From positions 68,437,112 to 68,501,111 of the forward strand of contig JALGQZ010000004.1 of assembly GCA_023105745.1 (NCBI GenBank): a DNA stretch of 64,000 nt, in the 5' to 3' direction. Position 1 is the first letter of the stretch. Each line of letters starts with the position of its first letter. This document shows positions 1 through 64,000 of the stretch, in pieces. The stretch comes from Austropuccinia psidii. Its lineage: Eukaryota > Basidiomycota > Pucciniomycetes > Pucciniales > Sphaerophragmiaceae. A model generated the notes under the pieces. That model ran no database searches. It saw nothing but the letters and a program-made list of their open reading frames with translations, and was not told where the DNA came from. Both the position numbers and the translations under genes were made by a program.

Positions 1-48
1 AAGAGCAAAACACTAGCAATGGTAAAGACCAGCTACAGATAATCCTTA

Positions 49-1041
49 TCAAAATTTCTTCATGGCTTCTTCATAAGCAGCTTCCTCCGTGGCCAAAGCA
101 ATAGTAGGCTCCCCTGGAATAGCACTCTTCATAGCCTTATCAACAAACACCTTAGTCAAAGCATCAACTTCAGAAAATAAGGATGTGACCACCTTCTTGT
201 TCACCGTTTTCTGATAAGTGAATTTTCCAGTTATATTCCAGCGGTGATAGGTTGCAAAGATTGATTCAGGTTCTGGAGACATTGGGCCTCTGGAAGTGCT
301 GGCCATAGGTGGTTGGATACTGGTAGAGGTAGAGGCAAGTGTGGATGGCCTGGTTGGGGATCTAATTGGAAGTTGAGGTGGGTGGGGGACCTGATCACTT
401 CATTATTGGTGGTACTGGCTTGGACTGGGGACTGTGAAGTGGATTGGATTCTTCTTTTCTGGATTGGGGTAGTAATTTCAAGCTCTTCTCAATCAATCTC
501 ATCACTGCCTTCAGCATCAGTATCAATTTCATCTTGAGCCACCAAATTTCTCTTCAATTTTCCAAGTTTTCAATCTTTTCTGGTGACCAAAATGGGAACC
601 TCTGGGGCCACTCCAATGGAATTTCCTTGGGGGTGAATTGAACCTCCAATGTTGGCCCAGCAACTGCTGGTATTATTCCATTGTTGGACACCCCTCATTC
701 TGGATCCAGTCACTGAGTAAGAAGAAAAGAAACCATAGAATTCAGTAACACATCAGTTTTATTACCAATCAACTCACAATTGGAGTGACCAGAGGTGGCA
801 TCAGAGGTGGGACGTTCATCAACAGGAGCTTCCAATCCAAATCTTCCACCCTTCTTTATGCTGCCCTATAATCTTCTGGGATTGTCAGGAAAGCAGTAGT
901 GGGATTGAGAACAATTTCTTTTTCCAATATTGCAGAATTGACACCTGGTGGACGTAGCAGTGGCAGATTCAACACAAGGAATCCCTTTCCTCTGACAATT
1001 GACGCAGGGTGGTTCAATAACTCTGACAGATTTAAAACCAT
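49..1041 (-). pseudogene. Unrecognised antisense coding-like remnant
   Basis: On the minus strand two stretches look coding-like: 856-1041 (61 codons, starting MVLNLSELLNHPAS) and 49-306 (85 codons, starting MASTSRGPMSPEPESIF). The latter is preceded in frame by a Pro/Ser/Thr-rich stretch. Between them the frame holds several stops. They lie antisense to the host retroelement, as a captured gene fragment or an antisense ORF would. I do not recognise the family and assign no function. It could be chance. Confidence 0.2.
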
Positions 1042-1329
1042 GATAGTTTTTATTGATGTCTCAAATCTCTGTAGGGGCCATACTCTCTTCAGAAAGCTCC
1101 CTCAAGTTATCAAAGACAACAGCACCATAAAGTACAGAGTCACAAATGGAAGTCAGCTTTCAACTCATCTTCAAGTCAAGATTCAAAGCCAAGACCAAGC
1201 AAATCATGGAAAAGCCCAAGTCAGAAAGTCAAATATGGCATTTTGAACTTCAAGAACAGAGTGAAGCACAAGAGAATAGAAGAAATTATCATCAAAAACT
1301 GTTTCATTGGCTAAATTGGCCATTTTAAG

Positions 1330-1615
1330 GCATTTGCACATTTTTTGTGCATTTTGTGCATTTTTTGTGCATTTGGCACATAATTCCATCAAAACATCTT
1401 CAAAGTACCTGAAAGGCCTTAAAACATCAAAAACCAAAGAAAAATAGTGGAATTGGTGCAGTTGTGCATTTTGTGCATTTTGTGCATTTATGACTAATTC
1501 ATGTTCAAAACCTTCAAAACTTCATTTAATTTCAAAAAATCATCAAATTATGCCATTTTAATCATATTGACATATTTGAGCACTTTTGCGCATTTTGCGC
1601 ATTTTGGTGCATTCC
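1330..1615. repeat. TTTTGTGCATT / TTTTGCGCATT repeats
   Basis: Short clusters of TTTTGTGCA and TTTTGCGCA units occur at about 1335-1385, 1458-1490 and 1585-1612. The unit resembles the GCGCATTTT minisatellite in the LTRs of element E at 27968 and 36074. Confidence 0.6.
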
Positions 1616-2158
1616 TGGCTATTACTTCTTCAAAATCATGAAAAATGCCAAAACAGAAATTTCAATCCAAAAAATCTTCAAAACCTTCAATATCTTGCAT
1701 TTTGCGCATTTTGGCCAAAAAACCCCATAAAAACAACAATTTGGGGGGAATTCCAGGAACTTTGGAATAGTCCAAAGCAAGAAAAAAGGCCAATTTTGGC
1801 CCAACCTCAAAATGAAGACGATTTGATAAAAAAAAGCAGTGGTTTCTAAGGACATAGACCTGAAATCACTTTTTATCATAAGCCATGAGGACTCAAGACC
1901 AATTGAGTGAAGAGCTCTGCAATGAGAAGAAGATCAAAAATAGAAGAACAGGAGGAAGTGAAGAAAGTTCAAAGAAGGGGAGAAAAACAGAATCGAGTCA
2001 AAGAAGAAGGACCTACAAGTTGTGAAGATTAAAGGGTTGGAAATTATGATTTATGAAGAGGAATTATGAGGGATGAAAATTGGGTAATTGGGGGAAGAAA
2101 CTTCAGTTGATCTTATCAAGATTCACTATTCTTATGGTGCTCAGAGCTCACCACTTTC

Positions 2159-2171
2159 AAGAGGGGGGTAA
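2159..2171 (+). promoter_or_regulatory. Polypurine tract of the family B element
   Basis: AAGAGGGGGGTAA lies immediately 5' of the LTR start TGTCAC at 2172. This is where a plus-strand primer is expected. The matching site of element E reads AAGGTGGGGGGTAC at 35780-35793. Confidence 0.7.
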
Positions 2172-2545
2172 TGTCACAGCCATGGAGACAGGCAGGGCAT
2201 TACCACTCATTACTAATGGAAAATCTTCCAACACCTAATCAGCAAGGGGTTTCATGGAAGATTCACCAAATACAGTTCCAATCCTCAATACAGCTCAATA
2301 CAGGCAAAACCCAAATACAGGCCTGCCTCCAATACAGGTGAAAATACCTGTATTGATTCAAATATCTGTATTGGATACACCAATACAGTTTTACATCTCA
2401 AATACAGGTTTCTCAATCATACAATCATGGTTTCTCAACACTCAAACTCCAGGATGGCACTTTTTCACCTATACCAGCCCCCTTTTGCCCACCTGGGGGG
2501 TTTTCCCCCAGTTAATTAAAATATTGGATTTATTACTTAATATTA
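2172..2545 (+). repeat. Family B LTR, left part
   Basis: The first 374 bp of the 3' LTR of the family B element, beginning TGTCACAGCC. It is rich in CAATACAG and CTGTATTG motifs. It stops at TATTA, where the PIF/Harbinger element begins, and resumes at 10556. Confidence 0.8.
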
Positions 2546-2570
2546 GGGGGTGTCAAAGTCACCAAATCCC
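2546..2570 (+). repeat. PIF/Harbinger left terminal inverted repeat
   Basis: Reads GGGGGTGTCAAAGT then CACCAAATCCC, and pairs with 10531-10555 with one mismatch. It is followed by several AAATCCC / GGGATTT motifs to about 2700. Confidence 0.85.
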
Positions 2571-2826
2571 GCCTTAAAATAACACGGGATTTGGACCCCA
2601 AATCCCAACACTAAATCCCGGGTTTGTTATGTGTAAATCCCATGGAATTTTAACTGAGTCCCCTGGTATTTTGACCAAATCCCATGCATCTGGGATTTCA
2701 GCTTGAAACCTAACCCAAAATAGTACTCACAATTCATACCTGCACAACATATTCTTCTACACTCCATTTTGGATAATCTGACCGAACAGCTTACAGTCCA
2801 TTTATACTTCTTCATACATATAATAA

Positions 2827-4053
2827 TGCCTCAATCCAAAGCAAGACAAATCAAGACAGATATGAAGATCACCTCTAGCCTGCCTCATTCATCAGGTCAC
2901 TTGATACGTACAGATTATTTAACCATAATTAATTGGCTTTCAGTCAATGCCAATTTTGAGTCATGTTTTGGTACTAGTGGTTCAACAACTATTGGAAGAC
3001 CTCCCTCATCAAAGCAGCATGGATTTCAGCTTATGGCAATTGAGGTCAACAAAAAATCACGTAATCAACTAAACCTTAGTTCAAGCAGCATATGAGATCA
3101 ATGGCGAACATATAAAAAGAAATATATGGCAGCAAAAAAATTCGAGAATTTAACTGGGGCTGGAATCACGGAAGAAGATGAGAGTAAAGGAATAAAGTCA
3201 ATGAGTGAAAAGCTTGAAAGTATGTGTCCTTGCTATGCTGAAATGGATGGGCTCTTTGGCCACAAGCCCAATGTCACTCCGGTTGCAAGCTATGATTCAC
3301 AAGCAAAAGACAGCTTAAATGGTGATGATGATGATGTGTTGCCCAATAAGGTAAGTTATTGTCTCTTCCTTTTTTACCTGCAATAATTAAAGTTCATGTG
3401 CTTTTTAAAGGAGAATAATGGATTGGAATCACCTCTCAATCTTGTTCCTTTGGTTCATAATGAAGATGACTTGATTCAAGCGGAAAACCTTCAAGATGAA
3501 TCAGTAAGTATTTTTAAGCCTGATACTTATGAAATCCATTGTTGATTATTTCTCCTTTGAACAGCAAATTAAATCCATAACGCATTCAACACAAAAGCGT
3601 AATCAAGCATTGACACCCAACTTGAATGACAAGAGTGGCTCTAGTCAAAGGCCAATGGATATGTTTGCACCGACATATGCCAGTTTTCTTGAATCACGGC
3701 AAAAGGGCATGTTTTGGAATTATGGCTACTCTGATCAATCCCACTGACTAAATTCATGATTTGTAGCCCGTGAAACCAGTGACAATGCTTGTTTGGAGTG
3801 GGACAGGGAGAGGTGGATTGAAGAGAAAGAAAGCAACATGGAAAAGCAACAGTTTGAAGAAGTCAAGTTGTAAAAGCAAATGGAGTTTGAGGAGAAGCAA
3901 CATGCAAAGCAATATGAATTTGAAAAAGAAAAGTGGAATCGTGAATTGGAATTGAAGGAAAATCAATGCTAGATGGATCTCACTATAGCGGCATTGTCAT
4001 CAAGCAGGCCAATTGGGGAGCTGGAATGCATTCTGGCATTAATCAATAAAAAA
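2827..4053 (+). pseudogene. PIF/Harbinger ORF1, Myb/SANT-like DNA-binding protein, broken
   Basis: Plant and fungal PIF elements encode, beside the transposase, an ORF1 with a Myb/SANT-like domain that helps bind the termini. An ATG at 2827 opens a basic N-terminus followed by a Myb-like segment (LIRTDYLTIINWL... then QWRTYKKKY). Acidic and Ser-rich linkers follow, and the gene ends in a charged coiled coil (about 3800-3960, Glu/Lys/Gln-rich). Introns are visible at about 3351-3410 (GTAAGT...AAAG) and about 3504-3564 (GTAAGT...ACAG). In-frame stops at 3093 (TGA), about 3868 (TAA) and about 3970 (TAG) break it. The family call rests on context and pattern rather than strict motif identity. Confidence 0.6.
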
Positions 4054-4994
4054 TAACTTATTACATATATGTAATGTGATCCATTTATATGTGGTGCTTG
4101 TTCAATAAATCTTATGTTTATGTTTAATGATTGATCTTATGTCATGAAATCTAACTCCACTTTATTACCAAATGGAAATTTCAATTTTTACACATAATTG
4201 GGGCACCAACTTGCAATTTCAATTTCATATGAAATTTATTTGCAATTTGAGACAGATTGGAAAATTTGGGCAAGTTTTGCATTGAGAATTTATATGAAGT
4301 CTGTTCAAAAATCAAATTTGATGATGGCTTTTTTCCTTTTTTATGAAAATGTCATTTTATGGTTTTTTTTTAATTTTTTCATCTTTTTCTATATGTTTTT
4401 TTTAATTTAATGGTTATTTTGTTTTTTTCAGTTTGAAGGGTTTCAACTTTTAATTGGGCAATGTCCCTTGTTTTGTTGATTTTTGATTTTTAATTTTTTT
4501 TTAAAGTTGATTTTTTTCTTTAATTTCTTTTAATTTATTCTTTTTTATTTTTACTTTTCACCTCTCCAATTTAAAAAAAAAAAACCTTTTTTTTTAATTT
4601 TTTTTTAATTTCAAATCTTAAATTTCACTTTTTTTTTATCATTTTGACTTTTTACCCCTCCCTCTTAAAAAAAATTCACCAATTTTTTTTTATTTTTTTT
4701 TTTAAATTTTAATTTTTAATTCTCAATTAATTTTTTTCTAATTTTACTCTTCACCCTTCCCTCTAAACAAAAACCGACTTTTTTTAAAAATCAGGTAAGT
4801 GAATTTCTCTTCTTTTTGTTTAATCATAACCATCTTTTGCTAATTTTTTTTTTATTTTTATATAGGTATTTTTTTTTGTCTTTTAATTTTTTTTTATTCA
4901 ATTTTTTGCACCTCCCAAACTCACCCACCCATCACCATCATCATCCACAACTCACCCACCCAACACCATCATCAATCACCATCCACCTAACTAA

Positions 4995-5034
4995 CCCTGG
5001 AACCTCCCAAATAGGCTCCTGGGAGGTTCCAGGG
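4995..5034. other. Perfect 15-bp inverted repeat (hairpin)
   Basis: CCCTGGAACCTCCCA at 4995-5009 pairs with its exact complement at 5020-5034 around a 10-nt loop. It is GC-rich inside very AT-rich DNA. No T run follows at once, and its role is unknown. Confidence 0.75.
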
Positions 5035-5130
5035 CCTGAGACCTTAAAATCGATCCAAATCAATTCGGAATCGATTCAGAAGGCCTCCCGAATCAATCCC
5101 AAATCAATTTGTCATTGTTTTACTTCTTCA

Positions 5131-5164
5131 TCATTCTAATGGCCCCTAGAGGCCATTAGAATGA
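5131..5164. other. Perfect 14-bp inverted repeat (hairpin)
   Basis: TCATTCTAATGGCC at 5131-5144 pairs with its exact complement at 5151-5164 around a 6-nt loop. It lies about 540 nt upstream of the Tet-like reading frame and about 100 nt from the other hairpin. Confidence 0.75.
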
Positions 5165-6243
5165 TTATTTTATTTAATTTTCATTTTTTTTTAAATTATA
5201 TCATTTAAATAAAAAATTATACTGATGTTTTTTTTTTCTATAATTCTCATTACTCTTTTTTTTCTTTTTCAATTCTGGAATTTGAGAACTGATCTCAATT
5301 TTTTTTTCTTATTATTCATTTATTGACTTTGAATAATATCTTACTAATTTTTTTTTGATTTTTTTTTATTTCAAAAATCTATGACTGATAATGATTTCTT
5401 TAACACTGATGATTTTTTTTTAATTTTTTTTTAATCATTTATTTTATTTCAAAAATCATTTACTGATAATGATATTTTTTTCCTTTTTTAATTTTTTGGG
5501 ATAATAATCATTACTGACCCTTGATTGATTTTTTATTTTAATTTTTGTTTCTCTTTTTTATTTATTTGTTCATATAGGGGAGGATTAATTATAAGAATTT
5601 ATTTTGCAATGTCATTTCATTTCCCATCCCTTCCATCATCCTTAAAATTCAAAAAAAAAATCTCCTCCTCCCTCTCATTCTTCCAATCATTTTGATGATG
5701 TCATGGTTAGGACTAAACCAGACTCAGCACATCATCAGAGTGATTTGAAAGATGATGAAGCTCATATTACTCCTCTTGATGTCATGGTTAGGACTAAACC
5801 AAATATAGAACATCATGAGGATAATAATACCAAATTAAATAATAAAAGAAAGCTCACCCAAAGCCAAAGACAACACATCCATGATTCAAAACAAATAATG
5901 TCTCACCTTGGCCATTCCAAAAATGAATTTAAAAACTTTTCAACAATTTCGATTGACAAGAAATCTGCCAATGCCTCATGGTTAAAACTTCCATCACTTA
6001 ACACTCTCCCCCATCCTTATATCCTCATTAATAAAACATCCAAGCCATTTTTGCCTGTCATCATATATGAAATAACCCCATTTGATAATTCTTCTGGCCA
6101 CTCTCAAATTCTGCAAAACATCATCATGACAATAATGTCCTTATCTCAAAATCAACAAGAAATTAAAACCAATAAGCAACTCCAAGGTGGCATTATGAAA
6201 GGTATTGGGTTTCAATCTGGTTCTGATGCTGGAAAATCTGCAG

Positions 6244-8224
6244 GTGTGTGATATTTTTGGCATATTACCTTAATAATTACTGACTAATTGTGAGCCTTGA
6301 GGTATATTTTACATACCCAAATAGGCCACAATTATCTTAAAAAGAAATTTTGAATTATGCAAAACTCATAAGTCATGCATATATCCAAAATTCATCATTT
6401 TCAATTTCAGAAAAGATGAATAACTTTTTATTGAGTAAGTAAATCCATGGATTTAAGACCAGATTTGGATTCTACACAAAAATTCACCTAGGGTAGCTCC
6501 ATAGAGTGAATAAGCTCAATTTAAGTATTTGAGGTGGTAAAATGGAAAATACTTCAATACCACATCATTAATACCACATAAAAGATCCGTGAAAATTTTT
6601 GTTTTTCTTGATTTTTAGCCAAAATAATGGGAAAGTGAGAAATCCCATGTTACATATACACTAAGAATAGTGTTATGCATGTTTTGAGCACTTAATATCA
6701 TGGTATTCTTACATGGACTTTTGGTACACCCATAGTGGATATCTCACTTTAAGCTTAAATTACTATTTTGACGTAAAAAATAGGCAAGGGGGACAAAAGA
6801 CATCAAAGAGAGCCAGGGTACCCAACTTCTGAGGCCTCAGAGGCGTGGATAGCTCCAGAGCATGGATCCATGGCTCATCTTGGCCCAATTGGTAAACTAA
6901 AACTCTTTGGGAACTTGGTTACCAAGTTACAACTACTGTAAAACATCAGAAAATAGCAAATAACCTGCTATTTTGACGTGCCAAGGAGGTAATGAGCTAC
7001 TTACACTCCTGTAACCATGTCAATTACTAATGACTTTCCATGGATAAACCCCAAAAGAGTAATTAAAACCCTTTTGGGACCCATATTCATTGATTTACCT
7101 CATAGCAACCAGCAAAACACTGCTATTTGCAATTCTACGTAGAAATGAGGTAAAACCTTCAAAAATTCATTAAAAATACAATTCTTAATGAATCTTTCTG
7201 AAACTTTCAGGACTAAAGGAGAACTGTATTATCTATGGTACAACCAAAAAGAATTACAGTTTTACTAGTAAAATTAAAAGTTTTACTTACAGTCCATTTT
7301 TGGATATTCTACGTGAAACACTGAATCTTCAAAAATTCACAGTAATTACAACCTGTGATGAAATTGGCAATAACATTGATAACTTTGAGAAATCAATGAT
7401 TATTTTAGAATAAAAGAAGATTTACAAGTGTTACTCCTTTTATTCTTAACCATATTGGGGTTGGTAGTCACGTAAAAGCATCAATTAAGTAATTATGATA
7501 ATCTTACATGACAACAGATGATGCAATCAATAATCCAAAAAGGTTTATTGTTTTCTCACTCACTGGTTTTTCAGTTTGCTCCATGGCACGCCTCTGTGAG
7601 CTGTGGTTGACTTAAAAGAAGCCTCTTCTTGCTGTTTTTTCATCATCATCTTATCAATTTATTAAATCTTTATTACCAACAAGTAAGTATTAGTTCAACT
7701 ATTCTTAAGTGTTTTAATTCTTTCAGAATCAATCAGAAAGACGTGAAATCATAGAATCCAACTATATATTGTTGTAATACTGTTATAAATCATTTTGATC
7801 CCTTAAATCCACAATTCCACGTCAAATTTCTCTACTTTTATTATCAATAAGTTCTTTGGAGTATTAGTGAGTCTTTTATCTTTAATTCTTAAAGTTTTTC
7901 TCTAGTAATAGTTTTCTTCAAGAATTATCTTTATAATTATTCTTGTAAAAGATAATTATATATTAAAATAATTTTATTATTTTAATAAAAGAAGTTTTTA
8001 TTATTAAATTCTTCTTGTAATTGATTCTTGTAGACAATTACTGCTCACTGTTATAATCACTAGTAGTGTATAACACGTGAAAGAAATAATTTCATAATTA
8101 TTTAATTGTGGTTATAATAATTTTTATTATTATATTTCATAAGAACAGACATAGTACTGTTGATTAATAGTAATATTATCATCAGTTTCATAGTCACATC
8201 TTACACTAATTACAAAATTATTAG
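6244..8224 (+). other. Intron of the Tet-like gene, enlarged by a solo LTR
   Basis: The 5' site AG|GTGTGTGAT is at 6244 and the 3' site TTATTAG|GTG ends at 8224. Removing the LTR plus one TSD copy leaves 59 nt (6244-6288 plus 8211-8224), a normal fungal intron length, with CTGACTAAT as the likely branch-point region. The LTR target duplication CTAAT lies in that branch-point sequence. Confidence 0.75.
6289..8205 (+). repeat. Family A solo LTR, plus orientation
   Basis: A 1917-bp LTR starting TGTGAGCCTTGAGG and ending CACATCTTACA, flanked by the 5-bp duplication CTAAT (6284-6288 and 8206-8210). Its reverse complement matches the LTR of element C at 38289-40208 over its whole length. The intact duplication shows a single insertion later reduced to a solo LTR by recombination. 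No internal retroelement genes remain. Confidence 0.95.
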
Positions 8225-8882
8225 GTGTTTACTCCAGAAAACCCGGTTTAACTCCTCATCAAATTGAAACAGATAACAATCAATGGATCAAGCTTCATCA
8301 ATATGACGAATTCGTTTACTCAAGAATCTCCCATTTTTCAAAATTAGCAGAAAATGAAAATCAATCATTAATGGAAGCAGCCCAATTACCCAACTTCAGT
8401 CAACTCAAATGGACTTCTGCCAATCCCAAGGAAGAACTCAAATTGTTTACCAATGTCATTGTCACCCAAGATGGATTTTTCAATAAGCCACACAAAGATT
8501 TAAATGATCTCAATGCCTGGACTTATGGTATATTTTCTTTTGTATCAAAAAAGATTTCCTTCCACTTCCTACTATCTTCACCCCCTCTGGACATGGCTTA
8601 CACTTCCCCAAATTAAAAATGGAGATTGATTTTTCAAAGAAACCTGGCATCATTCAAATTCTTTGGAAGACATCAACAATGGTTCATCATACAACATAAC
8701 CACCTCCAGAAATTATCAATCATGACAAAATTACTCATTTTGGATGTTCTTTTCAAATAAACCAGAAATTATTTAATGTAGGTGACAAATTCTTGAAGAT
8801 GACACCCACCGAAATTAATTCAAGAGTCAATGGGTACTTTGAAAGAAATATGCAGGATCAAAAAAGAACTAAAAAATCTTAA

Positions 8883-8969
8883 TTGTAAATACTTTTATTT
8901 TATGAATAACATCTCCACTTGGTTGTATGCCAATAAATTAAGTTTATAAAACATTGGTCCTGATGAAAT
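8883..8969. other. Tail-to-tail gap between Tet-like gene and transposase
   Basis: About 90 bp separate the convergent 3' ends of the Tet-like gene and the transposase. It is AT-rich with AATAA-like motifs (for example GAATAACA and CAATAAATT) that could serve as polyadenylation signals on either strand. Confidence 0.4.
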
Positions 8970-10249
8970 CTACAATTGACTATTTTTCCATGCCAAAGTG
9001 ATTGGTTTAATTTTTTCACGCATATTTACCACATCTTCCCCAATGTCATTGTTGGCCAGATTTTCCGCATGTGGTGGATCATCATCTTCATATAAATCAA
9101 ACCACTCATCACCAATTTGAGCTAACCTATTATGTAGTATCATGCAAGACACAACCCAACTAACAAAATATTCAATTTCATGATTATCCCTCATTTGATT
9201 TCACATTTCCCTTAGAGAAAACCACCTCCCCTTCAAAATTCCAATTGCATGCTCAATTCTGACCCTTGATTTTGCTAGACAGTAATGGAAAGAACGGTTG
9301 TCTTCATTATGTGCTACAACTCCCTTATATGCTGAGACAACCCAAGGAGAGCTTGCATATTCCAAATCTGCAAGTAAGTATTGATCCTTTTCATAAAACG
9401 CTTGAGGTGTTTGTGCTATTTTCATATGTTGATAGACATTTGAATCATGAAGTGACCCAGTACAACCAACATGCAGTGCAGTGAACTGTTTGTTGGTATT
9501 GCAAACCAGTTGTATTGACATAGAATACCTTATATGTAAATCATCAGTAAGATTTAAATAAAGAATAAAGATTCAACAGCTTACCTTTTTTTGCAATCAA
9601 AATACGCTTCACCATCATTGGGAGGATGTTGTGATAATGGTATGAGACTCCCATCAATAAACCCAATGCACCCAGGGGAGCCTTCTGCTTGCATTACTTG
9701 AGACATCTCTCTGCATTGTTCCATTGTTGGCCACACAATCACTTTGCACTTCAACTTCATTAATATCTGGATGACTCCTTGAGTGTACAACACAATAGCC
9801 CCATGGCTAATTCCAAACAACATTCCAATCTTTCCTAAAGCAGCCCCATTTCCATTTGATCCTAGCCTTGATAATGCCACAGCCAATCGGATGGCAGGAT
9901 TGCGTTGTTTGTTTTGTGATGAGTTTTGAAAGGTTTTATCAGCTTGAATCTGTGAAACCAATTTTTCAAATGATTCATGTGTGGTCCTACATAGCTGTCA
10001 AAACTTTTCAGATGAAAATGTCTGTAAATCATTCATTGTATACATGTAATGAGATGGATATCTTCTATGAGGATTGATGTATCTTTGTGATGTTATCATA
10101 TCTAATAAGATTATATCTTCCTGGATATCAGAATCACTATCAGAGTTGAGAGCATCGATGAACTGAAGTGAGCTCAAGGTCTGAAGTAAAAGTAGCCTTT
10201 GTGATGCCTTGGGCATGGTAAATGAAGAAAAGGCTGGTAGTAAATGCAA
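8970..10249 (-). pseudogene. PIF/Harbinger (HARBI1-like, DDE_Tnp_4) transposase, broken by stops
   Basis: The transposase cuts and pastes the element. Reading leftward: an N-terminal segment (10249-9998), then helix-turn-helix-like residues (NPAIRLAVALSRLG; FGISHGAIVLYTQGV), CIGFIDGSLIPL (first Asp), a likely 60-nt intron at about 9526-9586 (GTAAGC...ATAAG) joining DCKKR to YSMSIQLVCN, GSLHDSNVY, LLADLEYASSPW (second Asp) and RVRIEHAIGILKGRW (Glu). The frame is interrupted by TGA before QLCRTTHESF (near 9998) and by TGA after SLREM (9201), each where the family usually has Arg, which suggests CGA-to-TGA changes. It is convergent with the Tet-like gene. Confidence 0.85.
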
Positions 10250-10530
10250 TTTGAAATCAAATAACTTAATAAATGATGAGTGTATTTATATTTTATTCAA
10301 GAGAAGGAAATTTTTATGCAATTTAACGTGCCCTTACTGAGTTGTGTGTTTGAAAAATGTGCCTTTATGGGAAGCTAAAGGTGGGATTTTGGTATTTAAA
10401 CATGGGATTTGGTACCAAAAAACCTGTGTTTTTGTACCTCAAAATACCTCACCTCTTGAGGTGTGGGATTTCCCAAATCCCAAAAAATTAATGCGGGATT
10501 TTGGCAAAAAAAACTCGGGATTTTGAGTGT
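10250..10530. repeat. PIF/Harbinger right subterminal region with GGGATTT / AAATCCC motifs
   Basis: Between the transposase start and the right inverted repeat there are about eight GGGATTT or AAATCCC motifs (about 10382-10535), plus GGTACCAAAA and AGGTGTGGGATTT. The left end (2560-2710) has the same motif several times in both orientations. Such subterminal arrays are typical transposase or ORF1 binding sites. No promoter can be placed exactly. Confidence 0.6.
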
Positions 10531-10555
10531 GGGATTTGGTAACTTTGACACCCCC
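10531..10555 (-). repeat. PIF/Harbinger right terminal inverted repeat
   Basis: The reverse complement starts GGGGGTGTCAAAGTTACC and matches the left end at 24 of 25 positions. TATTA follows at 10556-10560. Confidence 0.85.
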
Positions 10556-10869
10556 TATTATTTTATTAATTATTAAGTTAGTCTTTGCCCTCCCTCACCT
10601 GTTCAGTAGAGTCCTGGTGGCCATATCCTTTATTAATCCTTTTCTCTTTTCTGAACAGGTTGAAACAGTGATACAGGATTATTTGTGGCTGGCTCTTTAT
10701 TATTGCTTTTGTTTTTCTCTCATACCTTTTAATGCTTATTATTTTATGACTAGGAATTTATTCTCTTATTTCATTACTCTTATCAATTGAGTATTTATTC
10801 TGAGCCCTCCATAAGTAGATCTGGTCACTGAGTTCCAGGTACTCTTCATTTAGAAGAGCCCCTGTGACA
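10556..10869 (+). repeat. Family B LTR, right part
   Basis: This is the continuation of the LTR begun at 2172. It carries the conserved block GTCCTGGTGGCCATATCC and GTTGAAACAGTGATACAGG and ends CCCTGTGACA. Together with 2172-2545 it forms an LTR of about 683 bp after removing the duplicated TATTA. Confidence 0.8.
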
Positions 10870-11181
10870 TATTCCCAGAATCTTCCTCTTCCACAGAGTC
10901 TTCCCCCTCTTCATCTTCAACTTCCCCTAATATTGCTCTTGCACCTTCAGACATGCCAGGGAAGCCACCCAAAAGTCCAGAAAAGGATCTTGATCTTCTA
11001 CATTTCATTTCAACTCTTCTTGAGGGTGCTTCTCCTTCCATTGGTTTTCTTCTGTCCAAGTTTGCACTCAGTTGATGAACTGATGGTGTGCAGTCAAGAG
11101 GAGCCCTTGCTGTAGGAGTGAGAACAGCTGGAACGTTTTGGGATCTAGTGTTCTTTTCTGGGGGACTATGCTGAACTGGAA
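10870..11181 (-). pseudogene. Family B gag, N-terminal remnant
   Basis: The minus-strand frame reads PVQHSPPEKNTRSQ... ARAPLDCTPSVHQLSANLD, then EGEAPSRR and FSGLLGGFPG, then an acidic run. It parallels the gag N-terminus of element E (MPVQHSPPARQTRSQ...). The codon at the expected start is ATT rather than ATG. The gag is cut at 10870 by the plus-strand family B element, and the rest would lie left of the window. Confidence 0.75.
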
Positions 11182-11913
11182 TTATTAACAGAAGTAGAAT
11201 AAAAACTTGATGGTATTGAGAACAGAAATCAAAGCTTGGCCAAATTAATCACAATAAAAATCTTGATGAGTCTTGAGGAATCAATTCAATTCTTGAGGTG
11301 AAACAAATTCAATCAATAATCAATCAATTCAATCAATAATCAACAATAGATTCAAATTCAATATCAATAATCTTGAAGAATTCAATAAACAATCAGCCAA
11401 TAAATCAATCAATGTCTTCAAGGTCAATTCAAAGTCTTGAGGAATGAATCAGTCAATCAATATCTTCAGGAATAAAACTCAATCAATAATCAATAATCAA
11501 TTCTTGAGAATAAATTGGTTATCTTGAGGAATTAAAAAGTCAATCAAATAAATCCAAATAAATCCTTAATTGATGAATCAATAACCCAAATGAATCCCAA
11601 TCAATTAACCAATCAATAACCAATCAGTAACCAATCAATAACTCCTGATAAGACCTGAATAGACAAACAAAGAGAAATTGTATTGAAATAAAATGAAGTG
11701 AAATGAGATGTTCAGCAATGATTAAGAAAGATAGGAAGAGTCAATTTTCATATGAATGAGATTAAAATTGATGAGAGGGAGAAATCATAATCATGAAAAA
11801 TCATAAAATCATTAAAGAGTCATAATTGATGAATGAGAGAAATAAATCTAAATTAATGAAAAGAAAGAATCAAGGATGGTCCATACAAAAAAAATATGAG
11901 TTAATTAATTCAA
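11182..11913 (-). other. 5' leader of the minus-strand family B element
   Basis: About 730 bp with no gene. It is dominated by AATCAAT / TCAATAATCAA repeats, which on the element's sense strand read TTGATTGATT. The leader of element E (29183-29933) has the same character and also carries TTGATTGA repeats, so the repeat-rich leader is a family trait. Confidence 0.6.
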
Positions 11914-12676
11914 TGTCACAGGGGCTCTTTGAAGTGAAGAGGGCCTGGTACTCAGTAAACTGGGACTCACTTATGGAGGGCTCAGGATATGGTAAGAGAG
12001 AAATACACTTAAGAGTTCAAAGAGATGAATTACTAAAATAAAGAATATAAGATAGCAGAAAAAAAAGAAATAAGAGTAAAGAATAAAAGAGCCAGCCACA
12101 AACAAGTCCAAGTCCACTGTTTCAACCTGTCATAATGAAAAGAGAAGGGTTAATAAGGATATGGCCACCCAGCTCATACTGTACAGGCAAAGAGAGAAAT
12201 GCAAAGACTAACTTAATATTAAATAAATATAATACCAAAAATAAGGATAATAATACTCATTAAATAATAACTAAACTAAATTAATTAAACGGGGAAAAGT
12301 CCCCAGGGGGAAGAAAGAGGGGCTGGTATATGTGAGAATCACCAGCCCTGATCCAGAGAGAGAATTCTCATGAGAGGATTGAATGATTGAATTGAGTCTG
12401 GCCAATACAGGTCATGTACAGTTGTACAAAACCTTTACAAGAGGTGTGGTGAAGTTGAGTGATCATACAGTTTCATAATGGTGTATCCAAACTGTATTGG
12501 GTGAATCCAACCTGTACAGATGTTGACAGGCTGTATTGAGGTACCAAGCTGTATGCATATTTCAGCAAGGAATATTTCTGAAGCTGAATGCTGATGCAGA
12601 TAGTGGATCTGCTGATTTGAGGTGTTTGAGTGGGTGTATTAATGAATACCCTTACCCCTGGGGAGTGGTTGTTACA
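11914..12676 (-). repeat. Family B 5' LTR, minus orientation
   Basis: On the plus strand it runs from TGTCACAGGGGCTC to GTTGTTACA, 763 bp, i.e. an LTR starting TGTAACAACC and ending CCCTGTGACA in its own direction. It contains CAATACAG / CTGTATTG motifs (12390-12550). Its internal region runs leftward. It is more diverged than the copies at 2172 and 55715. Confidence 0.75.
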
Positions 12677-14280
12677 CTTTTTAAGACTTTATTGTTTTAT
12701 TTATGGCTCCAGTGTGATATGAATGAATTTGTTTTTTCCTCTTTTGGTTCAACAGGACTTCTTATGTGAGAAAATGGGGTTGATAACCTTGGAATATTTA
12801 GGTTGGCCTCATTTATTTTATTCATTTTTTCAGTAATAAGGTAAGTATCCTTTGATGTGATGAAGTCTTTTCTTCAAATTTTTCAACAGAAATACTTAAT
12901 TTGTTGAATTTTTCTGTTATATTATCAATGCTCATGTCATAATTGATTATCAAAGTCTTTTCTTTGATATCCTTTATGTATTTATACAATTCCTGTTGTC
13001 CGTGCATCAATTTCTGAGTTTTGTCACTCAAGACTTTTAGTTTATTATTTTCAACCAGAAGTTTAATGCTGTCAGTTTCTTTTTTTATTTTGTACAGAAA
13101 ATCTTCTTAAATATAATAAACCATTATTTATTTCTTGTAAAAATAATAAAATATATATTTTTAATGTCTTTTAGAGTTACAATACTATTTTTAATTTCTG
13201 TCAAATCATTTATAACATCAGTAGAAAAATGCTTTTCCTTGGGAAATGGGGTTTTCTCATTCTTTTTTCCTCTTTGTCCTTGAATTACATCAAGGTTCTG
13301 GCCATGTTAAAGGCATTTTACATGGCATATTTTTGGATTTTTGGGATCCTGTAGCTTGGGTAATATGGTTTCTCGAATTCTTTTTCTTTTTCTTCTTCCC
13401 TTATTGGGGAGGTTGGTTGACTTGAGGATTTCTGGTAGAAGCTTCTGGGGATTCTTCCTTGCTTTCCTACCTATTTTTGATTTTAGGCTATTATGGGCAT
13501 TTCTGGGACTTTGCTTTGGGATATGGCACTTCCTTGTGTGGATTCTGTTCCACTGGGAATTTTTCCCATTTTAGGGATCAATTCTACTTGTGAGCCCAGC
13601 TCCATCTGATTGAATGGATTATTTGGATCCTCTTCTAGTACCATAATTAATAAATAAGAAAAATAAGATTCCAGAACACTAAAAGATCCTTTTATGGAAA
13701 TTTTAAGAGAGGTACTCATCTTCAGAGTCTTAAATAATGGGTCCTGGAAAGACTAATTTCTTGGCCTTTCTTTTTTATTTACAACAGGTGTTGGAGAACT
13801 TTGGAAAGTTTCTTCCACCAATCTCTCAAACGTGGTCTGATTGTCTTCTGTTGGGTTGTCTTCAGACACTAAAAAAGACAAATAAATATAACTCTTTTAT
13901 GAGAAGTGTTATTTTCAACAAGATAAGGCAATTTTCCATATGAAAATTGCTTTTATATCTTTGATGATAAGACAAATGAATAAAAAGGAATAAAAATGAA
14001 TTGTTATTATGTTTTTTATTTTTGAAGAATAAAATAAAAATAATATTATTCTTCCTTTATATTATCATATAAACTTATTTTTAATTTATAAATATCTTTT
14101 TTAATCACTCAATTCACTAAAGTTCTTTCAAGTATAAGGAGGTTAAAAACCATGTGTAAGACAGTAAGATTGCTTTTCAAGTGCCTCAATAGCTTTTGAA
14201 ATCAATAAATATAGAACTATTATATTATTTATATTGGATAAACCCAATTTGAAACTTTTTAAAAGCTCTTTTAAGTAAAT
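12677..14280 (-). pseudogene. Gag region of a diverged Ty3-like element (relative of elements C and D)
   Basis: The minus strand contains coding-like pieces in the same order as the gag regions of elements C and D. They are a leader exon (13783-13868), a basic region with SYRIPKIQ and FNMARTL (about 13280-13350, with two TAA stops), and a coiled-coil stretch (13031-12822: KLMHGQQELYKYIKDIKEKT). Multiple stops make it non-functional. Its downstream part is lost at 12676, where the family B LTR begins. Its own 5' LTR lies to the right, from 14301. Confidence 0.7.
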
Positions 14281-14298
14281 ATCATGGCCAGGCTCCCA
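14281..14298 (-). promoter_or_regulatory. Primer-binding site of the 14301 LTR element
   Basis: On the minus strand TTTGGGAGCCTGGCCATGAT follows the LTR end CTTACA. The equivalent in element C is TGGGGGCCTGGCCGTG, and in D TGGGGGCCCAGCCGTG. A TGG start two bases after the LTR fits the CCA end of a tRNA primer; which tRNA was not determined. Confidence 0.6.
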
Positions 14299-14300
14299 AA

Positions 14301-15334
14301 TGTAAGGCTTGAGTATGAAACAATAACTAAATATTACCAATATTTTACTTATTGTACTATGGATGTCCTTATGAACTCAAAGAATAAGATGAAAACTATA
14401 ATTATGACATGAAATATTAATATTATTAAATAAATAAAATAATATAGATTATATTATAAAAAAAATATAAATTATATTTTAAAAAAATAATTCAATAAGA
14501 ATAGATATATTAATCGAACTTTATTAATGTCACAAAATAATAATAAAGGCATAAAATATTGTTTTGTAAAAATAAAAAACAATTTATAATGATAATGTTA
14601 CCAATATCAAAGCTATATAAATATAAATACTTTTTATGTTCATAAAATAATTATTAAAGTAATAATAAAGAGGAAATTATTATAAAAGATGAAAATAACC
14701 TACTTTTTACACTTAATATAGTACTTTGGAATACATTTACACCTAAAAACGTAAATAAAACTTATTTAAGTTGTATTTACAATGAAAAATAGAAGAAATT
14801 ACAAATATTCTTATTTTTATGTGGAATTAGAGACTTTAGAGGGAGTTTAACAAAAACCACAAAATATTCAATGAATCATGTCAAATCTGGTGATTATAAG
14901 AAATATTATCTTTGTTTTCTAATAATATGATAGATTTATATATAAAGAATCAAGATATCACCTTTTATTTAATGTTTTTATTGTTTTTGAAGTGTCTGAG
15001 GGGGAAATAGAGGTAAAAAGAGCTCTATATATAGTAAATTACTCTCTCCTTGTGTCCAGAAGGCTTCTAGTAGATGTGTACTGGTGGTATCTAATGGAAT
15101 TGTTTAATATCTTAAGGTTTAGTGATGATTACATCATAACTAAACCATCTTATCTCATTATTACACCATTATTTAGAGTTATCACTGTAACTCTAAGTCT
15201 TCTGACATCATAGGCTTGGAAGAAGACTAAACTTCATGGATTTTATTATTTTAATCATAATAGACTAGTAATAATCACTTTTATCACTTGTATTACTGTT
15301 AAATTTAAATTAAGATTACAGTGAGTGATCATAA
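14301..15334 (-). repeat. Diverged family A LTR (copy 1), first segment
   Basis: Starts TGTAAGGCTTGAGTATG on the plus strand, the reverse complement of an LTR end in CTTACA. A second copy of the same LTR type begins at 51760 (TGTAAGGTTTGAATATG). It is cut at 15334 by the copia element, continues at 20344 and again at 40214, and ends near 40569 (TTTTCACA). It holds no gene. Confidence 0.7.
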
Positions 15335-15913
15335 TGCAATGAGTAGTTGTTAATAATCTTATAATTGCTATGTATAAATATTAAACCAGTAGTTAATAGT
15401 ACTAGAACAAGCTTGGTAAGTAACAAGTAATTGTATTCAGAGTCTTAACAGAACTAAAGGAGTTACCTGGATGGGTATAACTATATTTATATGATAATCA
15501 CAACACAAGTATTAAAAGTAACTGGTATTCTATGCTAAATAGAATAAGAGTTAGTAAAAGATTGTTGGAGAATGAGTGTAATAATTAAGTACCTATACTC
15601 CTCCAGAACAATAAGTACAAGTACCAAATTATCAAGTAATATTAGAAGGACTTATTGACTGAAGAGATGAGTATTCTATTCTTATCGGGACAAACAATCA
15701 CCCTATATATGGTAAATGTAATTAACTAATTATTTTGTTGACAAACCCAACGAATAGTCTAACTAAGTGTCCCAACCAGCTTATGGTTTAATCATTCTGA
15801 TAGTGATCTCATCCTAGATTGATTAATTCTTATAAATTCATTTAATAGATCAGTTCGTGTATGATAGTAGAATTGTATTCATTCTCCGAGGTGATTTTCC
15901 CCATTTCATAACA
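15335..15913 (-). repeat. Copia 3' LTR
   Basis: On the plus strand it starts TGCAATGAGTAG and ends TTTCATAACA. It has the same length as the 5' LTR. The sense-strand sequence just before it, CTGGAGGAG (plus 15914-15923), is a likely polypurine tract. Confidence 0.9.
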
Positions 15914-18900
15914 CTCCTCCAGAATCTTCAAGGTGTAATTGTCTAAATACTTCGTGCACCTTGACCACTCCTAGAGGTTTAGTCAAAATATCTGCTATCA
16001 TGTCATCGGTTGAGACTTGAACCACCTTAATTAGTTTTTTCATAACACAATCGCGCACATACTGATACCTTACCTCAATGTGCTTTGTGTTTGCATTTAA
16101 TGATGCTTGCTTTGAAATAGTGACAGCTCCTGAATTATCATTGAATAGTGTCAGTTGAATGTTTCCATACCCCAAGTCATTCAACACAAATGTGATCCAT
16201 CGTAGTTGATTCATGCAGATGTTCATGGCAATGAATTTGGCTTCGGTAGTTGATTGAGCAACAACCGATTGCTTCTTACTTAACCAACAGACTGGATTTT
16301 CGGTCATCTTTAATATTAGCGTAATCGGCATCTACCCACCCAGTGAGCATTTCTTTGGTTGTGCATTGGGTATAGGTTAAACATTTATCCTTAGTGCCCT
16401 TGAGATATCTTAGCAAATGTTTAAGCCCGTTCCAGTGACACTGGTTTGGCTTGGTAGAGTATCATGAGAGTTGATTTACTGTAAAAAGAATGTCTGGTTG
16501 GGTATGATGGGCCAGATAGTTAATACTACCTATGGCTTGTTGGAACAAAGTCGTATCTATTACTTGGTCTGAAATACCTGATTCCAGTTCATTAAGGAAA
16601 TTTCCATTACACGGGGTCTTGACAGGTTTGCATTTATCCATGTAGAACTGCTGTAGAAGTCTTGTGATAAGATCCGTCTGATTTATTAGGAGTTTATTGG
16701 CGCTCCACTTCAACATATATCCGAGATGCTGGGTGGGGTTCTTCTTGAACTTGAGTTTGAGTATTGAATTTAACTTGGTGAGAAATTCACTAATTTTCTC
16801 TTCTGACCGACTAATAATGAATCCATCATCAACATGTACATGAAGTAATGAAGTTTTTTCAGAATTAGTAAATAGAGATTCATCTGACTGAGTACTAGTC
16901 AGTCCAAGATCATTGAGTATGGTGGTAAGTTTTGACTTCCACATACGTGGGGCTTGCTTAGTTCCATAGAGTGATTTCTTTAACCGCTAAACCCAGCTTT
17001 CTTTTCCCTTTTCCTCGTATCCTTTCACCTGCTTCACATGCACTACCGCATCCATTTCTCCATGAAGGAAAGCAGTTTCGATATTGAACTGGTAAGATAT
17101 GTATTTGAAATTCACAACCAATGATAACATTACTTTAAGAGTTTCATTACGTCCAACTGATGCCCACGTTTCATAGTAATGAAGCATATGCTCCTGATGG
17201 TTTCCTAGTACAACCCAGCAAGCTTTGTGTTGATAAACTTCACCCCATTTGTTACGCTTACGAGTAAGCCTCCACATACCACCAATAACTTTGGTGGGTT
17301 TCTCAGGGTAGGGAACAAGTTCTCCAGTGTTGTGGGATTGTATCCATTGCTTTCTTCCACTCAGTTCCTTCAATGGGGTCACTGATGGCTTGTGAATATG
17401 GAACTACATCAGTGAGTAGCAGTTGGTCAGGATTGTGAGTGTTTCTTTTGCCAAGTACAATATTGTCCTTGCTGATTGAGCTGGTGATGTTTTTTGGGGC
17501 TTCCTTTTAGTAAGGTACATAATTGTAATTCTTAAGTTTATTCATTACTGGAGCAGTACTAACCGGATTTGGCAGGTCATGACATGATGTATCTTGAGTT
17601 TGATCGGGACTAGGTGAACGTGAAACTGGGATTCGAAGCTTGACTTTGATCGAGTGACTTGTAGGAAGTTTTGACAATGGTTGATGCATAGACGGCATAA
17701 AAGCACCTACCACAGGTTGATAGTCTCGTGAGACTCTTATTTTTCCTGTCTCAAGATTGAGAAGTCGTAATCCATCAGAGTATCTTTCAAAAGTTAGTGC
17801 ACGAAGCACCTCTCCTCAGGGTTCAATCTTTTAAGTCGGGTTTAAAATCTTAGTCGTAACTCTAATTCCAAACGGAACAAGTCTGGCAAAGTCTACTTCT
17901 GGTTCGATCAGAGAGTGCACCTCCCTCAATGCCATAGTGGGAGATTTCATATTGAGATGCTTGTGCGGAAGCATGTTTAAAAGTAATGAGGCGTGGATGG
18001 CTGCCTCATCCCAGTATGCAGTAGGAATGTTTGAATGGCCAAGTAAACACCTGATTTTATACAAGAGTGTTTGGTTGAAGCGTTCAGCAACACCATTAGT
18101 CTGGGGAGACTGTGGAGGACCTCTCTCTAAAGAAATACCTTGGTTATTCTTAATCTCCATGAGATAGGCTTTAATCCGCTCTTCAGCTTGCCCTTTTTCT
18201 GATAACAGGAAGATACGGTTGAACCTTCTAAAATCGTCAACTAGTACCAATACATATCTATAGCCTTGACATGATGAGGATTGCGTGAAGTTTAATTTTA
18301 TTTTTTGTTCCTTTAAAAGTGTTTTTAAGTATGAGTCAGACGGATGGCCAAGAGTTAAGTGCCAATCTGACTCTACATTAGGCATTCTGTAGACTGAGAT
18401 TAGGGGCAGCCTTGAGACAAAGAGATTTCCTTCGCATCAAAATACATCAATGATGCGATTTTCATACTTAACAATGAAGAGGTTAGACTTCATAGTTAAC
18501 TTAAGTCCATGATTGCATAATTGAGATACGGATAATAAATTAGCTGGACCATTTGGAACATAGTAGACTGGATATAATTTAATACCCTTGAAGTTTAACG
18601 TCCCCTGATGAGTTACCTTGACTGGTGTGGAGAAGGTATTGATTTGTTTATTGACTGGAGTTGGATCCGTTAATAATGTTCGATCATTAACAACAGTTCT
18701 TCCGTCACTGGAGTCCATATAGATCGCACCATGATTTTGTTTTGGGATCATTGCGTTTACTTCATCTAAGATAAATGCTTCAGAATAAGAGGTATTTTGT
18801 CTTGTAGGTTCCTTTGGTTCAGACGTTGCATTGACTGATGAGATATTGTTATATGCTTGAAGTCTTTCCAATAATTTCTCAATTCTTTCGATGCGTTTGT

Positions 18901-19648
18901 TGGTGTCATTATCATTATTTGAATTTTGATTATTTGTTCTACCCTTCCTCTTGTCCTTGAACCCCTTTTTCTTACGACCGGCGTCCGCCGGATTCTTAGG
19001 CTTGGCCTTGGATGATTCATCTTGCTTGTTTTTGTCAAACAACAATGCATGATGATCATATGCTGATTTTCGACGGGAATGATCTAATGCTACTCTGTCG
19101 GTGACACTGTTAATGTTAAAAGGTATAATGTCATATAGCATTTGACACAGACTACTCAATTCTTTGTCATTATCTAGGCTCTGAAGGCAAAATGCAGCCG
19201 CCATACTTGGAGATAAATTCATACTATCGGTAGAATCAGCTGAGATAGATAATTAGCTGGCGTATATTTTGTGAAAGTCGTCAATATGCTTTTCCAAGGA
19301 TGTTGCAGGTTCATACTTCAGGCTGATTAATTTGTGAAGAGTATGACAGATAACCACTACTGAGTTCTTTCCACAAAAGTTACCCAGACTAGTCCAACAC
19401 TCGTGGAAAGAAGATTTGTTGTTCAGTAGTATTCCTTCGAACACTGTACTAACACTGGCCCATAGAAGAGTGAGTGCTGCACTATTCTTTTTCTTGAACT
19501 TTGCGGTTTCTTTTACATCTTTTGATGGAGGTTCCAAGAGGTCACCCATCCCTTTTCTAATGAGATAATTTTCAAACTGGCAACTCCACTGCACCCAATT
19601 CGTACGTGTGAGTTTTAGCAGCCTTGTTTTTATGACTTCTTCATCCAA
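15906..19648 (-). pseudogene. Copia gag-pol polyprotein, interrupted
   Basis: A single copia-type polyprotein read leftward from ATG at 19648. Gag (19648-19253: RTNWVQWSCQFENYL, CWTSLGNFC) continues after an in-frame TAA into a Lys-rich region and a protease-like segment YMDSSDGRTVVND, whose usual DSG is altered to DSSDG. After another stop comes integrase with WHLTLGHP; a chunk holding the zinc finger and part of the core appears deleted, and SPQTNGVAERFNQTL remains. RT pieces follow (17382-16987 with FNIETAFLHGEMD; 16944-16462 with HVHVDDGF). RNase H (16331-15906) shows SKKQSVVAQSTTEAKF and DMIADILTKPLG. At least three in-frame stops and two frame changes inactivate it. Confidence 0.9.
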
Positions 19649-19741
19649 TTAGGAGTCCTTGACATTAATCGGACCTTCGGGCATTCTCCTAAAAGCAAAA
19701 GTACTCTAACTCTGGCTTAATATTATTATAGACAATTACGC

Positions 19742-19759
19742 AACTAACTCTCGCTACCA
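19742..19759 (-). promoter_or_regulatory. Copia primer-binding site
   Basis: Directly after the 5' LTR on the minus strand the sequence begins TGGTAGCGAGAGTTAG. TGGTAGC matches the 3' end of initiator tRNA-Met, the usual primer of Ty1/copia elements; the rest matches less well. Confidence 0.65.
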
Positions 19760-20338
19760 TGCAATGAGTAGTTGTTAATAATCTTATAATTGCTATGTAT
19801 AAATATTAAACCAGTAGTTAATAGTACTAGAACAAGCTTGGTAAGTAACAAGTAATTGTATTCAGAGTCTGAACCGAACATAAGGAGTTACCTGGATGGG
19901 TATAACTATATTTATATGATAATCACAACACAAGTATTAAAAGTAACTGGTACTCTATGCTAAATAGAATAAGAGTTAGTAAAAGATTGTTGGAGAATGA
20001 GTGTAATAATTAAGTACCTATACTCCTCCAGAACAATAAGTACAAGTACCAAATTATCAAGTAATATTAGAAGGACTTATTGACTGAAGAGATGAGTATT
20101 CTATTCTTATCGGGACAAACAATCACCCTATATATGGTAAATGTAATTAACTAATTATTTCGTTGACAAACCCAATGAATAGTCTAACTAAGTGTCCCAA
20201 CCAGCTTATGGTTTAATCATTCTGATAGTGATCTCATCCAAGATTGATTAATTCTTATAAATTCATTTAATAGATCAGTTCGTGTATGATAGTAGAATTG
20301 TATTCATTCTCCAAGGTGATTTTCCCCATTTCATAACA
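19760..20338 (-). repeat. Copia 5' LTR
   Basis: 579 bp, on the plus strand from TGCAATGAGTAG to TTTCATAACA, followed by the duplicated CATAA. Confidence 0.9.
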
Positions 20339-20343
20339 CATAA

Positions 20344-20925
20344 ATCATCAATTTTAAGATTAAACTTTGATGATTAGTAACATTTGAGCTATACATGCTA
20401 AAGCCATTCAGATAGTGAATTCTGATACCTTTTAATGTCATTAATAAGCTTCCAAAAGAATTTTATTATATATTCAAACTCCATTTTTGATGATTTTTCT
20501 TGTAACTCATCTTTTCTGTTAAAATTTACTATGTTAAACTTCAAACCATTATTTCAGGGGGTTATACATTGAATATAATGATACAGATTACATAATTACT
20601 CATTTATGAGCTAGTAGAATCTTAATATCCACTTTGACTTGAGTCTGGACCACCTGCACAAAAAACGTGGTCAACAGCTTTAACAGTTTTGTTCAATAAA
20701 CCTTTCCAGGTTGTAACCTTGCTTACAACATGTCAAATAAAGGTTATATATGTATTTCTAAAGTAATCATGTTGTAACCTTATTTTTGGTTCAACTCTCT
20801 ATTGTGTATAATTCAAGAGATATGAGCTAAAAACCATGAATATATGCATTGATCATAAAAGTGCATATATTCCGGTTATTTCCCTGAGTATTTACTTCAC
20901 AAATATGAAATAAGAATTTTATATG
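20344..20925 (-). repeat. Diverged family A LTR (copy 1), second segment
   Basis: Continues the LTR split by the copia element, beginning AATCATCAATTTTAAG. The parallel sequence in copy 2 is at about 59010-59514. It is cut again at 20925 (ATATG) by element C. No gene was seen. Confidence 0.65.
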
Positions 20926-22233
20926 TGTAAGATGTGACTATGAAACTGGTGATAATATTAATATTAATCAACAGTACTATGTCTGTTCTTATGAAATATA
21001 ATAATAAAATATTATTATAACCACAATTAAATAATTAAAAATTATTTCTTTCACGTGTTAAGCACTACTAGTGATTTTAACAGTGAGCAAGTAATTGTCT
21101 ACAAGAATCAATTACAAGAAGAATTTAATAATAAAAACTTCTTTATTAAAATAATAAAATTATTTTAATATATAATTATCTTTTGCAAGAATAATTATAA
21201 AGATAATTCTTGAAGAAAACTATTACTAGAGAAAAACTTTAAGAATTAAGAATAAATGACTCACTAATACTCCAAAGAACTTATTGATAGGTAAGAGTAG
21301 AGAAATTTGACGTGGAATTGTGGATTTAAGGGATCAAAAGGATTTATAACAGTATTACAACAAAATATAGTTGGATTCTATGATTTCACGTCTTTCTGGA
21401 TGATTTTGAAAGATTTAAAATACTTAAGAATAGCTTTAACTAATACTTACTTGTTGGTAATAATGATTTAATAAATTGATAAGATGATGATGAGGAAAAA
21501 ACAGCAAGAAGAGGCTTCTTTTAAGTCAACAACAGCTCACAGAGGCGTGCCATGGAGCAAACTGAAAAACCAGTGAGTGAGAAGACAATAAACCCTTTTG
21601 GATTAATGATTGCATCATCTGTTGTCACGTAAGATTATCATAATTACTTAATTAATGCTTTTATGTGACTACCAACCCCAATATGGTTAAGAATAAAAGG
21701 AGTAACATCTGTAAATCTTCTTTTATTCTAAAATAATCATTGATTTCTCAAAGTTATCAATGTTATTGCCAATTTCATCACAGGTTGTAATTACTGTGAA
21801 TTTTTGAAGATTCAGTGTTTCACGTAGAATGGTCAAAAATGGACTGTAAGTAAAACTTTTAATTTTACTAGTAAAACCATAATTCTTTTTGGTTTTACCA
21901 TAGATAATACAGTTCTTCATTGGTCCTGAAAGTTTCAGAAGGATTCATTAAGAATTGTATTTTTAATGAATTTTTGAAGTTTTTACCTCATTTCTACGTA
22001 GAATTGCAAATAGCAGTATTTTGCTGGTTGCTATGAGGTAAATCAATGAATATGGATCCCAAAAGGGTTTAATTACTCTTTTAGGTTCTAGTCATGGAAA
22101 TTCATCAAGAATTGACGTGGTTACAGGAGTCTAAGTAGCTCATTACCTCCTTGGCACGTCAAAATAGCAGGTTATTTGCTATTTTTCTTATGATTACAGT
22201 AGGTGTAACTTGGTAACCAAGTTCCCAAAGAGT
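20926..22233 (-). repeat. Element C 3' LTR, lacking about 615 bp of its 5' (U3) end
   Basis: Matches 38289-39597 closely from TGTAAGATG onward. At AAAGAGTTTT (22233) the match stops, whereas the full LTR continues another 0.6 kb to GGCTCACA. The missing part is the beginning of U3 and probably the polypurine tract, so a deletion spans the pol/LTR junction. Confidence 0.8.
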
Positions 22234-22340
22234 TTTTTAATGTCCACTGTCCAACCTCTTCACATTACTCAGATCAAGTAATTTAAAGCACATTTATAGA
22301 CATATTCAGGCTTGTGGCCTTCTTTCATGTCTAAATCTTC
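22234..22340. other. Short spacer between element C LTR and pol stop
   Basis: About 107 bp with no feature recognised. It holds the deletion joint described for the 3' LTR. Confidence 0.5.
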
Positions 22341-25300
22341 TTAAGAGTTTATCTGAGTCAGGTATTTCTGATTCTGCCATCCATTCATCTTCATGTACTG
22401 GATTTCTATATCTGACAAGATATTCTCTTTGATTTTTACCCCTAAGTCTCCTTTCTTTATCTTTCTGTCTTCATTCTGTTCCACAGGTGGTACAGTTAAA
22501 GGAGTTGGGTTTCTTAAAGGAAACAATTCTTTATCAGCTGGTTGATAAGGTTCTATCAAGCTGACTGGAAATGTGGGGTGTTTATTTTCCAATTCACCAC
22601 TCAATTCCACTTGAACTGCATTGGTTCCATGTAAGGCAACAATAACAAAAGGTCCTACATAAGAATCTTTAAGTTTCTTTGGGCCTTTGATATTATTAAA
22701 ATTCAAGGTTGAAACTAGAACTAAGTCCCCTACTTTGAAGTCTGGTACTTTATGACTCTTGTCCCACTTCTGTTTTGCATAATCAAAAGCATCATCCATA
22801 CTCTGTTTTGCATGGTGTTTTACTTTATCAAGCATTAATTTGAAGCTGGAAGCTGTAGGATGAATGTCAATCAAGTCTTTCCTCAGTGTGTCTGCTGGGA
22901 GTCTTGGATTCCATCCCTTTTCTAACATAGCAGGAGTTTGTCCTGTGGAAGAATGGACTGATGTCTTGTATGCCAATTCTAATGCAGGTATCAGAGTGCA
23001 CCAGTCATGGGTAAAGCCATCTGAGTCTTTAAATTCTAATCCATAAGCACAAAATCTCCTGATCATGTCTTCTAAAGTTTGAATCATCCTCTCTGCTAGC
23101 CCATCTGTTTGAGGGTGATATGCTGTAGAGAATGATAACTTAGTCCCAAACAATCTATGAAGATTGGTCCAAAGTGCAGATGTGAACTTGGGGTCTCTGT
23201 CACTTATGATATTCTTAAATAACCCTGTATGAGAAATAACTCTACTCCATAAAAGAAGAGCTGTATCCATAGCAGTGTCATCATTATGACATGGTAAGAA
23301 TATGGAAGTTTTGCTATATCTGTCTACAATGACTAAACAAGCATTATAACTTTTGTCACCACTTGGAGGAAGTGCTGTGACCCAATCCATGTGAACAACT
23401 TCCCAAGGGGATTTTGGTTCTTGAATATGGATCATCAATCCAAATTTCTTGCCTGTACTCCTGTTTGCTTTTTGGCATCTATCACAGGTATGGCAATATT
23501 CAATGGTTTCTTTTCTCCAAGATGGCCACCATGCACAGTTCTTCACCTTTTCAAGTGTTCTGTCTTCTGATAGGTGTCCAGAGTAAATGCTATCATGGCA
23601 TTCATGAAGAATGGTATTGATGAGCAATCTACTACATAGTGTCATTACACAAGAATGTTTTGTTCTATGGTAAATAATCCCATCAAACAAGTGAAATCTT
23701 CCTTCAGAATAGGAATTTTTCCAAACTTCATCTAGTGCATTAACCAAAGATGTGTCTTTGCAGTCTTTATCCAATAAAGAAGCCAAGATATGGCAATTCT
23801 TGTCTTGTTTATAAGACTCTCTGACCTCTTCAAAGAATTCAGTCCCAATATCAGTTATGTTAATCCCTTCAATTGGAATCTGTGGTTCAGCTTCCAAAGG
23901 TACATAGGCTGGGTTATCAGGAGTGTTGGCTAGAGCCCATCTACTAAGTCCATCAGCATTTTTGTGAATGTTTCCTGCTTTATGAACTATAGTCATGTCT
24001 CCTCTATATTCTTGAATGGCTATTTGCCATCTCAACATATGTCTGTTGGGAGTTTTCATGTTAAGAAGTGATTTCACGGCATTACAGTCAGTTATCACTT
24101 CAAAAACACTGCCATCAAGGTAATAGTGTAGTTTCTCAAGTTCCCATACCAAACATAAGCACTCCATTTGGCTTGCACCATATCTGGCTTCTGTTGGTTT
24201 GATTTGTCTTGAGATATAACAAACTGGTCCTTCTGTAGGTATGTCATCAATAATTTGGACTTGGTGTAGGGCTGCCCCTAATCCATCTCCACATGCATCA
24301 ATGTACAATTTAAAAGGCATATTCCAGTCAGGCATGAGGAGTAAAGGTGCTTCTGTAAGGGCTTTCTTTATCTTCTCATAAGCTCTAATTCTTTCCTGTG
24401 TCATTTCAAATACAGTCTGTTGATCACAGATTCTATAAAGTGACTTGGCTAGAATTGCAAAATCTTTCAAGTGTTTCCTATAGTAACTAGCAAATCCAAG
24501 AAAAGACATCATTTCTTTTTTATTCTGGGGTATTGGCTTAAGTAACACTGCTGCTACTTTATTTTTGTCAATACCCAAGCTCAAACCAGAAACAACATGT
24601 CCTAATGCTTTGAGTTCTTCAAAACCAAAATTGCATTTCTTAAGTGAAATTTTCATGTTCACTTCTGCAACTTTATGAAGTACTCTTGCAAGTCTTTCAA
24701 GGTGCAAAGACCATGAGTCAGAACATATAATAATATCATCAATATAAATGATAAGCCATCCTTCAGACAATTCTGTGGGGAAGATGGTATTCATCATTCT
24801 TTGATAATGAGATGGAGCATTTTTAATGCCAAATGGCATTCTAAGATACTCAAAAATGCCACAGTGAGTGATAATTCCAAGTAATTTCTTAGCTTTGGGT
24901 GTCAAAACATTTTGATGAAAGCCTTTCAATGCATCCATTGATGTTATATACTTGGCTTTAGACAATTGAGTCAAGGTTTCTTGAATTCTAGGGATTGGAT
25001 ACCTATCTGGAACTGTGTAGGAATTCAAAGCTCTAAAATCTCCAACCATTCTTGATTTATCATTATGCCATGCAATAATAACAGGTGTTGTCACTTCAAC
25101 TTCCTCATTATGGCCTACTTTCCTTAGCACACCAAGTTGGATCAACTCTTGGATATGTTTTTCCAAGGCCTCTCTAGCTCTGGGACTGGCTGGATAAGCT
25201 GGTCTTCTAAGTACTTTAGGATATGGTCTATCAATATTAAGAGTAATATCAATTTCATGTCCCCTGATAGCGCCTAATGGTTCATTATCAGATGCAAATG

Positions 25301-25406
25301 CATTATCGTATGTATATAATACATCAATAAGTTCATTCCTCATCTTTGGTGACAATGATGGATTAATTTGTGCTTCAAAAAGTTGTTTAGACACAAATTC
25401 ATCTTT
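22341..25406 (-). CDS. Element C pol: reverse transcriptase, RNase H, integrase
   Basis: An open frame of 1017 codons from the first Met (25394), in frame with the upstream gag-protease ORF across one TAA (25407-25409). RT holds the priming and palm motifs ([27 protein letters not shown]; catalytic IIYIDDIII). RNase H begins [15 protein letters not shown]. Integrase has an HHCC zinc finger (HECHDS...H...CHTCDRCQ) and a D,D35E core ([30 protein letters not shown]). A Ty3-type C-terminal region follows ([30 protein letters not shown]). There is no clear chromodomain. It makes cDNA from the element RNA and inserts it. Apart from the TAA it looks intact. Confidence 0.9.
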
Positions 25407-26735
25407 TTAAGTATCTTTGACAGAAGATACTACAGATATCTGTTTTGGCATATTGGAGAAAGCAAATTTTTGTCTTTTGTTATCTCCAATTGTGAAATAT
25501 CTGTCCTTATGGTTATTTATATCAATACCATAAATATTTAAGTAATCATTTCCAAGAATGATGTGCTGAGATGTGCAATTATCCATTACTACAATCTCAG
25601 TCTTCATTCTTACACTTCCTGCTGGATGTGGGAATACAATATTAGTGTCCAATATGCCCAAGGGGTACATATTGTTACTGGCACTACTGAATTGTACACC
25701 TTCTATTGGTAATAGATGGTTTTTCCATTCAGGAAGTATAATTTGGAGATAATCTTTGCCAACACAAGTGCAAAATGCCCCTGTATCCAAATTTACTTTG
25801 GCTTCAATATCACTCATCAGAACTGATGTGATACAGGATGCTCCAGCAGTATAACCCTTTCCTCTAGCAGGTTTTGTTTTACACATTCTGGCATCTTGGA
25901 TATTGATCAGGTTGCAGAAATCCTCACTGTACTGTGGAAAGTGGGTATGGACTTCTGTGACCTCAAAGAAAGCTGAAATGTTTTCAATGGGATAGTCCTC
26001 CACTGGTGTATCTTCAGAGACTGCAGAATCTTGATCAGACTCTTCTTTCTCCTCAGTACACTGAATTTCTTCAATGACTTGAACTTCATTTATTTTTGTC
26101 TTCTTAGGGCAAGTGTTGGCTAAATGTGAAGTACTTCCACATTTATGACACTTCAAGACAGGTCTTTCTGGTCTTCTTTCTTCTCTAGGAATCTTTGAAA
26201 CTATTTTGGACTCTATTGGGTTTTTAACCCAAGTTTTACCAATTCTTGTCCTGGTAATGATATCTTCCATAGCATTAATGTAGTCCTCTGTTGAACATGG
26301 TTCCACACATCTGCTTTTGATAGCATGTTCCAGTTCTCCTCCACACTTTCTTAATATTTTCATATTAATCATAGTGTCAGACATATCTGGTTGTAAAGCA
26401 GATAATCTGTCTTTTTGTTTGAAGAACCAAGTAAGTGGTTTGTCTTTTTCTGAGTTAAAAATGGCACTTTCAAAAGCATTTTCCATTTTAAACCTCCAAG
26501 AATTATTAGCCCATTTGGTAATCACTTCAGATTTCCACCAAGACCAGTCATGTTTACCATGATCAATCCTCATTTTGTAATACCATTTCTTTGCAGTTCT
26601 GGTAAACAAACAGTGTAATTTCCCCACTATGATTTCATCAGGTATATTTTTTTTTTTTTTTTTTTTTTGTACGGAAGTCTTCTTGCAACATATCAATAGT
26701 CCTGATGAATTCAATATGGTTGTATTCTCCTTCAC
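25407..26735 (-). CDS. Element C gag capsid, CCHC knuckle and protease
   Basis: 442 codons read leftward to TAA at 25407. The capsid part (WYYKMRIDHGKHDWSWWKS; DRLSALQPDMSDTM) aligns well with element D at 63415-63700. It is followed by the zinc knuckle CHKCGSTSHLANTC (CX2CX4HX4C) and an aspartic protease with VNLDTGAFCTCVG (active site DTGA). The start is obscured because an A22 tract (plus-strand T run 26647-26668) lies at the N-terminal border and shifts the frame from the upstream ORF. The first codons listed by a simple ORF reading are therefore not the real start. Confidence 0.85.
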   Translation of the reverse strand: MKENTTILNSSGLLICCKKTSVQKKKKKKNIPDEIIVGKLHCLFTRTAKKWYYKMRIDHGKHDWSWWKSEVITKWANNSWRFKMENAFESAIFNSEKDKPLTWFFKQKDRLSALQPDMSDTMINMKILRKCGGELEHAIKSRCVEPCSTEDYINAMEDIITRTRIGKTWVKNPIESKIVSKIPREERRPERPVLKCHKCGSTSHLANTCPKKTKINEVQVIEEIQCTEEKEESDQDSAVSEDTPVEDYPIENISAFFEVTEVHTHFPQYSEDFCNLINIQDARMCKTKPARGKGYTAGASCITSVLMSDIEAKVNLDTGAFCTCVGKDYLQIILPEWKNHLLPIEGVQFSSASNNMYPLGILDTNIVFPHPAGSVRMKTEIVVMDNCTSQHIILGNDYLNIYGIDINNHKDRYFTIGDNKRQKFAFSNMPKQISVVSSVKDT

Positions 26736-27686
26736 CAGAGAATGTTGGCCATTCTTCTATTTTGGGAATATCTCTTGCAGAGTAGGCATTTTCTCCTAAG
26801 AATGGAGTCAAACTTTCTTTGATAGAAAGTTTTTCTTCAGTCAAGGGTGTAGAATGTCTTGGCATATGTGGTTCATGATTCTTATGAATTTGCTCCACAC
26901 TTGCAATTATATCATTCTTCAATTTCTGCCTCTCACTGTCACTTTTTGCTAAATGTATAGCAAATTGATTGGTGTTCTTAACTATTTGTAAGACATGGTC
27001 TTCAAGAGTTTTAAGTCTATCATTTACTTTAAAAATGGAAGGATCCTCTGTGTCATTATTTTGACATTGGTCCTCAATTCTTTCACAAGCATTGCTAATT
27101 GACTCAAGGGTGACATTTGTCAATTGATGCCAATCAGAATGTTGCTTGTCATTTTTCTTCAAATCATTGATGTCTAATGTAATTTGCTTCAACTTTGACT
27201 CAAGTTTGCCAATTTCAACACTAATACTTCTATGTACATCATTTATTTGCGTGGAAAAGTCCTGTTCATCCTTTCCTGCTCCTTGGCTGTGAATTCCATA
27301 AGAGTTCTGGCCATATTGAAGACATTGTCCACGGCTGAAGGCTCCAATTTGGGGATCCTGTACCCTTGTGGGTAAGGTCTGTGCCAATTGGCTTTGCCTT
27401 TGCCCTTGCCTTGATGGTTCTTGGGACCTCTCTGTTTCTTTTGAGGTCCTTTGGGCTTGTCCTTGGATGCTTCTGGAGCTGGTTTGGAGCTGGTAGATGC
27501 CACTGGTGCCTCTGTCTCCAAAGCTGGAGTCATTTCCAACTCTTTCTTCTGGTCTATGGATAAAAGACTTTGGTTCTTCAACCAATTCTTTATCTTTTTT
27601 ACCTTGTCTTTGCAAGACAGGGGGCTCCATCCTCCTAAGAGTTCTATGGTCTTCTCCTGACCCAGAAAGCTCTTGATGTGTAAGTA
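26638..27686 (-). pseudogene. Element C gag N-terminal ORFs (basic ORF and overlapping coiled-coil ORF), cut by element E
   Basis: Two overlapping frames are used. The first (27686 to 27243) carries KSFLGQEKTIELLGGW, a Lys/Gly-rich stretch with KGKGKANWHRPYPQGYRIPKLE and NVFNMARTLMEF, and stops at FPRK. The second, in the -1 frame, continues with coiled-coil sequence (ISVEIGKLESKLKQITLDIN) to WPTFSGEGEYNHIEF and runs into the A22 tract. Element D has the same two-frame layout. Element E interrupts the first frame at 27686, and it resumes at 37355. Confidence 0.75.
26647..26668 (-). repeat. A22 homopolymer inside element C gag
   Basis: Twenty-two consecutive T on the plus strand, i.e. A22 in the sense strand, encode a run of Lys at the border of the coiled-coil and capsid parts. 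Element D has no such tract there (EDSELPDRLV). It breaks the gag frame. Confidence 0.9.
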
Positions 27687-29182
27687 TGTCACAACCATGG
27701 CAATTCACCTCCTTGGATCCCCATATGGCATATCAAGCCACAGTCCTTTTATGGCCAATTGGCCATATCCATCACCAGTGGCCAATATGGCCACGTCATT
27801 ATCTTATGGACCATTTATGGCCATTTGTGTTTTGGGGCCTTCATGGCCCTTCACCTCAATCCAGCACCCATAGCGGCAATTTATGCCCAAATGGGTATTT
27901 CTGGTCATTTCCCTCAAAACCAGGGGAAATGGCCCAAATGGCTGTTTTTGGCCATTTGGGCTCATAATGCGCATTTGCGCACTTTTGCGCATTTTTGCGC
28001 ATTTTGCGCACTTTTGCGCACTTTGCGCATTTGCGCATTTTTGCGCATTTTTGCGCACTTTGACGCAAAGTGTCCAAAAGACACTTTCCCGCCTTTTGGG
28101 CCAGTTTTTGGCTCAGAACCCAAAAATGGCCAAAAACCCCAAAAGGCCCAGAAACACCATTCCAAGCTCTGAAGTCATTACATCCATCCTTTTCCCTCTG
28201 CCTTTCCATCTCAAGACCTTTGGACGTAATCTTCTTGCCAATCAACCAATATGCCATAAATGATGTTATATATCATTGTGCATCATTTTTCAACAGCAAT
28301 TCGATGGTGGCAATATCAAATGTTCATTTCAACATTCCAACATCTCATCACGTCATCAAGGCACCCAATCATTCAGAGGAATCATCAAGGCTCAAGAGCA
28401 AGTGTTTCAGCGTCAAAGACCAATGACGCCATCAAGCAGTCATTGGTTATTCTCACTCCAAGTATTCATTCCAAGGGAATACTTTCAATTCATTCTCAAG
28501 TGTATTCAAGAGGCAGTGCCAAAAAGAAGTTGTCAAGTGTCAAAGCTCCACTCAATCCATCTTGGCAACCATATTCATTTCAATACAGGCTGGATCCATC
28601 AAGACCTGTATTTCATTTTCAATCATGGGAAATTCATTCATCCCAATTCAATTTCAATATTAGCCAGCTGTATCAATTCCCAAAACAATCAATACAGCCT
28701 CAAGGATCAATACAGATCAGTTTCCAGCCTGAAGAACTCAAGCTCCCAACTTTTCACATATACCGGCTACCCTTTCCACCCTGGGGGGTTTTTCCCCAGT
28801 TAATTAATATATTTTGATTTTATTTTATCTCTATTTTCTTTTCAATTTAGTTAAGCAAATACTGATATTATTAAGTCAGTCATTTAGCAATTTTCTCTTT
28901 TCTCTTTCTTCGCCTGTCAATGGATATTTGGTGGTCATATCCTTACTAATTCCATTATTCATTTTTGGCAGGTTGAAACAGTGATTAAGGACTTACTTGG
29001 TTGGCTCTTTGGCCATTTGGCTTCCCTTTCCTCTTTTGCATCTCATCTTGTACCTGCATATCTCTTAGAGGAATTCATTCTTATTATTTTTATTCTTTAT
29101 CCTTTTGGAGTCTTCCAAGTGAGTTCCCTGATTGCTGAGTGCCAGGCCACTCTTGTATTTCTGTCCAAGAGCCCCTGTGACA
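27687..29182 (+). repeat. Element E 5' LTR
   Basis: 1496 bp, TGTCACAACCATGG to CCCCTGTGACA. It contains a GCGCATTTT minisatellite (27968-28065), CAATACAG / CTGTATT motifs (28580-28720), the block CCTGGGGGGTTTTTCCCCAG shared with family B, and GTTGAAACAGTGATTAAGG near its end. ORFs within the LTR repeat in both copies and have no protein-like motif. Confidence 0.95.
27968..28065. repeat. GCGCA minisatellite in the 5' LTR
   Basis: About ten units of the type GCGCATTTTT, GCGCACTTTT or GCGCATTT. The 3' LTR copy (36074-36238) is about 65 bp longer, and this accounts for essentially the whole length difference between the LTRs. Confidence 0.9.
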
Positions 29183-29933
29183 TTATATTAATTAACTCAT
29201 AATTCTTCTTCATTCATTCATTCTTTTATTCTTATATTTTGAATTCATTCATTCATTTCATCAAAATTATGATTCTTTGACGTTTTATGATCTTATGATT
29301 CTTCGTCACCTCTCAATTTTCCCTCATTCATTCTTCATTCTGAAAATTGAAAGCTGACCCATTTTTTAATTTCTGTTATCTTTTCAATCTCATTCTCAAT
29401 CTTAATCAATCTATTTTTATCCATAATTCAGGCATTTTTATCTTTGGTTCTCAAGTTATTCATCAGGTTATTCAGACACGTTCTTCATTTCAGGATTCAC
29501 TTTGATTTATTCCTCAAGAATTTTTCATTTTTTGGAAGAATTCACTTGAAAATTGATTTGATTGACTAATTTGACATAATTGAAATTGACCTCAAGATAA
29601 TTGATTGACCTGAAGACTTTATTGATTTTGCTGATTATTCACATCAAGATTATTGACATAAATTGATTTTGACTCGAGAATTCATTTTGATTGATTGATT
29701 TTTTCTGCAAGATTTTGATTTGATTTTGATTGTTTGATTGATTGTTTTTATTGACTTCAAGATTCTCATTGATATTGATTTTTACTTCAAGACTCATTTG
29801 ATTTGATTGATTGACGTATTTGGAGAATTTTGATTCATTGATTATCCAATTTCCTCAAGATTTGATTGTTGATTTTGTACTTCAAGAAAATTTTGATTTT
29901 ATTTCATTTATTTGGTTGATTATTCCTGAAATC
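29183..29933 (+). other. Element E 5' untranslated leader
   Basis: About 750 bp of T-rich sequence packed with TTGATTGATT and TTGATTTTGA units, especially 29560-29820. No ORF with protein character precedes the gag ATG. The family B leader at 11182-11913 has the same repeat type. Confidence 0.7.
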
Positions 29934-31271
29934 ATGCCAGTTCAACATTCACCTCCAGCAAGACAGACTAGATCTCAGGCCAGAGCTCAAGCTGTTCTGA
30001 CTCCAACTCCAAGGGCTCCTCTTGATGGTACCCCAGCAGTTTCTCAACTGAGTGCCAGATTGGACAGAGGACCCATTATGGAAGGAGCAGCACCATCCAG
30101 GAAGGAAGGAAGAGGGCCAAGAAGGTCAATGTCTTTATCAGGAGTGGTTGGCGGATTCCCAGGATTTTCAAGAACCAGTCCCAAGGTTCAAGGTGAAGAT
30201 GGTGAAGAGGAGGAGGAGAATTCTGTGGAAGAGGAAGAGTCTAATGGCACTGAGGCTGCTCCTGCTCCTGTGGGAGCATCTGAGGGCACCAGAGGACCAA
30301 CTCTAGCCCAGTCTGATCAGCCTGCCTCTCATCAGCCTGAACCGTCTTTATTGGCCATTATGCAACAAATGACTCAGATTATGGCCAATCTGCAAGCAGC
30401 TTCTTCTTCTGAATTATCAAGACCACCAGCCTTCAGGACTCCCTCTATGAAGGCTCCAGAATGCTTTGATGGGACTCAGCCCTTCAAAGTCAGAAGCTTT
30501 ATTCAGTCTTGCCAACTCATCTTTCATAATGACCCGGCAAACTTCTCTCAAGACAGAAAGAAGGTTCTTTATGCCACTTCATTCTTAGTTGGCAGGGCTG
30601 CAAAATGGATTGAGCCTTATTTATCCAACCTCAATAATCAAGACTCAAATTATCTCCTCAATTCCTGGCCATTATTTGAATCCCAATTGTTCACTTTATT
30701 TGGAGACCCAAATGAAGTTAGAAAAGCAGAAGCTGAATTGGATGGCCTTAGGATGAAAGAAGGTGGGCATGTTGCTTTGTACATTGCCGATTTCAGGAGT
30801 TTGGTTTCAAGAATTGGGGATTGGGGTGAAAGGGCTCTTATTCATCATTTCAGGAAGGGTTTGGCCTCCAGGATTCTGGATCAATTGGCCTCCCATCCTT
30901 CAAACATTGATTCTCTTCAAGACTTAATGGACGTCAGCCTGGAACTTGATACCAGGTACCATGAGAGGCAGAAGGAAAAGAATCATCATCAAGAGAAGAA
31001 GCCTGAAGCCTCAAAGTCTCACTCTTCTCATCATCAAGTTTCTTCAAGTTCAAGACCAAAGAAGAAATTTCATTCTCAAAAGCGGGACAAGCCCCATTCT
31101 TCACTGTTGAATAAGGACTTCAAGTTGAAAGGTTCTGAAAAGGAAAAAAGAATCAAGGAGGGGTTGTGTACCTATTGTGGCGGGAAGCATAGTCTTGAGT
31201 CCTGTGTCAAAAGGCCTCAAAACAAGCTTACCCAACCGTCAGGCAGTTTTCCCAGCCAGGGAAAAGCCTGA
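29934..31271 (+). CDS. Element E gag
   Basis: Structural protein of the virus-like particle. I choose ATG 29934 (MPVQHSPPARQTRSQ, 445 residues) because this start aligns with the family B gag; the longer in-frame stretch upstream starts with TTG. An N-terminal Ser/Pro-rich and acidic region (about residues 60-115) is followed by a Retrotrans_gag capsid domain (MKAPECFDGTQPFKVRSF; RAAKWIEPYL; LFGDPNEVRKAEAEL; LIHHFRKGL), a His/Ser/Lys-rich linker and a zinc knuckle CTYCGGKHSLESC (CX2CX3HX4C, one residue shorter than the usual spacing). It ends at TGA 31269-31271, inside the frameshift signal. Confidence 0.92.
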   Translation: MPVQHSPPARQTRSQARAQAVLTPTPRAPLDGTPAVSQLSARLDRGPIMEGAAPSRKEGRGPRRSMSLSGVVGGFPGFSRTSPKVQGEDGEEEEENSVEEEESNGTEAAPAPVGASEGTRGPTLAQSDQPASHQPEPSLLAIMQQMTQIMANLQAASSSELSRPPAFRTPSMKAPECFDGTQPFKVRSFIQSCQLIFHNDPANFSQDRKKVLYATSFLVGRAAKWIEPYLSNLNNQDSNYLLNSWPLFESQLFTLFGDPNEVRKAEAELDGLRMKEGGHVALYIADFRSLVSRIGDWGERALIHHFRKGLASRILDQLASHPSNIDSLQDLMDVSLELDTRYHERQKEKNHHQEKKPEASKSHSSHHQVSSSSRPKKKFHSQKRDKPHSSLLNKDFKLKGSEKEKRIKEGLCTYCGGKHSLESCVKRPQNKLTQPSGSFPSQGKA

Positions 31272-31303
31272 GTGAAGACCATGTTGTGTTCAATGGTCTT
31301 CAC
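31259..31303 (+). promoter_or_regulatory. -1 programmed ribosomal frameshift signal
   Basis: In the gag frame the heptamer G GGA AAA (31259-31265) fits the X XXY YYZ slippery rule. It is followed by a 6-nt spacer (GCCTGA, including the gag stop) and a perfect 11-bp hairpin: GTGAAGACCAT (31272-31282), a 10-nt loop, ATGGTCTTCAC (31293-31303). Slipping one base back enters exactly the pol frame (AGC CTG AGT GAA ...). All parts are directly visible; activity is inferred. Confidence 0.85.
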
Positions 31304-34300
31304 AGTTTTCCTTCCAGAGCACAATTGTGCATTCTGAATACTGGTGTCAAGAATTCTCTTAAATTTTTTGTTTTCTCTTCTCTTTCTGATGTTTTTTACA
31401 GTATTCTCATTGATTCTGGTGCTACACACTCATTCATTGCAAAGCAGTTTGTTCACAAGTACTCATTGACTACGTCAGAACTTACAGAGAAGATTCCTCT
31501 TATCATCTTGGACTCCTCTGAGTCCCCTTCCTTATTTGTGACTCACCATACTAAATATATGGTTGAGCTCCCTTCCTTCCCAAGCTTTGAATGGGATTTT
31601 TTAGTCATTGATACTCCCAAGGGAGAAGACCTCATATTGGGCTTTGACTTTCTCAATCATTTTAATCCTTCTATTGATTGGAGGCAAGGGCTGATCACCT
31701 TTAATACTGATCAAAAGGACTATTCTGATCCTTCCAATTCCTTCCGTAATGACTCTTCCTCTGCCAAATCATGTGCAGCTCTGGTTGGTGATTCTAGAAC
31801 ACCATCAGCTCCATCTTCTGTCCATATTCCTTCCCTTAATTCCCATCTGTCATTACCATCATCTGGAGATGAAGTCTTCAAAGAGATTCAAGATGTTGGG
31901 GAAGATAATTCTGTATCTTCACTTCATCTCTTCTTTGGGAATATGGACCTTCCTCCTTCATCTTATCATGACTCCCTGGAGGAGTTGTGGGATGAAGAGG
32001 AAGAGCCAGAAGAAATAGAAACCGTGATGAAGGTTGTTCCTCCTGTTTATCACCAATACTTGGATGTATTCTCCAAGGTGAAAGCAGAGAAACTTCCTCC
32101 TCACCGCGCCTGTGATCATCATATCGAGCTGGAGGGGTCTCTACCTCCAGTTGGGGTGATCTACTCTTTATCAAACCAAGAGTCAGATACACTCAGGGCC
32201 TACATTTCAGAGAATGTAGAGAAAGGTTTCATCCGGCCAAGCTCCTCTTCTACAGGAGCACCTGTTCTTTTTGTCAAAAAGAAAGATGGTGGCCTCCGTT
32301 TGTGTGTTGATTACCGCAAACTCAATGCTGTTACTAGGAAGAACAAGTATCCTGTTCCTCCTATGAATCAGCTTCTCACTGTTTTCAATGGTTCTTCTAT
32401 CTTCTCCAAGATTGATTTGCGTGGTGCATATAACCTGCTCAGAATCAAGGAAGGTGATGAACATTTGACTTGTTTTAGAACCAAATATGGTAGTTATGAG
32501 TACTTGGTTATGCCATTTGGGCTTACCAATGCTCCTGCTTCTTTTCAAAATCTCGTCAATGATATTTTTTATGATCTTCTTGATGTTTATGTTGTGGTTT
32601 ATTTGGATGACATTATGGTCTTTTCCAAATCTGAGGAAGAACATGTCACTCATGTGTCCACTGTTCTTTCCAGACTCAGAGCCAATAACCTCTTTGCTAA
32701 GGCGTCCAAATGCCTATTTCATGTTTCTAGTGTGGAATATCTTGGTTATGTAGTTTCTTCTGAAGGCCTCAAGATGGACCAAGCAAAAGTCCAGCAAATT
32801 CTCAATTGGCCACCTCCAAGAAACGTCAAAGCTCTTCAATCATTCCTTGGCTTTGCCAATTTTTACCGCCGTTTCATCAAGAATTATTCAAAGAAAATTA
32901 GTTCACTCACAAGTTTCCTCAAGAAAGATTCCCGTTTTCCCCTCAATGAGGAAGCTCTTAGACAGTTTCATCAACTCAAAGAGGCATTCACCACTGCTCC
33001 AATCCTTTCTCATTTCAATCCCTCTCTACCCACCATTGTAGAGACCGATGCATCAGATTATGCCCTGGGTGCTGTACTGAGTCAGGTCTCTGACTCAGGA
33101 AAACATCCCATTGCATTTGATAGCCGCAAGCTTCTCCCAGCTGAGCTCAATTATGAGATTCATGACAAGGAACTCCTTGGCATAGTCTGGGCTCTCAAGC
33201 GCTGGAGAGCTTTCCTTCTTTCTATTTCTTCCCCTTTTGAAGTTCTCACCGATCATTCATCCCTTCAATATTTTATGTCTTCCAAGATTCTCACTCGCCG
33301 TCAAGCCCGCTGGGCTGAATTTTTATCTGAATTCCATTTCTCAATCACTTACCGCCCTGGCCGCCTGGCCACCCTTCCAGATGCCTTGTCACGTCGGGAC
33401 GACGTTTACCCGGAGAGGGGGGAGGATTTCATCAGCAAGAATCCAATGAACTATCAGAAGATAATCAAGCAAGATGAAATTCAAGCCTCAAAGTTTTTTG
33501 CAGTCAAGGTGGATTCATTTTCAAATTTGATTGATTCAATTCAGAAGGCAGTGTGGCAAGATTCTCAATATAGAAGTGTCCTTGAAGATTTGGGTAAAGG
33601 TAAATCTGTCCAAGATTATTCTCTTGATTCCTCTTCCAAACTTCTCCTTTTCAAAGATCGGGTGGTGGTCCCAAACGACCCCACAATTCAACTCAATATA
33701 CTTCAAAAGCGGCATGACTCTCCTCTAGCTGGACACCCTGGCCAAGAGAAGACTCTCAAACTTGTCAAGCGGGATTTCCACTGGTCCGGCATGACTCAAT
33801 TTATCAAGGATTATGTCTCATCCTGTCAACAGTGTTCAAGAAACAAAAATATTCATCACAAGAAGTTTGGACTCCTCAAGCCTCTTCCAATTCCAAGTGG
33901 TCCTTGGATTTGTCTTTCAATGGATTTCATCACTCAACTGCCACTGTCCAATTCCTTTGATTCAATTTTAGTCATAGTGGACAGATTCTCAAAAATGGCG
34001 GTTTTTATTCCAACAATAGCTTCAATCACTTCATTAGATTTGGCCCATTTATTCATCAAGAATATTTTCTCAAAGCATGGCCTTCCTTCAAGCATTGTTA
34101 GTGATCGAGGTTCACTTTTTGTTTCTTCCTTTTGGACCAACCTTTGTCAGCAGCTCAAGATTTCAAGAGACTTGTCAACTGCTTACCATCCAGAAACTGA
34201 TGGACAGACAGAGAGGGTAAATCAGATACTAGAACAGTACCTTTGGATGTATGTCAGTTATCATCAAGATGATTGGAACACCTGGCTCCCTCTGGCTGAA

Positions 34301-34987
34301 TTTGCCTACAATAACTCTGACCACTCTTCAACAAAACAATCACCGTTTTTCACTGTTTATGGAAGAGATCCTCATTTTGACTCAGTTCACATCACTCAAG
34401 GCACTCCGGCTGGAAAGTTATCAACAAAAATCCAATCAGTACAGCAAGTTGTCAAGAGAGAACTTGAAGTTGCCATAAACAGGTTTAAGAGGTATGCAGA
34501 TAAAAGTAGAGCAAGTCCACCTGTTTTCAATCCCGGTGACATGGTATGGCTTTCTTCCAAGAACATCAAATCAACCAGACCCACCAAAAAGCTGTCTGAA
34601 AGATGGCTGGGTCCTTTTCCAATCTTGAAGAAAGTCAGCACTCATGCCTACCACCTCAAGCTTCCATCTCAATGGAAATCCATCCACCCAGTTTTCCACA
34701 TTTCCCTTTTGGAACCAGTCAAGACGTCAACAATCCCAAATAGGCATCAAGAGCCTCCTCCTCCAATCACCATTGAAGAAGAAGAGGAATGGGAAGTCTC
34801 TCAAATACTGGACTCAAAGCTCAAGAGAGGAAAATTATGGTATCTGGTGGAATGGAAAGGTTTCAGTCAAGACCCAGAAAGATCCACTTGGGAACCAACC
34901 GAAAACCTCAAGAATTGTCCTGAACTTGTCAAAGATTTTCATTCATTATATCCTGACAAGCCTGGGCCGAATTCTTCAAAAGCTTGA
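31265..34987 (+). CDS. Element E pol: protease, RT, RNase H, integrase, chromodomain
   Basis: Open from the frameshift site to TGA at 34987 (more than 1230 codons). There is no need for its own start codon, as it is read as gag-pol by -1 frameshifting. Protease has ILIDSGATHSFI. RT has LCVDYRKLNAVT, MPFGLTNAPASFQ and the catalytic YLDDIMVFS. RNase H has VETDASDYALGAVLSQ. Integrase has the HHCC finger (H...CQQC) and a D,D,E core (SMDFITQLP; IVSDRGSLF; YHPETDGQTERVN). A C-terminal chromodomain follows (WEVSQILDSKLK; YLVEWKGFS; STWEPTENL), which in this chromovirus group guides integration to chromatin. I see no stop or frameshift, so the protein looks functional. Confidence 0.95.
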   Translation, partial: SLSEDHVVFNGLHSFPSRAQLCILNTGVKNSLKFFVFSSLSDVFYSILIDSGATHSFIAKQFVHKYSLTTSELTEKIPLIILDSSESPSLFVTHHTKYMVELPSFPSFEWDFLVIDTPKGEDLILGFDFLNHFNPSIDWRQGLITFNTDQKDYSDPSNSFRNDSSSAKSCAALVGDSRTPSAPSSVHIPSLNSHLSLPSSGDEVFKEIQDVGEDNSVSSLHLFFGNMDLPPSSYHDSLEELWDEEEEPEEIETVMKVVPPVYHQYLDVFSKVKAEKLPPHRACDHHIELEGSLPPVGVIYSLSNQESDTLRAYISENVEKGFIRPSSSSTGAPVLFVKKKDGGLRLCVDYRKLNAVTRKNKYPVPPMNQLLTVFNGSSIFSKIDLRGAYNLLRIKEGDEHLTCFRTKYGSYEYLVMPFGLTNAPASFQNLVNDIFYDLLDVYVVVYLDDIMVFSKSEEEHVTHVSTVLSRLRANNLFAKASKCLFHVSSVEYLGYVVSSEGLKMDQAKVQQILNWPPPRNVKALQSFLGFANFYRRFIKNYSKKISSLTSFLKKDSRFPLNEEALRQFHQLKEAFTTAPILSHFNPSLPTIVETDASDYALGAVLSQVSDSGKHPIAFDSRKLLPAELNYEIHDKELLGIVWALKRWRAFLLSISSPFEVLTDHSSLQYFMSSKILTRRQARWAEFLSEFHFSITYRPGRLATLPDALSRRDDVYPERGEDFISKNPMNYQKIIKQDEIQASKFFAVKVDSFSNLIDSIQKAVWQDSQYRSVLEDLGKGKSVQDYSLDSSSKLLLFKDRVVVPNDPTIQLNILQKRHDSPLAGHPGQEKTLKLVKRDFHWSGMTQFIKDYVSSCQQCSRNKNIHHKKFGLLKPLPIPSGPWICLSMDFITQLPLSNSFDSILVIVDRFSKMAVFIPTIASITSLDLAHLFIKNIFSKHGLPSSIVSDRGSLFVSSFWTNLCQQLKISRDLSTAYHPETDGQTERVNQILEQYLWMYVSYHQDDWNTWLPLAEFAYNNSDHSSTKQSPFFTVYGRDPHFDSVHITQGTPAGKLSTKIQSVQQVVKRELEVAINRFKRYADKSRASPPVFNPGDMVWLSSKNIKSTRPTKKLSERWLGPFPILKKVSTHAYHLKLPSQWKSIHPVFHISLLEPVKTSTIPNRHQEPPPPITIEEEEEWEVSQILDSKLKRGKLWYLVEWKGFSQDPERSTWEPTENLKNCPELVKDFHSLYPDKPGPNSSKA

Positions 34988-35793
34988 TTCATTATGGTGC
35001 TTGGTGGGGAGAGGAATTACCAAAAGTAAGTCCCACTCCTGGTATGCACCTTTAGGGGTATTCTACTCTTTTTGTTGTAAGCATCACCTTGGCCACTCTG
35101 TGAGCACTTTGTAATTTTGGACACAGATCTTTGGCATGGCTTTCAACTTCATTTCCAATCTTATGGCCATTTTCACTTGGGACAATGGGCCATTCACTTT
35201 TCAATTCATTTCCAAGATTCCAAATTCAAATTCATTCCTTCAACAGTTTGTTTTATTTTTATGGCACTGGCGGGAGTGGTAATTACCAAAAGTAAGTTCC
35301 TCTCCTGGTGTGCACTTCCCTGAGGGGTCTACAATCTTGTCAAAACATCACCTTGGCCACTTTGTGAGCACCTGGCATCAAATTTATCTTTCCAGGTCCT
35401 TGGCCAATTTCAAAATCAGTTATCAACCTCCGTGATGAAGATTGGAACCTCCTCAAGATTCAATTCATTTCTCTTTTTCTTTTTCCTTTTCTTTTCTTAA
35501 TTTCATTTTCATTCTTTATTATTATTCTATTTTCATTTTAAATTTTCTTTTATCACGTCAATTATCACGTCAAAAATTTTCATTCATTTTAAAATTCAAT
35601 TCCAATCATGAAGCCAATGTCAAAAGAAGATCAAGCAAGTCCTGCGTCAAATGTCAAATTTTTAATATCAGTCTTCAAATTTCTTATCTTAATCAGTCCT
35701 CTTGAATCACTCTCTCAAAATCTTTCCAATAGCCTCAACAGGCTTCACCTTGTATTGGTGCTCAGGAGCTCACCATTTCAAGGTGGGGGGTAC
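34988..35793 (+). other. Element E 3' untranslated internal region with a direct repeat
   Basis: About 800 bp between the pol stop and the 3' LTR. It contains two diverged copies of a roughly 95-bp block (35014-35110 and 35281-35374), each with ATTACCAAAAGTAAGT, CTCCTGGT and CATCACCTTGGCCACT. It ends in the purine-rich tract AAGGTGGGGGGTAC before the LTR. No ORF with recognisable motifs was seen. Confidence 0.65.
35780..35793 (+). promoter_or_regulatory. Element E polypurine tract
   Basis: AAGGTGGGGGGTAC ends directly at the 3' LTR start (TGTCAC, 35794), where the plus-strand primer is expected. Confidence 0.75.
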
Positions 35794-37354
35794 TGTCACA
35801 ACCATGGCAATTCACCTCCTTGGATCCCCATATGGCATATCAAGCCACAGTCCTTTTATGGCCAATTGGCCATATCCATCACCAGTGGCCAATATGGCCA
35901 CGTCATTATCTTATGGACCATTTATGGCCATTTGTGTTTTGGGGCCTTCATGGCCCTTCACCTCAATCCAGCACCCATAGCGGCAATTTATGCCCAAATG
36001 GGTATTTCTGGTCATTTCCCTCAAAACCAGGGGAAATGGCCCAAATGGCTGTTTTTGGCCATTTGGGCTCATAATGCGCATTTGCGCATTTTTGCGCATT
36101 TTGGCGCATTTGCGCACTTTTGCGCATTTTGCGCATTTTTGCGCATTTGCGCACTTTTTGCGCACTTTGCGCATTTTTGCGCACTTTGCGCATTTGCGCA
36201 CTTTTGCGCATTTTGCGCATTTTTGCGCACTTTGACGCAAAGTGTCCAAAAGACACTTTCCCGCCTTTTGGGCCAGTTTTTGGCTCAGAACCCAAAAATG
36301 GCCAAAAACCCCAAAAGGCCCAGAAACACCATTCCAAGCTCTGAAGTCATTACATCCATCCTTTTCCCTCTGCCTTTCCATCTCAAGACCTTTGGACGTA
36401 AGCTTCTTGCCAATCAACCAATATGCCATAAATGATGTTATATATCATTGTGCATCATTTTTCAACAGCAATTCGATGGTGGCAATATCAAATGTTCATT
36501 TCAACATTCCAACATCTCATCACGTCATCAAGGCACCCAATCATTCAGAGGAATCATCAAGGCTCAAGAGCAAGTGTTTCAGCGTCAAAGACCAATGACG
36601 CCATCAAGCAGTCATTGGTTATTCTCACTCCAAGTATTCATTCCAAGGGAATACTTTCAATTCATTCTCAAGTGTATTCAAGAGGCAGTGCCAAAAAGAA
36701 GTTGTCAAGTGTCAAAGCTCCACTCAATCCATCTTGGCAACCATATTCATTTCAATACAGGCTGGATCCATCAAGACCTGTATTTCATTTTCAATCATGG
36801 GAAATTCATTCATCCCAATTCAATTTCAATATTAGCCAGCTGTATCAATTCCCAAAACAATCAATACAGCCTCAAGGATCAATACAGATCAGTTTTCAGC
36901 CTGAAGAACTCAAGCTCCCAACTTTTCACATATACCAGCTACCCTTTCCACCCTGGGGGGTTTTTCCCCAGTTAATTAATATATTTTGATTTTATTTTAT
37001 CTCTATTTTCTTTTCACTTTAGTTAAGCAAATACTTATATTATTAAGTCAGTCATTTAGCACTTTTCTCTTTTCTCTTTCTTCGCCTGTCAATGGATATT
37101 TGGTGGTCATATCCTTACTAATTCCATTATTCATTTTTGGCAGGTTGAAACAGTGATTAAGGACTTACTTGGTTGGCTCTTTGGCCATTTGGCTTCCCTT
37201 TCGTCTTTTGCATCTCATCTTGTACCTGCATATCTCTTAGAGGAATTCATTCTTATTATTTTTATTCTTTATCCTTTTGGAGTCTTCCAAGTGAGTTCCC
37301 TGATTGCTGAGTGCCAGGCCACTCTTGTATTTCTGTCCAAGAGCCCCTGTGACA
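35794..37354 (+). repeat. Element E 3' LTR
   Basis: 1561 bp with the same ends as the 5' LTR. Differences from the 5' copy include single bases near 36403, 36894 and 36939. The GCGCA minisatellite is expanded (36074-36238). Confidence 0.95.
36074..36238. repeat. GCGCA minisatellite in the 3' LTR
   Basis: Roughly sixteen units of GCGCATTTT / GCGCACTTTT type, longer than the array in the 5' LTR of the same insertion. The units run into the palindrome-like TTGACGCAAAG. Confidence 0.9.
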
Positions 37355-37699
37355 AAGTAAGAGTTCATGGCCCCCTGCCAAAGGCTTGGGCAGATTTCCC
37401 ACTCCTCTTCCTTGGCTGCTCTGAACCAGTTTTTGTACTGGCATTTATATATTTCTATTGCTGCCACCTGAAAGTGGTTCAGCCCTGGAAATATTACCAT
37501 AAATCAGTTCAGGCTCAGAATTCACGTCAAAATCTGTTGGTACAGACCTTGGGGAATGGGGGGCAACTCTGGCATCCTCCAGATGTGTCTTTCTTGTGGA
37601 AGATTTGGCACTTCTGGATTTGGTCTTGCCTCTTCCTTGTCCACATCCATCTGGTTGGACTGAATAGTTGCTTCCATTTCTGGTATGCACCATTTTCAC
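37355..37699 (-). pseudogene. Element C gag, N-terminal part to the right of element E
   Basis: Begins MVHTRNGSNYS (Met at about 37693), parallel to MPSTRSGASYNP of element D at 61824. Further left, near the E insertion, a frame reads CQYKNWFRAAKEEEW... LWQGAMNSYF, which matches the D sequence LQFKEYQILADLWKNCMNSYL and joins to KSFLGQEKT beyond element E. At least one frame change separates the two parts. Confidence 0.7.
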
Positions 37700-37744
37700 G
37701 TCAATTTAAAGATAAAAGGTGAAAATACAAGATAAAATACACAC

Positions 37745-37903
37745 CTTTTGGTGGTAATTTAGCTTTTTCTGAGTTGAATAAGGTGCCTCTTTTAGCAATC
37801 TGCACCTCAATACTGTCTTCAGATTCTGCTTCTGAAGATTCAGGACTATTGATGTATCTTTTACTGAGTCTGTTACCAGCTGCACAGTATTTGATTAAAG
37901 ACA
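37745..37903 (-). other. Element C leader exon candidate
   Basis: On the minus strand a pyrimidine-rich tract ending TTTAAG is followed by TGTCTTTAATC. The open stretch ends at AAAG|GTGTGT, a possible 5' splice site. The same arrangement (YAG|TGTCT ... GT) occurs in element D (61576-61773) and in the diverged copy at 13783-13868. Confidence 0.5.
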
Positions 37904-38270
37904 CTTAAAGAGAAAAAAATATGATAAAAGAAATTATTTTTGTGTTTTAAGATATTTTTAAAAGATTTTTTATAAATTTCATTATTTTTTAATATTAAAA
38001 AATTATTCTTTTTAAAGAAAAAAAATTAAAATTTAAGATTTTGAATGAAAATTAATTCAGAGTAACTCAAAGAATAATTTTATAAGTTTTGGATGTGAAA
38101 AAGCCACGTGTAAAACAGTATAAAATTAAACCAAATTCCTCAATGAAAAAGATTTCCAAAACAATTTCAAAAATAAGAATTATTTTGACTTCAAAATGAA
38201 AGAAAAAATATTCAATTAATATATTTTTGAGCTTAAAAATATATTAATTAAGGGTACAAGGTTCAAAAAA
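37904..38270. other. Element C leader between LTR and leader exon
   Basis: About 370 bp of very AT-rich sequence with many AAAAATTATT runs. No gene was seen. It probably contains the 5' splice site of a leader intron, which cannot be placed with confidence. Confidence 0.4.
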
Positions 38271-38286
38271 CACGGCCAGGCCCCCA
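38271..38286 (-). promoter_or_regulatory. Element C primer-binding site
   Basis: On the minus strand TGGGGGCCTGGCCGTG follows the LTR end with two extra T. Element D has TGGGGGCCCAGCCGTG at the same place (61353). Confidence 0.7.
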
Positions 38287-38288
38287 AA

Positions 38289-40208
38289 TGTAAGATGTGA
38301 CTATGAAACTGGTGATAATATTAATATTAATCAACAGTACTATGTCTGTTCTTATGAAATATAATAATAAAATTTTATTATAACCACAATTAAATAATTA
38401 AAAATTATTTCTTTCACGTGTTAAGCACTACTAGTGATTTTAACAGTGAGCAAGTAATTGTCTACAAGAATCAATTACAAGAAGAATTTAATAATAAAAA
38501 CTTCTTTATTAAAATAATAAAATTATTTTAATATATAATTATCTTTTGCAAGAATAATTATAAAGATAATTCTTGAAGAAAACTATTACTAGAGAAAAAC
38601 TTTAAGAATTAAGAATAAATGACTCACTAATACTCCAAAGAACTTATTGATAGGTAAGAGTAGAGAAATTTGACGTGGAATTGTGGATTTAAGGGATCAA
38701 AAGGATTTATAACAGTATTACAACAAAATATAGTTGGATTCTATGATTTCACGTCTTTCTGGATGATTTTGAAAGATTTAAAATACTTAAGAATAGCTTT
38801 AACTAATACTTACTTGTTGGTAATAATGATTTAATAAATTGATAAGATGATGATGAGGAAAAAACAGCAAGAAGAGGCTTCTTTTAAGTCAACAACAGCT
38901 CACAGAGGCGTGCCATGGAGCAAACTGAAAACCCAGTGAGTGAGAAAACAATAAACCCTTTTGGATTAATGATTGCATCATCTGTTGTCACGTAAGATTA
39001 TCATAATTACTTAATTAATGCTTTTATGTGACTACCAACCCCAATATGGTTAAGAATAAAAGGAGTAACATCTGTAAATCTTCTTTTATTCTAAAATAAT
39101 CATTGATTTCTCAAAGTTATCAATGTTATTGCCAATTTCATCACAGGTTGTAATTACTGTGAATTTTTGAAGATTCAGTGTTTCACGTAGAATGGTCAAA
39201 AATGGACTGTAAGTAAAACTTTTAATTTTACTAGTAAAACCATAATTCTTTTTGGTTTTACCATAGATAATACAGTTCTTCATTGGTCCTGAAAGTTTCA
39301 GAAGGATTCATTAAGAATTGTATTTTTAATGAATTTTTGAAGTTTTTACCTCATTTCTACGTAGAATTGCAAATAGCAGTATTTTGCTGGTTGCTATGAG
39401 GTAAATCAATGAATATGGATCCCAAAAGGGTTTAATTACTCTTTTAGGGTCTAGTCATGGAAAGTCATCAAGAATTGACGTGGTTACAGGAGTCTAAGTA
39501 GCTCATTACCTCCTTGGCACGTCAAAATAGCAGGTTATTTGCTATTTTTCTTATGATTACAGTAGGTGTAACTTGGTAACCAAGTTCCCAAAGAGTTTTA
39601 GTTTACCAATTGGGCCAAGATGAGCCATGGATCCATGCTCTGGAGCTATCCACGCCTCTGAGGCCTCAGAAGTTGGGTACCCTGGCTCTCTTTGATGTCT
39701 TTTGTCCCCCTTGCCTAATTTTTACGTCAAAATAGTAATTTAAGCTTAAAGTGAGATATCCACTATGGGTGTACCAAAAGTCCATGTAAGAATACCATGA
39801 TATTAAGTGCTCAAAACATGCATAACACTATTCTTAGTGTATATGTAACATGGGATTTCTCACTTTCCCATTATTTTGGCTAAAAATCAAGAAAAAAAAA
39901 ATGTTCACGGATCTTTTATGTGGTATTAATGATGTGGTATTGAAGTATTTTCCATTTTAACACCTCAAATACTTAAATTGAGCTTATTCACTCTATGGAG
40001 CTACCCTAGGTGAATTTTTGTGTATAATCCAAATCTGGTCTTAAATCCATGGATTTACTTACTCAATAAAAAGTTATTCATCTTTTCTGAAATTGAAAAT
40101 GATGAATTTTGGATATATGCATGACTTATGAGTTTTGCATAATTCAAAATTTCTTTTTAAGATAATTGTGGCCTATTTGGGTATGTAAAATATACCTCAA
40201 GGCTCACA
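38289..40208 (-). repeat. Element C 5' LTR (family A, full length)
   Basis: 1920 bp, on the plus strand TGTAAGATGTGACTATG to CAAGGCTCACA, followed by the duplicated ATATG. It is the full-length match of the solo LTR at 6289-8205 in reverse orientation. A 65-codon ORF (39086-39283) occurs identically in the other LTR but lacks protein features. Confidence 0.95.
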
Positions 40209-40213
40209 ATATG

Positions 40214-40569
40214 TGTAGACTTTAATGGGAAATCCAATGGTCAAATTTATTCCACATGTTGTTTCATTGGCTTCTAAGATAAACAAGAATTTATGCCTTT
40301 CTGTGGCATTCTTACTTATTACACAGTAAGTATTGTCTTTACAGATTTGACACAAAAATGTTATATGTGTATTTTACAATGAGAAATTTAATGGTGCAAA
40401 CACCTTCATATGTTTATTCATTAGATTCTGAGTTAATCAAGAATTTATGCCTATTTATGTAATCTTGACTTATTTTAAGATGGTATTTTTAACTCTTATT
40501 ATTATAATGATTATTGTAAAGTTATTTTGTGACCTTTTTGGATATGTGGTAATATCTAAAATTTTCACA
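40214..40569 (-). repeat. Diverged family A LTR (copy 1), last segment
   Basis: Continues the LTR from 14301 and 20344 after element C. Its end, CCTTTTTGGATATG...TTTTCACA, resembles the reverse complement of the family A LTR start. It contains two loosely similar 100-bp blocks ending CAAGAATTTATGCC (near 40300 and 40450). Confidence 0.55.
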
Positions 40570-40640
40570 AATAATCATCAATAAAATCTTGTGAATATCA
40601 CCAACTTAAATACAATTAATTTCTTCAAGTCAACAGTTTG

Positions 40641-40776
40641 ACAATAATGACACAAGATGGGTAATAACTCATGAATGGCCAACCAGAAACCATACCTTAC
40701 CCCTTGAAACAATAATGACACAAGATGGGTAATAACTCATGAATTGCCAACCAGAAACCATACCTTACCCCTTGAA
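40641..40776. repeat. 68-bp tandem duplication
   Basis: Two nearly identical 68-bp units starting ACAATAATGACACAAGATGG at 40641 and 40709; one visible difference (GAATGGCC versus GAATTGCC). Confidence 0.9.
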
Positions 40777-42654
40777 ATGGGTTCATGAATTTCAAATTTT
40801 GAAGGAATGGTCCTCCAGGGAAAATCAAGGATTGGGGTTGGGTTAACTTGATGAATGAATCAATCTTTGAGATCAGTGAGCAATTGTCACCGGTCTGTGT
40901 ATGGAGACCCCTCAAGAAGAATAAAAATTAGAACTGAGGGAAGTCGATAATTGAAAAGCAAAACAAGAAATTATTTTGATCCTGTGAGATATGCATGACC
41001 TACCCATAAGGACACAAACAACTTTTTAAACAGTTTTTTTAGTCTTAAACAGACTTATCAAGTGAATTCAAATGAAAAAATAACAAAAAAGAAGTATAAC
41101 TTTTCTTTTGATACACAAACTGATGAATATTCTTCTAGCTTTGGACTCTACACCAAAAATAACCCTGGGTAGACCCATAGGGTGTTATACCCAAAAATGG
41201 CTATTTCTTATGTTATTGGAAGATTTAGGAGTCTCACAGTACAATTTAACAATTTCAATTTCTCTTAAAAATCGTTAAGTTTAATCTTGAATAAGCTTAA
41301 ATTTAAATTTTCAAAAGGTTTATTCAAACTTACCAAAAATCTAGTTGAAATCAAGGTGTTGTGTATATTTACTGAATTGGCTAAGGATTCTCCATACAGG
41401 ATGTAAATTCTGTGTGGGCTCAATTTAGATTCATTCAAGGCCATAGTATTGCTTTAAATAAATAAAAGGAAAAAATCCATGTAGAAAGGTTTGACAAAGG
41501 AAAAAAGCCAAATAGAGCCATGGCACCCAAATTTTGGGATCTGCAAGGACTGAATTCAGGTTATCCACCTTTATTGGAGTATTTTCAACCTTATTTAAAT
41601 CTTAAGATTAGACTTTGATTACACATTAAAGTTTAAACTGGTTTTATCTCAATTTGGATAGGGATTACAAGCTTCCAAAGGGAAAATCAAGGTTTTACAA
41701 ACATCAAAAGCCTAAATAAGCTTAAACTTTCAAGCTGTAAGTATTCAAACCTTATCAAAAGTTAAGGTTTGGTGCACATTTATATTTTATGTGTAAAATA
41801 TTAATAACTTCAAAATTCATTTAAAATCCAATTTTTAATGGATTTTCTTGAAAGTTTCACACAGCATAAAATTCAATGTTATCTGTGTATACATCAAATT
41901 TTATGTATTTTTTTAAACAAAATTAATTTATAATTAGCTTTGAAATTAACTTTTTCAATTCTTTAAATAAAATTAAGATTTCTTTACAAATGAATTAAAA
42001 ATTCATTTTAAGAGATTTTCACTTGAAATTTTATTTTTAATTTTTTCATGTAATGAGTTTAATATAAGTAAACTTATCTTATATTCAAACCTAAATTTAT
42101 TAACCTAAAACAGGATTAAAGTTACTTGGTTTCAAGAATAAAGATGGTAGCTTTAAATTGGAATGGAAAATAATTCACCTTAAGTTAAGAAACTTATTTT
42201 TAAGCATTTTTTTAAGCTTTGAACTGATAATTCTGTGGTATTCAATAGCAATCAGTCTCAAGATTACCAAATTTAAAAAAAGAAGATTAAAATTAAATTT
42301 TGGAATAACAGTAGAAAAACTGCAGAATAACTCTGGAGATGGGAATAAAATTGCAGAATTTCAAAGAAGAAATAGGGTAGTTTTCAAATTTTGGAATAAC
42401 TTGATGGAAAGAAGATTGTGTAATTATGGAATAATTCCTGAATAAATCTGAGGAATTAAAATCACATTGTGGAATAAATTCAGATATGGAAATAGGATTG
42501 CATAATTACAAAAAATTTGTGGAATACTTCCAGAGATCAAAATACAATTGTGGAAGAATCTTTTAAATGGAATAAAACTATGTAATTTTTGAATAAGAAA
42601 TAGGAGAAAATTGTGGAAATTTGGAGAAGAAACAGGAATCAGATTTCAGAATAA

Positions 42655-42815
42655 CTTCAAACATGGAAATAGGAATTAGGTAATCATTTCAGAGATGGAG
42701 ATAGGAATTAGGGGATAACTCTGGAGATGGAAATAGGAATTAGGGAATAGCTCCAGAGATGGAAATAGGAATTAAGGAATAATTACAGAGATTGAAATCA
42801 AATTTCAGAACTCTG
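42655..42815. repeat. Roughly 38-bp minisatellite
   Basis: About four units containing GAGATGGAAATAGGAATTAGG and GAATAACTCC-like spacers. Looser copies extend back to about 42300. Confidence 0.75.
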
Positions 42816-43569
42816 AAACTAGTTAAATCAAACTGTGAAGAAGTCCTATGGCATAATCAAGAATATTAGAGTTTCAACCAGAAGAATGTCAATTAAAATA
42901 TAAAATACCAATTTCCCCACCATTTTGAAAATCTGATGTCAGTGCACTTAATAGCAAATTCTGTATTTTCCCCACTTTCTCCTCTTCCAAAAAAATATCA
43001 CCAGCTAAATTCTCTCAAAGATATCATATGACTAGAAGAAAGTTCAATTTTCAGAACCTTTATTTTCTCCACTTTCTGGGCAAAAATAAACTCTCACCAG
43101 CCAAATTAGCTTGATGACACCACATAATTTTTATAAGAAAAAATACCACCAGGAAAATTTTCTCAGCAAACATGTAACAAAGTCACCAAAATTCAAAATT
43201 CAATGAGCTGAATTCTCTCAAAGATATAATATTACTAGAATAAATTTCAATTTTCAGAAACTGTATTTTCTCCAGTTTCTTGGCAAAATCAATCTCAATT
43301 ACATCACATGATTTTGATAAGAAAAAACACCACCTGGAAAACTTTCTCAGAAAACACATTGCTACACCAGCACTACATATCTCACCAGCTAAAACATCTA
43401 AGCTATGAATTTTAGAGTTCCCCTGAATTGAGAAGCTCTATGGAGACCCAAAAGGTATAAGTAGAGGACTTCTCTCCCACATTTTCCAAAAAAAAGGAAA
43501 AAGTTTCCATGATTGAGGATCACAACCATCCCTTAACTAGCAGGATATCTAGAATTGTAGTAGTGTTTT

Positions 43570-43760
43570 AGTCATGAAAAGCTCAGTTTCCTTGCTCAGT
43601 AGCTTAGTATCAGCAAAGAATAGTAGTATAGCTGTAGTGAAAAGCTCAAGTAGCCTTGCTCAGTAGCTTAGTATTAGTGAAGAATAGTAGTCTAACCATA
43701 GTGAAAAGCTCAGTAGCCTTGCTCAGAAGCTTAGTCCTATTAAAAAAAGTGGTAGTGATA
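43570..43760. repeat. Roughly 63-bp minisatellite
   Basis: Three units with GTGAAAAGCTCAGTAGCCTT, GCTCAGTAGCTTAGTAT and AAGAATAGTAGT, the last unit decaying. Confidence 0.8.
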
Positions 43761-44944
43761 AAAAGAAACATAGTATCAAAGTTTATTGAAGAGTTATTCT
43801 TAGTATTAAACCTAGTAGTCTTATTATTAGTATTAAAAACATAATTATGATAAACATAAAGCCAATTATTATTAGCCTTATAACATAAAATATTAGTTTT
43901 TATTTCTTACAATTATAGTTTTGATTGTATTGTTATTGATAGGTCTGATTTAGAGAGTAATGATAAGTCTTCTCTATCTGTCAAAGCCACAAATCTTATT
44001 TTATTTTGTGCTTCTCTGTAGGATGACTATTCAGTATTAATTAGAGGGGAAGCTAATACATCTTAGCACCCATGGTTATTGGACAATTCTGAAATTAAGA
44101 ACAGACTTACCAATAATTTCCCCCTCCAGGTACTACCTTATTTCATCCCATAACAAAAGGAGTTCCCAAAATACCATCTATATCCATTATGAATCATTCG
44201 AGCTGCTCTGAAGGCATAAAAAGAGCCTTTGCATCATTGTTTTTGTCCATCATTATCATCATCATTCAGATCTTATTAGACATTTAAACAGATAGAGTTT
44301 TACTAAATATAAAACTTTATTATTAAAATTAATTCTTTATAGATTTCAAATTAAATAATTGAGATCATAGAATTCAGATTATTGTTGTAATTACCAATAA
44401 TACATTTTATCTTATAAAATTCTTGTCTCAAATAGCTTTTGCAAATCACAAATTTATCTAAAGCTCTTAAATCTTATTTTATCATAAAAAAGTTGTTTTT
44501 AACTTTTAAAATATTGATTTTTGGTGGTTTCAACTTATAAACATTATTTAATACTATAACTGTTTTTTTTTGACTTATTTTATGAAATAAATATCATAAG
44601 TAAGTTTTCTCTGAATTTATATATCTTTTTTATCTATTATTTTGTGTGTGATTTTTTTATGAATAATAGCTATATTACTTATAAGTGGATAAATATTATC
44701 TCTTTCCATATATAATTGTCTAATTAAGAGCTCTTATATTTCTTATTATTATAACTGTCAGTGACTATAATCATAATAGAATGATTATAATTTCTTATAA
44801 TTATTAAAAAAAATTATTATTAATTTTAATAATTATATTACTTTGTGGTTACAATATTGAATTATATTATAATTTCTACTGAGGAAAGTCATAATACTCT
44901 TGATATTTGTTACTGTTATCAAGAGTTTCATAGAAAAACCTTAT

Positions 44945-45375
44945 AATGATGGTGTGTGTCAATTTTTGTGGCTCACACCAATCCAACCTTCTCTTCACAC
45001 CAGAAAGTCAATGAACTGCTGCTGATTTAATTACAAAGCTATGAACCTGCCCTATTACCTTTCATCAATTAAATTCAGAACCAACATCAGGTATACTCAA
45101 GGGGGAGGGTTCTTCAGTCCACACAACAAATATTGTGATGTTATGCCAAGACCAATATAGATACACAGATCCCCAGATCTTAACCCAATAAAAAACATTT
45201 GGAAAAAACTATCATTGAATTTTTTTAATCCTTGTGTAACAATGCCTGGATTACATCAAGAAATTACAGCTTCTTGAAGAACCTTACTGCAAAATAAATT
45301 CAAGAAATTGGCTAGATCCCTGCCTGCCTGAAATCAGGCTGTCATCAATAGCTGCATAGCCCCAACAAGATGGTG
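44945..45375 (+). pseudogene. Tc1/mariner transposase relic
   Basis: A frame near 45173-45220 reads SPDLNPIKNIWKKL, the signature around the third acidic residue of Tc1-like DDE transposases (usually SPDLNPIE). The downstream frame is stopped several times. The left part starts GTGTGTGTCAATTTTTGTGG, which may be a terminal-repeat remnant. Only the C-terminal third is recognisable. Confidence 0.65.
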
Positions 45376-45798
45376 TTTTTTTTTAAAACTTGTTGTCATT
45401 ATTCTTAACTATTGTTGAAATCAAAACTGGTATTAATTTTATATTAATGTGAGCACTTTTGTGAGACAAATGAATGAGTTTTTTTCCAAAAAACAAACAA
45501 ACAATACCCACAGTGTTACAAAACAAGAAACAAAAAATGCAGTCACAAGACTGTGCGGATTTAATTGGTAGGTGAGTACAAACTTTGACGCAAACAGTTC
45601 CGCAAGCTGCCGTAAAAGTTGCCAGATAAAGGGAGCAAGTAATCAAAAATGAGACTTGATGATGAGATAAGGTGATTTCACGGATGCGCAGTATCATTGT
45701 GAAGTTGCCCAAGTTCTTGTTCACTGGTTGTTAAAAGTCAAGCCTAGTTAGAAGTACTCAACCTCCGATTGCCACAGGCAAAACACCTTGATCTTAAG
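45376..45798. promoter_or_regulatory. Upstream region of the nucleoside transporter gene
   Basis: About 420 bp that should hold the promoter and 5' untranslated region of the transporter at 45799. No TATA box or initiator could be placed with confidence. A minus-strand open stretch here (45383-45724) has no protein features. Confidence 0.35.
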
Positions 45799-48700
45799 AT
45801 GGACCCTGTGGATCCTGTGCCCGATGAGAAGAGATGCTTAGAATGCTTGGAGCTGGGACCAATCCAACCAGGAGGTACCTCAAGAGGTTCAAAAGTCATC
45901 GTTAGTATCAAATTTTCAATCAAATCACAAATGGAATGTTCTCATTTTTAACATCTGCGTCATCGTTCACCTCGGCAATCGACTATTTAGCCCGAAATTC
46001 ATGACACTGATCATCATCAAGACCAATCCGTCCGAGAGAATGGAAACGAACAATTTGATAGAAACATAAAAGGCAAAGTTGAAGATTTGAAGATTGAAGA
46101 AAACATCCCTGCCATCCGAGGGCATTCCAATAACGCAACTCCTAATCTCAAGAAGTTTACATCGGCCGTGAGAAACTACTCTCAAGTGTTCCTAAAAAAT
46201 AAAGAAAAGTTCCTTCAATTAGGTCGGTGCTACCTTTCTCTAACGCTTTCACTTGACAGCTTCCTGTAAAATTTTACATGGAATCTTCACGTTTTTTCTT
46301 CAGCCTTTGTGCTTTCCTTTTATTGTCTAGGGGTTTTTTGCCCTTTCCTCTCATTTACAATCCATTTCATACATATGAGTGCAGAACGAATTAAAATATA
46401 AACTCAAAAATCTCAATGCGGTCAACTTTCTGCGTTCTCTTTGGTCATACGAATAACTGGTTGCTAATTTTCGCATGATTTTTTTATCCACCATATCTTC
46501 TGTATAAAATGATACTATCTAAACCATAAATGTAATATGATCACTTTGTGCGCTTGCTTCTTTGCTGGTTGATTTGAAAATAAATAAATAAAAATTACAA
46601 AAAAGTATTCGTCCTGGTTTTATTAAGTTGGTGGCTCACAGGAATTTCTTTGAAAAGGACAAGAGGGAAATGGATTATTACTACTATCTTAACTTGGACA
46701 CTTTTGTTAATGAGTTGAGTCTTTCAGATTGTCACTTCACTTTGAAAAATTCATAGAAAATAAAGCCTTAACCTAAAACATTGGTTTGACAATTTAGTCT
46801 TGCGTCGTTGGATATCTTTCGAAAACTTTTCCAAACCTATTTCAGGAACTTTTAAGAACCTAGCTGTAAAATTTCAAAAAGACAATTCTTCAAGTTTTTT
46901 GTCTTTTGTTGTCACTCATAGCAAATGTATTAGCTTTGGTTTTGGCTGGTTAATCTTATTGTCATCTTGGCTTTTTAATGTATTTGGAACTCGCTTGAAT
47001 TCGTCTCGAAATCAATCAGAATCATATTTTGGTCGCGTTAGAGCTTTGGTTGGACTAATTATTTTGCAATTTTTGCTTTGGTGAGCTTATTGAGTTAAAT
47101 TTCAATCCTTTCAGAGCTTTTTTCCTTATTCGCTTTTTATAAGGTTCACGTCCAATAATAAAAAATTGATCCGTTGGAGAACAATTTTGGTTGGCTTGAT
47201 TCTTCAAGAAATTTTATCTGTTTTGGTCCTGAAGACTGAAGCTGGGTAAATATGTTTTCTTTTTCCACTACATCTTGACATTTCAAACAAAAACTTAGTA
47301 AATTTAACTTTGGGTTTCATTATTACTGCCTCGCTGGTGCTTCTGATTTGAAAGGTTTCATTTTTTCAACTGGATCGCGAAAGCAGCTACCGACTTATTG
47401 AACCAAGGTACAAGGGCAGCAGAATTTTTTTTTTCGAAGCAGGTGATTCAAAATCACTGGTTTTGTAAGCTTCTATACTTTCTTAATTAAGGCAAGTAGA
47501 GGACTAAGCTGATATATCATATAAACTTAGTTGTGAATGCACTGGCCGCAATGATTTTTTTCATAGCATTCATTCAATTGCTTTGTGGGTTTCTATTAAA
47601 AGTCTTTTAACTTGTTTTGATTTATCACTGGGTTTTTTATTATTAATCACAACAGAATAAGTCATGCTCAAAGATTCTATGATTCCATTCCCTTTTTAGA
47701 CTACTTGGGTGTTATGAATGCTATTTTGACAAAGTTTGGTTGGGTTTTTCATACCCTCATGGGTGTAAGTGGGGGTGAGGCTGTTGTCGCTGCTGCATCC
47801 CCTTTTGTTGGTCAAGTCAGTTGATCATTTTTCTTTTTTTTTTCTCATTTTTCTCCTTAATTCTTTTTTTCAACATCCATATTTAATTTTATTTAACCCT
47901 CACTTATGTATTAGGGATCGAATGCAATCTTAGTCAAAGTAAGCTAACAAATTTTGCAAAATAATAAAAAGAGATATTTCGCATCTAGCTTTTTTCTGAG
48001 AATATATGAATCAAACATATCCAGCCTTTCATAGCCCATATGACGCCTTCGGAATTTCATCAAGTTATGACTTCAGGTTTCGCAACTATTGCTGGATCGG
48101 TTGTTTCGGCTTACGTAGATTTGGGAATGCCAGCAGTGTATTTGATTAGTGGTGAGTTAAAATGAATACCCTTTACAAACAAACCAGAAAAATAGTACTC
48201 ATTCAAAGTTCAAGCCTCGATCATGAGTATACCTGCTTCCCTGCAAATTAGCAAGCTACGATTCCCTGAAAATTCGACTTCACTCACAGCGGGTGGGATG
48301 GTGATTTCAAAAGAAGAAGATACTGAAAAAGAGGGGAACGCAATTCAAGCATTCTCCAACGGAGCTTGCCTTGGTCTTAAAATTGCTGGGATGATGTTAG
48401 TAATCTTCATTTCACACCAATCGTTTCTTTTGTGATCTTAGTCTTGGTCTTGAAGTTTTCTGATGTTGGTTTTTTGCTACTTACTGACCAGACTTGCAAA
48501 CGTCTTGACAGTATTAGGATTATTGTATACCGTAGATGGGATATTAACTTGGATCGGTCAATTTTGGGGAATGGATCCAAATGGTTCACATCCTTTGACG
48601 CTGGAGTTGATTTTGCAGTATGTATTTTATCCAATCGCAGTAAGCTCTCTAGATTTTCGCCCCTATGTCTCTATCCTCCTAATTTAAATTGAGTAATTAG

Positions 48701-49383
48701 CGTGAAAAACATGAAATATTGAGGTCCTTACGAACTTTTTTACCAGTGGCTTATGGGGACGCCTCATGTAGACATTTTGAAGATATCTAAACTTTTGGCA
48801 TTGAAGATGATTTCAAACGAATTTTTAGCTTGTTTTGAGTTTTCCTGTTTTCAAAAACTATATTCTGATTTCTAATGCTCTAAAAGGGTAACGTGACATT
48901 GATTTCGTATTCTTAGACCAACGACTAGCCGAGATGAAGCCAGAAATGACAGACAAGGGATTTTTGATTGGTGTGTATTGCTTGTGTGGATTTGCGAACT
49001 TAAGTAGTTTAGGCGTTCAAGTTGAGCCAAGTTTTTTCAAATATACCTTAACAATTTAACAAAAAATTGTTATCACAAAAAAACCCCCTACCAGCTATTC
49101 ATACTTGTTAACATCTGAAAGCGCTCTTACCTTACTGATGAAACAAACAAAAATGAAATACAAAAAACCAGATCGGAATCTTAAGCAGCTTGGCACCAAC
49201 AAGGAAAGATGACATCACTCATCTTGCAGTTTCTGCTCTAATGTGTGGCTTTTTATCCACAGTTCAAAGTGCTAGTGAGCTAAATAAATATTTTATAAAC
49301 AAAATTTTACTACGAATTAATTAACCTACTATAATTGTTGCGGAATTTATATCTACGTAGTGCTTGCTGGCATGATCTTTTGA
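45799..49383 (+). CDS. Concentrative nucleoside transporter (CNT family), 16 predicted exons
   Basis: Imports nucleosides across the plasma membrane with a sodium or proton gradient. Exons: 45799-45900, 45991-46222, 46606-46713, 46798-47080, 47144-47245, 47355-47464, 47531-47584, 47700-47815, 47915-47938, 48025-48151, 48209-48395, 48492-48639, 48747-48831, 48917-49020, 49172-49274, 49361-49383. All introns are GT-AG, phases agree, and the total is 1908 nt (635 residues), the usual family size. Visible segments: hydrophobic VFVLVLLSWWL, RWRTILVGLILQ, FHFFNWIA, FIQLLYYLGVM, GVSGGEAVVAAASPFVGQ, PFIAHMTPSEFHQVMTSGF, GSVVSAYVDLG, SIMSIPASLQISKL, NEFLAYQRLAEM, GFANLSSLGVQIG, LAPTRKDD. The long third intron (383 nt) and exon 1 are the least certain. 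It is the only clear host gene in the window and looks intact. Confidence 0.85.
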
Positions 49384-50007
49384 TTTCATTGATCTAAAAG
49401 AACAAGCTCTCACCTTTTTATGAGCGATAGTAAATGCATTTATGCAAATGAGACTTTAACGAAAAAAAATCATAATGATCCAAAGGTGTTTTATCAAAAT
49501 TACCCATAAATAAATTACTAGTAGGGGCTGGAAGCTATGTAAAAATGATCAGGGGAAGAAGAATATTAAAGGAAATGTGCTTTGAAATCTCCCAATTACT
49601 ACTCTCTTCTAAACAACTTTTGTTGAAAAACCTTTTTGCTTATTTCATAACTCTTAAGGATTTGTTGAAAAGAATTGAAATTCTGAAGTGTAGCTATAAC
49701 TATTTAAAATGAAATCTGATTTTATTCTAAATACTAAAAAATACAGAACGGGAGTTTTGGCAATTTGAATTTTTTGAATAAATTATGAAATATAAGAGAA
49801 CAAAATATCATTTGAATGTTTTGATATGAATTCTTCCATAAAAAGTGGAGTTTTTTTTTCTTTTTTTGTGGAAATAATAATTTCATGATTATTTAAATTA
49901 TTGTAAATTTGAAATATTTTATTTAAGTTTAATAAAAATTCCAGCACTTAGAGTTCAAATTTAAACTTGATGTAAATTTAAATTATAATATTATTTTATT
50001 TCTTATT
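49384..50007. other. Downstream flank of the transporter gene
   Basis: About 620 bp of AT-rich sequence with no gene seen. It should include the 3' untranslated region; GAATAAATTATG near 49776 is one possible polyadenylation context. Confidence 0.4.
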
Positions 50008-51446
50008 TGTCAGGCTGAGTCTATGATGAAGCTTATTAATGACTAGTTACAAGCTTAAACTATGACTATGAAATGGTAAAAATGATAATAAAAAGTTTAT
50101 TTGTGATGTCAAGGGGTTTATCAAAGAATATTCAGGGCTTTACTATTGAGAAATAGTGGTGTTGAGCACTGTTTAAAGCCCTGGGTGCAGCTTTACCTGA
50201 TGGATCACAATAATAAAGATTACAAAAATTAAAATTATAATTATACCTGATTATTTTCCAAGAGTATAACTGTTTTTGACAGTTGTACTATGTAGGAATT
50301 CAAGAGAAAAATGAGGAAACCTTTTCTGGTGGAGAAAAGGTCCCTTTTTATCCTAAAATTGGGTGAAAAAGGCTATTAGACCTTTCCATGTAGAGGAAGT
50401 GAAGATTTTTCACTTCCAAGGACTGGCTTGTGGTTTTCACAAGGCCTGTATAGCCTGTATTGGGCTCAAATGTGGTTTTGAAACCACATCTGGGCAGTTT
50501 TCACCAATACAGGGTGAAACGTTTCATCTGGGGACCACATAGCCCTCTTCTGATGTGTATGACACATAGAATGCTGTACAGAGCCTGTACAGGACCCCAG
50601 TATTGACCAAACTATGAGATATTGAAGTATAAACAGGCTTCTTCATCTGTTTGACACCTCATAATCATAGTTATGTGAGGATATCCCACAGTCAGGCTGT
50701 ATTGGCCTGACTGTGGGATTTTGACCTCAAAACTGCCATACCTTTGTCTATTTTTGAGATATCAAGCTCAAAGTTGGTTCATTGTGTAGTCCTGAATGTG
50801 CTCTGCACAATGGTACCTCATCTGATATGGCTATCATTAGATAGGGCAAGGTTATGCCATGTACAAGATTTTTTGTACATATGTATGATTTTCTTAAAAT
50901 CTGTATGGCACTTTTTTTCCCCATACCTTTTGTTCTACATGAGATATAGGGAAATGAATGGCACCATCAGATAGCCCTAATTGTGCTCTTTCCAAAAAGG
51001 CCCCACTTTAGGTATCTCACACCAAAACTGTAGAAGTTAGATGAGAGGTGAATATTTTATTCACCCTTATTTGACCTTGTTTTGGTCATAACTTCTACGA
51101 TTCTGGTGCTAGCTCAGTTTGACTAGTACCATTGGATAGCCCTGATTTAGAGCTTCATTTTAAATACCCATTTAATGGGGTTAAGCCTCTTCCTCTGGAT
51201 TTCAGATGAGAGGTGAAAATTAAGGTTTATGCTCAGCAACAACTTTGAGCAGGAATAAATTTATTATTCTTTCATTTATGATGGTAGGACTTGTGTATTT
51301 GGAAAATGGTGGGTTTCCTCTTTTTTTTGATACCTTTTGGGCTTATTTGGCTCAGATCCATGTTTTGGTAGTATCTTGGCTTTACCATTGGTTTGTGGTA
51401 TTTGGCTGTCATGCTTGTGCTCTGGTTTTGAGTCACAGGCTGACAT
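50008..51446 (-). repeat. LTR of another retroelement (family F), 3' LTR, minus orientation
   Basis: 1439 bp, on the plus strand from TGTCAGGCTGAGTC to GTCACAGGCTGACA, with short inverted ends TGTCAG. To its right, on the minus strand, lie a purine tract (GAGGGAGGGTA) and the end of a pol gene. It contains CTGTATTG / CAATACAG motifs (50440-50710). Confidence 0.8.
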
Positions 51447-51759
51447 ACCCTCCCTCTAAAAAAGGCTCATCATTGATGAGACTTTCCAGTCCTCCTAGAG
51501 GCCCTGAATCTCCTTAGATGAAGGTTCCCATCTGGTATGGCATCCTCCTCCAATCATTTGTCTTTATCTGCTGTCTGATTTTTAAATCTGACCAAGTAGT
51601 GTCTTAGGTCTTTACCAATAAGTCTGATCTTCCTGGCCTTGATGATTTTCTTCACAGGGCCAGGGAATTCTTCCACTTCAACTATTTCTGGTGAAGTGGA
51701 ATTTTCCTTCCTGGAGGGGAACTTGTCCTCCTCTGTCTGGAAGTATGGCTTAACCAAAC
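51447..51759 (-). pseudogene. Family F pol, C-terminal remnant
   Basis: The minus-strand frame reads VKPYFQTEEDKF... VEEFPGPVKKIIKARKIRL, LRHYLVRFKNQ, then DKWLEEDAIPDG. This is the chromodomain-like tail of a Ty3 pol (compare YLVRWKG...W of other elements). It is cut at 51759 where an LTR begins (TGTAAGG). All upstream domains are missing. Confidence 0.75.
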
Positions 51760-51964
51760 TGTAAGGTTTGAATATGAAACAATAAGTAAAAATTACTAAT
51801 ATTTTACTTATTGCACTCTGAATGTCCTTATAAATAAAATCAATAAGATAAAAATGATTATGATAATAAAGAATTATTATAGTTATGGTGTAAAAATATT
51901 TAAATTATTAAATAAATATAATAATAGAATTTATGTTATGAAAAAAATATAATAAATAAATATA
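51760..51964 (-). repeat. Diverged family A LTR (copy 2), first segment
   Basis: Begins TGTAAGGTTTGAATATGAAAC, like copy 1 at 14301. It is interrupted by a MULE at 51965 and continues at 55572, 56451 and 58364. Confidence 0.7.
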
Positions 51965-52237
51965 GGGTGTTGGTAAACACACGTAAGCCCTTACGTGTTT
52001 TTACCAATTTATGGCCAAAACACGTAAGTTTATGGTAAAAACACGTAAGTGACCTTATTTTTCAAAAAAAATTCCTCAGGCTCAGTTTTGAGGATTTTTT
52101 TAATTTTTTTTTGCCATATTTTTCCCAACTTGGCATGTCAATAAGCACAAATTTTTCCAAAAAATGTTTTTTGCCAAATTTCACCAATTTGGCCAATATG
52201 CCAAAATGGCATTTTTTTTCAAAAATTCATTTAAAAT

Positions 52238-52610
52238 CTTCCCACTTATGAATTTCCTTGATTTTTTTTAAAAATGTAGGGTTCAATGTGAAGAATAAAG
52301 CACCAGAATCCCATAATTTTGGGAATTTCTTTGGGTGGGACAAGTGAAGGCGCAAAAAGGGTTTTTTTTTCAAATGTTTTTCCCATCATTGTAATATGCC
52401 TATTTTTAAAAAGTGAATTTAATAACTTCCCACTTATGAATTTCCTTCATTTTTTTTTTAATTAAAGGGTTCAATCTGGACAATAAAGAACCAGAAGCTC
52501 ATGAATTGGGAAATTTTTTTGGGTGGGACAACAAGTGAAGGTGCAATGAGTGTTTTTTTTCAACTGTTTTTTTTCTTGTGTGTAATATGACTATTTTCAA
52601 GTACAAAACT
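52238..52610. repeat. 188-bp tandem duplication in the MULE
   Basis: Two diverged copies, each starting CTTCCCACTTATGAATTTCC (52238 and 52426) and containing GGGTTCAAT and GGGTGGGACAA. Confidence 0.8.
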
Positions 52611-52647
52611 TCCACATGTTTGATAAAAAAGGAGACTGAGGTGGGAT

Positions 52648-55040
52648 TTAACAGAAACTCACAAACGGCTTGGGGCATTCATCACTTGTGTGATAATTGC
52701 TTTGACAATGCTCACAGGTCAAGTCAATTGCATCATAGATATTCAAACTGGTGGAAGGCTTGTGTGATTTTCTTTGTGAGGTTTTGCTTCCAATTGCCAA
52801 TTTTATGGACCTTCTAAGGGTTACTTCTGATTTATTCAATTCAGTTGCTGAGGGTAGTGAATCTGATTAACTGATGGATTTAGATAATGAGTCCTCACAA
52901 TCTTCAGAATCTTCAGATGAGTCCACTTCCATAATTGGAGAGGGGAAATCTGACTGGGATCTTGATGTTGTTGTGCTGGTCACTTTTGATGGGGGTCTTC
53001 CTCTTCTACCGGATTGACTTTCAATAATTTCAAATCTTGAAGGTTCTCTTTTGTTTTGATTTTTGTTTTTATTCTTGGCTCCGTGGGGTCTTCCACGGAT
53101 ATTCTTGCATTCTAGAGGGTCTTCATAATATTGATCATCCTCTTGACTCTTGGGAATTTGATCAAATGGGACTTTTCCAGTCAAAACATCTTAAAAATGC
53201 TGAAGTATTGGAGTGATTGCTGCCATTGGTCTTTGAAACAGGTCTTCCCCAATGTCTTCAAATATTCTCTTGGCTTCATTCTTTCTTTCTTTTTCAACAG
53301 TTTGATCATCACCTTGAAAACCAGCCTGAGAAGAATATGACAAATAAAATCAGTTAAGAAGAAAAAAATAATAATAACAAATTAAAAAAACCTCACAGGC
53401 AAATTCAAATGCCATTGAGGATGGAAGTCTGATAATTCAAGCCTTTGGCGCTTGGCAAATGCCTTTTGGGTCTTATGCTTGCAAGGAATGCCTTTATAAT
53501 TTTTGTATTTGTTGGTGCATTTTTCATTTGGAGGAAATTTTGTTTTGAAATTTTCAAAGGCAATCTGAAGAGCGTAATGAGACACCTTGCCATTGAGGGC
53601 ACAGATGTGTGGAGGAAAATTTTTGAAATGGACAATCATTTCTTTGGAGATTCTGTTGATTATTTCAATAAATTGTTTTCTGAATGCCATGTGGAGAGCC
53701 CTGACTACCTCCAGGAGAGTACCAGTGGACTTTTGGAGCCAAAGTTTAACCATGGCATGGGCACCTTCAACTCTGGAGCTGGAGCCCACCCCCAGGTGGC
53801 AATGGTGGTTGGTCCAGGCTTGCACATAATATTCCTTTAGAGGAAGCCAGGTATTTTCCAAATACTGCAAGCCCTCAGGGCTTTTAACTTGCTTTTGAAG
53901 CTTCTTCCAGTTGTCTTTGAAAGACTTTTCAGTGGATGAATACATAAGCTGAGAAATGAATCCCAAAGTCACTAATAAAGACAATAATAAGAAAAAAATT
54001 GAAATAAAGTGAAATAAAGTGAAGAAGTATATTACTTGATTCCAAAGGCCCATAAAATTTTCAAAATATGTTCCATGACCAATTTTCTTCATACAATGCC
54101 CAGATACATCATTGTTGATGTGCCAAATGCATAGCATGACTTTGGAGTCTGGGAAGAGCTTCTTAATAGAGTTTTTCAAGGCCAGATCCCTGTCAATAAC
54201 AATAACTGGAGGGGGAACAAGATTGGTCTTGTTGAGGACCTTTTCAATGTATTGATTTAATGCCCAAGTATATGAAGTTTCATTTTCATTCTTCATAAAA
54301 CAAAAATCCCCAGAAAAGGTCTTATTGGTTGAGCTGAATCCAGCAATATGAAAAAGGGGCATTTTGTACTTATTGGTTTTATAAGTACAATCCATAAGAA
54401 TGACATGAGGAAAGCCATGAAGAAGTTTTATGGCCAGGGGGTGAGTAAAAAACAAGGAGGTAATGTGTCCCTCAGAATCTCTGGCAGAGGACCAAACAAA
54501 ATTTTCTTCTTTGAGAGTGTCAATAAGAGCATCAATGGGCCTTCTGCCTTGCAGTTTGTCTTTCTTGATTTTCTTGACTTGGTTGTAAATGTCTTGAAGG
54601 ATTACAGGCCTGTCAGACTCCCTCTGGCTGCATAATTGGGCCTGAATTTGCCTTGGCATGAGCAGTGATTCAGACATTTGAGCAATTTGGGATGTTTCTT
54701 GCTCATTAAATTTCCTGAAAGCAGGATGTGCCATGATATTTTCAGTGGCATCATGGCTATGTTCAGTATTTTTTCCTTTAAGCGTCCAAGTGGTACTCTT
54801 GGCATATTTCCTGGCATAAAGTCTAAAAGGACAATCAAGCCTTCTTGAGGTGACTTTTTTGGAGGGGCTTTTGTTGGGATTTGGGGTGCCAGACCTGTCA
54901 CAACATATTTCCATTTGGTTGTGGGTCATAATGGACCTCAAGGTGGACACAGAATACTCCTGAGCCCTGGAAACATTATGCACATGTTGCCAAAGAAGCT
55001 CAAGGGTCTGAAATTCCCCTTCAGTGGGGGGTTGAAGCAT
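52648..55040 (-). pseudogene. MULE transposase with FAR1-like finger, SWIM-like motif, AT-hooks and zinc knuckle
   Basis: Exon 1 runs from ATG 55040 to 54036, intron 54035-53949 (GTAATA...CTCAG, 87 nt, in frame so also readable), exon 2 to 53397, intron 53396-53326 (GTGAGG...CTCAG), exon 3 to 52648. Domains in order: a Cys/His finger (CPFRLYARKY...HSHD), a MULE DDE core (ILMDCTYKTNKYKMPL; VIVIDRDLALKNS; CIWHIN; SSSRVEGAHAMVKLWL), a SWIM-like C...GIPCKH, two AT-hook-like motifs (IRGRPHGAKNK; GRRGRPPSK), an acidic Ser stretch and a CX2CX4HX4C knuckle (CEHCQSNYHTSDEC). Two in-frame TAA codons (53191 and 52867) break the C-terminal part. The catalytic part is open. Confidence 0.85.
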
Positions 55041-55540
55041 TTTTTAATGAAAAATATGCATAAAAGTGAAAAAAAGGGGGATTTGGGGGATTTGGAATGG
55101 GGTAAGAACCTTTTGAAATGTAAAAAAAGGGGTGAAAAAAGGTGTGAAAAATGAACAGAAGTGGTTAAGAGTGAAAGAAAGTGGTTTAAATGTGGTATTA
55201 ATAGATGAGGGAAGGTAAAAAATTGAAAATTGAGAGGCTTGAAAGCAGGTTGTTATGGTGGGAAATGCAGTCTTTGGGGGAAAAAAAGAAGAAAAGTGTG
55301 AAAAGCTTTGCGAAATGGCTTTGGTAATGCTGTTTTTCCAAAAACAAACAATGGTTTGGGGTGGGGATAATGTAGATTATTGGGGTGTTTGGGCTTTTTT
55401 TTGGGGGGGCTGGGCAAAAAAATCTGAAACAATTTGGAGTTAGAGAGGTTTTGTGGGTAAAAAACCTCTTTTGGGCATGTTTTGGCCCAATACAGGCCCA
55501 ATTGTGTTTCATTTTTAATTAAAAATGGGCCCAGGGCACC
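55041..55540. other. MULE terminal region upstream of the transposase
   Basis: About 500 bp between the transposase start and the right inverted repeat, G-rich on the plus strand. Overlapping ORFs on both strands have no protein character. It presumably contains the transposase promoter. Confidence 0.5.
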
Positions 55541-55571
55541 CCTTACGTGTTTTACCAACACCCTAAATATA

Positions 55572-55714
55572 TTAATATTTGATAATTAATATATTTAAGA
55601 GCACTTTTTTATTGTTACAAACAAATAATAAAGGCGGAAAAAAAACTTTTTATCAATAAAAAATGACTAATAACTAAAGTATTACTAATATTAAAGTTAA
55701 ATATTAATATAAAT
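55572..55714 (-). repeat. Diverged family A LTR (copy 2), second segment
   Basis: Short AT-rich piece between the MULE and the solo family B LTR, parallel to about 14500-14650 in copy 1 (for example ACAAATAATAAAGGC). Confidence 0.5.
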
Positions 55715-56450
55715 TGTCACAGCCAAGGAGGCAGGGGCATTACCAATCATATTCAACAATCATTACTTCATTGATACCCCTCAAAACCCAATCAGCAAGG
55801 GGGTTTCATTCAACATTCTCCAAATACAGTTTCCAGACCTCAATACAGTTTCATACAGGCAGGACCCAAATACAGGATTCACCAAATACAGTCCTGTAAT
55901 CAATACAGGTGCAAATACCTGTATTGACTGTATAACCTGTATTAGATTCACCAATACAGGATTCAATCCCACATCCAACTTCTTCCAGCATACAGACAAG
56001 TATCTCAGCACTCAAACTCCAAGGCTGGTATTTCTCACATAAACCAGCCCCTCTTCACCCAACTGGGGGTTTTCCCCCAGTTAATTAAAATATTGGATTT
56101 ATTATTTAATATTATTTTATTTCTCATTAAGAAATCTTATTTTATTGTTTATTAAGTTAGTCTTTGCCTTCCCTCATCTGTTTAGTAGAGTCCTGGTGGC
56201 CATATCCTTTATTAATCCTTTCCTCTTTTCTGAACAGGTTGAAACAGTGGTACAGGATTATTTGTGGTTAGCTCTTTATTATTGTTTTTGTTTTTTCTCT
56301 TATATCTTTTTATACTTATTATTCTATGACTAGGAGCTTACCCTCTTACTCCATTACTCTTATCATTTGAGTATTTCCTTTTGAGCCCTCCATAAGTAAG
56401 TCTGTTCACTGAGTGCCAGGCCCTCTTCATTTAGAAGAGCCCCTGTGACA
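55715..56450 (+). repeat. Family B solo LTR
   Basis: 736 bp, TGTCACAGCC to CCCCTGTGACA, flanked by ATAAAT on both sides (55709-55714 and 56451-56456; six matching bases where five are usual). It is dense in CAATACAG / CTGTATTG motifs (55820-55970). It gives the uninterrupted form of the LTR split by the PIF/Harbinger element. Confidence 0.9.
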
Positions 56451-56517
56451 ATAAATACAATTTATATCAATTGAAGAATTATCCATGATAATAATAGAAA
56501 GAAATTATTATAATCAT
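56451..56517 (-). repeat. Diverged family A LTR (copy 2), third segment
   Basis: Short piece ending AAAGAAATTATTATAA, parallel to about 14670 in copy 1, before the truncated family A LTR. Confidence 0.45.
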
Positions 56518-58363
56518 AACTCATAAGTCACGCATATATACAAAATTCATCATTTTTGATTTCAGAAAAGATAAATAATGTTTTATTGAGTAAGTAAATC
56601 CATGGATTTGAGGCCAGATTTGGCTTCTACACAAAAATTCACCTAGGGTAGCTCCATAGAGTGAATAAGCTCAAATTAACTCTTTGATGTGGAAATATGG
56701 AAAATACTTCAATACCACATCATCAATACCACATAAAAGATCCGTGAAAATTTTTGTTTTTCTTAATTTCACGCCAAAATAATGGGAATGTGAGAAATCC
56801 CATGTTAAATATACACTAAGAATAGGGTTATGCATGTTTTGCGAACTTAATATCATGGTATTCTTCAATGGACCTGTGGTACACCCATAGTGGATATCTC
56901 ACTTTAAGCTTAAAGTTCTATTTTGATGTGAAAAATAAGCAAGGGAGACAAAAGACAGCAAAGAGAGCCAGGGTACCCAACTTCTGAGGCGTCAGAGGCA
57001 TGGACAGCTCCAAAGATTGGATACATGGTTGATCTTGGCCCAATTAGTAAACTAAAAAGTTTTGGGAACTTGGTTACCATGTTACAACTACAGTGAATCT
57101 TAAGAAAGTAGAAAAGAACCTGCTATTTTGACGTGCCAAGGAGGTAGAGAGCTACTTAGACTCCTGTAACCATGTCAATTCTTGATGAATTTCCATGGAT
57201 AGACCCCAAAAGAGTAATCAAAACTCTTTTTGGACTTGTATCCATTGATTTACCTCATAGCAACCAGCTAAACACTGATATTTGCAATTCTACGTAGAAA
57301 TGAGGTAAAAACTTCAAAAATTCATTCAAAATACAATTCTTAATGAATCTCTCTGAAGCTTTCAGGACCAATGGAGAAATGTATTATCTATGTTACAAAC
57401 AAAAATAATCACCGTTTCACTAGTAAAATTAAAAGTTTTACTTACAGTCCATTCTTGACTATTCTACGTGAAACACTGAATCTTCAAAAATTCACAGTAA
57501 TTACAACCTGTGATTAAATTGCTAATAACAGTGATAACTTTGAGAACTCAACGATTATTTTGGAATGAAAGAAGATTTACAGATGTTACTTCTTTTATTC
57601 TTAATGATATTGGGGTTGGTAGTCGCGTAAAAGCATCAATTAAGTAATTATGATAATCTCATGTGAAAACAGATGATGCAATCAATAATCTAAAAGGTTT
57701 TATTGTTTTCTCACTCACTATTTTTCAGTTTGCTCCATGGCACGCCTCTTTGATCTGTTGTTGACTTAAGAGAGGCCTCCTCTTGCTGTGTTTTCCAAAT
57801 CATCCTCACATTATTCATTTATATCATTGTTACCAACAAGTAAGTATTAGTTAAATCTTTTCTTAGGTGTTTTATTCTTTCAGAATCAATCAGAAAGACG
57901 TGAAACATAGAAATAAACTATATATTGTTGTAATATTTCTATAAGATCATTTTGATCCATTAAATCCACAATTCTACGTCAAATCTCTCTACTTTTATCT
58001 TTAATAAGTTCTTTGGAGTATTAGTGAGTGATTTATCTTTAATTCTTAAAGTTTTTCTCTAAAATTAGTTTTCTTCAAGAGTTATCTTTATAATTTCTCT
58101 TGCAAAAGATAGTTATATATTAAAATGATTTTATTATTTTAATAAAAGAAGTTTTTATTCTAAAATTCTCCTTTTAATTGATTCCTGTAGACAATTACTA
58201 CTCATTGTTATAATCACTAGTATTGTATAAAACATGAAAGAAGTAATTCTTTAATTATTTAATTGTGGTTATAATAATTCTTTATTATTATATCTCATAA
58301 GAACAGTCATAGTACTGCTGATTAATAGTAATATTATCAACAGTTTCATAGACACATCTTACA
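56518..58363 (+). repeat. Family A LTR, 5'-truncated
   Basis: Matches 6289-8205 from AACTCATAAGTCA to CATCTTACA but lacks about the first 90 bases, including TGTGAGCC. No flanking duplication could be recognised. It lies in the copy 2 LTR and holds no internal genes. Confidence 0.8.
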
Positions 58364-59514
58364 AAGAGAAAATAACCCACTTTTTACTCTTAATATGATA
58401 CTTTTGGAAGAATTTACACCAAATAATTTAAATACAACTTATTTAAATTGTATTTATAAATAAAAATAGAAGAAATTACAAATTTTCTTGATTTTATGTT
58501 GAAAAGAGATTTTTAAGAGAATTATAACAAAACAAGTGAACAATTGAAGTAATCACATCAAAAATGATGATTCTAGTGAAGATTACCTTTCATATTTGAT
58601 AATATCAAAGATTTGAATATAAAGAATAAAGATTTTACCTTTTGATTAAACTGTTTTATTGTTTTTAAGGCATCTGAGGGTGAAATATAGTAAAAAGAGC
58701 TCTATTTATAGTAGATACCTCCCTTCTAGAGTCCAGTAGGCTTCTATTAGACGTCTACTGATGGTATTCACTGGAAAAGATCAGTATTTTAAGGTTTAAT
58801 GATGATTATGTCATGATCAAACCATTGTATCTCACTATTATGCCATTATTTAGATTTATCACTATAACTCTAATCTTGATGATGTCATGGGCTTGGAAGA
58901 ATCCTGAATTTTGTGGATTTTATTATTATACTCATAATCTAATAGTATTCACCAGTTCTATAACTTTGAGAACTGTTAAGCTTAAAATAAGATTGCAGTG
59001 AGTGATCATAAATGATCAATTTTAAGCTTGAACTTCAATTGTGAGTACCTTTTAATGTATACAGGCTACAGCTTTTCTAAGAGTTAACTCTAATATCTTG
59101 GAATGTTTTTATTAGAATCCCAAGAGAATTTCATTACATCATCAAAACTCTATTTTTGATGATTTTTCTTGTACCTCATCTTTTCTGTCCAAATTGAATA
59201 TTTTAAACTTCAAACCTTGATTTCAAGGGGTTATACCTTGAATATTATGGCAAATATTACATCATTCTTTACATATGAGCTAGTAGAATCTGAAAATCTA
59301 CTTTCTCTTAAGTTTGGGCCACTTTCACAACAAAGTGGTCAACAGCTCTAGTGATTTTGTTCAATAAACTCTTACAAGTTATAACCTTGCTTATAGCTTG
59401 TCAAATGTAGTTCATATCTGCGTCTTCACAGTACTTACGTGGTGAATTTTCTTTTGGTTTAACTCTCTATCATGTATATTTCAAAGGATATCAGATAAAA
59501 ACCATGAATATATG
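58364..59514 (-). repeat. Diverged family A LTR (copy 2), last visible segment
   Basis: Parallels 14685-15334 and 20344-20870. It shows the intact copia target GATCATAAATGATC near 59005. It stops at ATATG where element D begins. Confidence 0.7.
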
Positions 59515-61350
59515 TGTGAGCCTTAGAGGTAATTTCATATACCCAAAAGACCACAAATATAAAAAATAACATATTAATATAAATAAAATAAATTTATTTA
59601 TATTATTAAAATAAAAATAAAAAATATAAATATAAAATTATATTAAAAATAAAAAATTAATTATAATTTAAAAATAAAATTACTTTAAATTTTGTAAATA
59701 TAAAATTACATTTATACTTGAAAAATTTAAGTAAAAATGAAATTTTAACAAAATTGTGAAAAAATAAATAAATTTGGAAAAAAGTTAAATAAAATTTATT
59801 ATAACTTTTTATCAAATAAATAAACATATAAATTTTATTTCACCATTGGATTCCTCATAAAAAATCAGGTGGGGTCACCTCTGAGTGAAATTTTTGTAAC
59901 TCAACTCTAAATAAGCTTAAATTAAGTTTTTAGTATTTTCAATACAAAAGTTGAAAATCCTCAAAACCTTAATTTAATTCACACCACATGTGGTGTTAAC
60001 CATCAATTTTTGTGTTAAAATTGAGGTGTTGTGTTTAGTTTAGAAGTTATGAGGAATTAAAGTATTTTCAATTGAATTCAATTGAAATGTCAAAATGTGC
60101 GCGTGTATTACATAAGTGAACTTTGATTTACATATGAGGTGTCAATTATTACTGTATTGTACTGTACAATTGAATTGAATTACATGTGTAAATTATAAGT
60201 ATAATACATGATGAGGAATTAAAGGAAAAATAAATTGGAAAGATTAAATTTGGGGGGGAAAAGGAACTCCAGCTCTAAGGGGGAGCTAGACCCCCAAAAT
60301 CCTTGCTGACAGGCGTGGGATGTCAAAATTCACGCAAAAGTTCATCACTTTTGGCCTGGAATTGAGTTACAGGGTCTGTGGACTCAATTGATGATGAGGT
60401 TTTGATACCAACTGGGGTAGTTTTAGCTGTTGCCAAGAAGGTAAAACTACCCTTAAGATAAAACAATCATAATAAAAACAGTTTTAACTGGTTTCTACGC
60501 CTCTGACACACATTCTGACGTGTTTTGAAGGCTCTAGGCCTGGTATTGCTATAGTAATGGCTGATTTAAAGGTCTAAAATGGCTAAAAATGGCTAAAAAT
60601 GGCTTAAACCAGCCCTTTTTGGTCTAAACCAGGGTTCAATGATGCCATAATTGGCTTTTCTGTTGTCAGACTGTTTTTCACGACTGACAAGAGTAAATTT
60701 TACTTTTGGAGTAAGAGAATTGATGGCTATAAAAGAATGTCTTCTTTGCCCCACTTTTCTCTTCATGTTAGAATCTTTTCCTTTTATTAATTAGTTTAAA
60801 ACTGTTAAACCAATCAATCAAAGATTCCAACCACCACTTTTAAATCATTTTAATCCTTTTAACCACGTGAAAAAATCATTATAATCATTGTTTGTAACTC
60901 TTATAATCATTTTTACCCCTGAACCACCCCAAAAGTGAATTAAAGCATCTTTCATCACTGTTAACTTTGTCACTTTGTTTCCAAATTCACTCTGGTCACT
61001 TTTGGGCGTGTTTTCTCTTTAATATTCTTTTTAAAGACTTTGTTCTTTAATTAATTGCTTGCAGTTCTTTGCTCAATTAATTCCAATTGAAATTGCTCTT
61101 GAAGAAATTTCTTTTGTAGCCTTAAAATATCTCTTGTAGAGTATTTTTTTGGATAAATTTTTATTGTTGGTAAAACAATAAATTTTTATATTATTGTTTT
61201 ATACTAATAAAGTTATAAACAATAAAATTGGCGTGTTTTCTATTAAAAATAATATTTCATACTATTTTTAATTGATTTTTACCTTATACAAATTTTGAGG
61301 ACAGGAAAAGTACTTGATTTTTAATCAAAGTTTCATATCCACACCTTACA
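59515..61350 (+). repeat. Element D 5' LTR
   Basis: 1836 bp, TGTGAGCCTTAGAGG to CACACCTTACA. The ends match family A, while the interior is clearly diverged, including a very AT-rich block (59560-59830). No gene was seen inside. Confidence 0.85.
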
Positions 61351-61352
61351 TT

Positions 61353-61370
61353 TGGGGGCCCAGCCGTGAT
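61353..61370 (+). promoter_or_regulatory. Element D primer-binding site
   Basis: TGGGGGCCCAGCCGTGAT begins two bases after the LTR end and is nearly the same as in element C. Confidence 0.75.
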
Positions 61371-61575
61371 ATTTTACCTGTGACATATTTTTTTTACTCT
61401 TTTTAAATCTTTTTTCTTATATTGAAAAATTTAAAAACATATAAAAAATACTTATAATCCAAAAAAATCCTTAAAAAATAATTTTTTTCATATTATAAGT
61501 GAGGCTTATATTTTTATTTCTTTTTTGAAATAACCTTTTTTTTACTTAATTAATTGGCTTTTTCATTAATTTTAG
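61371..61575 (+). other. Element D leader
   Basis: About 200 bp of T-rich sequence with no gene. It ends in a long pyrimidine-rich stretch and TTTTAG at 61575, a good 3' splice site. Confidence 0.45.
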
Positions 61576-61773
61576 TGTCTGACAACGTGGTAAGACAAGA
61601 AAACATTGAAACAGCCTCAACAGTAACCAGCATTATCCCTGCCAGTACTGTTAATTCTGATCATAACAGTACTGTTATTGTGACTCAAAATAATCAACCT
61701 GAACCAATATCTTCTGAATTAATTAACTTGGATATAAGTAATACACTTCAGAAAGCCAAAAATTTGGCCAATA
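61576..61773 (+). other. Element D leader exon candidate
   Basis: Open stretch beginning TGTCTGACAAC after TTTTAG and ending at AATA|GTAAGT (61774). It encodes a Ser/Thr/Asn-rich peptide (SDNVVRQENIETAS...). Elements C and the diverged copy have equivalents with the same borders, which suggests that the gag mRNA is spliced. Confidence 0.55.
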
Positions 61774-61823
61774 GTAAGTTTTTGACGTAAAAATACTATT
61801 TTAAGCCTTTTTTAACCATAATT

Positions 61824-64000
61824 ATGCCTTCAACCAGGTCAGGAGCCAGCTACAACCCCTCAAGCAGCTCCCAAAAAGGTAATAGACGTGATTATGGCAG
61901 AGGCCAACCAGGTACAGAAGGAAAAGGGTCAGTTGATGACTTCCAAACAACTAAAATGGGTCATTCTGAAGCTGATAATACCATTTTACCTTCAAAAAGA
62001 GCTGACACCGCCACAACAAGCCTCTGTGGACATATACAAAGCCAGCCACAGTGCATACAACAATGCACTCCAATTCAAGGAGTACCAGATCCTTGCAGAC
62101 CTGTGGAAAAATTGCATGAATTCTTACCTGACAGTAAGAAAATTCTTGGGCCATCCCAACACTTGCAAATTGCTCAATGGATGGCATCCATTGATGGAGA
62201 AGAAAAACATGATGCTTTTGACACTAGAATGGAGGAAAAACAACCCTCCACCAGCCAAACCAGTGCCAAAAAACAGCCCCAGTGGCCAGCAGCAGCAATT
62301 CCAACGTGAAAAAGCAGCCACAAACTCCAAACAAGGGCAAAGGGAAGGCACCAGCCCCAAAACCTTACAGCCAGGGCTACAGAATCCCAAAGATTCAGCA
62401 GGATGCCATGGAAAATGTATTTCAGATGGCCAGAACCATGATGGAATTACAGAAGAAGGAGGAAGCCAGATTAAGGTTCCAGAAATGATTTCTGACATAT
62501 TTGATTCCATCCCAGAGTTGTATAATGCTATAAATGACGTGAAAAAACATCTTTCTGATAAAAATGACACCATTTGTAACAACATTAAAACAAACAACCT
62601 GAGTCTGTGCCAAATTAATGAAACACTTATGTGTTTTGAAAAAGTTTTGAGAACAATTAAAAATTCCAATAATGATAATTCTTCTAACAATAAAATAAAT
62701 GAACAATCTGCCATTATTAAAGAATTAACAGATAAATATTCTAAATTCAATATTTATGACATAATTGAAACAAGAATTAAACAAGCCATAAATATTATCA
62801 AGACAGATAACAAGAAAGGCCTTGATGACATTTCAAATTCATTTACTGAAGTAAAGACATATACCATTGCCTTGAAAAAGTGTTTTGATGCTTCACAAGA
62901 AGAATTATCAAAATTATCAATGAAATTGAATCAAGTCACTGCTGATAATACAAGACAGACAGAGTTATGGCAAGAACTTACACATAAAGAAGACATGTAT
63001 AAAATTGAAGTAATAAATTTAATACAAAGCTTCCAACATGAATACAGAAATTCCCAAAGGTGTAGCAACAGTAAAATGAATGACATTGAACAATTACTGA
63101 ACACCTTACCAAGAATGTCTACACCTCTAAATCAAAATGAGGGCACAAGAATTTCAAATCCACAAGTATTGGATCCTGATAATTCACAATTAAAAAATGA
63201 ATTATCCACTTCTTTTCATAACTTGGAACCATCAATGGGCCAAGCACTCTTGAAAGAAGTTCCAAAACTTAAATAATGGCCTCACTTCAGTGGTGAAGGA
63301 GAGTATGACCATATGGAATTCATTAGAGGTATTGACATGATCAAAGAGGATTCTGAATTACCAGACAGATTGGTAACAGCCAGGTTTAACACCTTGTTTA
63401 CCAAATCAGCTCACAGATGGTACATCAAAATAAGACAAGCACATGGACACCAGAGTTGGACTTGGTGGAAATCCCAAATCATCAACAAATGGGCAAATGA
63501 TGCTTGGAGGTTTAAAGTTGAAACAGCCTTTGAATCTGCCAAATTTAATGCTGATAAAGACAAAGCTTTACCATGGTTTTGCCAACAAAAGGACAGATTA
63601 ACAGCATTATATCCTGACATGTCAGAATTTATGATCCATAGAAAAATTCTGAGACAATGTGGAGGTGACTTAGAGCATGCTGTCAAAAGCAGGACTACTG
63701 AACAATCTTCAGCAGAGGATATTATCAATATACTAGAAGAAGTAACCACCAGAACCAAAATTGGTTCTAGTAGGGTGAATCTTAAAACAAGGTTTAATAC
63801 ACCTTGGAAAGATTCTGTGGACAAAAACCCCAAAGAAAATTCTAGTAATATTAAATATAAATCTGCAGATACAGTCAGAAAATGCCATATTTGCCAAAGC
63901 ACTACCCATTTAGCCAATACATGTCCAAAAAGGGGGAAAATCAATGAAATTGACATTGAAAAAGAACCAGATGTTGAAAAAGAAGACATAATTGAAGACA
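61824..64000 (+). pseudogene. Element D gag (partial at window end)
   Basis: ATG 61824 gives MPSTRSGASYNPSSSS; homologous sequence then continues in a second frame (LQFKEYQILADLWKNC... KFLGHPNTCKLLNGWHPL) and a third (KGKGKAPAPKPYSQGYRIPK; NVFQMARTMMEL, stop after RLRFQK). It then runs in the -1 frame through a long coiled coil (62480-63270), a TAA at 63273-63275 where element C has Glu, WPHFSGEGEYDHMEF, the capsid (WTWWKSQIINKW; DRLTALYPDMSEFM) and a CCHC knuckle CHICQSTTHLANTC, open to the window edge. The early frame changes and the TAA make it defective; the final -1 change is shared with element C. Confidence 0.8.

What the first reader, a model, noticed from the sequence alone, without database searches (positions are those of the whole stretch)
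2546..10555. A PIF/Harbinger transposon that carries a TET/JBP-like DNA oxygenase gene
Between two matched inverted ends lie a Harbinger ORF1, a Tet-like 2OG-Fe(II) oxygenase and the DDE transposase, the oxygenase and transposase tail to tail about 90 bp apart. Fungal TET/JBP genes are known to be associated with KDZ-class transposons; I am not aware of a description inside a PIF/Harbinger element. A transposon encoding a 5mC/T oxidising enzyme could remove or mark methylation on its own DNA and so escape silencing or mark excision sites. This copy is broken, so intact relatives elsewhere in the genome are the test.
Basis: partly seen in the sequence, partly recalled or inferred. Interest (0 to 1): 0.92.

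Follow-up and report, generated by a model that had tools for sequence, protein, structure and literature searches.

The report
Rust transposon carrying a Tet-like oxygenase
A worn-out jumping gene in a myrtle-rust-like fungus carries, beside its transposase, a gene for a Tet-like enzyme that probably edits methylated DNA; this kind of element was already described in rust fungi in 2025, so the find is real but not new.

Summary
Window 2546-10555 is one DNA transposon: inverted ends (24 of 25 bp identical), TA on both sides, an ORF1-like gene, a Tet-like 2OG-Fe(II) oxygenase (PF20515) and a DDE_Tnp_4 transposase, the last two tail to tail, 87 bp apart. It interrupts an LTR that is uninterrupted elsewhere in the window. 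This copy is dead; oxygenase relatives with an unbroken domain exist. The host is Austropuccinia psidii or very close. The novelty claim fails: Kojima 2025 (PMC12730594) describes TET+ Harbinger elements (PHISTA, TA target sites) in rusts, A. psidii included, and proposes escape from silencing. Additions here: a 7-bp motif clustered in both ends; a 1,981-bp intron-like gap at a junction shared by relatives; and, in 15 A. psidii sequences, no arginine where TET2 binds 2-oxoglutarate on the last strand, so 5mC oxidation is likely but unproven. The genome-wide copy survey could not be run.

The parts
2544..2545 (.). left target-site TA
   Evidence: sequence; TA also follows the right end; AT-rich, so weak alone
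2546..2570 (+). left terminal inverted repeat, 25 bp
   Evidence: 24 of 25 identical to the right end
2564..2698 (.). left subterminal cluster of AAATCCC, 7 copies (5 plus, 2 minus), the first inside the terminal repeat
2826..4055 (+). ORF1-like gene remnant; stop at 3093-3095 and further interruptions downstream
   Evidence: 16 relatives of the first piece; Myb_DNA-bind_4 only E 0.11 among relatives; extent of the later part read by eye
4061..5640 (.). AT-rich, T-run-rich spacer, 24% G+C
5609..6243 (+). oxygenase exon 1 (open stretch 5646-6251)
   Evidence: 187 relatives, best 94% identical over 99% of the piece; start read by eye against P0001
6244..8224 (+). intron-like gap of 1,981 bp, GT...AG
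   Evidence: by pattern, 15 of 171 fetched relatives end exactly at this junction and 37 of 171 read across it
8225..8882 (+). oxygenase exon 2: iron triad and last strand, in two frames with one stop
   Evidence: PF20515 E 7.2e-15 and 1.7e-5; translations
8970..10216 (-). DDE transposase, interrupted by stops; probable short intron near 9580
   Evidence: DDE_Tnp_4 E 1.2e-16, DDE_Tnp_1 E 1.4e-6 on 9204-9572; ends and intron read by eye
10383..10537 (.). right subterminal cluster of AAATCCC, 7 copies (1 plus, 6 minus), the last inside the terminal repeat
10531..10555 (-). right terminal inverted repeat
10556..10557 (.). right target-site TA
   Evidence: sequence
2172..10869 (.). LTR (flanks 2172-2545 and 10556-10869) that the element interrupts; uninterrupted relative at 55715-56450
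   Evidence: 587 of 743 aligned positions identical, 62 gaps

Best explanation
It is a decayed copy of a TET+ Harbinger-type (PHISTA) cut-and-paste DNA transposon of a rust fungus (Austropuccinia psidii or very close). In living relatives the DDE transposase, probably with the ORF1 protein bound to the arrays of AAATCCC near both ends, excises the element and inserts it at TA. The Tet-like oxygenase travels as cargo and most likely oxidises methylated cytosine on the element's DNA, weakening methylation silencing and CpG decay. Shown: anatomy, ends, insertion into an LTR, domain families, modelled fold of a relative. Inferred: DNA binding by ORF1, substrate and role of the oxygenase, association of the trio in living relatives of this family.
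Confidence: 0.72

Rival explanations
1. The oxygenase of this rust type, or of its A. psidii branch, has the TET fold but a different chemistry or co-substrate (as CMD1 uses ascorbate), so it marks DNA rather than demethylating it.
For: Fold match with CMD1 first, tied with TET2 within 1 Z. At the last-strand place of TET2 Arg1896, 0 of 26 relatives that fit my search pattern have Arg; 23 have His, 2 Asn, 1 Tyr. Arg289 of NgTET1 and Arg385 of CcTet serve 2OG binding (passages). Kojima leaves other activities open.
Against: Ten of the 11 relatives not named A. psidii carry Arg (3) or Lys (7) ten residues after the distal iron His, in the loop before the last strand; CcTet's Arg385 is nine after its His376, so that residue might do the job there; 0 of the 15 A. 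psidii sequences have it (my reading of the rows printed). P0157 and P0158 have another Arg three residues before the strand, and P0121 one inside it. 2OG-binding residues vary between subfamilies. An Asp near the first iron pair, in the column that would match the 5mC-contacting Asp of NgTET1 and CMD1, is kept in 23 of 25 rows.
Confidence: 0.15
2. The oxygenase is a chance passenger: a gene captured by this copy alone, with no role in the element's life.
For: The own-genome copy survey could not be run, so association in relatives was not tested here. No oxygenase and ORF1 relative was seen on one contig (contig lengths compared by eye).
Against: Kojima found TET+ Harbinger families in six rust species and mostly undisrupted TET frames. 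No inverted pair bracketing just the oxygenase gene stands out among the 25 longest of 141 pairs shown; no dedicated boundary search was made.
Confidence: 0.06
3. The oxygenase acts in transposition itself, marking excision or target sites, rather than in escape from silencing.
For: It is carried by cut-and-paste elements and Helitrons but by no retrotransposon in Kojima's survey.
Against: No link between oxidised bases and DDE transposition is known to me (recalled, not searched); seven element lineages share the rust type of gene (abstract), which suits a general anti-silencing role better.
Confidence: 0.05

Closest known systems
TET+ PHISTA (Harbinger) transposons of Pucciniales, Kojima 2025, PMC12730594
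   Same: Harbinger-type DDE transposase, Tet-like oxygenase of rusts (PU type), a third protein, TA target site; A. psidii among the hosts
   Different: No demonstrated difference; whether this copy belongs to one of the 15 families could not be checked (supplement not readable here). Subterminal repeats and the clamp arginine are not mentioned in its main text (term search)
Canonical PIF/Harbinger elements
   Same: DDE_Tnp_4 transposase, an ORF1-like partner gene, inverted ends
   Different: TA instead of a 3-bp target site; extra oxygenase gene; ORF1 without a clear Myb/SANT domain
KDZ (Kyakuja-Dileera-Zisupton) transposons with TET/JBP genes
   Same: A TET/JBP-type gene as cargo
   Different: Transposase of another family (ours is DDE_Tnp_4)
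CMD1, TET2, NgTET1, CcTet
   Same: Fold and iron triad of the modelled relative
   Different: No Arg at the last-strand place in the rust sequences examined

Membership tests
PIF/Harbinger (PHIS) superfamily | DDE_Tnp_4-type transposase | tested here: met
   E 1.2e-16 on piece 9204-9572 minus
PIF/Harbinger (PHIS) superfamily | terminal inverted repeats | tested here: met
   24 of 25 bp
PIF/Harbinger, canonical | 3-bp target-site duplication | tested here: not met
   TTA before, TAT after the ends; Kojima notes that related elements make 0, 2 or 3 bp
PIF/Harbinger, canonical | ORF1 with Myb/SANT domain | tested here: inconclusive
   Myb_DNA-bind_4 best E 0.11, 3 of 17; model too poor, pLDDT 39.5; one relative (P0184) carries the UniRef name Myb/SANT-like yet has no Pfam match here
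TET+ PHISTA | TA target site | tested here: met
   2544-2545 and 10556-10557; base-level proof from the uninterrupted LTR is blurred by an indel
TET+ PHISTA | transposase, TET/JBP oxygenase and third protein inside one element | tested here: met
   in this copy only
TET+ PHISTA | third protein without Myb/SANT | tested here: inconclusive
TET+ PHISTA | transposase groups with PHISTA in a tree | not tested
TET/JBP-type dioxygenase | HxD...H iron triad | tested here: met
   columns of H205, D207, H270 of P0112: 22 of 25, 23 of 25, 23 of 23 lettered rows, a few of these rows being frameshifted there; this copy shows all three in its separate pieces
TET/JBP-type dioxygenase | fold | tested here: met
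TET/JBP-type dioxygenase | arginine on the last strand that binds 2-oxoglutarate | tested here: not met
   0 of 26 pattern-fitting relatives at the place of TET2 Arg1896; by sequence alignment without superposed structures; a loop Arg or Lys in 10 of 11 non-A. psidii rows might replace it
TET/JBP-type dioxygenase | oxidation of 5mC or thymine | not testable with these tools
   needs an enzyme assay
KDZ transposons | KDZ transposase | tested here: not met
   the transposase is DDE_Tnp_4

The most novel reading that the evidence does not exclude
The transposon-borne Tet-like oxygenases of the A. psidii branch, perhaps of the whole rust type, lack the TET 2-oxoglutarate clamp and work with another co-substrate or make another DNA base, so that rust transposons write a so far unknown DNA mark on themselves rather than erase 5mC.
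Probability: 0.11. Interest if true: 0.75.

Novelty: already known. Interest (0 to 1): 0.33.

Why it matters
It confirms, from raw sequence, that a Harbinger-type transposon carries a Tet-like gene, with a clean insertion into an LTR. The missing last-strand arginine is a cheap, testable question about what these repeated rust enzymes do to DNA; that they demethylate rests, as far as I read, on fold and iron triad only.

Tried and rejected
Own-genome copy survey: the genome search (own, the element's DNA) was sent 14 times and never answered, so copy number, trio conservation and intron length in relatives are unknown.

Sequence profiles of the oxygenase (A1) and of ORF1 (A2) against solved structures: no match at E up to 1. 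ORF1 model: pLDDT 39.5, not used. Rfam, window 2000-11000: no match at gathering scores. Further copies of the end sequence in the window: no more than shuffles give (3 found against 4.4 expected; 6 against 4.8). The idea that 6251-8194 is a later insertion was set aside: the ends read GT...AG and relatives stop at or read across the same point; a second element nested inside a short intron is not excluded (repeats of 6200-8300 listed, none convincing). KDZ membership rejected. Linking ORF1 and oxygenase relatives through shared contigs: contig lengths (120 of 187 rows shown), 25 and 26 compared by eye, no match seen; the contigs are mostly short.

Full report
What is there. The element runs exactly from 2546 to 10555 (8,010 bp). 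Its first 25 bases match the reverse complement of its last 25 at 24 positions, and the 14-bp core has no other exact copy in the window. TA stands on both sides. The two flanks, joined in a script, align as one stretch with 55715-56450 (587 of 743 aligned positions identical, 62 gaps), an LTR-like unit beginning TGTCACAG and ending in CTGTGACA. So the element inserted into an LTR. That uninterrupted relative differs by about 20 bp next to the junction, so it does not settle the target-site length; TA fits, a 3-bp repeat (TTA before, TAT after) does not.

Genes. Pfam finds the Tet-like 2OG-Fe(II) oxygenase family PF20515 on pieces 8194-8613 (E 7.2e-15) and 8508-8699 (E 1.7e-5), and DDE_Tnp_4 on 9204-9572 minus (E 1.2e-16); six of the nine pieces scanned had no Pfam family at E below 0.01. 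Oxygenase exon 1 (open stretch 5646-6251) has 187 relatives at E up to 1e-3; of the 120 listed, 118 are named Austropuccinia psidii MF-1 and 2 have no name. Exon 1 and exon 2 are separated by 1,981 bp with GT...AG ends; of 171 fetched oxygenase relatives, 15 end exactly at that junction and 37 read across it, by pattern, which supports an intron rather than a private insertion, though its length in relatives is unknown. The first ORF1 piece has 16 relatives, 15 named A. psidii and one unnamed. Its Myb/SANT identity is not established.

Condition. The copy is dead: the oxygenase domain runs through two frames and a stop, the transposase is split by in-frame stops, and ORF1 has a stop after its first stretch. 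Relatives of the oxygenase with an unbroken domain exist: 24 of 171 fetched proteins hold the iron motif and the last strand in one frame, 13 of them from A. psidii by my sorting.

Ends. AAATCCC occurs 15 times in the element, 14 of them within 250 bp of an end, 7 at each end (left 5 plus and 2 minus, right 1 plus and 6 minus); 13 more lie in the other 56 kb of the window. Leaving out the 25-bp repeats themselves, 12 remain. Dinucleotide shuffles of the two ends gave a mean of 0.3 and a maximum of 4 copies in 2,000; the most frequent 7-mer of any kind with at least three G or C reached 7 at most in 1,000 shuffles; without that G+C limit the commonest 7-mer of a shuffle reached 12 at most in 500. 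Such arrays are likely binding sites of transposase or ORF1 (inference).

Methylation. CpG observed/expected is 0.24 in the element and 0.234 in the window; 0.061 in exon 1; 0.111 and 0.341 in the left and right flanks; 0.032 and 0.224 in two Gypsy stretches; 0.046 in the MULE frame. This copy is thus average and shows no lasting protection. In A. psidii, transposons lose CpG with age and methylation enzymes are encoded (passages of PMC8063080). A 2025 survey reports DIM2 and RID absent, and DNMT1 and DNMT5 present, in Pucciniomycotina, with an exception noted for P. hordei (passages of PMC12210899); PMC8063080 reports homologues of the two RIP methyltransferases in A. psidii but no classic RIP signature, so the papers differ.

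Known or new. Kojima (PMC12730594; abstract, introduction and first methods section, sections 3.1.4 and 3.4, first part of the discussion, figure legends and passages seen) reports 15 TET+ families with TA target sites from six rust species, A. psidii among them, classed as Harbinger, the lineage being named PHISTA, with a third protein, and proposes escape from methylation silencing. The finding is therefore an instance of a published kind. Its supplement with sequences could not be read, so I cannot say which family this is. A term search of its main text found no mention of arginine or of subterminal repeats. Of papers holding dioxygenase, Harbinger, transposon and 5-methylcytosine together, the library search counted 6 and listed 5; judged by title and term counts, Kojima's was the only one listed on the subject.

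Limit. The decisive test, intact full-length relatives in the same genome, was not possible: the genome search did not answer 14 times.

Noticed in passing
2546-2698 and 10383-10555: Mirrored clusters of AAATCCC at both ends, 14 of the element's 15 copies; likely protein-binding arrays.
   Followed up: yes
8703-8879 and relatives P0112 to P0168: Last strand of the rust Tet-like family has no Arg where TET2 has its 2-oxoglutarate arginine; mostly His (23 of 26).
   Followed up: partly
6244-8224: Intron-like gap of 1,981 bp without long open frames or convincing terminal repeats; may hold a decayed element.
   Followed up: partly
53382-55043: Long open frame with MULE transposase domain (PF10551, E 7.9e-27), about 0.7 kb from the uninterrupted LTR.
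   Followed up: no
28260-36989: Chromodomain Gypsy element with near-identical LTR-like open frames at 28260-28817 and 36432-36989, so probably young.
   Followed up: no
16465-18436 and 22344-27732: Copia remnant and a second Gypsy; the stretch 22341-27732 has CpG observed/expected of only 0.032.
   Followed up: no
10850-11248 and 29930-30242: Fragment on the minus strand, just right of the interrupted LTR, similar to the gag start of the Gypsy at 29811 (70% over 320).
   Followed up: no
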